A stretch of 64,000 nucleotides of DNA, taken from positions 588,559-652,558 of the forward strand of contig OZ025855.1 of assembly GCA_964019425.1 (NCBI GenBank), written 5' to 3'. The translations under genes were made by a program, and so were the position numbers. The notes below the pieces were generated by a model that ran no database searches, had not been told where the DNA came from, and saw only the letters and a program-made list of their open reading frames with translations. Each line of letters starts with the position of its first letter. Position 1 is the first letter of the stretch. Origin of the DNA: Flectonema sp. DT1601. Taxonomy: Eukaryota; Euglenozoa; Diplonemea; Diplonemida; Diplonemidae. This document shows positions 1 through 64,000 of the stretch, one piece after another.

Positions 1-2600
1 GCCTGTTCTTTGTTACTGAACTGAGTGGGAGTTATGTTACGCGAGATGTATAGAACAATCGAATCCTCGGCAGCAATGCGATGCATTCTCCAAATCTTGT
101 GATGAATAATACTAATTCCGTGTTTCACATGAATACCTTGTGAGTTAGAAAATTGTATTTCGGGTTCCAAGCTGATTGATACTACTTATTGCCTTCATAA
201 CAACATGATCAACAATATGATGACACAACAAGCTACTACTTGGACAATCGCCCCTATACCTATACGATGCCCGAAAGGGTAAATGGTAAACACCTCGAGT
301 CCAGCCTGATTGTTGAAACCTTCTGCTCTGTTCGAACTTCTTCACTTTATGTTCTCAAGGAGTATTGCACGCCGCCTCCGACCTCACCCATTTGGAGTGA
401 TAACGGTGACTTGTCCTCTCCAAGATGTGCTTCTCTTGTTCCAACTCATCATATCCGGAAACAACTCCACGGTTGCTCTCCTTAATTAATGGAGATGGTT
501 ATCACCAGACCCCCGGTAGATTCACTTCCCTCTCTTCTCTTTTGTTCTCATCGTTCTCAAGGAGTATTGCACGCCGCCTCCGACCTCACCCATTTGGAGT
601 GATAACGGTGACTTGTCCTCTCCAAGACTTCATCTTCTTCGAATCCTTTTGCTTGTCAATGAAATAGCCAGCATTATAGAACAATCGAATCCTCGGTAGC
701 AATGCGCTGCATTCTCCAAATCTTGTGATGAATAATACTAATTCCGTGTTTCACATGAATACCTTGTGAGTTAGAAAATTGTATTTCGGGTTCCAAGCTG
801 ATTGATATTACTTATTGCCTTCATAACAACACGATCAACAATATGATGACACAACAAGCTACTACTTGGACAATCGCCCCTATACCTATACGATGCCCGA
901 AAGGGCAAATGGTAAACACCTCGAGTCCAGCCTGATTGTTGAAACCTTCTGCTCTGTTTGAACTGCTTCACTTTATGTTCTCAAGGAGTATTGCACGCCG
1001 CCTCCGACCTAACCCATTTGGAGTGATAACGGTGACTTGTCCTCTCCAAGATTTTTGATAATTTATTGTTCAGATCGCAGTGTGATCGACTTTTTGTTCG
1101 AAGACCCCAACTGTTTCAACTTGCAGTACCTCACTCAGTGGTATAGCGAGCGGATGAAGGGGGAGATCACTTTCTGTATTTTCTCTTTGTCGAAGTAACG
1201 TGTCTTCTGTCGTTGTCTATTCCTCACCTCCCTCTCTCAAAGTAAGGATGATTTTAACCGACTCCTGAGTAGCTTTTCGCTGCATTGCAGATACTGATAC
1301 GAGTCAAAAGTGCAGGATCAACCACCTGAACAAATTCTGTGTCTTCTGTTTGCCTTCTCGTTTGAGCTGTCTTCTGCTTTGAGCTTCTTCATAAGGAGTA
1401 TTGCACGCCGCCTCCGACCTCACCCATTTGGAGTGATAACGGTGACTTGTCCTCTCCAAGATGTGTTTCTCTTATTCCAACTCATCATATCCGGAAACAA
1501 CTCCACGGTTGCTCTCCTTAATTAATGGAGATGGTTATCACCAGACCCCCGGTAGATTCACTTCCCTCTCTTCTCTTTTGTTCTCATCGTTCTCAAGGAG
1601 TATTGCACGCCGCCTCCGACCTCACCCATTTGGAGTGATAACGGTGACTTGTCCTCTCCAAGACTTCATCTTCTTCGAATCCTTTTGCTTGTCAATGAAA
1701 TAGCCAGCATTATAGAACAATCGAATCCTCGGTAGCAATGCGATGCATTCTCCAAATCTTGTGATGAATAATACTAATTCCGTGTTTCACATGAATACCT
1801 TGTGAGTTAGAAAATTGTATTTCGGGTTCCAAGCTGATTACTACTGCTTCCTGTTGTTGTGTCTGATATTTCATTCCTGCTTAACTTCTTTGATAAATCG
1901 GTCGCAATGGTTGGGAGGCACCCTCTTTCAAATGGTGCAAAGCTCCCCGCTGGTCGTACCGTATAGCAAGTTGATAGGGTTCTTCGGGACCTTGTCATGT
2001 TACGTATATTCCATATTCCAACTTCTATGCTCAGTTGGGCTATTATGAAGTTTGGGACAACCATGCGTGATACAGTTTCTTGTTCGTCATCTTTTCTGTT
2101 GGAAAGAAGAAGAGTTCTGTCTTTCCTTTTCTGTTTGGTCAGCGAGCTCAGTTCCCCGCCTGTTCTTTGTTACTGAACTGAGTGGGAGTTATGTTACGCG
2201 AGATGTATAGAACAATCGAATCCTCGGTAGCAATGCGATGCATTCTCCAAATCTTGTGATGAATAATACTAATTCCGTGTTTCACATGAATACCTTGTGA
2301 GTTAGAAAATTGTATTTCGGGTTCCAAGCTGATTGATACTACTTATTGCCTTCATAACAACACGATCAACAATATGATGACACAACAAGCTACTACTTGG
2401 ACAATCGCCCCTATACCTATACGATGCCCGAAAGGGTAAATGGTAAACACCTCGAGTCCAGCCTGATTGTTGAAACCTTCTGCTCTGTTTGAACTGCTTC
2501 ACTTTATGTTCTCAAGGAGTATTGCACGCCGCCTCCGACCTCACCCATTTGGAGTGATAACGGTGACTTGTCCTCTCCAAGATTTTAAAAATTCTTTATT
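1..2600. repeat. Mosaic of interspersed short repeats
   Basis: No credible gene is visible here. The stretch is assembled from a few recurring modules. Module A begins TATAGAACAATCGAATCCTC and occurs near 49-177, 675-808, 1711-1840 and 2207-2336. Module B begins TACTTATTGCCTTCATAACA, follows A near 180, 811 and 2340, and contains a CCC-GAAA-GGG hairpin. Module C is about 69 bp and occurs six times. Module D is about 130 bp and occurs at 427-556 and 1462-1594. Bases 1-426 recur almost unchanged at 2159-2582. The order is A-B-C-D-C-A-B-C, a spacer, C-D-C-A, a spacer, A-B-C. The short ORFs across it are by-products of the repetition. Function is unknown; it could be a subtelomeric or satellite-type element, or fragments of an old mobile element. 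Confidence 0.85.
357..2582 (+). repeat. 69-bp repeat module C, six copies
   Basis: The module starts AAGGAGTATTGCACGCCGCC and ends CTTGTCCTCTCCAAGA. Copies lie at 357-426, 559-626, 983-1051, 1393-1461, 1595-1663 and 2514-2582, all in the same orientation. The copies are nearly identical (for example one reads ACCTAACCC where the others read ACCTCACCC). Flanking sequence differs from copy to copy, so the module behaves as an independently moving or recombining block rather than as a simple tandem satellite. I do not recognise it as 5S rRNA, tRNA, snRNA or spliced-leader RNA. Confidence 0.8.
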
Positions 2601-2653
2601 GTTTTATTTTCTATTAATAATTATAAAGTTCAATAATATAAATTAATAAACAG

Positions 2654-4133
2654 TTGGAATGCACTATTCCTCCATCGACTTGGTGAAGTAGACAAGGCAT
2701 TAACTATGATGAGAGAAGCAAGAGACCAGCTCTCTGGAAGTAGAACAGACACACTAGCATCGATACTACATGATCATGGTAAGTTGTGTACTCATAGAGG
2801 GTTATACAAAGAAGGCGAGGAATCGTTGCTTAATTGTTTAAAGATTCGTGAGACATTGTACGGTACTGATAATGGAAACGCTGAAGTATCAGCATCGATG
2901 CTTTCTATAACAGAGCTTTATATCAGAATGGGTTTGTATGAAGAAGCAGAGGACTATTCTAAAAGGTTTGTTCTCATGAATAGTTATCAAATCTTTTATG
3001 AATTTGTTTTATAAATAACAAACAACAGATATCTAACTATGCAGCTTCACCGATACCCAGAATCCTTAGATCACTTTATACACGCCATGGGAGTACTAGC
3101 TAAGACACGAAAATACCAAGGGAAATTATACGAATATCAAGAAATGATTTTACTAAAATCAGTAGTTGAGAAAGAAAAGGTAAATGCAGTTCACGGTAAG
3201 GAACTCGATTTAATAAAAACAAAACTACGAAATCAGCTTAAGAACCTCGGAGCAATCTACCTCATGAAAGAAACCAGTTGGAATGCTCGAATGGTGTACA
3301 TAAACACAAAACAAAGCAGATCATATCCTTTAGAATTATTAAAATCAATCCCTCCTTATAATCCATTTAAACGTAGTCCTGGAGTTCCACTTTCAAGTAT
3401 AGACCAAGCAATGAAATTAAAAGAAATGAGTGGACTCTACTGGTTAGTACGTTACGCCAGAATAACAGATCCGGGTCAATCATGGGATGGTATTAAGGGA
3501 CTTGAGAGAGCTGTAGTCACCTCTATCAATACTGGAGGTAGGACCCAAAATAAAAATTTAGATGAAGAGGGTAGGTCTGAAATACGACCCAGTATGTTTG
3601 GATCTGAAGATGTGTTGCCTGTGTGGGTTCCTCCAAAGGCCGAAGAACGTAACTCATATCATGCATTACTTGATAAATTCTTGAGTGGTGCCTGGGAATC
3701 GAACTTGACGACTGAAGACCCAATTTATTCTTCATTAAATCACCTCGTGTCACTAATCCAGAAACGGTCTCAAAGAAATCAGCAGATCCTCGCTGAGCAG
3801 TTGTCTCTTTCTACAACAAAAGGAACACTTTTAAAGTATTGGAAATGTCTCCGAGACTGGGAATCCGTTGCTAAAGGTATACGCGAAGCCGAAACCGGAC
3901 TTTCTCAAATAGTGGCTGCACAAGAAGAAGAAATGGATACTACTTTAGATAAAAGTATTGTGTACACTGGTAGAATGGCGTCGAGTAAGCTTCCGAGAAG
4001 AATTCAATCAAAACATAATATTAAGAAGAACAGTGTTCCTCAAAGAGTAGCCGCTTCACCAGACGTCACAGCAGCAGATAAAGTAACAGCCATCGACTTA
4101 AACCGCACCAGTACAACAATTAGCTTTGCATAA
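2654..4133 (+). CDS. TPR-repeat protein, 5' end missing
   Basis: Two exons are visible: 2654-2965 and 3029-4133, separated by a 63-base intron that starts GTTTGTTC and ends AACAAACAACAG. Joining them keeps the frame (AG|A gives Arg). Coding sense begins right after the acceptor AATAAACAG at 2653, in the frame that reads WNALFLHRLGEVDKALTMMR, so 2706 is not the true start; earlier exons must lie upstream of the repeat mosaic or be lost. The first about 120 residues form tetratricopeptide-type helix pairs (A/G-Y-E-A pattern, e.g. YKEGEESLLNCLKIRE). The rest is helical, then basic and disordered, ending TTISFA. TPRs usually hold protein partners; no partner or pathway can be named. Either the gene is intact with the repeats inside its intron, or it was truncated by them. 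Confidence 0.75.
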
Positions 4134-4349
4134 TTTAATCATTTACACATAAAATCTTTAATTATTATCTTATGGAAGTTGTAAAACTGTTTTTATGTTT
4201 TCTTAGACTTTTGTGAGAAGTTGTAAATTCTTAAAACAGGTGTGAAATGAAAGAACAAAGATGATGATATTATCATGGCTGTTCGTTTACTCTAAATTAC
4301 CAACAGCAAAGATGAACATAATTATTTCTAGTAGTCTCCTATTCACAAT

Positions 4350-5588
4350 ATGCAAGTGTCCGTTACGTACCCGGATATGGAACTTCCTGCGGTGTCATTC
4401 ACAGCTGGTGCTGACTCTCTTGTGAGTGACGCGTTGACTGCTGCAACTGATGAGTGGGATATCGATTTGGAAGAAGTCGAGCTTTTATTCGCTGGTGAGG
4501 TTCTTTGTAATTCTGAGCTTCTGACTTCCTATGGAATAGGTCTGAACTCTGACTTAGAAGTTTGGAGGAAGCCGTTTCGGGTTTTCAGTAAAAACTGGTT
4601 TGTTGATAATCAGCTGAGAGAGAAACTACTACTCAGAAATGAGATCAACGACGAGGAATATATTTATTTAGACACGCCAACCTTCTCAGTAAATGGTTCA
4701 ATTAGTTTGTTTAGTGACGTAATTCCTTCAGAGATCAAACGAATATCATTTCGCAATTCGAATTGTAGAATCACAGCAATCGATGATATTTTTCTTGAAG
4801 GCAGTTCTTCAATAACAATGTTAGACTTGTCGGGTCTTACAGATGTCACAGCCATCGGAGATGCTTTCCTCTGTGATAGCAATGCAATGATCGAGCTTGA
4901 CTTTAGTGGTTTTCGTAGCGTCACATCTATTGGAAAGTGGTTTTTATATAATTGTTCTACAGTTACTTCTCTTAACCTCTCTAGTCTTAGTAGTGTTACC
5001 GCAATCGGAAATGATTTTATGTATAATTGTTTTTCAATAACTTCTCTTGATCTTTCTGGTCTTAGGAGTATAGAATCAATTGGGGATTGGTTCTTATTTA
5101 ATTGTTCGTTATCTGAAATTGACCTTTCTGGTTTTGGTAATATTAAAACTGTTGGAGGTTGGTTTTTAAATTCATGTAGTGAAATAACATCAGTTGATCT
5201 TTCTTGTTTTAGCAACGTGACAGCTGTTGGGGAAAGTTTTATGTGTCTCTGTTCATCGATTGCCTCGATTGATATTTCTGGTTTTAGAAATGTTACTTTT
5301 GTGGATAGTAACTTTTTACACAGCTGTTCTTCACTTACTTCACTGGATTTATCTAACTTTTGTAGTGTTACTGGTATTGGAAATAACTTCTTGCGTTCTT
5401 GTTCTTCGATAACTTCTCTTGATTTTTCTAACTTCGGTAGCGTCACAACTGTTGGAGATTATTTCTTGCGAGAGTGTTCTTCAATAACTGTGTTAGACTT
5501 TTCCGGTCTCGACAACATTACGTCTGTTGGAGTTGGATTCCTACAAGAATCAACTACCAACTGGACTGGTTCATTAATTTGTCCTTAG
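4350..5588 (+). CDS. Ubiquitin-like plus BspA-type leucine-rich repeat protein
   Basis: A 412-residue protein in one exon. Residues 1-78 resemble a ubiquitin fold: ELLFAGEVL followed by LTSYGIGLNSDLEV matches the pattern of ubiquitin's LIFAGKQL and LSDYNIQKESTLHL. From about residue 130 to 405 there are roughly twelve 23-residue repeats of the type SITSLDLSGxxxVTxIGxxFLxxC, the BspA-like/LRR_5 class. Such proteins are abundant in trypanosomatids, bodonids and Trichomonas. No signal peptide or membrane segment is present, so a cytosolic location is likely. The repeats probably form a binding solenoid; the ligand is unknown. I know of no standard family with a ubiquitin-like head on BspA repeats, so the pairing is notable. 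The start at 4350 follows an A/T-rich leader and gives a complete ubiquitin-like fold. Confidence 0.8.
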   Translation: MQVSVTYPDMELPAVSFTAGADSLVSDALTAATDEWDIDLEEVELLFAGEVLCNSELLTSYGIGLNSDLEVWRKPFRVFSKNWFVDNQLREKLLLRNEINDEEYIYLDTPTFSVNGSISLFSDVIPSEIKRISFRNSNCRITAIDDIFLEGSSSITMLDLSGLTDVTAIGDAFLCDSNAMIELDFSGFRSVTSIGKWFLYNCSTVTSLNLSSLSSVTAIGNDFMYNCFSITSLDLSGLRSIESIGDWFLFNCSLSEIDLSGFGNIKTVGGWFLNSCSEITSVDLSCFSNVTAVGESFMCLCSSIASIDISGFRNVTFVDSNFLHSCSSLTSLDLSNFCSVTGIGNNFLRSCSSITSLDFSNFGSVTTVGDYFLRECSSITVLDFSGLDNITSVGVGFLQESTTNWTGSLICP

Positions 5589-5824
5589 CATACCTTTCTT
5601 CTACTGATAGGGAAGTGTCCTCCTATTCTTATTAATTGAGATTCGTATATTCTTTCTGAGTAATAATTAAGTTTACTTTACTTTTTATCAGTTTAAGGGC
5701 GGTTTCGTGCACAAACAAAACATCATCGGTGTGATATTAATATTTTTCTGTATAGTTTAAGATAAAAAGCCAAATTCTTTTTTTTTTTTTATTATTATTT
5801 TGTTTCAGGGAAAACCTAATTAGA

Positions 5825-8431
5825 ATGCCAAACTTTCGACCCGAATCCATAACCAGAGAAGAAGCCGAGAAAATACTTCAGAATGATAAAGCGGTGCATG
5901 AAATATCAGTAGGCAGGGCTGATAATAAAATAATTAAGGGAACTATGACGATGATGTATTTAAGCATATTAGAGAACAGATCTGACACAGTTAGTCAACT
6001 CCTGTCACTTGGAGGACATCCTAATAAAGTAGGTGATGACGCAACAGGTGATTATCCTCTACATGCGGCAGTTGTCACTCAGCAATCTGAGATTTGCTGC
6101 AACCTTCTCCGCTGTGAGGCTGACATAAGTCTAAAGAATCATAAAGGAGAGTCGCCTGTGTCGTTAGCTGTTCAGCATACTCCAAGTTCTGGAATTGATA
6201 TACTAAATAATATATTATTATCTTGTCAGGATTCTTACACCATAACAGAAGCTTTAGCAGGGCTTTCCTTATCTCCGAGTACCCCCCTGGGATCGTTTCC
6301 GTCTATTTTACAACTTTGCATGGATTTAAATAAGTGGAACCTCGTGGAAGACATGTTGGATTCTAGGAATAGTTTTTCATGTGAAAATAACAATAAAGAA
6401 ATAATAAAGAAAATTATATCAAGGCATGATGACTGTTTTGATGCCTTTGTATCAAAACAAAAGAGAACGTTAATGGATTTGGCTGTGAGATCATCAAACT
6501 TGAAGATGATTGAAGTGTTACTCCAATTAGGAGCGAGTCCGAATGTTAAATGTGGACCGTCTTTGTCAACAGCATTTCATCAAGCAGCATATAGCAAGTT
6601 TGAAAATGCTGTTATTCAATTTGAGAAAGAAGGAGATCCAGGTATTATAAACAGATCAGGAGAATCAGTTGTTCAAAATGCTATTCAGTCGGGTTGTCCG
6701 ACAGTCTGCAAGTCTGTTTTAAGAAAAGCAACCATCGAAACGATTGAAAGCCTAATAGAGAATCTTAAGCTAAAACCACAAAGCTATCTTCCTCACATGT
6801 CTTATACTCTATTTCACTTAATAGTCGAGTCAGGTAACATCAAACTTGTGAAACACTTAATAAATAATCTCAATTATAAAAATTCAGTAAATCGTTTTCC
6901 ACATCGAGAAACCGGAAATACATCCATCCATACAGCCGCTTCATTGGGATCGGCGAATCATTTCCAGATTGCAAAATATTTAATATCCGAAGGCATTGCT
7001 GATTGCTCAGTTTTAAATAAAGAAAATGAATCACCGCTACTACTAGCTACTTATAACTGTCCTGAATTGGTAGGATTGATGATCTGTAAAAGAGATATAA
7101 TATCAAGGGCTTGGAATACTCCAATAAGTGATAAATACCCAGAGGGCGGTACTCCTTTAGTTAGAGTTGCTAGAGAGTTCAACAACGAACAACTTATTCG
7201 AAGTCTCACAAAGATTGGAGCTATTGAAAGTGCTCCAGTTGTGGATTTACCGACAACGCCGACTGGTAGCGAACTGATCTCCACTAAAACAGAGTCAACC
7301 CAAGCCGAGCCTGTCGCGGATTCGCAATCTGGTAATGAAATCGAACCATCCCAAACAGAGTCAGTTAACGATTCACCGACTACACCTTCTCATATCCCAA
7401 CTGAAACAGAACCACCACAATCCGAGACTGTCGTAGATTCACTTACATCACCTTCTAGTAACGAAATGGTTCCTGAAATCAAACCATCCCAAACAGAGTC
7501 AGTTAACGATTCACCGACTTCGCCTTCTCATATCCCAACTGAAACAGAACCAACCCAAGCGGAATCAGTCACAGCTAGTGAGAAGACATCAGAACTCTTT
7601 AATTCTTCTGATAAAGAACTACAATCTCCTTCAGTTAATGATCCTGAACAGGTGATTACTTCACAGCAAGACGACAAGTCCGAAACGTCTGAACAGCAGC
7701 CGACAATCGAAGAACAGCCTCCAGCAGATGACATGACTCCGTTAATTGATAAGGAGGTGGATGTTCAATCCATTTGTGGGGAGTCATCTGAGCTTCCTGT
7801 TTCGGAAACATCTGCAGCAGATTGTGATAAAGAGCAGGTCCTTGAGTCTGGTGAAACAATGTCACCACATTCATCGATAGAGACTACAGACGATAACTGT
7901 GACCCTCCAATGGTACTTGAGAATGAGGAACAGATTCCTGTAGTCGATACCGTAGTAGTAGTAGAGCAGAACATTAACAATTCCCCTCCTCATTCTGTAC
8001 CAGTTGACTTAGAGAACAATGACCTACAAGTAATCGACAGCGAGCAGCCTGCAGCAAATGACATCAAGCCTACTGATGTGGTAGTCGATAAGAAGGAACA
8101 TTGTGAGGAGGAATTGAACCAAAATTATATTAAACCTGATCTTGAGAAGAACTCCGATAATAATATCCACGAAGAGCAGGAAGTACAAACTACAATCCAA
8201 CCCCACGGGATTCCAAGTGACCAATTAGATCAACTTCAGCTTGAAGAACAGAAAGGTCAAATAGTTGTTGATAATCACTTGGAAGATTGTTCATCAGAAA
8301 GTTCATTCTCACTCATCGATGAAAGTGAAATCCCATCATATCCACCAGCCTTTGAATGTGTACCTGACCCAGCAGCATCAATGTTTAGTTTTATTGCTCA
8401 CAAACTAGATGCTCTGTTACCAGACTTTTGA
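5825..8431 (+). CDS. Ankyrin-repeat protein with long acidic disordered tail
   Basis: An 868-residue protein in one exon. Ankyrin-type repeats cover about residues 45-465, for example YPLHAAVVTQQSEICCNLLR, LMDLAVRSSNLKMIEVLLQL and TSIHTAASLGSANHFQIAKY. Residues 466-868 are rich in Glu, Ser, Thr, Pro and Gln and are predicted disordered. This tail contains an internal direct repeat of about 65 bases (near 7349-7413 and 7488-7552) encoding SQTESVNDSPT-type sequence. The start lies 10 bases after a pyrimidine-led acceptor, TTTTGTTTCAG/GGAAAACC, consistent with a spliced leader or a 5'-UTR intron. Ankyrin repeats mediate protein binding; the partner is unknown. No signal peptide or membrane segment is visible. 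Confidence 0.8.
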   Translation: MPNFRPESITREEAEKILQNDKAVHEISVGRADNKIIKGTMTMMYLSILENRSDTVSQLLSLGGHPNKVGDDATGDYPLHAAVVTQQSEICCNLLRCEADISLKNHKGESPVSLAVQHTPSSGIDILNNILLSCQDSYTITEALAGLSLSPSTPLGSFPSILQLCMDLNKWNLVEDMLDSRNSFSCENNNKEIIKKIISRHDDCFDAFVSKQKRTLMDLAVRSSNLKMIEVLLQLGASPNVKCGPSLSTAFHQAAYSKFENAVIQFEKEGDPGIINRSGESVVQNAIQSGCPTVCKSVLRKATIETIESLIENLKLKPQSYLPHMSYTLFHLIVESGNIKLVKHLINNLNYKNSVNRFPHRETGNTSIHTAASLGSANHFQIAKYLISEGIADCSVLNKENESPLLLATYNCPELVGLMICKRDIISRAWNTPISDKYPEGGTPLVRVAREFNNEQLIRSLTKIGAIESAPVVDLPTTPTGSELISTKTESTQAEPVADSQSGNEIEPSQTESVNDSPTTPSHIPTETEPPQSETVVDSLTSPSSNEMVPEIKPSQTESVNDSPTSPSHIPTETEPTQAESVTASEKTSELFNSSDKELQSPSVNDPEQVITSQQDDKSETSEQQPTIEEQPPADDMTPLIDKEVDVQSICGESSELPVSETSAADCDKEQVLESGETMSPHSSIETTDDNCDPPMVLENEEQIPVVDTVVVVEQNINNSPPHSVPVDLENNDLQVIDSEQPAANDIKPTDVVVDKKEHCEEELNQNYIKPDLEKNSDNNIHEEQEVQTTIQPHGIPSDQLDQLQLEEQKGQIVVDNHLEDCSSESSFSLIDESEIPSYPPAFECVPDPAASMFSFIAHKLDALLPDF

Positions 8432-8911
8432 GATAATCTTATTAAAACTCTTATTGAACTTCACACTAATTATAATATGAACTGTGTGATTAAGGTGTAA
8501 AAACAAAAAAAGGAGTAAAATGAAGAACCACTATACCTTGCAATCTCGCGGTAGACTATTGGCGGTCAAAACCTTCTTTTGTTTCTTGTGTCATGAATTT
8601 AACTCTCCTTTATGCCTTCTTTTTTGATTTCCTCTCCTTTTCTTGCACTTTATATTGCTTGTTTGTTTCATTCTCAATCGCCACTACTTTAGTTAAAAAT
8701 ACTTTTTATTATGTTCGAGCAAATTTACAATTCTTCTATCAGCGTCGTTGTTGAAACTAAATAAATAAATAAATAATTAACCAAGGATACAATTATAACA
8801 AAATGTTGTTTATGTACCCATGGTGGTGGTGGTGGTAGTAGTGGTGGTGATGTGTTTTTTTTTTTTTTTTCCCCCTAAAATTATATTTTCACCCTTAAGG
8901 GATATCACAAT
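8432..8911. other. Intergenic spacer with GGT repeats and T tract
   Basis: The spacer holds no coding signal. It contains a short TGG/TGA microsatellite near 8820-8852, a T tract of about 16 bases followed by a C run at 8857-8875, and A/T-rich leader sequence before the phosphatase start. Confidence 0.6.
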
Positions 8912-10807
8912 ATGGGTCAGTGCGGTTCTGCCCCTGCGACTAGCCCGCCTCCATCACCTCCCCGAGAAAGAAGTAAAGCAAGATCAGTAGAAGATATCGA
9001 AGTTGATATCGATGACACTCCTAAAGCAGTTCCAGCTTCAAAGGAACCCAGTGAAAGCAGCAGTACAATTTTAACACCAAAACCGGTTGAATTGAAACCA
9101 ATATTAAAAGCACCTGGTTCTTACCTATCACCTCCAGCGGTTAGAAGAAATAGAAGAAGAGGTCCACCTTATCCTGTGTTAGCACCAGAAGCCTCGTACA
9201 GTATCGCAATGCTTATAGGTCATTTATTGACTCCAGAGGTGCGAGAACTCACAAAGAAACTTGGTGGGGTTGAATTTCCTTTAGAACAACTGTTGTTTAA
9301 AATGTTACAAGTTGGTCACACTGTGTCATCAACTGGATCCCCAGATATCGATAAGAAGTATACCTGTGAAAGAAGACTAGAAAGACTCATATTCGTTAAC
9401 AAAGATTCCGTTGAAAAACGCATTCGTTCAGAATGTATTTTACTCTTAATAAGATGGTATCAAAGCGGTCCACTTTTAATGAAAGGCAATGGTGTTCAGT
9501 CTTTACCAAAAATTTTCAACTCATCAGATGTGTTAGAAGACGTCAGTCAGTCTAGAAAGGTCGGAGCCACTATAATGGCTCTACTAGACGACTGGAGGTT
9601 GGAAGATTTAACTTATGCTATAAAGATAGGAATGCGAGGAGCTGTAAAGAAATATGCCTTATCGCACCTAGACACCCGCAAGGAACTTGAAATCCGACGA
9701 ACTCAAGAACTCCGTAGAAGCTCTTGGTGGGAAGAAGTTGTTAGTCCGAGGAGCCCGAGGAATATCGATCCGGATTTTTCAGATCCTGTAAAGGTATCGT
9801 ATGATGCTTGGAGAAGAAAGACTATCTCACCGAATACTGATCTAATATCACCGTTAACTAATCCTTTTAGCAATGAAGGTAAAAAGAGATACACAATTGT
9901 TCTAGATCTAGACGAAACATTAATATATACTCGAGGATCAAACTCTCATTTGTGTCTACGTCCTGGATCTAGAGAATTGTTATCTCATTTAAGAACTCTC
10001 GGCTGTGAAGTAGTTGTATGGACTGCCAGTACTAAGGATTACTCTGCTGCGATACTAAGCAATATTGATCCTGATTTGGAATATATATCTGAGTGTGTTT
10101 ATAGACATCCTAAATGGTTTGAGGGAAAAGGAATTGCACATCCGAGAAAAGACTTATCCCTACTTGGAAGAGACTTAGACACGACGCTTATCGTTGACAA
10201 CTCTGTCGACTGTTGTGTTGGATACACAGAAACTAATGCGATAATTGTACCAGACTTTCGTGGGTTGGAATTAGAAGAAACTCTTCCAACGTTGTGTGAG
10301 TTCCTCGCGGATTTGGTGGCTTCTCAAATAACAGTACGCGACTATCTTCGACAAAACGGTCATAATTATTTTAGAGTTGAAAACCGAAAACCCGCATCAC
10401 TAATTGGAGAAACAGTTCAATGCTACGTCGTTGACGGTAGACACGCTACCAGCACACTAGCAATTAATATTGTAGTCAGTCCAGACCATGACATTACTTT
10501 ATCACCGTGGAGAAGTGATAGTGATGCTTACAGTAAGTCATCAGTGTCTAGTAAAGATACTCGTAATAACAGTACAGTCTATGAACATAATCAAAGTACC
10601 AGTAGTATTAATTTTAAAACAAAGAAGAAGACACCTGATAATCCTCCAGCTCGTATTGCTGTTAGACAACAACCGGAACAACCGCAAGTAAAAGTTCAGG
10701 AAGAAGACTGCAACATGGAATCGGATTCACAAAAGTCCTCTTCTTCTGAAGGGGTAAATGCAGACAACGAAACAATCGCGGAAGCGACTTCTCCAACAAA
10801 AGGTTGA
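8912..10807 (+). CDS. FCP1/SCP-type HAD phosphatase with N-terminal acylation signal
   Basis: A 631-residue protein in one exon. The HAD-family NIF/FCP homology domain spans about residues 325-490. It has the catalytic motif DLDETL (Asp332 nucleophile, Asp334 acid/base), then VVVWTAST (motif II), and KDLSLLGRDL...LIVDNS (Lys and acidic motif III/IV). All catalytic residues seem present, so it should be an active Ser/Thr phosphatase of the type acting on RNA polymerase II CTD or related phosphoproteins. It begins MGQCGSA: Gly2 and Cys4 form a classic dual N-myristoylation/palmitoylation signal, pointing to a membrane-tethered rather than nuclear enzyme. Residues 1-95 are Pro/Ser-rich and disordered; about 95-300 is helical and unrecognised; the tail is disordered. 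The start is fixed by the acylation signal and an A-rich leader. Confidence 0.88.
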   Translation: MGQCGSAPATSPPPSPPRERSKARSVEDIEVDIDDTPKAVPASKEPSESSSTILTPKPVELKPILKAPGSYLSPPAVRRNRRRGPPYPVLAPEASYSIAMLIGHLLTPEVRELTKKLGGVEFPLEQLLFKMLQVGHTVSSTGSPDIDKKYTCERRLERLIFVNKDSVEKRIRSECILLLIRWYQSGPLLMKGNGVQSLPKIFNSSDVLEDVSQSRKVGATIMALLDDWRLEDLTYAIKIGMRGAVKKYALSHLDTRKELEIRRTQELRRSSWWEEVVSPRSPRNIDPDFSDPVKVSYDAWRRKTISPNTDLISPLTNPFSNEGKKRYTIVLDLDETLIYTRGSNSHLCLRPGSRELLSHLRTLGCEVVVWTASTKDYSAAILSNIDPDLEYISECVYRHPKWFEGKGIAHPRKDLSLLGRDLDTTLIVDNSVDCCVGYTETNAIIVPDFRGLELEETLPTLCEFLADLVASQITVRDYLRQNGHNYFRVENRKPASLIGETVQCYVVDGRHATSTLAINIVVSPDHDITLSPWRSDSDAYSKSSVSSKDTRNNSTVYEHNQSTSSINFKTKKKTPDNPPARIAVRQQPEQPQVKVQEEDCNMESDSQKSSSSEGVNADNETIAEATSPTKG

Positions 10808-11906
10808 GTTGCAGTCACCAGGTGTATGAAAACTCATCTTAAAGGATTGCTTTAGCACTTCTTGACTGAGAATGAATGAAGTAGTTGTGATTTCACAACC
10901 AACGCCTGTTAATAGCAATTAACACCTCTATTGAAGGACTTCTGTTCTTCTTAAATGTGTGTTCAGTGAATGCTTGAAGAATGCAAATAAATAAATAAAC
11001 AAACAACCAAAATAAAAAAAACTTCCCTTTACACTGGGAGGTTAGGGAATCCTGTGAAGTTAGTTATTTCCCGTTTTTCGGTATATAGGTGAATGAAAGC
11101 ATAAGAGAAGAACATTTTTTATATATTTTTTTTTTTTTAATTTGTTTATGTATCTGGTAGAAGATTGGTTTAGGTAAAAAACCATTTCCCTTTTCACGCG
11201 TTTTCACCCACCCACTCCCTTTCCCCTCCCCGTTCCTCACTTGTGAAATTGTGTTTTATAAAAGGTAATATATATCCTTGTTTTCGGCACGTCTTTTTAT
11301 ATAATTTTTTTTTTTTTTTTTTTTTTCTTTGGTTCTTTGTTGTGGTTTTTTACATTTTTTTTTGGTATTTCTGTGAAAAAACTTTTGCATAATTTTTGGG
11401 GGGGAGTGAGTATGTTTTTTTTTCTTTTTTTTTTTTTTTTTTTTTTCTCTTGATAACACCAAAATGAAAAAAAATATTTAGTCATTGTAAGTGTTTGCGT
11501 CTTACTTCTATTCTTCTCCTTGTAGATAGCTTAAGCTGGTTTTGGACGTCACCGATGGAGTGATAGAAGCTTTATTTCAATGATCTAAAGTTGTTATTTT
11601 ATTTGTGTTTTTATTTATCCTACTTTTTTTTTTTTGATTTTTTCATTTATAGGCTTGCGGTCGCGGATTATTCCTTTGTTGGAGGTCGGCATTGGATCAG
11701 CGAGCTAGTTGTGTGACATTTATTCTTTCTGTTTATTTATTTCTTTCTTTTTTTTTTTTTGTTCTATGATAGTGGCCGTGTTGGCTCCCCTTACCTGGCG
11801 TACTCTTTGGAGGCGTCAGCACTAACCACTTCTTGCAGGTAAAATAAACACATAAACTACGATATCTGCCTTATAGATGTTGTCTTGTACTTAACTACTT
11901 TTTTCT

Positions 11907-11942
<36 letters not shown>

Positions 11943-12533
11943 CTTCTTGGCTGTACATTTTTGTGACTTAATTTTATGTGTGGAAGAAAGTAACTTTTTT
12001 GTGAAGCAAGAGAGAGGAGGGGAGGGGAAGAAAATTTAAAAAAAAAAAAAAAAAAAAAAGGAATTTGGCTATCTGTTTTTTATGGTTTTATTTGTTACTT
12101 TTTTTCCGCTGGAAAACAACGTTTCCATGCAGCTTTTTATCTTTCGGATTTCGTTGAAGGAAATTTTTCTTTTATAAAATAAAATGTTTTTATAGGTTAG
12201 ATTTTTTGAGTTCCTTGTCGGTCAAATTATCGGTGTTTATATCTTCTTTGGCTACGTTCTTTTTTGTTAAAAAAAAAAAAAAAAAAAAAAAACTTTTTTT
12301 TTTTTGAGGACCGTATCCCGAATGATGGGGCCCCCAGAGTCGCCTCATTTACTATCTACTGCGGGAAAACTTGGCCTCTTGTTCCACATCAGAAACAGAA
12401 AAAAAAAAAAAAAAAAAGAGAAAGGAGAAAAAAAAAAGAGATAGGGAGAAAAATAAAATCTTTTGGTGGCACATAATAAGCCCCTCAAGCAGTCTTTGGC
12501 TGATAGGTGGATGTTCGGTTTCTCCTGTTCTCT

Positions 12534-12570
<37 letters not shown>

Positions 12571-13009
12571 GCTGTTGCTAGGTGGTTTTCTTGCGAGTCA
12601 TCAGCAGCGTTCATTTGAACCTGACTACCTGGACTAAACACGTCGTTATAATTGTCTTATTCTTCCTTTTTTTGTTTTTTTTTTTTCAAATTTTCATACG
12701 CCCAAAGTCCAAAAAATTAAAAATAGTGGTATAGCGGCGTGCTGGTGTCAAAAAAAAAAAAAAAAAAAAAAAAAAAGGAAACCAACGAAAGTTGGCAACT
12801 ACGTTGTCATATTTATAATTAATCGAAGCAAACGTAAAGGTTTTATACTGGTGTATAAAATCAATAACGCAAGCGAACACTACGGCATGTGTAAATATCA
12901 CGGTGTTTGCAATTTCGAGGTCGAACGTCGACTATCCTTGGCAATACTTTTATATGTGGGATCTTTTTGTCCCCTTTTTTTTTTAATTGCGCTCAAACAA
13001 GTGTGTCAA

Positions 13010-13045
<36 letters not shown>

Positions 13046-13189
13046 ATTTTACGTTTACGAACGCAAACACGTGGTATTGGTGTTTGTCAGCAGTAAGGTG
13101 AAATAGCTTTATAGCCGATATTCTGTTTTTGAAGAGCTTGGCTTCCTGGACTGCAAATGAATAAAAAAAAAAAAAAAAAAAAAAAAGTA

Positions 13190-13740
13190 AGTCGGCCAAT
13201 GCTTTCCCTCTCCCTATCGTTGTACGAACTTAGCGTCTTCAGTGACGTGTTTTCCGCCTATCCTGCTTCCGCTTTTTCTGAATTCCTGCACCGACTACAG
13301 TCGGTTGTAATTAGCGAATAAAATAATTTGGGAGACTCCGAAGAGTCTTTCTTGGACTTGAATTAATTCCGCTTTTGAAATTTTGTATAGTTGCTGCTGC
13401 TAACTCTCTCAATACCTACTTACATAATCAACTGAGAAGCATTAATGTGATCAGAATGGTCTAGCGAAGGAACTGGTGTGAACCATTCCGTAATTAGTGC
13501 TCATCGATTACTGTGTGCGACTGGTGGTAGTTTTTAGATAACGTCTACGTGATCTATCCAATTATTGGAGTTGGACATTCCTGTTAGTCAGGCAGTGATA
13601 TATATTCAGTCTTCTACTTTTTTACTTTAATAGTGAATAATAGACTGAGAGTGAGCTGATTCTTATTAATCAGTAGCTGTGATGCTGTATTTCTACCCCC
13701 CGCGCACGGGGGGTTTATTCCCTTCTCTGCACTGTTTGCT
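13190..13740 (+). ncRNA. Candidate structured non-coding RNA island
   Basis: In the middle of the tract-rich spacer about 550 bases lack long A/T runs and contain a series of perfect or near-perfect hairpins: ACCGAC/GTCGGT at 13290-13305; AGACTC-CGAA-GAGTCT at 13333-13348; GAATGGT/ACCATTC at 13454-13488; CCTG/CAGG at 13580-13592; TCAGTCT/AGACTGA at 13606-13648; CTGATT/AATCAG at 13656-13673; and ACCCCCCG-CGCA-CGGGGGGT at 13695-13714. The sequence AATAATTTGGG at 13322-13332, sitting between two hairpins, resembles an Sm-binding site. No long ORF is open here. I do not recognise U1-U6, RNase P, SRP or 7SK signatures. The strand is a guess from the Sm-like motif. Confidence 0.35.
13695..13714. 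other. Perfect 8-bp GC hairpin with tetraloop
   Basis: ACCCCCCG, a CGCA loop, then CGGGGGGT make an 8-bp uninterrupted stem, by far the most GC-rich point of the surrounding region. TTTATT follows. It closes the hairpin-dense island. It could be the 3' end of a structured RNA or a processing or termination signal; this is inferred from base pairing only. Confidence 0.5.
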
Positions 13741-13938
13741 TACATTATTTTTATCTAAATCTTCATTTTAGTTTTATTTGGTTTTGCATGGTATATTACG
13801 TTTGGTTTTTAGTTCTACACTTCATGTTAGCCAGGAGGAAAAATAAATATACGAACCCATGTTGCATTGTTATCTTCTTTTTTTTTTTTTGCACATAACA
13901 AGTGTATACGAGCTTAATAAAGAAGGGGTTTTCGTGCA

Positions 13939-13978
<40 letters not shown>

Positions 13979-14314
13979 CCTTTTGCCTTTCAAAACACAA
14001 GTATATTCTTTTACTATTATTGTTTTTATGTTTTTGGGTAGTGTCTCTCGTTACTCTTTGACTAAGAGTATCGTCTGAGGTATTAATTCTAAATTCAAAT
14101 TTTCCGAATTTTTTCTTTTTTTGTTCAAACCATTCAATTGCTGCAGCTCTCTTCGATCATTGCGAATAGTTTATTGTGCCTATTTAGCCTTTTTGGTTTA
14201 TTGAACTACTGGAAAAGTTTAATGGTTCACGCAACCTTCACTTTTCACGTAGTCAGGTCTCAGCGATTGGTTTTAATGGCGTCACTGATATCCAATTTTC
14301 TTTTCTATTTTTCT

Positions 14315-14346
<32 letters not shown>

Positions 14347-14726
14347 CACCCTACAAAGTTTGCTCACCAGTGAACTCTACATTAGTAACAATCAGACAAG
14401 GTGGAAAGCTGGCAATTGCATTGTCGTGTTAAGGAATCCCTGCCAGCAGCCTAAGCTACGCTGCTTAGTAGTTCTAACGTGTTTGCCCGATACTCCGTAG
14501 TTTATACTGTATCAGCAATGTACAATAATAGACTTCTTTTTCTGTCGATCTGTCTCTTGCATTCGAGTATAAAATTTATTTTTAGGCCAAAGTTCTAGTT
14601 GAGGTACTGTTCATATTCTTTTTTTTTACGTTGCTTACCAACACGAATATAAAAAAAAAATACGAGGGATGGTGCCCCTCTCGCTGTTTTCAGATTTTTT
14701 TTAATCTTTTTTTTTTCCACTTTGTT

Positions 14727-14759
<33 letters not shown>

Positions 14760-16193
14760 TTCATTCAAGAATACTTTGAATGGGAAAGAAAAAAAAAAAA
14801 AAAAAAAAAAGTTAAGGAGAAAAAAAGAACAGCATCGTTACAGAAAAAATTGTTTTTTTCAGACCTTCCCAACAACTTTCGAATGTGGATAACAGTCTGG
14901 TATGAATCCATTGTACTCTACCGCAGGTATGTATGAAGTGGATTAGATAATTTTCAGTTTAGTACTGCTGTAAACAGGTTTCGAGAAAACCTGTTAAGTA
15001 AGTCGCGAAATTTCGCAAAAATTCTTTGAACCAAAATTAATACAAAACCTCTGTAGTCACAATGAGTATAGCAATCCTTCTTTTGCGATATATCCGAAAA
15101 CCTAAAATAATTAAACCAGTCATCAGGTACTAGTCGTTCTGCGTGCTCTAGTTTAATGGTCAATAATCGTTCTTACAGACTGGATCCAATTTCAACGTAA
15201 ATGGTAATTTACCTATGTCCCCTTTTCATTGCTTACTTGATCTTCATAGGCATCAATGTTTTTTTTTTTTTATCAAAACGTAGAACAGAGGGTTTCTTTT
15301 CTCTCTTCTGAACTGATATATATGGAACCCTTATCGTTGTTGTATTTTGGGAATTAGTCTGCGTCCCTTTTTTTTTTTTTTTTTTTTTTGACGAATTGTC
15401 GTTGTAAAACAGAAATCTTCTCAAAACAATTATCTCTCGGTATGATTTGGAGATCTTATTTTTTTTTTATTTATAATTGACTACATAAAAGTTTACAAAT
15501 AAGAAAGAAAGAAAAAAAAAAAAAAAAAAAAAACAGACCTAATTATTTATGCTACTTAAATGTTTAAGTTTTTAACCCAATTTGTGCTTCTCCGTGTGCA
15601 TTCAATTTATTTATTGCCTGCACCAAGTTAAAAAAAGAAATACCGCATAGGGCCTTATACAATATGGAAAAAAGAAATATATAAAAAAAAATAATAAATA
15701 TTTTTAAAGCTTTTTTTTTTTTTTTTTTTCCATACACAAAATTGTTATTATTAGTTATTCATGCTGTACTTGTTACTAATTTTCTTTTTTTAAAAATACT
15801 GTTTTGTTGTGTTATTACAAGTATTAAGGAGGAGCGGTACCAGCTCGACGGAAATCAAATTATCGTTTTTTATGTTCTTTAATGCAATACAGCCCCTTGA
15901 AGCTTTGAATTCTTGTTTCGAATAGTTTTGCGGTAGCAATTTGTCTTCTGCACCCGATGGTTTTATTTTTTTGGTTTTATTTTTTTATTAGTTGGTGCTA
16001 TGCATTCTGACTGCTGAAGGAGAACCATATTTGTTTGGTCAAAATGGTCTTACCGATTGTAGTGGAAAAGAACAATTGTACATCTAAACAATCCCTATTC
16101 CTTTTTTTCGTCTTTCCCCTCTTTGAAAGCTTTCGTTTTTTTTTCCTTTCCCCCTACCGCTTTGGGTGGATACCGAAGAAAGTAGAAAGAAGG

Positions 16194-16224
<31 letters not shown>

Positions 16225-16491
16225 AAAGAACGAATTGAATTGTGTTTGACCTGTTTTTTTTTTCTTTTTTTTTTTCTTTTTCCCTTCTTCTTCTGATGTG
16301 ATAGAAAAATAATATTGCAAAAAAAAAAAAAAAAACAAATGTTCCTTCTGCCTTACTTTACAATACTAACAGGAAAACAAAACGATAAATGAAGTAGGGT
16401 AGTTAGTTAGTTAAATGAACTACGCAGTTCATAGTTGCATAATCATCTTAGTTTCTCCTTTCAGGTAATCACATACACAGCCCACTACACT

Positions 16492-17678
16492 ATGGCTGAG
16501 CAAACCGATGTTATGAAGGTATGTGTTGTAATTTGTTTTTATATTAAAATGTTGGAAATCCGAGGACAAAAAAAATAATAATAATAAAATAGAAAACCCT
16601 CAACAAACTCTTTGACGAGTACATCTTAGCTCACAATGAGAAGGAGAAGATTGACGAGTTGAAGGAGAGAGCTGGAGCTCTTTTTGACAGTATGTAACAC
16701 TTTGTGTATTCCTGTAAGATTAAACAGTGATTTAAAAAAAAAAAAAAAAAAAAAACAGCCCTCGAAAAGGAGGACAAGATCACCCTGTACAAATACCTTC
16801 CAAATCAACTTATCCGTCAGAAGTCTATCGAGTGCCTTCAAATTGAGAAGGACACTGACGGTAACGCCATCGCAAAGATGCTCAGCAAGGAAGAAGTAGA
16901 CATGGGATCGATTAACGACACCAGAAGAGCACTTCACTTAATATACGAATGTCTTAGAGCTGGTGATGCTGAAGAAGGAATGCAGCCATTAGTTGCTCTA
17001 CTAAAGACTTACGACAGTGATGAATCAGCTACTCCAGGTATCGACACCGAAAAGCTTGCCTCAGCTGCTGTATTGAACCACTTCACATACGGAATGAAGC
17101 TCGGACAGAACCCAGCCTCATGGCAATTCGACTCTATTTGTGGACTAAAGGCGGTTCGCAACTTGCAGACCAGCCGCGAAGAAGAATTCCGTCTTCTCTA
17201 CACTCTGCTGTACAATATCTTCGCAGCAGGTAAGTGCAGTGAATACATGAGCTTCTACGCTCAGAACAAACAACTTATTGAGAAGAAATGGGGACTTGAA
17301 AATGATACTCTAACAAGCAAAGTTAGAACCTTGTCGCTCTGCACACTTTGCTCAGAGGCTGGTCAGAGTGTTTCATACACAGCAATTTCTAAGTCGCTTT
17401 GCATCACAGCTGATGAAGTTGAGATGTACGTTATTGAAGCAATGAGTCTTGGACTTTTAAACGCAAAGATCGACAGTATGTCGCAACAGATTTCAGTTAA
17501 GTCCGTACATCACCCACTCCTTGAAACCGCTCATTGGGGTGTCCTCAGAGATAAGCTTCTATCATGGTACACAGCTGTTGGAACTTTAATCACTACTTTT
17601 GATGAAGTTCGTGTTCAGCAGGTAAAAGAAGACCGCGAACAAGATCGTATCGAAGCTAACGCCGGCCGTCACCGTTAA
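16492..17678 (+). CDS. EIF3M: Translation initiation factor eIF3 subunit m (PCI domain)
   Basis: Three exons: 16492-16518, 16593-16689 and 16759-17678. The introns are 74 and 69 bases, starting GTATGTGT and GTATGTAA and ending AAATAG and AAACAG. The join gives 347 residues starting MAEQTDVMK. Similarity to eIF3m is collinear: YMSFYAQNKQLIEKKWGLEN matches the YVKFYQNNKDFIDSLGL region, and ITADEVEMYVIEAMSLGLLN matches the winged-helix part of the PCI domain (IGADDVEAFVIDAV). The length is near that of the human protein (374). eIF3m is a scaffold subunit of the eIF3 complex on the 40S ribosome. The exons have balanced, C-ending codons, as expected for a highly expressed gene. Trypanosomatids are reported to lack eIF3m, so its presence argues against that group. 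Confidence 0.9.
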
Positions 17679-17818
17679 AATCAGCACCTTATATCACGTT
17701 GGTATATAAGTTTGCTTTTATAGTTCCTTGTCACTGGAATCAATCTTATCAGTAATAGTGTTCTTTATTTTATTTTATTTTTTACTTTTTGCTTTCTATA
17801 GTTTTTCCCTCTTTTTCC

Positions 17819-17851
<33 letters not shown>

Positions 17852-18206
17852 CTGAGAATTTTCTTTTTTTCTTTTTTGCCTTTATCAAACGACGTGTTGC
17901 GGATAGGAATTAAAAAAAAAAAGGTGAAAGGAAAAAAAAAAAAAAAAAAAAAGAATAACCACATCATATTTCAGCCCAAAATAGTTGTACGTTGTAGCAA
18001 CACACAAGAGATACCTCCCTGAATAGCGTAGTAGGGTCTCGTTCCCTCCCATTAGTGTTGTTGTTACTGCTGTTAGTTTTTTGTGAGGGCGTTCGATTGC
18101 GCTATTAGAAAGCACATTTTCATTTTAAAAAATAAAAAAACCTAATTTTCTCTATAAAAAGGTAGCTAAGATATGAAAGGTGTCTAATATGAGTTAACAA
18201 CGTACC
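17679..18206. other. Intergenic spacer with T and A tracts
   Basis: The spacer follows the eIF3m stop. A T tract at about 17823-17850 and an A tract at about 17932-17952 flank an otherwise unremarkable sequence. No gene is seen. Confidence 0.6.
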
Positions 18207-21182
18207 ATGTCCCTCCTACTCCCAGAGTTATTCTTCCGAGGTGAGAGATGCTTTCTAAAACAAGCAACCCCCGAAGTAATGGCTCGGCTAGAAGCAGAGC
18301 GAGGACAAGCTTCTGAAAGGGACTTATCATTACAAAAAATGATGCAACTAGCGGGTATCAAACCTTCAGGTAAAATACCACTAACAACTTACAGCTATAA
18401 AAACATAAGTCACGAAGCTTCCCTCATAGAAAGAGATCGAGTGGATATCGGTAAGAAGAAGAAAAAGAAAAAGAATTCCAAGCCGACTATCGACGCAATG
18501 GCCGCCTCAACAGGGATATTCCCGTCGATTTTTAAACGACAGCCCGAAGTGGATCCAAAATTAAAAAAACCTCACCCGCCGGATCCGAACCTCAGACTAC
18601 CAGAAAGACAATTCGTAAGAAATGCACTACAGAACAGAGAGTTTGTGGAGAAAATCCGCCTCAGCAAGAAGAGTAAATTACTCTTTGAGTCAGAGCAATT
18701 TCAATACTGGTCACTCGATATCTTTCAGGACGAAGTAAGGAGCCGATTAGAAATAGAACTTCAGATGTCCTTAGAAGTAGTTCACATCCCTGAACCACCA
18801 CCTCTGAAGTCTCCACTCTGTGGTAGCAACACATATGATGCTGTTGTTGAAAGGGTAATGGAGAAGTGTAATATTCCAGATCATCGAGTAGCTAAAATAA
18901 TAATCAACGAGACCATTGAAGGACTATTTCTGGCTTCCCCACAACACGGTCCGAAGTCGAGTCCTTCAACAAGCGCACATTTGCTGGAGTGGACTGTTGC
19001 AGTTGACGAAAATGAAAAAAGTCAGCCCTGCGAGACGCAGCAATACAGTGATATTTCATCGTTGTCTCCATCGATCCCGGCTGAAGATGCGGCAAGTTCG
19101 ATACCCGAAGCGCAGCAATCGTGTGATGAGGATGAGGATGATTCATCTGACTATGACACTGACTCTAGCGAGGAGTTCGAGGTACCTGAAGACGATGATG
19201 AAAAACTTCCCCCGCCGCCGTTGCGAAAATCACTCGCCAACACGATGCTTAACAGCGAACTTCATGAACGATGGCAAACAGAAATATCTGAGAGAATGGA
19301 GAGAGAAAACATGGTCAGCTTAAACACTTCTCAAAAGGTGTATGAAAACACCGACGATTGAATGATTGTTACCGCGCTCTCTCTATTATTTTTTCACCTT
19401 CTCACGTGCGACTTCTGTCGCAACATCAGTGCTTTGCTTATGGAAGTTGAGTTTTTTTATGTGTTCATTTACACGGAATTACTCTCCCTTAATGAGATCT
19501 ATATTCTTATTATATATTTTCTATTCAGGTTCACACATGCAGCTATGCAGTGGATCCAACGAAGAGCTTTCTTCTCGGGTGCTGAGGAAGCTCTTAAAAA
19601 TTTAAAAAAGAGAGGTGCTCATCCGGATGTCTTCAGAGGGAAGTATCCAACAGAAAGTTTAACAAATGAAAAGAACTTACCGATGTTGGAGGAATTCATA
19701 AGAACTTATGGAAAAGTGAATGAAGACAAGGAAAATGTTATTAAAATTTACGTTCGGGGTGATGATGAAAAACCAACCCTCTGTGAACTTACTCTCTCAC
19801 ACAAATGGCCAAAGAGAAAAATTATGACTGCGCTTGGAACGTTGTTACAGTTAGAGAAACGGGACTCAACTACGGGTGAGGTTACAACACATAATTTGAT
19901 TGAACCGCAACTCGAAACAACTTTAGACATCTACCTGAGGGTTCATATCAAACAGGCTGCAAAGCAACAGCGAAAACGTGAAAAACTTCGAATAACGATC
20001 TTCAAAAACATCAACAACATCAAAACCCTCTATCGAATTAAATTAACAACAGATACCATCTATGAAACTACAGAAGACTTTCTTAGTAATGTTCTTTTTA
20101 TTGAACGTTTGTGCGCTCAAAATATGAAGATGAGGGAATGTCATATCCATGTCGCATCCGCTACAGGCTCAAAACATAAAATAGGGTACGTTGGTGACCA
20201 TGTGAATGATTTAGGCACACTTGTGTTGTCAATAGACCACAAGACGCTACCAGAAATAAGACAAACGTGGAGACAGGAATGGAAACACATATCAAACTGT
20301 ATTGATTGGGCGCGTTTAACCAGAGCTTACAACAAAAAAATTAGTGAACTTGACTTGTTTTGGAAAGGAATGAATGCTGCGTGTCAAAAAGTAGCGACTT
20401 CAAGGCAGATTGCTAGTCTTAGTTGCAGACATGTAGGTCCTGTGTTGCCTGGATTCGTGACTCCTTTGAAATTAAAAAAGTTTAAGAAAGCCACAAACAT
20501 AAACTACACTGGACATGACTTCGTTAGTTTTGTCGGTCGTGTTTTGAAGTCATCGATTCAAACTTCTCTGAGTTCTGGAGACAATAAATCACTCGCCCAT
20601 CCACGTCGGGAGTTTGCTGCTCTTGTTAATGCCGCAACGAGAATCGAACTGGCTCCTCTAGAATTGGTATTCCCTCCGAATATTGATGAAAATTTAGAAT
20701 CTGGGTCAAGTCCTTTATTTGGTCTCCCGATAGAAGAAGAAGCAAGTCTGCAATGTAAAATAGTACACACTGGAGCTCTTGTTATTGGAGTGAAACTTTC
20801 TGATATAGAGGAAGCACCTGATAGATTCGATACTGCGATCAATCGTTTTGCGGTAACATCTGCCGTGACTGCTTCCCTGTGGAATGATATTCTTGTTAAG
20901 ACTGATGCCCTTTCTAAGAAATATATTCTTAATATTAAGCCATCTCCTACTTGGTGTTCAATACCTCTTCTTACATTACTGGATCAGTATTCCACTGCTG
21001 TTGATAATGTAACGTCTTCAGTTGGGATACTTACTGCTATTGGACTTTACAACTTTGAAATTCACATATCAGATGAGTATAACTATGATGAAGTAACTGG
21101 TGTTATCACTGTACCTTGGGACTTTACAATGGGTGAGCAGAAGATGACTATCACTTCTGCTTCTAAGGCAATCCGATCATAA
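18207..21182 (+). CDS. Conserved-looking 928-residue protein of unknown function
   Basis: I join 18207-19339 to 19529-21182 across a 189-base intron (GTATGAAA ... TTTTCTATTCAG). The join is in frame (GT|G gives Val) and links two long ORFs that otherwise end or begin in non-coding-like sequence. The donor matches other donors here (GTATGT, GTATGAAC). The alternative is two genes, the second starting at Met 19545. Residues 1-290 contain a poly-Lys patch (near residue 83) and an FxRNALQNREFVEKIRLSKK segment; residues 300-360 are acidic and disordered. The second exon is basic and helical (e.g. AAKQQRKREKLRITIFKNIN), followed by a mixed alpha/beta part ending GEQKMTITSASKAIRS. No signal peptide or membrane segment is present. 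I recognise no family. Confidence 0.65.
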
Positions 21183-21297
21183 TTTTGTTCTCTTCGGAGG
21201 TCGAATATCATTTCCGATGATAGATTTATTTTATTATTTAATTTGTAATTGCAACTGTTTATATAAAGTTTTCATAACAACAGATTACAACCACCAA

Positions 21298-23262
21298 ATG
21301 CATCATCGAGTAGTGTGCCTCGTGGCATTCCTCAGCGCCACGGCTTACGGATTGTCGCCCGACCCGCTCTTCTCTCGGGATCTCATCTTCTTTCAGGACA
21401 GAAGCAACGATGCAAAGCACCCCGATTCTGATCGAGTGATTGGTTGGATGTCGCAGTCTGGGAACAACTGGCTTGGAGACCAGCTGCGGGCGGACTTGTC
21501 GTTCCACGTGTTCGAAGCGAATTGCACGACCGAGTACAGGGAGTTCGTGAGGTCTGGTAATTTCTACAACGGAGAATGTGACTTCTTGAAGATGCCGGTT
21601 CCTCCGTTTGGAGCGGTCGAGGGAGAAGATGGATACCAGTGCACGGGCGGGGGAGACTGCCACCTTTTGGTAGTCGACCGGGAGAGGAATCTTTTGTTCG
21701 AGCAATGGAAGACCGACATCGTGGGGGGAGGAGCGGAAGACAGTCCGTTCAACGGAGGATGCGCCACTGGTTGGGACCTGACGAAGGACTACGGATGGAA
21801 CACGGTGAGGGGATACGACTACGCGAGGCCGGGTCGTGGAATCGACTGCACCTCTGCGGATGCAGGTGGCCTTCCCATCACTCCTCTCCTGTTCACACCT
21901 GAGGAACTTGATGCTGGGATCATCAGACACGCTTTGAGATACGTGCTTCCGAACAGGAACATTAGGAGAAGGAAGTTCGTCTTTCCAATCACACACGGAA
22001 CATCAACATCGGGTCCTGCGGATGCTCCTCCTTACGGTGCGCAGCTTCGTCTGAAGCCGACAGCCGACCTGATGGCAGCACACCAGTCTCGTGACTTTGA
22101 CGCGTTGTCCAAGGGAGCAAAGGTGATCATCACTGCCCTGCAGACGTACGGGATGTTTTTGACTGATGGAGGTAGGATTCCATTGTTGGGAGTGAGCGAC
22201 AGGTACTCGAGCATCAAGTACTGTGACCACGACAGGTTCATGTACTGTGACGAAGATCCAGACAGGTTGTTCCACTCACACGATTTGAAGTTTCTAGGGG
22301 CGCAGGATTTTGAGATGTTGGACAACGGGGGAGTCGAGAGAGATGTTGGGGGTCAGGGATGCACTCTCCTGGATCCTTGGGTGGAACCAGCTGCGCCGAC
22401 TTGTGTGACCGATTCTCCGAACTCGATGACCACAGCAGTACCAACTGCGACCCCGACCGCAGTTCCGACAGCGATTCCTACTGCAGTTCCTACTCCTCCG
22501 ACGCTGATTCCAACGGGATTGCCAGTTACCACAAAACCGACGGCCCCTCCAACTCTGGTTCCTACTGCGGTTCCCACAAGTCCTCTGACGCTGATTCCAA
22601 CGGGATTACCAGTTACCACAAAACCGACGGCCCCGCCAACTACGATTCCTACTGCAGTTCCTATTCCTCCGACGTTGATTCCAACGGGATTGCCAGTTAC
22701 CACAAAACCGACGGCCCCTCCAACTGCGGTTCCTACTGCGGTTCCCGCAAGTCCTCTGACGCTGATTCCAACGGGATTTCCAGTTTCTGCAGAGCCTACA
22801 TTAGCCCCAACTAGTGTCCCGATGATGGTATCAACAAGAGCGCCGACAGCAGTTCCAACGGTTACTCCTACTGATGTGCCTACTAGAGTGCCGTCAGCTA
22901 CGCCTACGGCGGTACCAACTGCAGTGCCCACAGTTCCGACTGGAACACCGACGAATATTTCTACCTGGTCACCTACTGCAGTTCCAACGACATCCAGCGA
23001 GAGTAGCGAAGGCAGCAGTCAGAGTCAGAGTAGCAGCGAAGGCAGCAGTCAAAGCGCTAGTGATGGGAGCGGTGATGATGGGTTGGCTTTGTGGATTTAT
23101 CTGCTGATGGTGTTTGCGGGTTTGGGAGTTTTGGGTGCTGCTATTGCGGCGTATGTGATTAAGGTGAAGGGTGTTGCGGCGAAATTCTTTGGTAACAGCA
23201 ACACAGAGGGGAAATCTCTGCTGCAAGAATTGCCTGAGAAGCAAACTGAGGTTGAAGTCTGA
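21298..23262 (+). CDS. Stalked type-I surface protein, bacterial-like ectodomain, copy 1
   Basis: A 654-residue protein. It starts at 21298 (MHHRVVCLVAFLSATAYG), a good signal peptide placed 15 bases after the acceptor AACAACAG; the upstream in-frame Met would spoil it. Residues 20-375 form a cysteine-containing ectodomain with the blocks LPITPLLFTPEELDAGIIRH and ALRYVLPNRNIRRRKFVFPI, then a THGTSTSGPADAPPYGAQLR block and a LQTYGMFLTDGGRIPLLGVS block. From memory these recur in uncharacterised bacterial secreted proteins, for example of myxobacteria. Residues 377-585 are a Pro/Thr stalk of PTAVPT-type repeats; then comes a Ser-rich stretch, a membrane helix (about 595-621) and a short basic-acidic tail. 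The ectodomain DNA is clearly GC-richer than its neighbours, which suggests transfer. Ligand or activity is unknown. Confidence 0.85.
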   Translation: MHHRVVCLVAFLSATAYGLSPDPLFSRDLIFFQDRSNDAKHPDSDRVIGWMSQSGNNWLGDQLRADLSFHVFEANCTTEYREFVRSGNFYNGECDFLKMPVPPFGAVEGEDGYQCTGGGDCHLLVVDRERNLLFEQWKTDIVGGGAEDSPFNGGCATGWDLTKDYGWNTVRGYDYARPGRGIDCTSADAGGLPITPLLFTPEELDAGIIRHALRYVLPNRNIRRRKFVFPITHGTSTSGPADAPPYGAQLRLKPTADLMAAHQSRDFDALSKGAKVIITALQTYGMFLTDGGRIPLLGVSDRYSSIKYCDHDRFMYCDEDPDRLFHSHDLKFLGAQDFEMLDNGGVERDVGGQGCTLLDPWVEPAAPTCVTDSPNSMTTAVPTATPTAVPTAIPTAVPTPPTLIPTGLPVTTKPTAPPTLVPTAVPTSPLTLIPTGLPVTTKPTAPPTTIPTAVPIPPTLIPTGLPVTTKPTAPPTAVPTAVPASPLTLIPTGFPVSAEPTLAPTSVPMMVSTRAPTAVPTVTPTDVPTRVPSATPTAVPTAVPTVPTGTPTNISTWSPTAVPTTSSESSEGSSQSQSSSEGSSQSASDGSGDDGLALWIYLLMVFAGLGVLGAAIAAYVIKVKGVAAKFFGNSNTEGKSLLQELPEKQTEVEV

Positions 23263-24089
23263 GAATGCCTTTATTTGTTTTCAATCTCTGTTTTCTTGGC
23301 TGTACGTTTCTGTGTTTACATTTTGCGTGGCATTGAAAGTACTGCTTAGTAAAAAGGGACCTTGTTTTGTGTTCCTCTTCTCTGGTTGTCGTTGCTGTTT
23401 GTGCATAATATTTTGCGTGGCATTTCTATTTCTAATGACTTCTGTCTGCGATTGCAGCAGTGATTTCGAATAGGACGTTTTTTCCCTCTCAATTTCAGTC
23501 GATGTTTTTTTTTTTTTCCCTTTGCCTTTTTTTTAAATTGTTTCTTTTTAAAGCTTTTTGTCGTGGTTATCTTAGCATCTGCGAAACGAAAAGCAAGAAA
23601 AGAACGTAAAAAAATTAGGGCATGCATTGCCGTCCTTATCTCCTATTTGGTGGATACTTTGATTGCAGTTGCTGCCCCTTTTTATTTATTTGAATATCTA
23701 AACAAACAAAAGTATTAAACTGCAGTAGTCATCTTTCTTATTATGTCAGTTGCAAAATGATTTTTGCAGTTGTTATGGTAGTGGTGTCTCGAAATCCTTT
23801 TTCTTCTATCAAACAACAACAATGTTACAATTTCTAGCGACTGTTTTAGAGTACAGTAAATCCTGATTGGGCAGCACGGGGCTCACTTTCGGTGCTGTTT
23901 TCCCAACCAAAAACTGAAAAAAAAAAAAAAAAAAAACGAACTTAATAATTGGCGTTATTCGTAACAATTTTCCTCCAATTCCTTCTTCTTCCTTTTTCTG
24001 TTTTTTTCCCCTCTCCCGTGACTAGAAAACGATGCTTCTCGTTCTTGTCACGGAGAAGCGCAACTGAAGGCAGGCATTGCTTGCCCTAT

Positions 24090-24335
24090 TTCTGTGAACT
24101 AATAAATTATTGTTGGGAGAGGGGAGTGAGTCTATACTCCCATCACCCACCTTTTCTGAACCAATATATAAATATTCAAAATAAAAGGAAGGCTTTCAGG
24201 AGTGTCTGTAAAATACTTCGCCTGCCGAGTCCTCATACTCCACATCTTTAAACAATTGTGAACCTCTTCTTCCCTTTTTGTGGTTCACTGTTATTGGTGA
24301 ATAGCTTTATTTGTGAACTAATAAATCATTTTTAC
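24090..24335 (+). repeat. Repeat X, first copy
   Basis: About 245 bases starting TGAACTAATAAATTATTGTT are repeated at about 27091-27335 with only a few differences (for example AAAAGGAAGG versus AAAAAGAAGG). Each copy begins and ends with GAACTAATAAAT-type sequence. Each contains a GTGAACC/GGTTCAC inverted repeat. With repeat Y and the surface gene it defines the duplicated unit. Confidence 0.85.
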
Positions 24336-24854
24336 TATGGTTGTGGTGGTAGTGGTGGTCTTGTCGGATCTGCTTTTACTTCTCCAAAGAGGTTCAGCAG
24401 ACAGTAAGTGAACCGCTCCTGAAAACAGTACGAGCACTACAAGTTCGACTCTTTCACTTTGATGACCTCTCCTTGACCGATGAAATTGAGGTGCGAAACG
24501 AATCCTCTAATTTCAAAAAAGAGATCCGCTTTGACTGTATTTTCAGGAACAGTTTTTGTGCCTCGTGTTCCCTTTCTTTTTTGTGTATTTCTCTCTTTTT
24601 TTACAATGCAAAAAAAAAAGTGACTGCCGTGGCGTAGGTAACGTTGAGAGACGTTTCCTCGCTGGGCGGTCTGCATGTCGTTTCTTTGTGAAGAAGCATT
24701 TTCTCTACAAACCGAAACGATGGAAACCGTAAAAAACTTATATTTCTTTTTAATAGTTTTGTTGTCTTTTTTAACTTGTTTTATACTCTCTTTCCTCACG
24801 GAGAACATATTAACTAATGGCTCAAAAACGAATAAAGTCATTTCTTTTTCAACC

Positions 24855-24965
24855 TTTCAACCTCTAACTTCAAGACGACGCGTCTTCAGTTCCTCACTTC
24901 TGGGAATCCCAACACTGCCACACCCACGGGCAGATTGATGGAAGTACCATTTATGGTTATCTGTG
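24855..24965 (+). repeat. Repeat Y, first copy
   Basis: About 110 bases around TCAGTTCCTCACTTCTGGGA recur at about 27712-27822. A small hairpin AAGACG-ACG-CGTCTT opens it. This copy ends about 55 bases before the second surface gene and the other copy ends about 130 bases before the papain-like gene. It could therefore be a shared 5' control or leader element, or simply duplicated sequence. Confidence 0.8.
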
Positions 24966-25018
24966 AGACAAAACAATGTGTCAAAAATAATTTCACAACA
25001 ACAGATTACAACCACCAA

Positions 25019-26674
25019 ATGCATCATCGAGTAGTGTGCCTCGTGGCATTCTTCAGCGCCACGGCTTACGGATTGTCGCCCGACCCGCTCTTCTCTCGGG
25101 ATCTCATCTTCTTTCAGGACAGAAGCAACGATGCAAAGCACCCCGATTCTGATCGAGTGATTGGTTGGATGTCGCAGTCTGGGAACAACTGGCTTGGAGA
25201 CCAGCTGCGGGCGGACTTGTCGTTCCACGTGTTCGAAGCGAATTGCACGACCGAGTACAGGGAGTTCGTGAGGTCTGGTAATTTCTACAACGGAGAATGT
25301 GACTTCTTGAAGATGCCGGTTCCTCCGTTTGGAGCGGTCGAGGGAGAAGATGGATACCAGTGCACGGGCGGGGGAGACTGCCACCTTTTGGTAGTCGACC
25401 GGGAGAGGAATCTTTTGTTCGAGCAATGGAAGACCGACATCGTGGGGGGAGGAGCGGAAGACAGTCCGTTCAACGGAGGATGCGCCACTGGTTGGGACCT
25501 GACGAAGGACTACGGATGGAACACGGTGAGGGGATACGACTACGCGAGGCCGGGTCGTGGAATCGACTGCACCTCTGCGGATGCAGGTGGCCTTCCCATC
25601 ACTCCTCTCCTGTTCACACCTGAGGAACTTGATGCTGGGATCATCAGACACGCTTTGAGATACGTGCTTCCGAACAGGAACATTAGGAGAAGGAAGTTCG
25701 TCTTTCCAATCACACACGGAACATCAACATCGGGTCCTGCGGATGCTCCTCCTTACGGTGCGCAGCTTCGTCTGAAGCCGACAGCCGACCTGATGGCAGC
25801 ACACCAGTCTCGTGACTTTGACGCGTTGTCCAAGGGAGCAAAGGTGATCATCACTGCCCTGCAGACGTACGGGATGTTTTTGACTGATGGAGGTAGGATT
25901 CCATTGTTGGGAGTGAGCGACAGGTACTCGAGCATCAAGTACTGTGACCACGACAGGTTCATGTACTGTGACGAAGATCCAGACAGGTTGTTCCACTCAC
26001 ACGATTTGAAGTTTCTAGGGGCGCAGGATTTTGAGATGTTGGACAACGGGGGAGTCGAGAGAGATGTTGGGGGTCAGGGATGCACTCTCCTGGATCCTTG
26101 GGTGGAACCAGCTGCGCCGACTTGTGTGACCGATTCTCCGAACTCGATGACCACAGCAGTACCAACTGCGACCCCGACCGCAGTTCCGACAGCGATTCCT
26201 ACTGCGGTTCCCACTAGTCCTCCGACACTGGTTCCAACGGGAGCTCCAGTTACCACAGAACTGACGTTGAACCCGGCAGGACTTCCGGCAACTGCAATAC
26301 CGACAGTAATTCCAACGGGATTGCCAGTTGTCACAGAGCAGACTTCAATGCCAACTAGTGTTCCAACAGAAAGATCTGTAGAAACTGCATCGCCTGTTGT
26401 AGTGCCAATCCCGGAGACGTCGATTCCGAGTAGGGTGACTGCTGAGCCAGTGACGACTCCATCACCTGGAAGGGATACCTCGGGAACTGCTTCACCAGAA
26501 GTTGGTGGAAATAATGAATTAGAATGGTGGGTTTATTTACTTATAGTTTTAGGTTGTTTGGTTATTGTTGCTCTTGTCGCTACTCTGTTTGTCATATTAA
26601 GGAAAGGGACGAGTACAAAAATGCAACAAGTATCCAAGGAAATGACACAACACTCAACAGAAGCAAAAGTATAG
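25019..26674 (+). CDS. Stalked type-I surface protein, bacterial-like ectodomain, copy 2
   Basis: A 551-residue protein, start at 25019 for the same reasons as copy 1 (signal peptide MHHRVVCLVAFFSATAYG, acceptor AACAACAG just upstream). Signal peptide, ectodomain and the first stalk residues match copy 1 almost base for base over about 1.2 kb; the only change I found is C to T at the AFLSAT/AFFSAT codon. After that the two diverge: this copy has a shorter, less regular Pro/Thr/Val stalk (about residues 377-495), a different membrane helix (about 500-525, WWVYLLIVLGCLVIVALVAT) and a different cytoplasmic tail. The pattern fits tandem duplication followed by gene conversion of the ectodomain, or joining of one ectodomain to two membrane anchors. 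Function is unknown; surface exposure is inferred from topology. Confidence 0.85.
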   Translation: MHHRVVCLVAFFSATAYGLSPDPLFSRDLIFFQDRSNDAKHPDSDRVIGWMSQSGNNWLGDQLRADLSFHVFEANCTTEYREFVRSGNFYNGECDFLKMPVPPFGAVEGEDGYQCTGGGDCHLLVVDRERNLLFEQWKTDIVGGGAEDSPFNGGCATGWDLTKDYGWNTVRGYDYARPGRGIDCTSADAGGLPITPLLFTPEELDAGIIRHALRYVLPNRNIRRRKFVFPITHGTSTSGPADAPPYGAQLRLKPTADLMAAHQSRDFDALSKGAKVIITALQTYGMFLTDGGRIPLLGVSDRYSSIKYCDHDRFMYCDEDPDRLFHSHDLKFLGAQDFEMLDNGGVERDVGGQGCTLLDPWVEPAAPTCVTDSPNSMTTAVPTATPTAVPTAIPTAVPTSPPTLVPTGAPVTTELTLNPAGLPATAIPTVIPTGLPVVTEQTSMPTSVPTERSVETASPVVVPIPETSIPSRVTAEPVTTPSPGRDTSGTASPEVGGNNELEWWVYLLIVLGCLVIVALVATLFVILRKGTSTKMQQVSKEMTQHSTEAKV

Positions 26675-27090
26675 TGGATGTTTTGTATTCACTGTCCTTA
26701 TGCTCTCTTTGTCTTCTGTAGGTATTTAGTGCTGTGTAAGGTACTAATGTGCTTTATGACTTTTGTTATAGTTCTTTGTGTGGCATTTTTAATCCGATTT
26801 GAAGGTAAGTTTTCCATTTTTTTAAAGTTTATATGAAAATTGTGTGTCGAAACTGTTTACCAAATGTTTTGCGTGAGAAATGCTTTTTTCTTTGTATCGT
26901 ATTTCTGGTTTCGGTATTTCGATGGATTCACTTGTTCAATATTGCTCGTGTGGAAAATCCCTTCAGCTGAAGAAAAATTCAACAATCCTCCATCGCAAAC
27001 TAACTAATGAGATGGAGCTGTTGTTTTGTTATTTTAAATATTTTTTTTTTGTAAATTCTGTAACTGAATGGGCAGGTTTACCCTCGCCTT

Positions 27091-27335
27091 TGAACTAATA
27101 AATTATTGTTGGGAGAGGGGAGTGAGTCTATACTCCCATCACCCACCTTTTCTGAACCAATATATAAATATTCAAAATAAAAAGAAGGCTTTCAGGAGTG
27201 TCTGTAAAATACTTCGCCTGCCGAGTCCTCATACTCCACATCTTTAAACAATTGTGAACCTCTTCTTTCCTTTTTGTGGTTCACTGTTATTGGTGAATAG
27301 CTTTATTTGTGAACTAATAAATCATTTTTATTATT
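27091..27335 (+). repeat. Repeat X, second copy
   Basis: Nearly identical to 24090-24335. The similarity stops just after AATAAATCATTTTTA; copy 1 then runs into a TGG microsatellite, whereas here TTATTTTTATAG and an exon-like sequence follow. Confidence 0.85.
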
Positions 27336-27342
27336 TTTATAG

Positions 27343-27418
27343 TCGTGGAGTATTCTTCAGATATGCAAAAAATCGCCTTTCATCTCAAAAAGAGATGGAA
27401 GCCGATTTTGACTTGTAA
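27343..27418 (+). pseudogene. Possible orphan terminal exon
   Basis: After an acceptor-like TTATTTTTATAG the sequence reads, in one frame, RGVFFRYAKNRLSSQKEMEA, then DFDL and a stop at 27416-27418. The 25-codon piece has normal codon use and no homopolymers, unlike the bases around it. No matching upstream exon is seen; the preceding 250 bases are repeat X. It may be the remnant of a gene cut by the duplication, or chance. Confidence 0.3.
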
Positions 27419-27711
27419 GTACAGCGGCTTTTCTCCCTCTCATTTTTTATTTAAAATTATTATAATTTTGTTGTTGTGTTGATAGCTGATGTTTAGCACC
27501 CATCAGAAATTAATGAGTGAATGTGTTTTTAATTTAAAATTTTAAAAAAAAATCTTATCAAATTGTTTCTTGAAATAACTCGCCTCTTTTCTTTTTCATT
27601 GTGTTTCCTTAAATATGATGGTAGTCGAAAGAGGTTGGTGTTTATTCTTACCTTCCAGCTTCACTCCTTGATTGCTTTGTATTTAAGAAACATGAAATGA
27701 TCATCTTTCCG

Positions 27712-27822
27712 TTTCTAACTCCAAGACGTCGACGTGCGTCTTCAGTTCCTCACTTCTGGGAATCCCAACACTGCCACACCCACGGGCAGATTGATGGAAG
27801 TACCACTTATGGTTATCTGTAG
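27712..27822 (+). repeat. Repeat Y, second copy
   Basis: Matches 24855-24965 over about 110 bases, with a changed hairpin loop near the start (AAGACG-TCGACGTG-CGTCTT). It lies upstream of the papain-like gene. Confidence 0.8.
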
Positions 27823-27953
27823 TTTCTGGTCAATTTATGTCTCTTCTCGCCTTTGAGAGCTTTTCCAGAAATTAAAAAAAAAAAAATTCCCTGACTTTTT
27901 CGACAGGTAAAATAAATAACATAATTTACATCAACAGGACTCTCTTAAATAAA

Positions 27954-29075
27954 ATGAAGACCATTGGACTTACCATCGGATGCATCGTAGCATCAGCTTC
28001 GGGATCCTCAACGTACTTAAATGATGAATATATTGAGAAGTTCGGAGTAAAGTTGTGGAGTGACTTTAAAGACGGGTTCCAAAAGACTTATGATGGTGCT
28101 GGTACTGAAGGTAGTGAAGACTGGAACCGATACAAAATTTTTATCGAAAATATGAAAGAAGCCGCGGTCCTGAACGGCAAACATCCAAAAGGTAGTTTTG
28201 GAGCAAATGCTTTTGCTGCGGAGAGTGATGAGACTTATTTGAAAACTGCAAGCAGCAAAACAAAATACGAGGAAAACAAAGACTTCACTGACTTTGATAC
28301 TTACGTCAGAGGATTAGACGCTCCTGCGGAATTCGACTTAAGACGTGACATGAAAGTATCTCACGTAAAACATCAGGGAAACTGTCCTGCTTCAGTTTGG
28401 TTTACTCTTTCAGGTCTTGTCGAGGGACGACTTGCAAGCAGAGGCTACGTCTTAAAACCAATCAGTGAACAATATCTGATGTCTTGTAATTCTGACTTTA
28501 GTTGCAGCAAACCACAAGATTATCCACTACTAACTGCCATTGAAAAGGTTATGGGATCTGACTATGAAGCCGTACGTGAAGAAGACTATGAGTACACTAG
28601 TTTTGCTGGTGTTAGTCCTTCGTGTAATGACTACCTTGAGGACTCACTGTTGAAAGGTCCTTTTATTAAATCTGTTGTTAAGTTTGATCCATCAGCTGTC
28701 AGTTACATGAAGAAATGGATTTCAGCGAACGGTCCAATTGCTGTTGAGATTCCAGTCGCTCAACTGAAGCTTTACGAGAATGGAATTATTGAAAGCTGTG
28801 ATGATACGAGTTCTATCGGTAATGTTATTATTGCTGGATACGGTAGACAGAGCAACACTGATTTCTGGATTGTTAAAAACAGTTGGGGTTCCGCATGGGG
28901 TGAACACGGTTACGCAAAGATCGCAATCAATTCAAACTGCGCCCTCAACCCAACAGCTCTTCAAGTTGCGTTCAAAGACAAGGGAGAGATGGGTGCTCAA
29001 ATCCCTGTAAAACCAACAACCCAAACTGGTAGCTACGACGCACATGTTGAGACTGAAGACAACAAAGAACTTTAA
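27954..29075 (+). CDS. Secreted papain-family (C1A) protein lacking catalytic Cys and His
   Basis: A 373-residue protein with a signal peptide (MKTIGLTIGCIVASASG), an I29-like propeptide (about 32-75), and a papain fold from about 122 to 342. Papain's QGSCGSCW is here QGNCPASVW (141-149): the oxyanion Gln141 and the disulfide Cys144 remain, but the catalytic Cys position is Ser147 and the Trp is displaced. The catalytic His expected six residues before GYG (295-297) is Gly289. The Asn of NSWG is kept (Asn309, in KNSWGSAWGEHGYAKI). It should therefore be a pseudoprotease. Related dead C1A proteins act as binding or structural proteins (e.g. silicatein, TINAGL). The C-terminal 30 residues are polar, without an anchor. 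The start follows CATCAACAG/GACTCTCTTAAATAAA. Confidence 0.88.
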   Translation: MKTIGLTIGCIVASASGSSTYLNDEYIEKFGVKLWSDFKDGFQKTYDGAGTEGSEDWNRYKIFIENMKEAAVLNGKHPKGSFGANAFAAESDETYLKTASSKTKYEENKDFTDFDTYVRGLDAPAEFDLRRDMKVSHVKHQGNCPASVWFTLSGLVEGRLASRGYVLKPISEQYLMSCNSDFSCSKPQDYPLLTAIEKVMGSDYEAVREEDYEYTSFAGVSPSCNDYLEDSLLKGPFIKSVVKFDPSAVSYMKKWISANGPIAVEIPVAQLKLYENGIIESCDDTSSIGNVIIAGYGRQSNTDFWIVKNSWGSAWGEHGYAKIAINSNCALNPTALQVAFKDKGEMGAQIPVKPTTQTGSYDAHVETEDNKEL

Positions 29076-29679
29076 GTCGTTTTTCTCTCTTTTTTTTTTT
29101 AAATTCCTTTTAATTTCCTCTTACTTTGCAATGAATTGTTTGTTGGTTTACTATATTCGATCTCCCCAAATATTCAGTTGTGTACTCCACAGCTAATATA
29201 CTACTGGGGGGTTGTTACATTGTTAGCTGTGTGGTGGGACAACTTGTGGTTGCAGCTTTTTTTTTTGACGTTTTTATATTAAAAAAAAAAAAAAAGAAAT
29301 ATCGCTGTTCAAACACATGTTGTTGTGCCCGCAGAGTTTCCGAGTGTCGAGTGTCCTTGTTACTGTTACTTGTGGTTGTTGTTATTATTTTGGTACTTTG
29401 AGATCAGATCATCGACTCATCTGAATCCCATATCTTTGTTTCACTCCCGTCATAACGATGGGAGGGGGAAAAAAAAACTTTCTTTTGAAAACAACTTTTG
29501 TTTTTTCCCCCCTCTCGTCACATAAATGTCTTCAGCATTTCTTTCTTTAATACAGGCAATTAGGCTCTTATCTTGACACAGCAAGCAGAGAATGAATGAA
29601 AATAAAAAAAGTTCCTTTCTTGTGTTGTATTTCTTATGTTGTTACGATGGTATTATCTCTTTTCAGATCCACTACTAAG
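29076..29679. other. Intergenic spacer and leader
   Basis: No gene is seen. The spacer contains T and A tracts, a CAGCTAA/TTAGCTG inverted repeat near 29189-29229, and the pyrimidine-rich acceptor TTATCTCTTTTCAG just before the next start. Confidence 0.5.
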
Positions 29680-31065
29680 ATGACAGAGTTTGCGCCTCAA
29701 AGTGGGCAGTCGTCAGACCTGATGGCTGCTCTCTCTAACCTGCAAGCAAGTGGTCCAATGCTGACTGTGTCATCCTCTCCATTATTTGATGCAATTATTG
29801 CTCTGTTTCGGTTTAGTAAGGAACAGGCGATGAGACAGAATGAAGAAAACGGAGCTATGAAACGAGAAATGAGCGAACTTCGGGAAATGGTAGAACGAAC
29901 AAGACAGAGTATTACAACGCTTGAAGAGAAAAAACAACCACCATCATCAAGACCAGAAGAGTTAGAAGAAATAAGAAGAGAAGTAGAACGTGTTGAACGA
30001 TCAACAGCAGCTCGTCAATTAGAACAAGACAGTGTGAATCAAGAATGTATCAGAAAGATACAAAAGGTTCAAAACGACGTTAGTAATCTCAAGGATGACA
30101 TTAGTGGGTTGGCTAAAGCATCCGCAGTCGAGGAATTAGTTGGAAATGAATTACAGAAGACTCGACAAGATCTCAGTCACCAAATTGATGGCTTGAGGAC
30201 TCAAGTATCAGGACAGCTGAAAGAAGTCGCTCAAACTGTATCTCAAGTTGATCAAAACTGCAATCGATTTGACCAACAAAGCCAGACCAGAGACAGAACT
30301 TTTGAACAAGATCTACGTAAGGCTCAAGATGAAATAAAATTACTCTTAGACAGACCAACTCCTCCACAACAAGTTGTCGTACAGCAACCAACTCAACAAC
30401 TACCATCAAATAATAGCGGACACCTTACTGAAGCATTCCACGCTTTAAAAGATAGACTTCTTGACTTGGAAGATACTCGTGATGAACAAGGTAAAGCAGC
30501 TGTAGTCATAACACAATACTTTGATAAACTTGATCATTTATATTCTGTTTTAGAATTAGATAAACGTTCTGCTGCTATGGCTGCTTCTCAAGGAGTTGAA
30601 GAAAAGGTGACATTACTACACTCACTGCCGGCATTTAAATCATTGAAGAGACTTATTCAACAGATACCATCAGCACTTCCACAGCAACCAGTTAGAGCTG
30701 TACCAGGTCATCATCATAGAAGGATATCACCATCCAGGGGTAGAGATAATGTGATTCATGTGACTGCTGCTGGTGTTGATATTTCAGATCAAAAAGGTCC
30801 GAATGGTGGTGGTATTACAGTTGTTGATGTCACACCTGGAGGACCTGCATCAGATGCTGGATGGCAACCGGGAGATCATCTTGTTGGAATATTCGGAAAC
30901 CCTCTCACAGGTGGCGCTCAAGATTTCGCTGCTGCAATCTCTCGCTCTTCTCTTTCATCTGTTCCTGTTACAAGAATACCAGTTGGACATTACAGACCTG
31001 TTTCTGGTAATGTTAACTTCAGCACTCGCTCAACAACTCCGATACGTGAGAGGTCTTGGCATTAG
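29680..31065 (+). CDS. Coiled-coil protein with C-terminal PDZ domain
   Basis: A 462-residue protein. I start at 29680 (MTEFAPQSGQ), 14 bases after the acceptor CTCTTTTCAG; an in-frame Met at 29596 lies upstream of this acceptor and would be removed. Residues about 45-235 are heptad-rich coiled coil (KREMSELREMVERTRQSITT and following), then a Gln/Pro linker and a second helical segment (about 250-340). Residues about 355-445 fit a PDZ domain: GGGITVVDVTPGGPASDAGW then QPGDHLVGIFGNPLTGGAQD, with the usual GxxSxAGLxxGDxIxxxNG pattern. The carboxylate-binding loop is not the classic GLGF. This is probably a scaffold that oligomerises through the coil. No signal peptide or membrane segment is visible. 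Confidence 0.8.
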   Translation: MTEFAPQSGQSSDLMAALSNLQASGPMLTVSSSPLFDAIIALFRFSKEQAMRQNEENGAMKREMSELREMVERTRQSITTLEEKKQPPSSRPEELEEIRREVERVERSTAARQLEQDSVNQECIRKIQKVQNDVSNLKDDISGLAKASAVEELVGNELQKTRQDLSHQIDGLRTQVSGQLKEVAQTVSQVDQNCNRFDQQSQTRDRTFEQDLRKAQDEIKLLLDRPTPPQQVVVQQPTQQLPSNNSGHLTEAFHALKDRLLDLEDTRDEQGKAAVVITQYFDKLDHLYSVLELDKRSAAMAASQGVEEKVTLLHSLPAFKSLKRLIQQIPSALPQQPVRAVPGHHHRRISPSRGRDNVIHVTAAGVDISDQKGPNGGGITVVDVTPGGPASDAGWQPGDHLVGIFGNPLTGGAQDFAAAISRSSLSSVPVTRIPVGHYRPVSGNVNFSTRSTTPIRERSWH

Positions 31066-31866
31066 TATCTCTTTGGTTCGAACAATACAACTCCTAACCT
31101 GTTTATTAATTGATATTTATTTAATATAGAACTGTATTCTTAGATTAACGTGTTCCCTCTCCTCTGTGGGCTTTAGATATTTATTTTATGTTATTGTGGT
31201 TGATTTATTTTGTTTTTTATTTTTGATATATTTTTTCTACCAAAAAAAAACAAACAGTAAATGAAATTAAACTGACTGAGTCTCGTAGTGGGAGTAGTGG
31301 GAGTGTACTTTTGCAAAAAAGTAATCATTTAAATAAAGTGAAAACAATACCTATTGACTCAGATTCGCACTTCCCACGCACAATGTAAGTATCACAATAC
31401 TCGAGTGAGGACTACTAATAATGGATGCCAGGTAAGGTTTATATGTGTGCTACATCACACTGCACCAGTCGTTATAAATTAGTTGTGTGTCACGTAGTGT
31501 TATTTCTTTTTCTTTTTAACAGGTTGTGGTAGTTGTTTGTTTTTTGTATTGACTCGTCTGAGCTACACACATGCCAATGTATTCTGGAAGGCACGATGGT
31601 GAAAACCATCACAAGTTCTATAGAGAAGCTGCTGCTGACCGAAAGGTTTGGTGGTGACTGCCTCTATCAGAACTGCGGAAAAAAAGAGACAACCAACGTC
31701 TTGATGCTTTTAACTCTCGGGTGCGTACTTTCGGGTACTCCCTGTTGGTTAGAGTAACAAGAAACCTGGTTGATCCTGCCAGTGATATAATAAACTTTAA
31801 TGAATTTTAATTATTATTTTTTGTGAATAAACTTCTTGTATTGAGCAGCAGGATAACTTAGCGAAG
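31066..31866. other. Spacer upstream of histone gene, holding an rRNA fragment
   Basis: The spacer is balanced in composition from about 31380 to 31780. A possible 5'-UTR intron runs from CCAG/GTAAGG (31433) to TTTTTAACAG (31523). A 74-codon ORF at 31533-31757 has no recognisable similarity. The SSU rRNA 5'-end match follows at 31763-31783. The last 80 bases are A/T-rich and lead to the histone start. Confidence 0.5.
31763..31783 (+). rRNA. SSU rRNA 5'-end fragment (about 21 bases)
   Basis: AACCTGGTTGATCCTGCCAG followed by T is identical to the conserved 5' end of eukaryotic 18S rRNA. The expected continuation (AGTCATATGC) is absent; GATATAATAAAC follows. This is a fragment, not a gene. The match is long enough (21 of 21) to be unlikely by chance in 64 kb. 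See also the 3'-end fragment at 33764-33812. Confidence 0.7.
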
Positions 31867-32406
31867 ATGCCAAAACCAGTCTACTACGCTGTGAGTGGTA
31901 AGGGAGCTCCAGATGGTACTACTCAGTCGTCAACCACTGGATCAGGTAACCGTCAGGCACCAAAATCAAAGGGAGCAGCGGCTAAGAAAGGTAAACAGCT
32001 GAAGAAGAGTAAGAACAAAGACAAGAAAGAGAAAAAGCCAAAAGAGAAGAAATACTTGAAGGTGGCTCAACAGATGAGAATGTTACAACGTTCTACCCAC
32101 ACAGTAATTACTAAGGCTAGCTTTCAAAGACTTGTAAGAGGAGTTGTTGAGAAGCACAAGTCAATGATTAGATTCACTCCTGGTAGTCTTAGTGCTCTTC
32201 AAGAGGCAGCAGAAGCACATGCTATCGGAATCTTTTCGGTATGAACACATATTCAGTTCTGGTAATAAATCAGCTTCTCAACTATAACAACAAAACAACA
32301 GGACGCTTCCCTCTTTGCTGGTCACGCAAACAGAATTACTGTGATGAGAAAAGACATCTGTCTAGTGAGACACGTTAGGTGTTTGGCAGGTGGACCGGAA
32401 TTTTAA
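31867..32406 (+). CDS. Divergent histone H3 variant (possible centromeric type)
   Basis: Two exons, 31867-32238 and 32302-32406, with a 63-base intron (GTATGAAC ... AAAACAACAG); the join gives 158 residues. The histone fold is clear: FQRLVRGVVEKHKSMIRFTP then GSLSALQEAAEAHAIGIFSD then ASLFAGHANRITVMRKDICL match H3 FQRLVR, ALQEASEAYLVGLFED and the HAKRVTIMPKDIQL block. The canonical tail (ARTKQTARKSTGG) is absent; instead there is a 75-residue Lys/Gly/Ser-rich tail, and the C-terminus is extended by CLAGGPEF. Loop 1 is not lengthened as it often is in CENP-A, so centromeric identity is only a possibility; a transcription- or boundary-type variant such as H3V is another. It would sit in chromatin as an H3 replacement. 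Confidence 0.85.
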
Positions 32407-33613
32407 ATTGTTCGGAATTTTGTTATTAGTGAGTTGTGTTACCAACCTTCCCACCAACTACTACCCCAATTTGTTGGATACGTTAAAGAAATTAAAATGT
32501 GAGAGCTTTCTTTAGTCAGCTCCATAAAAGAAAGAAACAAAAAAAAAAAAAAGATAGTTGTAAAAGAATGGAACGAAAAGAATGATTTTATCGTATTATA
32601 CGACGGGTGTGATTCTTGTCTATAAAATGTTTAAAAAAAAAAAAAAAAAGAAAAATATTTGTAAAGCTGCCCAGCAGGTAACAACGTCGTGATCTCTGTT
32701 CTGCTAAAGACTTCCTCACACTGTCAAAGTTGTTGAGAGACAACAGATACATATTCGACAGATCTTTGACAACCTCAACGTGCAAAGGCATTGTCAAACA
32801 GGTGATGCCACCACGGTTAGCACGTGCTTCGCACTGATGGGGTATTACTGTGTAGCTGTTTAAGTTGTAAGACAGTATTGTTGTTCTCTGTGTTGGACCC
32901 CCCCTTCGCTCAGTCTTTCACAATTTGGTATACTTGCCCGTGGGCTTCATGTGAAGGCACTTTTCTTGTTGATCTTTTTTTTTCCCTTATTTTTTTCCTT
33001 CCCATTCTTTCTTGTTATTTTTTTTCACACCTATCCCCTGATGACAGTACCGAGTGAGTTAAGAAATTAAAAAAAAAAAAAAATATAGCTATTTTTTTTT
33101 ATTTCCCTTTTATTCATTTTTTTTTTTTTTTTTTTTTTTTGACTCTCTCTGGAAAGGAAAAAAAAATAAAAATAAAAATAAAACTACAATACGAATTAAG
33201 GCAAACGAATTGGAGCATTGTTTTCCTTACCGACATTCGTATTGGTTTTTTTGGTCACGTGAATTGATAACAAGTAATCTGCAAGGTTGAGGAAGGGGAG
33301 GGTGAGAGAACAACGTGACATATACAAAAAAAAAAAAAGCACATAAAGAAAAAAAAAACATAAGTGAATAAAGAAGAAAGCAGTAACCAAGTGACGTAAG
33401 TGACTGAAGAGCGGTCCTTTGCCGCCAAACTATAATAACATACAACAGAGTGTGTTATGAAGTAAATCACTTTACAGCTTTAAGGAGATGGTGCATCCTG
33501 TGGTGAGTCTAAATTAGTAAGGTCGTGTTTTATTATTTGAATGGTGGGATTAATATTTCTCTGCGTAGACACTTTCGAGAACTCTCAAAAAAAAAAAAAA
33601 AAAAAAAAAAAAA
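32407..33613. other. Spacer between histone and Sec61 beta genes
   Basis: A balanced-composition segment at about 32660-32990 is flanked by A/T tracts (A at about 32633-32649, T at about 33118-33140, A at about 33587-33613). In it a + frame stays open for about 55 codons up to a stop at 32836, and a minus-strand frame is open across the same bases; neither is convincing. The final A tract of about 27 bases directly abuts the ATG of the first Sec61 beta copy. Confidence 0.5.
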
Positions 33614-33983
33614 ATGCGCTCCTCCGCCCGTCAGCAGCGTCGTAGCAACAAAGCTAACCAGGTTTGTGTTCCTTTTGTTTTTTGAGTGTGAAAACTCTTA
33701 TTCTCCTCGGTAGGTCAGTTTTACTTGCCAACCAAGGCCAGCTGACTAACAGACTTCGACTTTGGTAATGATCCTGCTGCAGGTTCACCTACAGCAACCT
33801 TGTTACGACTTTTGCTTTAGTACGGGTTTGATATAATAACAACAACAACAACAACAGCTTGGAATTGACTCAGAGGAAGAAGGATTGGGATTCAAAGTCG
33901 GACCAGTTATGGTGATGGCCAGTTCACTTGTCTTTACCGTAGTGATTATTGTTGCTCACGTCGGATCGAAGTTCTTGCGTTAA
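33614..33983 (+). CDS. SEC61B: Sec61 beta subunit, copy 1
   Basis: Exons 33614-33661 and 33858-33983, intron 196 bases (GTTTGTGT ... AACAACAACAACAG), 57 residues. The second exon encodes EEEGLGFKVGPVMVMASSLV then FTVVIIVAHVGSKFLR, matching the conserved GLKVGPVPVLVMSLLF ... H..GK tail anchor of Sec61 beta; the N-terminal 16 residues are basic and short (the family is usually 80-100 residues). It is a tail-anchored subunit of the ER Sec61 translocon. The intron is about 125 bases longer than that of copy 2 and holds an antisense SSU rRNA fragment. The ATG follows an A tract of about 27 bases without any spacer. Exon 2 is identical in DNA to that of copy 2. Confidence 0.88.
33764..33828 (-). 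rRNA. Antisense SSU rRNA 3'-end fragment inside an intron
   Basis: Read on the minus strand, bases 33812-33764 give AAGTCGTAACAAGGTTGCTG, then TAGGTGAACCTGCAGCAGGA and TCATTACC: the 3' terminus of SSU rRNA including helix 45 with its GGTGAAC loop. The helix-45 stem (GCTG/CAGC) shows compensatory change from the common TTCCG/CGGAA form and resembles the kinetoplastid version, so it is a genuine rRNA-derived sequence. Upstream similarity fades by about 33828. It lies wholly within the intron of Sec61 beta copy 1, antisense to it. Confidence 0.8.
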
Positions 33984-34029
33984 ATACTTAATTGAAATTA
34001 AAAAAAAGAGTTCAAATCCTTGTCCAGTT

Positions 34030-34082
34030 CGACCCCGGCCGTCGGTGAATTCTTCTCACACCTGTACCTTTGGCTGGGGTTG
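34030..34082. other. 11-bp stem-loop between the Sec61 beta copies
   Basis: CGACCCCGGCC at 34030-34040 pairs with GGCTGGGGTTG at 34072-34082 (nine Watson-Crick and two G-U pairs) around a loop of about 31 bases. It is the most stable structure in the 3' flank of copy 1. Either a 3'-UTR element or a small RNA is possible. Confidence 0.45.
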
Positions 34083-34235
34083 AAATGTTAGAAAAAGTGT
34101 TGCCGTTGCCTGCCTATTAGGTTTTTGTAGGTTGAAGCATTTTTGTATGGGAAGTATTTATTATTCGTTTGTTGTGTTGTATTGATGTTACCTTTCTGTG
34201 ACAGAACTTTTGTATCTTTCCTACCTACTTTAAAA

Positions 34236-34480
34236 ATGCGCTCTTCCGCCCGTCAGCAGCGCCGTAGCAACAAGGCTAACCAGGTGTGCATATTGTATTA
34301 TTGTTTTCAAGGCAACTAGTTCGGTAGAAATAACAACAACAACAACAACAACAGCTTGGAATTGACTCAGAGGAAGAAGGATTGGGATTCAAAGTCGGAC
34401 CAGTTATGGTGATGGCCAGTTCACTTGTCTTTACCGTAGTGATTATTGTTGCTCACGTCGGATCGAAGTTCTTGCGTTAA
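34236..34480 (+). CDS. SEC61B: Sec61 beta subunit, copy 2
   Basis: Exons 34236-34283 and 34355-34480 with a 71-base intron (GTGTGCAT ... AACAACAACAACAG), encoding the same 57 residues as copy 1. Exon 1 differs from copy 1 only at synonymous sites (e.g. TCC/TCT, CGT/CGC, AAA/AAG); exon 2 is identical, and the introns share only the (AAC)n end. This pattern points to a tandem duplicate under protein-level constraint, with exon 2 homogenised by conversion or the duplication being recent. Confidence 0.88.
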
Positions 34481-35165
34481 GATAGTCTCAATGTGAAAAA
34501 CAAGTAAGTACGTTTTGCTTTTAATAAATAACTATAGTTTTGAGGAGGTCCGCTGACGCAACGACTCTGCAGGGACTTAGCAAACAACCTCTTACCGAGA
34601 CGAGTAGAAAGGATATTATTTGGAATTGACAGCGAGGTGAGAAGCACTTTCTTCGCCTTTACAGTTTCGTTTTCCCTCTCTAGTTTTGTGGCGTACTCCT
34701 ACGTATTTTATTTTCATTTTTTTTGTTTGTGCTCATTCGCATTTTTTATTTGTTTTTTTATTTTTTCTCTTTTTTTGACTGATAGTATTTTGACTCGAGA
34801 GCTTAAGGAACTCTTTCTTCTCACAAACCCAAAGAGTATTTTAAATTCGCGATTCATTTTCCTGGTAATAAGTAATTCCTAAAATTACACTTGTTCTCTC
34901 TCTCAAGGTTGACTAACATCAAAAAAAAAAAAAAAGGGCGAAGGGGTATTTCCTACACATATAGTTTCAGAATACAAAATCAAAAATAGCTGTAAATCGT
35001 CCAGTTCGATTCTGGATGTCAATTATTTTCCGCTTTTAAAAATTTCTTTACAGCTTTTCGCTTTTAACTCTCAACAATATAAAAAAAAAAAAAAAATAAA
35101 AATAAATAACTAGCATAAAAACTTGTTTTTATTATTACAAGTGAATACAGGATATATAAAAAAAA
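34481..35165. other. Spacer with exon-like piece and T-arm-like hairpin
   Basis: At about 34570-34635 the sequence reads RDLANNLLPRRVERILFGID, then SE, before a donor-like GTGAGAAG; its end echoes the first codons of Sec61 beta exon 2 (LGIDSE). TCCAG-TTCGATT-CTGGA at 35000-35016 mimics a tRNA T arm, but no other tRNA arms fit. A tracts lie at about 34921-34935 and 35082-35096. No complete gene is seen. Confidence 0.4.
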
Positions 35166-36551
35166 ATGAGTCACCATGGGCTACATGAACTGGAAGATAT
35201 TGAAAAAGAAACTCACGAGACGTATCGTCAGACATTAGAACCTCTTGACCAGTGGGGTCTTGTAAAGAAGAGAAAAAGATGTAAATATCCAATGGTACTC
35301 ATCATAGGAAATTACAGCAGCGGTAAGAGCTCTTTATTAAACTATATTCTTGGAATGGATGAACAGCTTGTGGGTGCAGCTCCGACAGATTCAGGTTTCA
35401 CTCTTTTATTAAAAACAAACGGTCCAAAGTCAGAGACAACAGGATCAGCTGTAATAGGAGATCAAAGTCTTGGATTCGAAGACTTAAAGACATTTGGACC
35501 AGCACTAGAAGCGAGATTAAAACTAATTAGATGCAACTCATCATCAGAAATATTCCCTGATGGTGTCATCCTTCTTGATACTCCAGGTCTAACAGACTTT
35601 ACTTCATCTGATAACGAGTTATTCAACAAACAAACTAGTCATTCTGTAATTACGTGGTTCGCTGAACGAAGTGACTTAATACTTTTCCTCTTTGATCCTG
35701 AAAAACCTGGTGGACATGAACAACAAGAATTACTATTGTCGTTATTGCGTAATAATTTAGAGGGGAAGTTGAGATTTGTATTTAGTAAAGTTGATCGATT
35801 ACGGACTGTTCAGGATTTTGTTATGACTTTTGGTACTTTGTGTTGGAATTTATCAAAATATTATCCGAAGAAAGACCCTCCAAGGTTTTATACTATCTTT
35901 ACACCTGGTAAGAATGGAGGTTTGAGTGACGTAGCGTTGAGTGAGTGTGAAGCTCAACGATCTGAATTACTATCACAGCTTCAACAAGTTCCAATTGAAA
36001 GAGCTGACAACATTATAAAACAAGCTGAAGACGCTGCTGCTCGTGTTCTGACTGCTTCTCTTGTCACGAATGAATTTCTTCGTCGAGCTGGAAAACAAAA
36101 AGCCAGATTACTCGCTCTGATGACTGCTGTTGCTGTGGTCTTATCAGCAGCAGTTTTACAAATTTATTTCATCACGGAAGTTGATAATCCGTTTTCGCAA
36201 TTATTTTTTTATTGTTGTACGATGATCGTAACTTTAGTATGCCTGGCAGCATTCACTGCGAGGAGTCATTTACATACCTACTACAGAGAGTTGATATCAA
36301 GTATTGATACTTGCTTTTACGTGACTCATAAACCTACTGATGGCAATACTGATATATCTCCTGATTTAGAATCACGTTGGTTGCAGGTTCGAGAAACTAT
36401 GGCGCTCACGCCTTCGAATCTTTCTGTTGTGGCATCTCTGAAGAGAACTACACAACATAAACTGGAGAGCTTAGCCGATGCTAAAAAAAAATTAAATAAT
36501 CTACATGTGAAGGCTAATCGTTATAGGGAAGCTATTCAAAAAAAGAAATAA
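35166..36551 (+). CDS. EHD/dynamin-superfamily GTPase with two membrane helices
   Basis: A 461-residue protein in one exon. The G domain has PMVLIIGNYSSGKSS (P-loop, residues 42-56), an APTDSGF switch I, LLDTPGL (G3, about residues 136-142) and FSKVD (G4-like, with Ser in place of Asn/Thr). The spacing and the PMVL(x)GxYSxGK start match EHD and sarcalumenin-type dynamin relatives. About residues 315-338 and 347-367 are two strongly hydrophobic helices, a hairpin anchor as in mitofusin or atlastin rather than EHD; a coiled-coil tail follows and ends in KKK. No EH domain is present. It probably remodels or tethers an internal membrane; the organelle cannot be told. A short A-rich leader precedes the ATG. 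Confidence 0.85.
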   Translation: MSHHGLHELEDIEKETHETYRQTLEPLDQWGLVKKRKRCKYPMVLIIGNYSSGKSSLLNYILGMDEQLVGAAPTDSGFTLLLKTNGPKSETTGSAVIGDQSLGFEDLKTFGPALEARLKLIRCNSSSEIFPDGVILLDTPGLTDFTSSDNELFNKQTSHSVITWFAERSDLILFLFDPEKPGGHEQQELLLSLLRNNLEGKLRFVFSKVDRLRTVQDFVMTFGTLCWNLSKYYPKKDPPRFYTIFTPGKNGGLSDVALSECEAQRSELLSQLQQVPIERADNIIKQAEDAAARVLTASLVTNEFLRRAGKQKARLLALMTAVAVVLSAAVLQIYFITEVDNPFSQLFFYCCTMIVTLVCLAAFTARSHLHTYYRELISSIDTCFYVTHKPTDGNTDISPDLESRWLQVRETMALTPSNLSVVASLKRTTQHKLESLADAKKKLNNLHVKANRYREAIQKKK

Positions 36552-36930
36552 ATCAAAAAAAAAAAAAAAAAAAAACACATTCAATGTACCATTTGGTTGC
36601 GCCTTGCTAACTTTAGTAATCCTTTTCGCTATTCCTTTTTTTTTTTTTTTTTTTCTAAAAAAAAAAGAGTTTTGTTATTATCTGGGTGATTATCAAAAAG
36701 TATTTTAATTATTATAAAGTATACTCGTAATCCAGACGACAAAAAAGTTGGAGTTGTAGACGAGAGGAGGACGGAAACAGTCTTCTTAGATGCTAACAAA
36801 ACATTAGAATCATACGAATGATCGTCGACTTGGCTGATTTCATCGACGATTGTTTGAGTAATTCTCTCTAATCCAAACTACTTTTATTAATCAGGTAATA
36901 GACGCTGTTTCAAACAGCAGCAACGACACT
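36552..36930. other. Spacer with possible short exon
   Basis: After A and T tracts (to about 36668) a segment at about 36718-36821 reads YTRNPDDKKVGVVDERRTET, then VFLDANKTLESYE and a stop in normal codons, with no ATG. The pyrimidine-rich acceptor TTTTATTAATCAG at 36882-36894 and GTTTCAAACAG precede the next start. Confidence 0.35.
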
Positions 36931-38665
36931 ATGGGAGGAAGTATCAGTGCACTTATTACGAACACCTTCGGTGAGCTGAAGGGTGAGGAGGAAGCCGAGG
37001 AGGAAATGCTGAGGGCGAAGCAGAAGAAGAAGAAACTTCAGAAACCTGGTCAAATCCGTATTGGAATGAGAAGGTTGCGAGACTTCGTAGTTTTTGGAAG
37101 AGGGAAACAGCTACTTCCTCAGGATCAGGACGATCAGTTCTTTGATTCGAATGCGAAGGAAAAACAAGAAGAGGATTTGAAATCAATTAAGGTATCGTTT
37201 TCTGATATACTACAAAACACTAACTCACTTGTCTCTTTAACTCTCACAAACACTAAAAACAGATCGATGGCCCTCGTAGAGGTCGAAGAGGGTCTACAAC
37301 ATCAGCGGGATCACACAGTTCGGCGTCGAACTTAAGAAAGAAAATCAGAATACGATACAATAGGAATGATGATGCTGCTACTCCATCTGTCCATTTGGCA
37401 ATCGCACAACCAACGTCTGGAACTTCATTCGCTAAGAGAAAGATGTCAATGGCAGTCGGACTCGGCAGAAATAAATCAGTTGTAGAACACGAAAAACAAC
37501 AACACAAAGCAAAACAAACAAAAATAGCAAGAGATAAGAAAGTAGCAGACCACAAAAAGAGAATTGCAGAAGCTATGGGATGCCGTCGGCAGATTGATGA
37601 GATTATGCTCATAATGTTAATCTGTGTTTATATATTAGTACTAGGATGGAGTTGCGCAATCTATCCTAAACTGGTAGACTCTGAACTACAGTACGATCCT
37701 GCTAACGATGCTTGGTATATTCACGACTGTGCTGCAGGTATTGATACCCTTAAAACATGGTGGAGAATGAATCCTGTATGGACTGGTTCTATGGTATGTC
37801 TTTTATCTTTAATCAACCTCTTTATGTTGGTGGGGTTGTTTTTATATTATAAATTAAAAAAAAAACAAACAAACAAAAACAGATCTGTTTGGTTATCGCT
37901 ATTGAAATATTTTATTATTTTATAGCACCGTACAGTCCGTTTGCTGCACTTTCAACATTCTCGAAGGGATTCGCGAGATCAGTTGTGTTTCTTTGTTGGT
38001 TATCATTAGTTTTGATCTGGCTTATGATCGGAACATATTGGTTTTTTGGTAAAGCAGAACGTGCGACGTGCGGGCATCTGAATGTGGATCATGCAAGAGG
38101 ACTTTTAATTATGCAGTATTCATGGTTGGCATTTCATTTTTTAGTTTTTACGAGTAGCTTCGATAATAGGATGGCTCTTAAAAGAAGGTGGTGTTTAGAA
38201 TCTAAGATCAACACTGTTTTAGTAAAGCAATGGACTTCAAACAAAGAGACAGAGGAAAGTGATGATGATTCTAGTGAAGCTGGAGAACAGCGATACGAAG
38301 GCGTCGACTACGACACGGCAAAGAACGTTGAATTAGACTCAGAGGGCTCAACGACGTCAGAAGATAGAAGTGATGATGATGATGATGATGATGATGAGGT
38401 AACTGATGATGAACCAGAAGAAAAACAAAATAAAAAAGTTATAATATACGCGAAGAAAGATCCCGAAGACGCTTCTGTTCGAATTAGTTTCAAGCCTGAC
38501 TCAAACCCATCTGAAATCAGCAGAAAAATTCTTTCTGCTTTCCCAAATATTGATGGTGAGCAAAGCCTCTCTGATATAACGACTCTCGATGGCAGAAAAA
38601 CTGAACTTAACAATCTGAATGAAAATCAAACATACCTGATTACTACTACCTTAGTGATTGATTAG
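36931..38665 (+). CDS. Four-helix membrane protein with doublecortin-like C-terminus
   Basis: Three exons: 36931-37191, 37263-37793 and 37883-38665; introns are 71 and 89 bases (GTATCG ... AAAAACAG; GTATGT ... AAAAACAG), all joins in phase 0, 524 residues. It starts MGGSIS, a likely N-myristoylation site. Residues 1-195 are basic and charged, followed by four hydrophobic segments (about 200-222, 262-285, 297-320 and 338-358). An acidic run (DDDDDDDDE, near 430) leads to a C-terminal domain at about 447-522: KKVIIYAKKD ... LSDITTLDGRKTELNNLNEN then QTYLIT, which fits the doublecortin pattern (VxVYRNGD ... LYTLDGRxVxxLxDLxDGExYV). This suggests a membrane-to-microtubule linker. The second membrane helix is assembled only after splicing, which supports the gene model. 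Confidence 0.75.
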
Positions 38666-39874
38666 TTTTGTAGGATTACTGGATTGAAATAATTCAAATT
38701 GGTAATAAGAAATGTTATTCACTGGATAATAAAGTTTGTTGTCATTTTTCAACTGACGGCATCCGATAAATGAAAAATACTGTTTCAATAACAGTAATGA
38801 TATTTATCACTCTCTCCCACCCCATGGGTGCTAAGATTTTGTATCTAACGCTCCAGTCATAATTGTCTATTTGAATGGTTTTTCTGTTTTGTAGTTTGTG
38901 ACAAGTCACAGCAAGGAGTTCGTGGGACATGGTTTCCCTCTTGACTGCCTGTCCCTTAGCCATAACAAGGGTACACCACAAGCATCATTTTGTGTAGTTC
39001 CAGTATCAGCGTTTTCAAACTGAAATATTACTATAAAATCAAACTAGAAGTAGATTGATATATTTTTTTTTTTTTAAAAATTTTTTTTCCGAAAAACCCG
39101 ACGAATTGTAATCTGAATGGTTTTTTTTTCTTTTTTTCTTATTTCAATAAATATGTTGGTACTCAAAAAAGGAGAAGTTTGTAGCTTAGCTTTGAAAGAA
39201 CCGAAATGAACGAAAATAATTATATGTTTTGTGTGGTTCCTTTTTTTGTTTTTTAAATAAAAGCAAAGTCTTGTCAACATTTAAAAAAATAAAAATAAAT
39301 AAATATAAATGTTGTGTTGTATATTACCAAACACGTCAAATTTTCAGAGGTTTTTTAAAGCCAACGGTAGAATCGCATTATTTTTATGATTTTTTTTTTA
39401 TGATTTTTTTTTTATTTTTCAAGAATAATTAAAAAAGGAAACAGAATTCAAGAGTGACTCTTTTGTTGTACAAAAAAAAAAAAAAAAAAGGCAGAATGCC
39501 TACTTTAAGATTATTTTTGGTTGTCTGGCCATGTATTGTTTCCGTTTATTTTATTTTATTTTTTATTTCACTTTTATTTTCACCCCCTCCGATCTTTGGG
39601 TTCCCTCTTTTAAGAAAAAAAAAAAAAAAACGAAAAATAAAAATGAGCACCCTAGATACTCGTTAGTTTCTTATATGTCTTTTTTCATTCCCTATTTTTA
39701 AAAAAAAAAAAAAAAAAAAAACGAGTTTTGTTTTTTTCTGTTAAGCATTATCTTCTTATCTCTATCAGAAAGACAACCAGTTAGAAAGAAAAAAAAATAT
39801 AGGAGGAAAGGAAGAAACAAAAAAAAAACAAAAAAGAAGGTATTTATACAAAATCAAGTGCATAAAAATATGTC
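38666..39874. other. Intergenic spacer before the giant gene
   Basis: No gene is supported. The first 300 bases are balanced and include a perfect TGTGAC-AA-GTCACA palindrome near 38896; the rest is rich in A and T tracts. A minus-strand ORF at 38742-38981 has no recognisable similarity. Confidence 0.5.
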
Positions 39875-42800
39875 ATGGCGTTCTTCTGGCAAATATTAGT
39901 TTTGGTTCTAATTGGAAGTGTTGATGAAATCAGTGCCATAAACTACCGCTATTGGGTGGGAAGGATAACACAGACAGGACGAGGATTCGACGTCAATGGA
40001 GTTCAAGAATACATCACACGAGGATATGTCGTTAGTATGCCTTCCTCAGCAAGCTTTTCAGCAGAAGCATGTGTCCGTTGTTTTGGTGTTGGTATTGGTG
40101 CCAACAGTGGTTGTGAAATGACTGGTGCTAACTTTGACTCAGGTATCGTAACAAATGATGATGTTAGTCTAGTAGTAGCATTAGACTCATGGGAAGAGGA
40201 TAATATTCCTCATGATTGTACTTTCTTACCTGGTGTTGATGATGGGTTGTCTCATATTTCTTGTGCTTCTCCAAATATACCATCTACGACACGGAATGTT
40301 GTTCATAGTTTTGTCTGTACGGGTACTAATTTCGAGGTTGAGATATTTTTCATTTGGGGAGACTTTACGGTTGCTCCTGATACCATAGCCCCAACACCAA
40401 TGCCACAAACATCTGTTCCAGATACTACAGTACCTGTTGGATCGACAGCAACACCAGTTCCCATGACGCCAACACCAACAGCCTTTCCAGCAACAGCAGC
40501 TGGTCCAACACCGGCGCCGTTAGTTTTAACAGACGCGCCATTTCCCCCAACTGCTATTCCGACAGCAGTTCCGACAGCGGTGCCTACTTTGGTTCCACCA
40601 ACGCCTGTCCCAGTCACTTCATCTCCACTTATGACATCTACACCAGTTCCTAACACACTCAGCCCTGGATCTACTAATGTACCGACTCCTGTTCCAGTAA
40701 CGCCGAGTCCTCCTTCAACTACATCTACACCAGTTCCAGATACAACATCTCCGGGTATTAATCCGACACCTGTTCCAATAACTTTGTCACCTCCTCTTAC
40801 GGCAACCCCTGTTCCGAACACACTAGCGCCTGGAACTACAAATGTTCCAACTTCAGTTCCTTCAACACCATCACCGCCTTCTACAACAAGTACACCAGTT
40901 CCTAATACCTTATCACCGGGTGTGCTTACAACATCAGTTCCAGTTACTCCTTCTCCTTTAGGTAGCACGTCTACACCAGTCCCTGTTACTTTGTCTCCTG
41001 GGATTACTTCAGTCCCTTCTACACCAGTCCCTGTTACAATAGCACCACTTTCAACATCGACACCAGTTCCAAATACACTAACACCTGGAACAACTGTAGT
41101 ACCATCTACTGCAACACCAGTTCCAAGTACTCCATCTCCTCCAGTGTCAACACCTGTTCCTAACACACTCAGTCCTGGATCCACCAATGCCCCGACTCCT
41201 GTCCCTGTAACACCAAGTCCGCCTTCGACTACAGCGACACCGGTTCCGAACACCCTTTCACCGAGTGTTCCATCAACTTCGGTTCCTGTGACTCCGAGTC
41301 CACCGTCGACTACATCAACACCAGTTCCGAACACCCCGTCACCTGGTGTTGTTCCGACTCCAGTTCCTGGAACAGCTTCACCACCTTCGACGACTGCCAC
41401 CCCAGTTCCGAACACTTTGTCACCTGGCAGTACTGCTGTACCGACTCCTGTTCCGAATACTGCGGCGCCGGCATCCACGACAGCGACACCCGTTCCGAAC
41501 ACCCCGACACCGATTATCATTGTGTCGACTTCAGTTCCGAACACACCGGGACCGCTTGGATCAACTAATACACCAGTTCCGAACACTTTGGCTCCGGGTA
41601 CGACAAGCGTTCCTTCAACACCAGTTCCTCAGACTGCGTCACCTCCAGTAGCAACTCCTGTACCAAACACATTGTCACCTGGTAGTACTGCAGTACCATC
41701 TACTGCAACACCAGTTCCAAGTACTCCATCTCCTCCAGTGTCAACACCTGTTCCTAACACACTCAGTCCTGGATCCACCAATGCTCCGACTCCTGTCCCT
41801 GTAACACCAAGTCCACCATCGACTACATCAACACCAGTTCCGAACACTCCATCACCTGGTGTTGTTCCGACTCCAGTTCCTGGAACAGCTTCACCGCCTT
41901 CGACGACTGCCACCCCAGTTCCGAACACCTTGTCACCTGGCAGTACTGCTGTACCGACTCCTGTTCCGAATACTGCGGCGCCGGCATCTACGACAGCGAC
42001 ACCAGTTCCTAACACCCCGGCACCGATTATCATTGTGTCGACTTCAGTTCCGAACACACCTGGACCGCTTGGATCAACTAATACACCAGTTCCGAACACT
42101 TTGGCACCGGGTACGACAAGCGTTCCTTCAACACCAGTTCCTCAGACTGCGTCACCTCCAGTAGCAACTCCTGTACCAAACACATTGTCACCTGGTAGTA
42201 CTGCAGTACCATCTACTGCAACACCAGTTCCAAGTACTCCATCTCCTCCAGTGTCAACACCTGTTCCTAACACACTCAGTCCTGGATCCACCAATGCTCC
42301 GACTCCTGTCCCTGTAACACCAAGTCCGCCTTCAACTACAGCGACACCAGTTCCGAACACCCTTTCACCGAGTGTTCCATCAACTTCGGTTCCTGTGACT
42401 CCGAGTCCACCGTCGACTACATCAACACCAGTTCCGAACACTCCGTCACCTGGTGTTGTTCCGACTCCAGTTCCTGGAACAGCTTCACCGCCTTCGACGA
42501 CTGCCACCCCAGTTCCGAACACCTTGTCACCCGGCAGTACTGCTGTACCGACTCCTGTTCCGAATACTGCGGCGCCGGCATCCACGACAGCGACACCCGT
42601 TCCTAACACCCCGACACCGATTATCATTGTGTCGACTTCAGTTCCGAACACACCGGGACCGCTTGGATCAACTAATACGCCAGTTCCGAACACTTTGGCT
42701 CCGGGTACGACAAGCGCTCCTTCAACACCAGTTCCTCAGACTGCGTCACCTTCAGTAGCAACTCCTGTACCAAACACATTGTCACCTGGTAGTACTGCAG

Positions 42801-45800
42801 TACCATCAACTGCAACACCAGTTCCAAGTACTCCATCTCCTCCAGTGTCAACACCTGTTCCTAACACACTCAGTCCTGGATCCACCAATGCTCCGACTCC
42901 TGTCCCTGTAACACCAAGTCCGCCTTCAACTACAGCGACACCAGTTCCGAACACCCTTTCACCGAGTGTTCCTTCAACTTCGGTTCCTGTGACTCCGAGT
43001 CCACCGTCGACTACATCAACACCAGTTCCGAACACTCCGTCACCTGGTGTTGTTCCGACTCCAGTTCCTGGAACAGCTTCACCACCTTCGACGACTGCCA
43101 CCCCAGTTCCGAACACCTTGTCACCTGGCAGTACTGCTGTACCGACTCCTGTTCCGAATACTGCGGCGCCGGCATCCACGACAGCGACACCCGTTCCTAA
43201 CACCCCGACACCGATTATCATTGTGTCGACTTCAGTTCCGAACACACCTGGACCGCTTGGATCAACTAATACACCAGTTCCGAACACTTTGGCACCGGGT
43301 ACGACAAGCGTTCCTTCAACACCAGTTCCTCAGACTGCGTCACCTCCAGTAGCAACTCCTGTACCAAACACATTGTCACCTGGTAGTACTGCAGTACCAT
43401 CTACTGCAACACCAGTTCCAAGTACTCCATCTCCTCCAGTGTCAACACCTGTTCCTAACACACTCAGTCCTGGATCCACCAATGCTCCGACTCCTGTCCC
43501 TGTAACACCAAGTCCGCCTTCAACTACAGCGACACCAGTTCCGAACACCCTTTCACCGAGTGTTCCATCAACTTCGGTTCCTGTGACTCCGAGTCCACCG
43601 TCGACTACATCAACACCAGTTCCGAACACTCCGTCACCTGGTGTTGTTCCGACTCCAGTTCCTGGAACAGCTTCACCGCCTTCGACGACTGCCACCCCAG
43701 TTCCGAACACCTTGTCACCTGGCAGTACTGCTGTACCGACTCCTGTTCCGAATACTGCGGCGCCGGCATCCACGACAGCGACACCCGTTCCTAACACCCC
43801 GACACCGATTATCATTGTGTCGACTTCAGTTCCGAACACACCGGGACCGCTTGGATCAACTAATACGCCAGTTCCGAACACTTTGGCACCGGGTACGACA
43901 AGCGTTCCTTCAACACCAGTTCCTCAGACTGCGTCACCTCCAGTAGCAACTCCTGTACCAAACACATTGTCACCTGGTAGTACTGCAGTACCAACCCCTG
44001 CGCCAACTAGCACTCCAGTTCCAAATACACCGTCGCCGTTAAGTACTGCGACACCAGTTCCTAACACACCCAGTCCTGGATCTACTAATGCTCCAACTAT
44101 TGTTCCAGTAACTTCGGCACCTGTTGGGACTACTGCAACACCTGTTCCAGTGACACCTTCACCAAATGTTCCAACACCCGTGCCTGGAACACCCAGCCCT
44201 CCTTCCACCACGAGTACGCCTGTTCCAAACACGTTGTCGCCACTTATTATAATTTCGTCATCTGTTCCAGATACTCCGTCGCCTGTTGGAACGACTGCCA
44301 CCCCAGTTCCGAATACTGATGCACCTGTTCGACTGACTCCTGTTCCAAATACACCGTCACCACCGACAACTTCAACTCCAGTCCCAGTAACGCTGACACC
44401 TGGGACTACTAGTGCTCCTTCAACAGCAACACCAGTTCCGAATACTAATTCACCTTCTGATACTTCAACACCAGTTCCGAATACATTGAGTCCTGGAACT
44501 ACAAGCGTTCCAACTCCTGTGCCAGACACGACTGCTCCAATTGGTTCTACAGCTACACCAGTTCCTAGTACCCCAGTTCCTGTTGTACCAACACCGGTTC
44601 CAAACACTAATGCACCACTTACAACTAGTACTCCAGTACCAAATACTCTTCCTCCAGGAATTACGTTACAGCCAACTCCTGTACCTATTACTCTTTCCCC
44701 ACCATCGACTACAAGTACTCCTGTTCCTAATACGCTAGCACCTGGTGTGCTTACAACATCAGTACCAAATACGCTGTCACCTAGTGGGATTACGAGTACA
44801 CCAGTACCAAATACAATGGCTCCTGGAGCAACAGCTGTGCCAACAACTCCTGTTCCGAATACCCTATCGCCGTCCACTACTTCTACACCAGTTCCAAATA
44901 CAGCTTCTCCTACTGATACTCCGCCAACAGCTATGCCAACTAGTACACCAGTTCCGAATACTGCTTCGCCTCCGGTTACTTCAACTCCAGTTCCAAACAC
45001 ATTAAGTCCTGGAGCTACTTTTGCACCTACTCCTGTACCAATTACACCATCACCAGTTGGGACAACTGCTACTCCAGTTCCAAATACGTTGTCTCCGAGT
45101 ATTCCATCAACGTCAGTTCCTTCAACTCCAGCACCACCTGGAACTACTGCAACACCTGTTCCAAATACACCTTCACCAGGAATTGTCTCAACTCCAGTTC
45201 CAAATACTAATGCACCGCTTACGACAGCTACTCCAGTTCCTAATACAATAGCTCCTGGGACTACAAATGCACCCACTTCTGTTCCAAATACTTTAGCTCC
45301 AATTGGAACAACGAGTACACCAGTTCCTAATACTCTAGCACCTGGTGTACTTGCAACATCTGTTCCAAATACGTTAGCTCCAGTTGGTACAACTAGTACT
45401 CCAGTTCCAGTAACTCCTGCTCCGGGATCTACATCAGTCCCTTCTACTCCAGTTCCAGTTACACCTTCCCCACCAGCTACTTCTACACCAGTCCCGAACA
45501 CGTTGACACCAGGCACTACTGTAGTACCATCTACTGCAACACCAGTTCCAAGTACTCCATCTCCTCCAGTGTCAACACCTGTTCCTAACACACTCAGTCC
45601 TGGATCCACCAATGCTCCGACTCCTGTCCCTGTAACACCAAGTCCGCCTTCGACTACAGCGACACCAGTTCCGAACACCCTTTCACCGAGTGTTCCTTCA
45701 ACTTCGGTTCCTGTGACTCCGAGTCCACCGTCGACTACATCAACACCAGTTCCGAACACTCCGTCACCTGGTGTTGTTCCGACTCCAGTTCCTGGAACAG

Positions 45801-48800
45801 CTTCACCGCCTTCGACGACTGCCACCCCAGTTCCGAACACCTTGTCACCCGGCAGTACTGCTGTACCGACTCCTGTTCCGAATACTGCGGCGCCGGCATC
45901 CACGACAGCGACACCAGTTCCGAACACCCCGACACCGATTATCATTGTGTCGACTTCAGTTCCGAACACACCTGGACCGCTTGGATCAACTAATACACCA
46001 GTTCCGAACACTTTGGCTCCGGGTACGACAAGCGTTCCTTCAACACCAGTTCCTCAGACTGCGTCACCTCCAGTAGCAACTCCTGTACCAAACACATTGT
46101 CACCTGGTAGTACTGCAGTACCATCTACTGCAACACCAGTTCCAAGTACTCCATCTCCTCCAGTGTCAACACCTGTTCCTAACACACTCAGTCCTGGATC
46201 CACCAATGCTCCGACTCCTGTCCCTGTAACACCAAGTCCGCCTTCAACTACAGCGACACCAGTTCCGAACACCCTTTCACCGAGTGTTCCATCAACTTCG
46301 GTTCCTGTGACTCCGAGTCCACCGTCGACTACATCAACACCAGTTCCGAACACTCCGTCACCTGGTGTTGTTCCGACTCCAGTTCCTGGAACAGCTTCAC
46401 CGCCTTCGACGACTGCCACCCCAGTTCCGAACACTTTGTCACCTGGCAGTACTGCTGTACCGACTCCTGTTCCGAATACTGCGGCGCCGGCATCCACGAC
46501 AGCGACACCCGTTCCTAACACTCCGGCACCGATTATCATTGTGTCGACTTCAGTTCCGAACACACCGGGACCGCTTGGATCAACTAATACGCCAGTTCCG
46601 AACACTTTGGCTCCGGGTACGACAAGCGCTCCTTCAACACCAGTTCCTCAGACTGCGTCACCTCCAGTAGCAACTCCTGTACCAAACACATTGTCACCTG
46701 GTAGTACTGCAGTACCATCTACTGCAACACCAGTTCCAAGTACTCCATCTCCTCCAGTGTCAACACCTGTTCCTAACACACTCAGTCCTGGATCCACCAA
46801 TGCTCCGACTCCTGTCCCTGTAACACCAAGTCCACCTTCGACTACAGCGACACCAGTTCCGAACACCCTTTCACCGAGTGTTCCTTCAACTTCGGTTCCT
46901 GTGACTCCGAGTCCACCGTCGACTACATCAACACCAGTTCCGAACACTCCATCACCTGGTGTTGTTCCGACTCCAGTTCCTGGAACAGCTTCACCGCCTT
47001 CGACGACTGCCACCCCAGTTCCGAACACTTTGTCACCTGGCAGTACTGCTGTACCGACTCCTGTTCCGAATACTGCGGCGCCGGCATCCACGACAGCGAC
47101 ACCCGTTCCTAACACTCCGGCACCGATTATCATTGTGTCGACTTCAGTTCCGAACACACCGGGACCGCTTGGATCAACTAATACGCCAGTTCCGAACACT
47201 TTGGCTCCGGGTACGACAAGCGCTCCTTCAACACCAGTTCCTCAGACTGCGTCACCTCCAGTAGCAACTCCTGTACCAAACACATTGTCACCTGGTAGTA
47301 CTGCAGTACCATCTACTGCAACACCAGTTCCAAGTACTCCATCTCCTCCAGTGTCAACACCTGTTCCTAACACACTCAGTCCTGGATCCACCAATGCTCC
47401 GACTCCTGTCCCTGTAACACCAAGTCCACCTTCGACTACAGCGACACCAGTTCCGAACACCCTTTCACCGAGTGTTCCTTCAACTTCGGTTCCTGTGACT
47501 CCGAGTCCACCGTCGACTACATCAACACCAGTTCCGAACACTCCGTCACCTGGTGTTGTTCCGACTCCAGTTCCTGGAACAGCTTCACCACCTTCGACGA
47601 CTGCCACCCCAGTTCCGAACACCTTGTCACCTGGCAGTACTGCTGTACCGACTCCTGTTCCGAATACTGCGGCGCCGGCATCCACGACAGCGACACCCGT
47701 TCCTAACACCCCGACACCGATTATCATTGTGTCGACTTCAGTTCCGAACACACCGGGACCGCTTGGATCAACTAATACGCCAGTTCCGAACACTTTGGCT
47801 CCGGGTACGACAAGCGCTCCTTCAACACCAGTTCCTCAGACTGCGTCACCTCCAGTAGCAACTCCTGTACCAAACACATTGTCACCTGGTAGTACTGCAG
47901 TACCATCTACTGCAACACCAGTTCCAAGTACTCCATCTCCTCCAGTGTCAACACCTGTTCCTAACACACTCAGTCCTGGATCCACCAATGCTCCGACTCC
48001 TGTCCCTGTAACACCAAGTCCACCTTCGACTACAGCGACACCAGTTCCGAACACCCTTTCACCGAGTATTCCATCAACTTCGGTTCCTGTGACTCCGAGT
48101 CCACCGTCGACTACATCAACACCAGTTCCGAACACTCCATCACCTGGTGTTGTTCCGACCCCAGTTCCTGGAACAGCTTCACCGCCTTCGACGACTGCCA
48201 CCCCAGTTCCGAACACTTTGTCACCTGGCAGTACTGCTGTACCGACTCCTGTTCCGAATACTGCGGCGCCGGCATCCACGACAGCGACACCCGTTCCGAA
48301 CACTCCGACACCGATTATCATTGTGTCGACTTCAGTTCCGAACACACCGGGACCGCTTGGATCAACTAATACACCAGTTCCGAACACTTTGGCACCGGGT
48401 ACGACAAGCGTTCCTTCAACACCAGTTCCTCAGACTGCGTCACCTCCAGTAGCAACTCCTGTACCAAACACATTGTCACCTGGTAGTACTGCAGTACCAA
48501 CCCCTGCGCCAACTAGCACTCCAGTTCCAAATACACCGTCGCCGTTAAGTACTGCGACACCAGTTCCTAACACACTCAGTCCTGGATCTACTAATGTACC
48601 GACTCCTGTTCCAGTAACGCCGAGTCCACCGTCGACTACTTCGACCCCGGTGCCGAATACGTTGTCTCCTGGCCAGGTTTCAACACCCGTACCTAACACT
48701 GCAGCGCCGGCATCTACGACAGCGACACCAGTTCCTAACACCCCGACACCAATAATTATAGTTTCGACTTCAGTTCCTGACACAACATCACCTTTAGGAT

Positions 48801-51800
48801 CAACAAGTACTCCTGTTCCAGTTACACTAAGTCCAGGTAGTACGGGTGTTCCATCTACGCCAGTTCCAAACACAGCAGCACCGCCGGCCACAACAGCTAC
48901 ACCTGTCCCAAGTACACCATCACCTGTGATATTTGTTGCGACTCCAGTTCCAGATAGTGGTTCACCAATTGGGATAACATCAACACCAGTTCCGAATACG
49001 TTGCCTCCGGGTATTACGGCTGTGCCTTCTACACCAGTTCCGAACACACTATCGCCTGCGACTACTTCAACGCCAGTTCCAAATACGTTGACGCCTGGGA
49101 TGACTAATAGTCCTTCAACAGCTACTCCTGTTCCAAATACTAATGCTCCTTCAGGTACAAGTACACCAGTTCCTAATACTTTAAGTCCTGGGACAACATT
49201 AGTACCAACACCAGTTCCAAATACGCTTTCACCTGTAAGTAGTACATCAACACCAGTTCCAAGTACTCCTGTTCCGGGAATTGTTCCTACGCCTGTCCCT
49301 AATACAAATGCACCAGCAGTAACAGCTACTCCAGTTCCGAATACTTTATCACCAGGAACTACTTTGATGCCAACTCCAGTTCCAATTACACCTACCCCGC
49401 CTACTTCTACAAGTACACCTGTCCCTAATACACTAGCGCCTGGAGTCTTTGGAACATCTGTTCCTAACACCGCGTCACCACCTTCAAGTACATCAACACC
49501 AGTTCCAAATACTTTAGCACCTGGAGCTACTATTGTACCACCTACTCCTGTTCCTAATACTGCTTCTCCAGTTGCAACATCGACACCAGTTCCAAATACA
49601 CTTACCCCTGGAGGTACTGCTGTGCCAACATCTGTACCGAATACTGCAGCACCGGTAGGAACAACTTCTACACCTGTTCCAGATACCTTATCGCCTGGCG
49701 TTGTATCAACTTCTACACCTGTTCCGCTTTCACTTTCACCAATCGGAAGTACTTCAACTCCAGTTCCAAATACTTTATCACCTGGAGCTACAAACATTCC
49801 AGCAACGACAACACCTGTACCAGCAACGAATTCTCCACTTATGACATCTACACCAGTTCCTAACACACTCAGTCCTGGATCTACAAATGCACCGACTCCT
49901 GTTCCAATAACAGCGAGTCCTCCTTCAACTACATCTACACCAGTTCCGAACACTCTGTCGCCAAGTGTTCCATCAACATCCGTACCAGCTACGCCTAGTC
50001 CACCATCTACAACAGCAACACCTGTTCCGGACACCCCATCACCTGGAATTATTCCAACTTCAGTTCCAGCTACTCCATCACCACCGTCTTCAACTGCAAC
50101 ACCAGTACCTAACACACTTCCGCCTGGTTTCACGTTGGCACCTACACCTGTACCAAACACGTTTTCACCTCCATCAACCACTGCGACACCAGTTCCAAAT
50201 ACATTAGCTCCTGGTGTCTTCGGTACCCCAGTTCCAGTTACACCTTCACCTCTTGGTACGACATCCACTCCAGTTCCAAACACATTAGCACCAGGTTCAA
50301 CTTTAGTACCATCAACTCCAGTTCCGATTACATCATCACCTGCTTTTACATCAACACCAGTTCCTAACACATTGACTCCTGGTACTACATCTGTGCCAAC
50401 ACCTGTTCCTATAACGGCATCTCCTCTGGGAACAACTTCAACACCAGTTCCTAACACGTTGACACCTGGACTTCTGGTATTTCCAACACCAGTTCCTGAT
50501 ACGGGTGCTCCTGCGGGGACTACAGCCACTCCAGTTCCAAACACTGCAGCACCTGGATTCTCTACGTCGACCCCTGTTCCTGACACTGGAGCACCAGCAG
50601 GCACAACTGCAACGCCAGTTCCTAACACATTGACTCCAGGTGCGACTGTCATGCCAACACCAGTTCCTGATACGGGTGCTCCTGCAGGCACTACAGCCAC
50701 TCCAGTTCCTAACACTGCAGCACCTGGATTCTCTACGTCGACTCCTGTTCCTGACACTGGAGCACCAGCAGGCACAACCGCTACTCCAGTTCCTAACACA
50801 TTGACTCCAGGTGCGACTGTCATGCCAACACCAGTTCCTGATACGGGTGCTCCTGCAGGCACTACAGCCACTCCAGTTCCAAACACTGCGGCTCCTGGAT
50901 TCTCTACGTCGACTCCTGTTCCTGACACTGGAGCACCAGCAGGCACAACTGCAACGCCAGTTCCTAACACATTGACTCCAGGTGCGACTGTCATGCCAAC
51001 ACCAGTTCCTGATACGGGTGCTCCTGCAGGCACTACAGCCACTCCAGTTCCAAACACTGCGGCTCCTGGATTCTCTACGTCGACCCCTGTTCCTGACACT
51101 GGAGCACCAGCAGGCACAACCGCTACTCCAGTTCCTAACACATTGACTCCAGGTGCGACTGTCATGCCAACACCAGTTCCTGATACGGGTGCTCCTGCAG
51201 GCACTACAGCCACTCCAGTTCCAAACACTGCGGCTCCTGGATTCTCTACGTCGACCCCTGTTCCTGACACTGGAGCACCAGCAGGCACAACCGCTACTCC
51301 AGTTCCTAACACATTGACTCCAGGTGCGACTGTCATGCCAACACCAGTTCCTGATACGGGTGCTCCTGCAGGCACTACAGCCACTCCAGTTCCAAACACT
51401 GCGGCTCCTGGATTCTCTACGTCGACTCCTGTTCCTGACACTGGAGCACCAGCAGGCACAACCGCTACTCCAGTTCCTAACACATTGACTCCAGGTGCGA
51501 CTGTCATGCCAACACCAGTTCCTGATACGGGTGCTCCTGCAGGCACTACAGCCACTCCAGTTCCAAACACTGCGGCTCCTGGATTCTCTACGTCGACTCC
51601 TGTTCCTGACACTGGAGCACCAGCAGGCACAACTGCAACGCCAGTTCCTAACACATTGACTCCAGGTGCGACTGTCATGCCAACACCAGTTCCTGATACG
51701 GGTGCTCCTGCAGGCACTACAGCCACTCCAGTTCCTAACACTGCAGCACCTGGATTCTCTACGTCGACCCCTGTTCCTGACACTGGAGCACCAGCAGGCA

Positions 51801-54800
51801 CAACTGCAACGCCAGTTCCTAACACATTGACTCCAGGTGCGACTGTCATGCCAACACCAGTTCCTGATACGGGTGCTCCTGCAGGCACTACAGCCACTCC
51901 AGTTCCTAACACTGCAGCACCTGGATTCTCTACGTCGACTCCTGTTCCTGACACTGGAGCACCAGCAGGCACAACTGCAACGCCAGTTCCTAACACATTG
52001 ACTCCAGGTGCGACTGTCATGCCAACACCAGTTCCTGATACGGGTGCTCCTGCAGGCACTACAGCCACTCCAGTTCCTAACACTGCAGCACCTGGATTCT
52101 CTACGTCGACCCCTGTTCCTGACACTGGAGCACCAGCAGGCACAACCGCTACTCCAGTTCCTAACACATTGACTCCAGGTGCGACTGTCATGCCAACACC
52201 AGTTCCTGATACGGGTGCTCCTGCGGGGACTACAGCCACTCCAGTTCCTAACACTGCAGCACCTGGATTCTCTACGTCGACCCCTGTTCCTGACACTGGA
52301 GCACCAGCAGGCACAACTGCAACGCCAGTTCCTAACACATTGACTCCAGGTGCGACTGTCATGCCAACACCAGTTCCTGATACGGGTGCTCCTGCAGGCA
52401 CTACAGCCACTCCAGTTCCTAACACATTGACTCCAGGTGCGACTGTCATGCCAACACCAGTTCCTGATACGGGTGCTCCTGCAGGCACTACAGCCACTCC
52501 AGTTCCAAACACTGCGGCTCCTGGATTCTCTACGTCGACTCCTGTTCCTGACACTGGAGCACCAGCAGGCACAACTGCAACGCCAGTTCCTAACACATTG
52601 ACTCCAGGTGCGACTGTCATGCCAACACCAGTTCCTGATACGGGTGCTCCTGCAGGCACTACAGCCACTCCAGTTCCTAACACTGCAGCACCTGGATTCT
52701 CTACGTCGACTCCTGTTCCTGACACTGGAGCACCAGCAGGCACAACCGCTACTCCAGTTCCTAACACATTGACTCCAGGTGCGACTGTCATGCCAACACC
52801 AGTTCCTGATACGGGTGCTCCTGCAGGCACTACAGCCACTCCAGTTCCTAACACTGCAGCACCTGGATTCTCTACGTCGACTCCTGTTCCTGACACTGGA
52901 GCACCAGCAGGCACAACCGCTACTCCAGTTCCTAACACATTGACTCCAGGTGCGACTGTCATGCCAACACCAGTTCCTGATACGGGTGCTCCTGCAGGCA
53001 CTACAGCCACTCCAGTTCCAAACACTGCGGCTCCTGGATTCTCTACGTCGACTCCTGTTCCTGACACTGGAGCACCAGCAGGCACAACTGCAACGCCAGT
53101 TCCTAACACATTGACTCCAGGTGCGACTGTCATGCCAACACCAGTTCCTGATACGGGTGCTCCTGCAGGCACTACAGCCACTCCAGTTCCTAACACTGCA
53201 GCACCTGGATTCTCTACGTCGACCCCTGTTCCTGACACTGGAGCACCAGCAGGCACAACTGCAACGCCATTTCCTAACACATTGACTCCAGGTGCGACTG
53301 TCATGCCAACACCAGTTCCTGATACGGGTGCTCCTGCAGGCACTACAGCCACTCCAGTTCCAAACACTGCGGCTCCTGGATTCTCTACGTCGACTCCTGT
53401 TCCTGACACTGGAGCACCAGCAGGCACAACTGCAACGCCAGTTCCTAACACATTGACTCCAGGTGCGACTGTCATGCCAACACCAGTTCCTGATACGGGT
53501 GCTCCTGCAGGCACTACAGCCACTCCAGTTCCTAACACTGCAGCACCTGGATTCTCTACGTCGACCCCTGTTCCTGACACTGGAGCACCAGCAGGCACAA
53601 CTGCAACGCCAGTTCCTAACACATTGACTCCAGGTGCGACTGTCATGCCAACACCAGTTCCTGATACGGGTGCTCCTGCAGGCACTACAGCCACTCCAGT
53701 TCCTAACACTGCAGCACCTGGATTCTCTACGTCGACCCCTGTTCCTGACACTGGAGCACCAGCAGGCACAACTGCAACGCCAGTTCCTAACACATTGACT
53801 CCAGGTGCGACTGTCATGCCAACACCAGTTCCTGATACGGGTGCTCCTGCAGGCACTACAGCCACTCCAGTTCCTAACACTGCGGCTCCTGGATTCTCTA
53901 CGTCGACCCCTGTTCCTGACACTGGAGCACCGGCAGGCACAACTGCAACGCCAGTTCCTAACACATTGACTCCAGGTGCGACTGTCATGCCAACACCAGT
54001 TCCTGATACGGGTGCTCCTGCAGGCACTACAGCCACTCCAGTTCCAAATACTGTTGCGCCTGTTTCAGGTGTATTGTCAACAAGTATTCCAGGCAGTGTT
54101 CCGAATGGTGGTAATGAAAATGGAGGTAACATTAGATCAGAAAATGTAAGAATTGCGAGAGGACGATTTAGTCCTGGAGTTAGATTGTTCCTCTATGATG
54201 ATGTGTTTGGTTGGAGTAATGACGGATCACAATATAAGAATGTACCAGATTATTTGAGAGGTCTTCCATTATGGATTCCAAACACATTACTTGAGGCTAA
54301 TGAAGTTGTGACTTTTACGTGTCCTCAAGAAGGTTTGTCAAATGTTTGTGATGCTTATATTCTAATCGATTTAGTAAATGATTTGAGTACGATAACAGCT
54401 CTTAGAAGTCAAGGTTGGGTTTCTTCATACTGCTCACCTTCTGTGATGACAAATGGAGTTATCAGACCGATGATGGTACTCAGAAGGCAGATTCAACCAG
54501 GTGTAACAGTCAGCGCTCAGTTCCCTAATTCAGTTACTCAATTCACTGGATTTGGAATGTATCAAATAGGAACGTTATGCTCATCAGTTGCTACACCACA
54601 ACAGTGCGTTAGAGATGTTGCTTCGAATGTTTTATGTAAATGGACTACAGCTTCGGGTTGTATTGACGACTTATGTCCAGAAGGATTCACAGTACCACCA
54701 GGTACAGAACTTAATATTACAAATACACCTGGGATTGGAGAAACTACTCCCACACCAACTCCTCTACCTGTTAATGGCGAGACTACTGCTCCAACAAATA

Positions 54801-55015
54801 GCGGTAATGATAATAAGTTGATATGGATTCCAATTTTAGTAGCATCTGTTATTGCTGCTACTCTGTGTTTGTTTATGGGATATGCGATATGGAGAAGGGA
54901 AAAGAGATTTGAAGAACTTAACAACGCTAGCTATCCTAGTATGCCAGACTCACCAGGAACAATTCACAGTAATCCTATTGATGAGGAAAATTTTGGAAGC
55001 CCCAGGTCAGGTTGA
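39875..55015 (+). CDS. Giant mucin-like type-I membrane protein (5,046 residues)
   Basis: One uninterrupted exon of 15.1 kb. Signal peptide MAFFWQILVLVLIGSVDEISA; N-terminal Cys-containing domain to about residue 165 (RYWVGRITQTGRGFDVNGVQ at its start); then about 4,580 residues of Pro/Thr/Ser stalk built on a TPVPNTxxP motif; a C-terminal Cys-containing domain (about 4755-4960); a membrane helix (about 4982-5005, WIPILVASVIAATLCLFMGY); and a cytoplasmic tail of about 40 residues. The stalk should be heavily O-glycosylated and extended, projecting the head far from the membrane. It is made of ten copies of a 198-residue unit in two blocks and about twenty copies of a 57-residue unit, joined by irregular PVPNT sequence. 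It shares the PTAVPT stalk idiom with the two surface genes at 21-27 kb. Adhesion or protection is plausible, not shown. Head and tail domains are unrecognised. Confidence 0.88.
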   Translation: MAFFWQILVLVLIGSVDEISAINYRYWVGRITQTGRGFDVNGVQEYITRGYVVSMPSSASFSAEACVRCFGVGIGANSGCEMTGANFDSGIVTNDDVSLVVALDSWEEDNIPHDCTFLPGVDDGLSHISCASPNIPSTTRNVVHSFVCTGTNFEVEIFFIWGDFTVAPDTIAPTPMPQTSVPDTTVPVGSTATPVPMTPTPTAFPATAAGPTPAPLVLTDAPFPPTAIPTAVPTAVPTLVPPTPVPVTSSPLMTSTPVPNTLSPGSTNVPTPVPVTPSPPSTTSTPVPDTTSPGINPTPVPITLSPPLTATPVPNTLAPGTTNVPTSVPSTPSPPSTTSTPVPNTLSPGVLTTSVPVTPSPLGSTSTPVPVTLSPGITSVPSTPVPVTIAPLSTSTPVPNTLTPGTTVVPSTATPVPSTPSPPVSTPVPNTLSPGSTNAPTPVPVTPSPPSTTATPVPNTLSPSVPSTSVPVTPSPPSTTSTPVPNTPSPGVVPTPVPGTASPPSTTATPVPNTLSPGSTAVPTPVPNTAAPASTTATPVPNTPTPIIIVSTSVPNTPGPLGSTNTPVPNTLAPGTTSVPSTPVPQTASPPVATPVPNTLSPGSTAVPSTATPVPSTPSPPVSTPVPNTLSPGSTNAPTPVPVTPSPPSTTSTPVPNTPSPGVVPTPVPGTASPPSTTATPVPNTLSPGSTAVPTPVPNTAAPASTTATPVPNTPAPIIIVSTSVPNTPGPLGSTNTPVPNTLAPGTTSVPSTPVPQTASPPVATPVPNTLSPGSTAVPSTATPVPSTPSPPVSTPVPNTLSPGSTNAPTPVPVTPSPPSTTATPVPNTLSPSVPSTSVPVTPSPPSTTSTPVPNTPSPGVVPTPVPGTASPPSTTATPVPNTLSPGSTAVPTPVPNTAAPASTTATPVPNTPTPIIIVSTSVPNTPGPLGSTNTPVPNTLAPGTTSAPSTPVPQTASPSVATPVPNTLSPGSTAVPSTATPVPSTPSPPVSTPVPNTLSPGSTNAPTPVPVTPSPPSTTATPVPNTLSPSVPSTSVPVTPSPPSTTSTPVPNTPSPGVVPTPVPGTASPPSTTATPVPNTLSPGSTAVPTPVPNTAAPASTTATPVPNTPTPIIIVSTSVPNTPGPLGSTNTPVPNTLAPGTTSVPSTPVPQTASPPVATPVPNTLSPGSTAVPSTATPVPSTPSPPVSTPVPNTLSPGSTNAPTPVPVTPSPPSTTATPVPNTLSPSVPSTSVPVTPSPPSTTSTPVPNTPSPGVVPTPVPGTASPPSTTATPVPNTLSPGSTAVPTPVPNTAAPASTTATPVPNTPTPIIIVSTSVPNTPGPLGSTNTPVPNTLAPGTTSVPSTPVPQTASPPVATPVPNTLSPGSTAVPTPAPTSTPVPNTPSPLSTATPVPNTPSPGSTNAPTIVPVTSAPVGTTATPVPVTPSPNVPTPVPGTPSPPSTTSTPVPNTLSPLIIISSSVPDTPSPVGTTATPVPNTDAPVRLTPVPNTPSPPTTSTPVPVTLTPGTTSAPSTATPVPNTNSPSDTSTPVPNTLSPGTTSVPTPVPDTTAPIGSTATPVPSTPVPVVPTPVPNTNAPLTTSTPVPNTLPPGITLQPTPVPITLSPPSTTSTPVPNTLAPGVLTTSVPNTLSPSGITSTPVPNTMAPGATAVPTTPVPNTLSPSTTSTPVPNTASPTDTPPTAMPTSTPVPNTASPPVTSTPVPNTLSPGATFAPTPVPITPSPVGTTATPVPNTLSPSIPSTSVPSTPAPPGTTATPVPNTPSPGIVSTPVPNTNAPLTTATPVPNTIAPGTTNAPTSVPNTLAPIGTTSTPVPNTLAPGVLATSVPNTLAPVGTTSTPVPVTPAPGSTSVPSTPVPVTPSPPATSTPVPNTLTPGTTVVPSTATPVPSTPSPPVSTPVPNTLSPGSTNAPTPVPVTPSPPSTTATPVPNTLSPSVPSTSVPVTPSPPSTTSTPVPNTPSPGVVPTPVPGTASPPSTTATPVPNTLSPGSTAVPTPVPNTAAPASTTATPVPNTPTPIIIVSTSVPNTPGPLGSTNTPVPNTLAPGTTSVPSTPVPQTASPPVATPVPNTLSPGSTAVPSTATPVPSTPSPPVSTPVPNTLSPGSTNAPTPVPVTPSPPSTTATPVPNTLSPSVPSTSVPVTPSPPSTTSTPVPNTPSPGVVPTPVPGTASPPSTTATPVPNTLSPGSTAVPTPVPNTAAPASTTATPVPNTPAPIIIVSTSVPNTPGPLGSTNTPVPNTLAPGTTSAPSTPVPQTASPPVATPVPNTLSPGSTAVPSTATPVPSTPSPPVSTPVPNTLSPGSTNAPTPVPVTPSPPSTTATPVPNTLSPSVPSTSVPVTPSPPSTTSTPVPNTPSPGVVPTPVPGTASPPSTTATPVPNTLSPGSTAVPTPVPNTAAPASTTATPVPNTPAPIIIVSTSVPNTPGPLGSTNTPVPNTLAPGTTSAPSTPVPQTASPPVATPVPNTLSPGSTAVPSTATPVPSTPSPPVSTPVPNTLSPGSTNAPTPVPVTPSPPSTTATPVPNTLSPSVPSTSVPVTPSPPSTTSTPVPNTPSPGVVPTPVPGTASPPSTTATPVPNTLSPGSTAVPTPVPNTAAPASTTATPVPNTPTPIIIVSTSVPNTPGPLGSTNTPVPNTLAPGTTSAPSTPVPQTASPPVATPVPNTLSPGSTAVPSTATPVPSTPSPPVSTPVPNTLSPGSTNAPTPVPVTPSPPSTTATPVPNTLSPSIPSTSVPVTPSPPSTTSTPVPNTPSPGVVPTPVPGTASPPSTTATPVPNTLSPGSTAVPTPVPNTAAPASTTATPVPNTPTPIIIVSTSVPNTPGPLGSTNTPVPNTLAPGTTSVPSTPVPQTASPPVATPVPNTLSPGSTAVPTPAPTSTPVPNTPSPLSTATPVPNTLSPGSTNVPTPVPVTPSPPSTTSTPVPNTLSPGQVSTPVPNTAAPASTTATPVPNTPTPIIIVSTSVPDTTSPLGSTSTPVPVTLSPGSTGVPSTPVPNTAAPPATTATPVPSTPSPVIFVATPVPDSGSPIGITSTPVPNTLPPGITAVPSTPVPNTLSPATTSTPVPNTLTPGMTNSPSTATPVPNTNAPSGTSTPVPNTLSPGTTLVPTPVPNTLSPVSSTSTPVPSTPVPGIVPTPVPNTNAPAVTATPVPNTLSPGTTLMPTPVPITPTPPTSTSTPVPNTLAPGVFGTSVPNTASPPSSTSTPVPNTLAPGATIVPPTPVPNTASPVATSTPVPNTLTPGGTAVPTSVPNTAAPVGTTSTPVPDTLSPGVVSTSTPVPLSLSPIGSTSTPVPNTLSPGATNIPATTTPVPATNSPLMTSTPVPNTLSPGSTNAPTPVPITASPPSTTSTPVPNTLSPSVPSTSVPATPSPPSTTATPVPDTPSPGIIPTSVPATPSPPSSTATPVPNTLPPGFTLAPTPVPNTFSPPSTTATPVPNTLAPGVFGTPVPVTPSPLGTTSTPVPNTLAPGSTLVPSTPVPITSSPAFTSTPVPNTLTPGTTSVPTPVPITASPLGTTSTPVPNTLTPGLLVFPTPVPDTGAPAGTTATPVPNTAAPGFSTSTPVPDTGAPAGTTATPVPNTLTPGATVMPTPVPDTGAPAGTTATPVPNTAAPGFSTSTPVPDTGAPAGTTATPVPNTLTPGATVMPTPVPDTGAPAGTTATPVPNTAAPGFSTSTPVPDTGAPAGTTATPVPNTLTPGATVMPTPVPDTGAPAGTTATPVPNTAAPGFSTSTPVPDTGAPAGTTATPVPNTLTPGATVMPTPVPDTGAPAGTTATPVPNTAAPGFSTSTPVPDTGAPAGTTATPVPNTLTPGATVMPTPVPDTGAPAGTTATPVPNTAAPGFSTSTPVPDTGAPAGTTATPVPNTLTPGATVMPTPVPDTGAPAGTTATPVPNTAAPGFSTSTPVPDTGAPAGTTATPVPNTLTPGATVMPTPVPDTGAPAGTTATPVPNTAAPGFSTSTPVPDTGAPAGTTATPVPNTLTPGATVMPTPVPDTGAPAGTTATPVPNTAAPGFSTSTPVPDTGAPAGTTATPVPNTLTPGATVMPTPVPDTGAPAGTTATPVPNTAAPGFSTSTPVPDTGAPAGTTATPVPNTLTPGATVMPTPVPDTGAPAGTTATPVPNTAAPGFSTSTPVPDTGAPAGTTATPVPNTLTPGATVMPTPVPDTGAPAGTTATPVPNTLTPGATVMPTPVPDTGAPAGTTATPVPNTAAPGFSTSTPVPDTGAPAGTTATPVPNTLTPGATVMPTPVPDTGAPAGTTATPVPNTAAPGFSTSTPVPDTGAPAGTTATPVPNTLTPGATVMPTPVPDTGAPAGTTATPVPNTAAPGFSTSTPVPDTGAPAGTTATPVPNTLTPGATVMPTPVPDTGAPAGTTATPVPNTAAPGFSTSTPVPDTGAPAGTTATPVPNTLTPGATVMPTPVPDTGAPAGTTATPVPNTAAPGFSTSTPVPDTGAPAGTTATPFPNTLTPGATVMPTPVPDTGAPAGTTATPVPNTAAPGFSTSTPVPDTGAPAGTTATPVPNTLTPGATVMPTPVPDTGAPAGTTATPVPNTAAPGFSTSTPVPDTGAPAGTTATPVPNTLTPGATVMPTPVPDTGAPAGTTATPVPNTAAPGFSTSTPVPDTGAPAGTTATPVPNTLTPGATVMPTPVPDTGAPAGTTATPVPNTAAPGFSTSTPVPDTGAPAGTTATPVPNTLTPGATVMPTPVPDTGAPAGTTATPVPNTVAPVSGVLSTSIPGSVPNGGNENGGNIRSENVRIARGRFSPGVRLFLYDDVFGWSNDGSQYKNVPDYLRGLPLWIPNTLLEANEVVTFTCPQEGLSNVCDAYILIDLVNDLSTITALRSQGWVSSYCSPSVMTNGVIRPMMVLRRQIQPGVTVSAQFPNSVTQFTGFGMYQIGTLCSSVATPQQCVRDVASNVLCKWTTASGCIDDLCPEGFTVPPGTELNITNTPGIGETTPTPTPLPVNGETTAPTNSGNDNKLIWIPILVASVIAATLCLFMGYAIWRREKRFEELNNASYPSMPDSPGTIHSNPIDEENFGSPRSG
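41102..43990 (+). repeat. 594-bp coding repeat, block 1 (five copies)
   Basis: Copies begin near 41102, 41696, 42208, 42802 and 43396, each with CCATCTACTGCAACACCAGT or a one-base variant. The period is 594 bp (198 codons) except for the second copy, which is 513 bp because 27 codons (the NTLSPSVPSTSVPVTPSP region) are missing. Copies differ by few, mostly silent, changes. The block ends at CCAACCCCTGCGCCAACTAG, the same junction that ends block 2. Confidence 0.9.
45529..48498 (+). repeat. 594-bp coding repeat, block 2 (five copies)
   Basis: Copies begin near 45529, 46122, 46716, 47310 and 47904, all 594 bp, and are nearly identical to block 1. About 1.5 kb of degenerate PVPNT sequence separates the blocks. 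Both blocks start after TGTAGTACCA and end at the same junction, so the whole block was probably duplicated or both exchange by conversion. Confidence 0.9.
50490..54050 (+). repeat. 171-bp coding repeat, about twenty copies
   Basis: The 57-codon unit runs GATVMPTPVPDTGAPAGTTA, then TPVPNTAAPGFSTSTPVPDT, then GAPAGTTATPVPNTLTP. I count twenty occurrences of the GFSTSTPVP segment spaced 171 bp apart, with one gap of about 257 bp near 52264-52521 where an extra half unit (about 87 bp) is inserted. Variation is mostly silent (CTGCAGCACCT/CTGCGGCTCCT; AACTGCAACG/AACCGCTACT). One copy near 53270 changes PVPNT to PFPNT. The unit itself contains two copies of PVPDTGAPAGTTATPVPNT. Confidence 0.9.
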
Positions 55016-57121
55016 TTAAGTACAACACCTTAACAAGTATTGTAAGAATGAAAAAAAAAAAAAAAAAAAAAGAATGTTGGCAGCACATGTAAACCTCCCT
55101 AAGGTAGTTTTATCAGTTTTTAAGTCGGTTCACAGTTTCGTTGACGCACACAAAAAAAAAATCATCAACGAGGGTGTTATATTACTATTTTTTCTGAATA
55201 GTTTTAAGATAAAACCAAATTGTTTTTTTTTTTATTCGTTAGTTTTACTCTAATTGGTTGTTAGTTTTTTTTTTTTTTTTTTTAAATCTCCTTCCCCAAA
55301 CTCCCCAAAGATTTCGTGTGGACGGAATCCAGTTATGACGATTCATAGTTAACCTTGATTTATTTATTCAAGTCCCCCCCAAAAAAAAAAGGAAAGAGAG
55401 GGAATCCATTCTAAATAGTTTTGAAATTCCATTTAATGTTGTCGTGAATCTTTTAAAGTCGCATCTTTCCTTCATGCAAAAATTTTCTTCTAAAAAATAG
55501 AAGTAGCTACCCTCTAGTTTGGGAATCTTTTCGATTTTTTTTTTTTTTTTAATATTTCTCTTTTTTTTATTTATCGTAAAATCGTTAAAGTTCAAACAAC
55601 ATTGAATAAGGGAGTCTGAGAAGATTTTAGTTTTATAAAAGAAGGAAAAAAAAAAAAAAAAAAAAAAGGGAAAAACTTTTTTTTTTTTTTTTTTTTTTGA
55701 ATATCTTCTTCCTGCCTTTCTATGTTGTCTGTTCTGAGTTCGCATACGTTTTTCAATTCGTAGTAGTTCTTTCCCTGTGGAATTTTAATTTTCTTTTTAT
55801 TATTATTATTATTATTATTCTGCATTTTTTTTTTATTATTATAATTTATTGTATTCTTACTGTTGAAAAGTTTTTATCTTTTGAAGACAACAGCGTTTTA
55901 TAAAGTTCATCTTGTTTTGTTTTTTTATTATTGGAAGTTCGCTTCCTTCGCAAGTATTGCGAGGTTTGCGAACAGCAACCAAAAAAAAAATTTGAATCTG
56001 TCGTCGCTAGTGGGTTACCCAGCACTCTGCGTCGGCTTTTTGGATTTAATATCCAACTTCTTTGCTGGTGGAACAGACAGCAACCAACAAAAGTTTTTTT
56101 TTGTTTTTTTTTTTTTTTTGTGTAAAATTATATCTTACAATAGTCAGAAAGAAAAAAAAAAAAAAAAAATAATAATATGGGGGAAAAAAAAATAAAAAAT
56201 AAAAAAACACACATGTCACACGTAACAACAATTTAAAAAAAAAAAAAAAAACGAATGCCACGTAGTGTGATTTGATTGAGTTTTTTTTTTATTGTCCTTA
56301 TTTTTAACGATTTATTTTTCTATCACCCCCCCCAGCCTTATTTAGTTTTGTTTCTAAGTCACAGCATCAAGGTAAAGTGCGACAGAGGTTAACTTCTTTT
56401 GCTTACCAAAATTATTTCGTAAATAAGTAAGTATCACAAAGTCTGGCGTAGGCTTCACTTTGAGCTATGACTATTTTATGTGTTAATGTGCTATGATATT
56501 GTGTACCCCTAATTATGGTCTCTTGCGTTTATTTATTTTATGTCAAGAACCAAGTCTGTTGTACTAAATTCTTTTTCTGAGATTAATCCTTATTTAAAAA
56601 GTATTAAACTGAAATTATATTAGGTCTGTTTTTTTTTAGAGGTCACCCATTACCTCTTTACAACGGTCTAGTTTCTTCTTTCAGGTTGGTATGGATCTCA
56701 GCCCTTTGTTCTGGAATTTTGTTAGCTAACTAGTATCTTCACGTTTTCATTTATCTAGACCAGTCTTTGTAGTCTTCTTTTGCCGGCATTTAATCGCTGG
56801 TCAAACATTCTATATCTGCGATGCAAAGCGTACCAACAAACTCTAAAGTTTTACCTCGAAAAAAAGTTGTTACAGCGATGTTTATTCACTTGTTGGTCAA
56901 CTTTAACAATGAAAAGTTTTTAAGAAAAAAAAAAACACAAGGAAAAAGTGTGTTTTTTATGAATTTTTTTTTCCCCCCTTTTTTTTTTGACATAAGACAA
57001 AAAATATATATTTCCCTATTTATGTTTCTTATTTTTTTTCTTTTTTTCTAAACGTATTAACAACGTCTCTTAAACTGCCTGCCTCGTGCATGCAGAAGGC
57101 AATTACTTCTGGTTATAACTA

Positions 57122-57212
57122 TGTCTTCTCGCCTGTGAGAGTCTCACGGTTGTGGTACCGAATTACCGGTACCCCCGGGAGCTTCCAGGGGTTTTGACTT
57201 CCCCGATTTCAA
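57122..57212 (+). mobile_element. SINE-like fragment, copy 1
   Basis: GAGTCTCACGGTTGTGGTA, then CGGTACCCCCGGGAGCTTCC and GGTTTTGACTTCC, followed by an A tract of 18 bases. It is similar over about 80 bases to 61226-61325. An A-tailed short element present in several diverged copies suggests a retroposed small RNA. I see no tRNA or 5S head. Confidence 0.35.
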
Positions 57213-60200
57213 AAAAAAAAAAAAAAAACCCCACACCAACACTTTTTTTCCCCTTTCTGATTAGGGTTTTTTTGGTATAAAATTCTTCTTTTGGAGCCCT
57301 CACGTTCTCTGACTTCTCTTTGGGGAATTGTAACTCAGTTGGGTCCCCAACTGCAGTATCCCTTTTTTTCACTATTCTTTCCATTTCCTGCAACAACCAG
57401 TTTGAAGGTATAATTACTCATTTCAACGTCTCGGATCTTTTCAATTTTTGGGTTGCCATCTGTGTAGCTCAAGAGTGAGATTTATCTTACAGTCTTCATC
57501 AGCTGGTGAAGACGAAATAATTCCCCGCCACCCGCTTTTCCCCCCCCTCCTCTAGTAAAAAATATTGAAATCTATTTCTGTTACAGCAATGAAATAGCAC
57601 AGTGCTTTGTACTCAATAACAAGTCATCGCATCGCACGGTATTCATCATGAGTGGTATCTGTGTGGTGCTTTTAGTACCTCTCTGAGGAACTTGTTTTTT
57701 TTTTTTTTTTTTTTTTGTATGTTAGTTCTGATAGCAAGCAACGCAATAAGCAAGGCAAAATAAAATATATTTTTCATCCTTTTCTTGGGTCACAAGCAGT
57801 TAATGCTGTTTTACACACATTGGTGCTTGGCCTGAATATAAGGAACGAAGATTTGCTTTTAAACCCGCACCTCAAAATATCAGTCGACAACTCTGATTTG
57901 TTGTCGAAATTGGTGTTAGTTGCTTTCAGAACTTTTTTCAACAGAGCGAAGAAACATGCATTTTCGCACACAAGCAAACATACTGGTACCTTGGCTTGGG
58001 AGAATGTTTCTTAAAACCGCTTTTCATTGCATAAGCAAAAGCAGAAAAATAAGTTATCTCCTCGAGTTTCATTTGGCAAGACTGGTGCTTTTTTTTTTTT
58101 TTTTCTCCCCCTTTTTCTTCTCGTCTGTCCTTACCTTGTAATTATTGCAGTAAGCAGTCAACGCTTGGCTTCTTAATTTTAGTCAAGTAGTGATCATCTT
58201 TAGGGTGTTTTCCTGCTTAATTAATCATGCTGCTCTATTTAGCAAGGCAGCTTCTTGATCTGAACTATGTGGCGTTGCAGATCATGCTTTTTTTTACATA
58301 AAGTCGAAAGAGCATTCGAAGGGTGTTACTGCTGTAAAGAAAGTGATCGCACAAGCACTGTACCTGATCATGTTTTTTTTTTTTTTTTTTTTTTTTGTTC
58401 TCATGACGTGTGGAAAAAAAATAAAATAAAATAAATAAACTATTACCGTGAGCTGTTCTATTCGTTGTCAACTTGTTTTGATTTAAAGTAAAGCAAAACT
58501 ACAAATGTTGATTATTTTCAGTCAGTCGGGTAATATAAATTTATATATTTTTTTTTTTTTCTTTCATGAGAATTGTTTATATCAACAGATTGCGAAACGG
58601 AAAGTTATCTTGTCTCTTTATCTGCTTGAAATTCTTGTGTTGTACATACAGGATGGTATAAGTAGTTAGTAGAGATCAAGATGTGGTTATTTTTGATCCG
58701 TGGTGACACAGTGAAACAGAAAGTTTTCGCTTTTTTTTTTTTTTTTTTTTTTTTAATTCATCTTCTTTCTGCTCCTCTGTTTAGGATTTGGTCCCTGTTC
58801 TCTCTCCTGTAGACTTGCCCACTCGTTACAACGGTTTAGGCTGGATGCATTCTCCTGCTGTTGTTACTTACCCCCACCGAATCGCTGTGGTTTTTTTTTT
58901 TAATTTTTTTTTTTAGTGTGTTTTTTCTTTTTTTCCCCCTTTTTTTTGTTATCTAAAAAGACAAAACGTTTAGCGACACAACGGCTAGTTCGTGTACAAG
59001 CAATATACTTTTTATCTCTTTATAAATATGGAATGTAGGTATTGGTAACCCAGTTTTGCTAGCCTCATATACAGTTTTTTTGATAACCCCCCAATGCAGC
59101 ATTTTTGTTTCTCAGCCCATCCCCTTTTGCGTTGTTTCATCACTTCATCGCATTGCTGCCGCTTTTGATTAGCGTTTTGCAGATTGAGTTTGTTGATGTT
59201 TCTCGTTAGCATGTGAGGAAGTCTTATCTTAATTGAAAAAAAGAAAAAAAAACGGTTGACTTTTGATTGCTGTTGTTTCTTTCTATGTAGTTTTGTGACT
59301 AAGGATTATTTACCTTTAATTAGCAGCCTTTTTGTGGGTTCCATCACACGTTTTGGTATTGCAAGAAGGTAGACGTCTGTTTTATATGTTAGTCACACAT
59401 CGAAAGGGAAGTTTTTGAGAAAAAAAATTTTTTTTATGGAACTCATATATCACTGTGTGTAGTCTTTGGTAGTTTTGTTTCACGTTTCCCTTTCCACAGC
59501 ACAAGAAAAAAAAAAAAAGTATAATTATAATAGTGAGTTCATGTTTCTCTTTTTTTTGTTTTTTTTAAAAAAAAAAAAAAAAAAAAAATAGAAAATTATA
59601 AATACCTCCCTTATTCTTTAATCTTCGTATTTCGTAGTTTTTTCTGTTTTGTGTACTTTTTTACTTCGATTCTTGCATTCAAAAAAAAACTATAAAAAAA
59701 ATTTTTGTTCATTTTGTTCACCCATCTATTATTGGTTACTATCTGCTACCGACACACGAACTGTGATAGGAGAGAGCTTCTTCGATGTTATCGAGCATGG
59801 GAGGCTTATCGTTCTTTTTTTGTTTCCTTAATTGTTTTGTTAATGAAAAAAATGGTGTTTCATTTTATTTTATAAAAAAAAATAAATTTGTCATCCCTTC
59901 AATTCAACAATAGCCCACCTTTCTGAGTGTTTTGGAAATGGCTGTGGATTTGCTGAGAGTTTACGGCAAAGGTTGTTTGGATTTAAAAAAAAAAACGAAC
60001 AAACAAACAAACAAAATAAGCAGCATTGCATTAGTGTTACTTATCCATTCCATCTTTTATTAGCCACTTCTAAAAGAAGCGTGTTTGACTTATGTTCTGT
60101 GTTATTATTTTAGTGAGGTAGGTTATATTCGTAGGGCATATCGCCACTTCCTTACTGGCCCCCCAGGTAGACAATCCAAACAAAAAACTAATTGAAATTA

Positions 60201-60782
60201 AATCTCGAAAGGGAAGGGATGTTATCGAGAGTTTTATTTTTAGAAGTTTTTTTTTTTTTTTTTTTTTTTTTGAAAATCTTGTTTTTTTATTATTTAGTTT
60301 CTCTTTATTTTCTGTTATTTTTATTATAGTCTTAGCCTAACCTCATCAATCAACTACTAAGGATCAACAGCCATCACCCTGGTGATTGGATTCACCTTCG
60401 TTAGTTAGTTGTTGTTTGAGGTAGAAGTACAAGCAATGAAAAATAAATAAAAACCTACAAATATCAAAAAAGGAAAAAAAATTAAAAAAGCAAAATTGCT
60501 TATATCGAAATATTTTCTTGTTCTATTAAATTTAGTAGGTCGGTATATCGTTTTTAAAAGTTGGGAGGGAAAAAAAAAAAAAAAAAAAAACGAAGGAAAA
60601 AAAATGAATAAAAACAAATTCTTGCTTGGAATGCTTCGGTCACTCTTATTCTTGTTATTGCTGATGAATAATAATATTTTTTTTTTTATTTTTTTAAAAA
60701 ACCCATTCGTTCTAACAAAACAACAACAAAAAAAAAAAAAAAAAAACAATGAAAACAGCATACGGTTTACTGTTTTGCTCTT

Positions 60783-60819
<37 letters not shown>

Positions 60820-61225
60820 TTTAAAAAAAAAAACTTATCAATCAGTATTCTAAAGGCATACTTTCACCTTCAAAAAAAATAGCAATTTTGCGCCAGTTTT
60901 GTTTGTTTATCAAAGGAAATACTTTTATCTTATTTATACTTATACTTGCAGGACGAAAAAACGGGAAAAAAAGAAATACTAAAAAGTGTATAAACACTTA
61001 TTTATATTTCGTATTTTTTTTAAATTTTTCTTTAAAAAATTTTGTTTGTAGTCTGATTGCGTAACTTTGCGGTTTTCTCAAGAGGAAAATATATTCCTAC
61101 AATCTGACTATTTATTTTTATTTATTTTTATTTATTTTGCACCGACGCAGTCGGAGAAGAAAAAAAAAACTATTCAGATAAAGAGCCGTTTTATTTTTAT
61201 TATGTCGAATGTTATCTATTTTCGA

Positions 61226-61325
61226 GTCTCACGGTTGCTGGTAGCGATATAACTGTTACTCTGTGAGCTTTTCCTGGCTTTTGGCTTCCTAGGCTTCGTA
61301 AATAAATAAATAAAATAAAAATTTT
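61226..61325 (+). mobile_element. SINE-like fragment, copy 2
   Basis: GAGTCTCACGGTTGCTGGTA, then TGTGAGCTTTTCCTGGCTTT and TGGCTTCCTAGGCTTCG, followed by a (TAAA)n A-rich tail. It matches 57122-57212. A shorter piece with GAGCTTGGCTTCCTGGACTG and an A tract of more than 20 bases lies at about 13132-13186. A hairpin CACCGAC-G-CAGTCGG at about 61141 also recurs near 13289. Confidence 0.35.
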
Positions 61326-61894
61326 CCCTGTGCCGCCAGTAATACTGTCTGCGATCAACAAAATATAAAGGCTTATCTGGATGATTTATTTTTTAAAAAA
61401 ATTTTTTTTGTACCTACAAACCCATTGTTCGGTAGAAAGAGAATTGTGGCAGCGTAACTACCTATTCCTTTATTAGGATTTTCTACCGGTTGCGCACAAA
61501 CAAAATAAAAGTGTGAGTTAGTAAGTAAAAAGTGAAGTTTGCCGATTCTTTTTTTTATTGTTTTGCGTCTGTCCATCGTTCGCGTGGTTCAAATCCCTCT
61601 CTTTTTGATTTCGTTGATTAAAAAAAAAATGTTTTACGAAATCGATCAAAAACGTCGTTACTTTATGCTAACTGATGTACTAATGTTCCCTCCTTTCCTC
61701 CTCCTCAGTGAACTCTTCCTGATTAGTTATTTTAGATTTCAACTTATTTCGTTTTTACATCAGTATTCAATATGGAGAAGCAGAAGGGGAAAAGAAGAAG
61801 TGACAATAATTACCCTCATTTTTTCTTTTTGCTGATGATTATTTATATTTCTTTTTAAAAAAAAAAAAAAAACCAGAACAATGAATTATTCATA

Positions 61895-64000
61895 ATGGAT
61901 GAAAAAATATGCATCGCAGTAGAGGATATATTCACCGCGATATTAGAATTGTGGAGGGAAACAACTGGAAGGGATGACACAACACCCGGTGTGTACAAAA
62001 GAAAGCAACTCGTCAGCACAATAATAACTTCATTAGGACAATGTTGGGAACAGGAAATGATTGATAAAGAAACAAAACTGAGAAATACCAATAACCAGCT
62101 TAGGATTAGTGAAGAAGCAATTACTCAAATGTCAAAAGAACAAGACAGATTAAGAACACAGATATCAATTAGAGAATCGAGTGCTGATGAAAGTCGAAAA
62201 CTTTGGATCAGAGAAGTGTTGTTTCTCAGAGAGCGTCTTGTTAGTGACGACAAGTGTGCAGCAAATAACATTCCAACACTACTACCCGATGGAGATCCAC
62301 ATCTTCCTAATGATGGTTTGAAATCCTCAGATTCTGGTACTGCCGAACCTGTTCATAAGTCAGCTCACAGTACCAACACTCTACTCGTACACTACAAAGA
62401 AGAATTACGTCAGCAGACTGCTCTTGCTTCTCAGCTTCAAAGGGAAGTGAAAACACTCCGCGGAGAAGTTGAGATTTTTGAACTAAATCAACAGCAGAAT
62501 GCGACTCGAATCGCTCGATATGGTGAGCAAGTTCAGCAAATGGCTGAAGAAAATGGTCAGAAAACACAAACCATTCTCGATCTTGAATCTAAGATGTGTG
62601 ACTCTCAAAGCCGCTGTGAGCAGCTACTGCAGCAGCTAAACAAACGCCGATCATCATGCCGAAGGAATTCAAGCAGAGGAACTCTGATGAGTCAAACAGT
62701 TAGACGGAAGTCTCGTCAGCCGAGTGTAATCATCGCACCGACTCCAATTGAGGAGTGGAAATATAATTCAAAATTTAAAACTTTTAATTCCAATGAACCT
62801 ACTTCAGCAGTTCCGTCACCGGCAGGAAGTATAGACAAGTCAGAACAAACAAGAACTTCTTGTGGTAGTTCACAACCTTCATTACTTGATGAGCTAACTA
62901 ATGGACGTACTTCTGTTGATGTGAATTCTCATAAGAAGACATCGAGTGAATCAGTTCATGTTGATATAAGTAGCTCTACAGAAGTAGTTAATAACATTAC
63001 ATTGAGTGAAGGTATTGATAACTCAGAACCAGTTATTACAGCCAGTGGTATCAGTTGTGACGTACCTCAGACTACTGTTGTACCTCGTCCTCCTGATAAC
63101 AGTTCTGTTGTGAAAGACAAACAGAGTAGCAGACCATCATCATCTCGAAGGCAGCTCAAATTGAAACCTCGATCGCTATCACGTTCATCACCTCGTTCAT
63201 CACCTAAACCAAGGACTGTATCTGTAGTTGTGATTAAAAGTCCGACTAAACGAAAGTCAACATCACGTAAGCGAGAAAGTCAAATAACTCCATCAGATGA
63301 AACGACTGTTGAACACATCCCAAATGATAACAAAGAAAGAGAACTCAAAGAGGATGTCACTCAGATGGAATCGATTCCAGTTCTACCAACTGATGTCCAA
63401 TCAGAAAGAGAACTCTCATCAGAAATGGAAACACAACAGTTCACTAATACTCCGCATTCATCAAATATAATTAAAAAAGAATCAGAAGAAGAACTGACTG
63501 CTACCAACCAAACTGACAACAATCAAAACCAAACAATCATATCTGTGGATGTAATAAAAGTACCCGAGTGCTCTAAGTGGATTACTACGAGGGATCAGTC
63601 AGTTCAAACAAATTCTTTTGAAAATATCTTTTATGAGGTATCCGTTCCTGAAGGGGATAATCAAAAGCCTGTTGAAGAGTCTAGCTGTGGTTGGGAAATG
63701 ATTGACTTCTCACAGGACTCGAAGAAATTAAGAGACGCGGCGGAGGTGTTTTTTCATCGGAAGTCTCCAAATAATTCTTCACCAATGCCGAGTACAAGAC
63801 CCCCTTCGAGAGCGAAAACAGGAAGTCCGTACCCTCAGACAAGACCACCTTCAGCTTACAGTGATAGGAGTATACCAATATCACCAGTTAGTCGAACTTC
63901 TGATCCTTCTTTGAGAGTGACACCGACTAGGATTGGATTCTCACCATCCCCTGAAGTATCGTCTCCTCATCCGACAGGTCATAACCCTCGTCGTTCTGGA
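61895..64000 (+). CDS. Coiled-coil protein with long disordered tail, 3' end beyond window
   Basis: A single frame stays open from the ATG at 61895 to the last base: 702 codons with no stop. It starts MDEKICIAVEDIFTAILELW. Residues about 45-100 and 150-250 are Gln/Glu/Leu-rich coiled coil (e.g. QLRISEEAITQMSKEQDRLR; EELRQQTALASQLQREVKTL). From about 255 on the protein is Ser/Thr/Pro/Lys-rich and disordered, with basic RSSPRSSPKPR-type patches and, near the window's end, repeated SPxP and TRPPS motifs typical of phosphorylated cytoskeletal or linker proteins. No signal peptide or membrane segment is visible. I recognise no family. A short poly-A leader precedes the start; another ATG at 61881 is out of frame. 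Confidence 0.75.
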   Translation, partial: MDEKICIAVEDIFTAILELWRETTGRDDTTPGVYKRKQLVSTIITSLGQCWEQEMIDKETKLRNTNNQLRISEEAITQMSKEQDRLRTQISIRESSADESRKLWIREVLFLRERLVSDDKCAANNIPTLLPDGDPHLPNDGLKSSDSGTAEPVHKSAHSTNTLLVHYKEELRQQTALASQLQREVKTLRGEVEIFELNQQQNATRIARYGEQVQQMAEENGQKTQTILDLESKMCDSQSRCEQLLQQLNKRRSSCRRNSSRGTLMSQTVRRKSRQPSVIIAPTPIEEWKYNSKFKTFNSNEPTSAVPSPAGSIDKSEQTRTSCGSSQPSLLDELTNGRTSVDVNSHKKTSSESVHVDISSSTEVVNNITLSEGIDNSEPVITASGISCDVPQTTVVPRPPDNSSVVKDKQSSRPSSSRRQLKLKPRSLSRSSPRSSPKPRTVSVVVIKSPTKRKSTSRKRESQITPSDETTVEHIPNDNKERELKEDVTQMESIPVLPTDVQSERELSSEMETQQFTNTPHSSNIIKKESEEELTATNQTDNNQNQTIISVDVIKVPECSKWITTRDQSVQTNSFENIFYEVSVPEGDNQKPVEESSCGWEMIDFSQDSKKLRDAAEVFFHRKSPNNSSPMPSTRPPSRAKTGSPYPQTRPPSAYSDRSIPISPVSRTSDPSLRVTPTRIGFSPSPEVSSPHPTGHNPRRSG

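Follow-up and report, generated by a model that had tools for sequence, protein, structure and literature searches.

The window analysed here, 64,000 nucleotides of Flectonema DNA (G000:C76:588559-652558), is the final 64 kb of its contig in a genome of 89.5 Mb and 92 contigs. An initial annotation recognised in it a sense 5' end and an antisense 3' end of 18S rRNA, neither being part of an rRNA gene. The question raised by this locus is how such sequences came to lie there. The best explanation is that both come from the tandem rDNA array, as short DNA fragments that end joining inserted at chromosomal breaks elsewhere (probability about 0.82).

Two rDNA pieces and their surroundings

The rDNA forms arrays on contig C92 (9 units, 62.8 kb) and close to the starts of C79, C39 and C18, and about one unit lies close to the start of C83. 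The unit is 6884 bp long and comprises an 18S gene of 2049 nt, ITS1, 5.8S, ITS2, 28S and an 892-bp intergenic spacer; gene ends were set by Rfam models, and the 18S, 5.8S and 28S sequences fit the eukaryotic models. A BLAST search of the window, with the unit in locus L009 as the reference, identified two places matching at E 1e-3 and no others: piece 1 (E = 3e-120) and piece 2 (E = 3e-41). In a more sensitive run with 19 slices taken elsewhere in the window, each of 3.1 kb and together omitting 31001-34100 and 62001-64000, no slice matched rDNA, and on the strength of these results a chance origin of the two matches is excluded. Neither place holds a full rRNA gene, the 18S share being 21 nt in piece 1 and 52 nt in piece 2. 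Comparison of the whole window with Rfam gave no match reaching the gathering score, and neither Rfam nor a tRNA scan placed an RNA gene at either piece.

Piece 1 (31551-31783, + strand, 233 bp) is 99.6% identical to the rDNA unit L009, a difference of about one base, and corresponds to positions 5589-5821 in the reverse complement of L009. Its first 212 bp are spacer from upstream of 18S, probably the 5' ETS, and bases 1-21 of 18S follow in sense orientation (31763-31783). Piece 2 (33727-33817, - strand, 91 bp) is 98.9% identical to the rDNA unit, again a difference of about one base, and contains, in antisense, 52 nt of the 18S 3' end (33766-33817) and 39 nt of ITS1 (33727-33765). The perfect 21-base 18S 5' end on the + strand and the antisense 18S 3' end of the initial annotation were therefore both recovered; the 18S part of piece 2 had been extended to 33828 and in fact stops at 33817. 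Neither piece is the rRNA end fragment that had been described, as piece 1 is mostly upstream spacer and piece 2 runs on into ITS1. The 18S ends alone had been noticed because the spacers cannot be recognised by eye. A plasmid collection queried with piece 2 was uninformative: 310 records aligned with about 27% of the piece, presumably through the 3' ends of bacterial 16S (the 20 matches listed carry no annotated feature).

The start codon of a predicted gene for a histone-fold (H3-like) protein (31867-32406, + strand, predicted intron 32239-32301; Pfam Histone, 2.3e-21) lies 83 bp beyond the end of piece 1. The predicted protein is very divergent, its matches to CENP-S and CENP-T fall under the cut-off, and it is perhaps a centromeric H3 variant. 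On the other side, 96 bp before piece 1, sits a diverged fragment of a high-copy transposase-like repeat (31380-31454, + strand; weak Pfam matches under the cut-offs), which may be an independent relic. A search for the empty site of piece 1 found no other copy of the downstream flank, the upstream flank recurred only as the transposase-like repeat, and no empty paralogue was found.

The repeat fragment itself (31380-31454, also L080-L088) is 86% identical to a sequence found in at least 39 further places. L088, a representative locus, holds a stretch of about 0.9 kb and, 5.02 kb along, a second copy of it at 93% identity; frames in this locus match DDE_Tnp_1_7 (E 0.004), zf-Tnp_2 (E 0.02-0.05) and rve (E 0.01) weakly, under the cut-offs; we take these matches to suggest a piggyBac-type element. 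With these weak matches the 76-bp repeat reads as transposase-like rather than small-RNA- or introner-like.

Piece 2 lies within a predicted 196-nt intron (33662-33857, + strand) of a Sec61-beta-like gene, copy 1 (Pfam Sec61_beta, 4.9e-7; predicted exons 33614-33661 and 33858-33983). Copy 2, in tandem about 620 bp downstream, encodes an identical protein and has a predicted 71-nt intron (34284-34354, + strand) that contains no rDNA. The models of the histone-fold and Sec61-beta-like genes are predictions that read through GT-AG introns. The intron of copy 2 is no more than a proxy for the empty site, and the alignment of the two paralogous introns is ambiguous. The tandem genes span 33614-34480, with exon 2 nearly identical and the introns unlike, and a run of 27 A immediately precedes the start codon of copy 1.

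A genome-wide set of dispersed rDNA pieces

Seven queries, consisting of four stretches of the rDNA unit and three 24-mers, were searched against the 89.5-Mb genome. Other fragments, for which the initial annotation had advised a search, were found: at least 128 dispersed places on 62 contigs, the two in the window included, a count from which array copies, places listed a second time and three identical weak matches have been removed. One place dropped as an array copy, C79:27507, is off the array spacing and may be dispersed. In the stretch searches the best 40 of 54, 81, 84 and 108 candidates were scored, so that 128 is a floor; the 24-mer depths of 10, 12 and 21 and the median piece length of 150 bp give a rough estimate of several hundred dispersed pieces in total. 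Allowing up to 2 mismatches and with array copies set aside, dispersed places made up 12 of 29 for the 18S 24-mer, 21 of 37 for the 28S 24-mer and 10 of 28 for the mid-spacer 24-mer, and nine of the 21 for 28S fall in three local clusters.

Thirty-four other dispersed loci were read and contained 47 pieces of 26-1014 bp (median 150) with 80-100% identity to the rDNA; these loci had been selected with queries from three parts of the unit (18S 3' end, 5' end region, spacer) rather than at random, so the counts of piece classes reflect that choice. The end points of the pieces varied among the loci, and 10 of the 34 loci held two or more pieces. The longest, in L066, is a single 1014-bp piece that begins in 28S, takes in the entire spacer and ends in the 18S that follows, and spacer pieces were also present in L073 (100%) and L078 (99%). 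Random placement would give about 0.5 pairs of neighbouring places less than 2.5 kb apart; five were observed, the window pair among them. In three of these pairs (two on C79, one on C59) there are copies that share the very same mismatches, a pattern that makes them look like local duplications. Both window pieces are members of this genome-wide set of rDNA scraps with scattered ends.

Among the few close joins between pieces, seven in all, overlaps of 1, 3, 6 and 12 nt and gaps of 4, 9 and 16 nt were observed; the 12-nt overlap becomes an 8-nt gap under stricter alignment. Words of at least 7 nt were shared between the two flanks in 4 of 42 inserts. Flank similarity slightly exceeded that of a cross-locus control (mean 4.5 versus 3.9 nt; none of 300 shuffles as high), and some inserts may therefore carry target duplications. 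The longest flank repeat among the 42 inserts is in L012, where a compound insert of rDNA has 19 nt in common between its 20-nt flanks.

Origin of the pieces

The pieces derive from rDNA, are spread through the genome, have scattered ends, include intergenic spacer and form compound inserts, with no common target motif and mostly with no flank duplication. In the mechanism proposed, chromosomes would break outside the array, free DNA would be supplied by broken or extrachromosomal rDNA, short rDNA fragments with their spacers would be captured at the breaks, and repair would proceed by end joining, possibly of the alternative kind. The resulting pieces would be functionally neutral, piece 2 enlarging an intron and piece 1 occupying the 5' flank of the histone-like gene. 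Capture of rRNA ends during break repair had been one suggestion of the initial annotation; capture is now the better supported part of it, and what was captured is rDNA with its spacers, not rRNA ends.

The alternative that survives best, though improbable, is that fragments of pre-rRNA or rRNA were reverse-transcribed and inserted by retrotransposon machinery as retro-pseudogenes. Many pieces do contain transcribed rDNA, the 28S 24-mer is more dispersed than the spacer 24-mer (21 versus 10 places), and the 4 of 42 inserts with shared flank words of at least 7 nt, one of 19 nt, could be read in the same way. However, the donor sequence includes transcribed and putatively untranscribed parts, with 10 of 28 mid-spacer 24-mer places dispersed and the L066 piece spanning the spacer. 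DNA capture at break repair is favoured over reverse transcription because dispersed places are about as frequent for the mid-spacer 24-mer as for that of 18S (10 versus 12) and because L066 runs across the whole spacer into the next unit. It is also favoured because true poly-A tails are lacking and flank repeats are few. A poly-A flank was observed in 1 of 49 pieces, where the run is an A-tract that belongs to the rDNA of the adjoining piece, and duplication was inconsistent, so that the marks of LINE-type retro-pseudogenes (poly-A tail and target-site duplication) were confined to 1 of 49 pieces and 4 of 42 inserts. With transcription limits that are putative, the spacer argument for a DNA origin is strong but not complete.

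An artefact of assembly or amplification, arising from chimaeric reads or primers, is unlikely judging from the sequence of the pieces. The 18S 5' end does, we believe, coincide with a widely used primer site; the 18S 3' end here differs from what we take to be the usual universal reverse primer. The pieces continue beyond 18S, one into upstream spacer and the other into ITS1, the 18S 3' end in piece 2 matches the genome's own 18S, and divergence is graded, with about one difference from the array in each window piece and 80-100% identity across loci. Fragments identical to primers and unlike the organism's own 18S, which would have pointed to an artefact, were not what was found, since both pieces match its own rDNA.

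A function for the pieces is equally hard to sustain. The antisense 18S 3' end could be an intron-encoded RNA, lying as it does in a predicted intron, or piece 1 could be part of the promoter of the histone-like gene just downstream. Against this, an Rfam search of 31400-34600 with E values up to 5 gave five matches; all fell at 33006-33226, in stretches rich in A or T, and neither rDNA piece was hit. The other Sec61-beta-like copy also lacks the piece, and the ends differ in pieces elsewhere.

The window pieces share one further feature, the 10-mer GATATAATAA (+ strand), which follows piece 1 immediately (31784-31793) and lies 12 nt beyond piece 2 (33830-33839). Both positions agree with the initial annotation, and no third place occurs in the window on either strand; the statement that the pieces stop at or just before the 10-mer holds exactly for piece 1, and piece 2 ends 12 bases short of it. 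From its genome rate (615 occurrences, versus 283 for the reversed control), about 0.0007 would be expected no more than 25 nt from the ends of the other piece. When 25-nt junction flanks from different loci were compared, however, some 10-mer was common to 22 of 4640 pairs, the window pair included, and the sharing of GATATAATAA is therefore weak evidence; low-complexity and rDNA sequence occur among the 15 listed of these 22 pairs.

At piece 2 the 10-mer looks, from the paralogue alignment, as though it overlaps resident intron sequence. Its 3' half aligns with the end of the copy 2 intron: TAGTACGG..GATATAATAACAAC pairs with TAGTTCGG..TAGAAATAACAAC, which would place GATATAATAA in the resident intron. 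In a rival alignment made by eye, about 15 nt are left as filler and AATAACAAC is still paired. The short sequence beside the pieces was searched for other bits of rDNA, and none above 9 nt was found. Despite the expectation of about 0.0007, coincidence looks like the simplest account of GATATAATAA beside both pieces. Insertion at a common target, the other suggestion of the initial annotation, gained no ground: GATATAATAA was present in 0 of the 34 other dispersed loci read, no common target sequence was apparent with this motif, and 615 copies exist in the genome. An undescribed site-specific element inserting at a target marked by GATATAATAA, for which its presence after both window pieces would speak, is thus the least probable of the alternatives and very improbable, given the 10-mer's absence from those 34 loci, its 12-nt distance from piece 2, its overlap with sequence resembling the insert-free paralogue intron end, and the 22 of 4640 flank pairs sharing some 10-mer.

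rDNA as a probable donor of captured DNA

Two unique-sequence controls were run. A 301-bp single-copy segment of a neighbouring dynamin-like gene matched itself alone. For a 4.8-kb control the best 40 of 130 candidates were scored, so that weaker scattered fragments could be missed; besides the control itself, the list was filled by a SINE-like family of roughly 100 bp (at least 39 places), the rest being four stretches of 37-39 bp (89-92%) close to SINE-like places. As these controls show few or no scattered copies, rDNA appears, base for base, to act as a donor far more often than unique DNA does. By our own estimate, copy number alone could explain this if the true number of units were about 100 or more. 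It is possible, but doubtful, that rDNA is a preferred filler donor in this lineage beyond the effect of copy number, with perhaps several hundred pieces forming a datable, intron-enlarging record of repair; a life stage that makes and then breaks extrachromosomal rDNA, for example, could have this effect. The SINE-like repeat within the window (34921-35018) is a dispersed repeat of about 100 bp, has at least 39 copies elsewhere at 73-82% identity, and holds what we take to be a tRNA B-box-like stretch.

Nuclear copies of mitochondrial DNA (NUMTs) are short and are captured at breaks. As pieces of high-copy DNA caught in this way they resemble the Flectonema pieces (PMC10802722, a preprint), although their donor is mitochondrial and here it is the nuclear rDNA array. 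In yeast, two sources describe insertions at breaks of mtDNA, Ty cDNA, rDNA and other nuclear DNA that are alike in length (about 100-150 bp), rDNA donors and compound inserts (PMC10802722, PMC11724301). In the preprint, growing wild-type cells with an induced break gave 8 long insertions, of which 2 were rDNA; the fragment lengths inserted most often were about 60-150 bp, complex insertions in stationary phase numbered nearly 4,000 of about 33,000, and NHEJ was proposed for fragment capture (PMC10802722). The second source reports few rDNA-derived insertions in rad27-deficient cells, unlike Dna2-deficient cells (PMC11724301). The yeast insertions are new events in the laboratory, whereas those of Flectonema are fixed pieces in a genome assembly, and rDNA is prominent as their donor.

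In the human genome, too, rDNA and spacer lie scattered outside the arrays (Robicheau et al. 2017); in the summary given by PMC6562748 these rDNA-like sequences are degraded, near full length and tend to lie near centromeres, whereas the Flectonema pieces are short and partly near-identical to the array. Microsporidia likewise carry rDNA at many places outside one array, described as dispersed units, in contrast to short fragments beside a normal tandem array (PMC3566094). Among the open-access titles and beginnings of abstracts listed, none reported short rDNA scraps scattered through the genome of a protist.

If the capture reading is right, the rDNA array would serve as a barcode for repair events, each scrap marking a healed break, dated roughly by its divergence and showing in its joins the chemistry of repair. 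Having so many scraps, a genome would allow break repair to be studied in an organism without genetics. In practice, short matches to 18S or ITS that lie outside the arrays of such genomes need not be genes or contaminants, as they can be scraps.

Elsewhere in the window, 39875-55015 holds an open frame of 5046 amino acids with strong GC skew and several antisense frames at 594-bp spacing; the spacing and the skew suggest a giant tandem-repeat protein.
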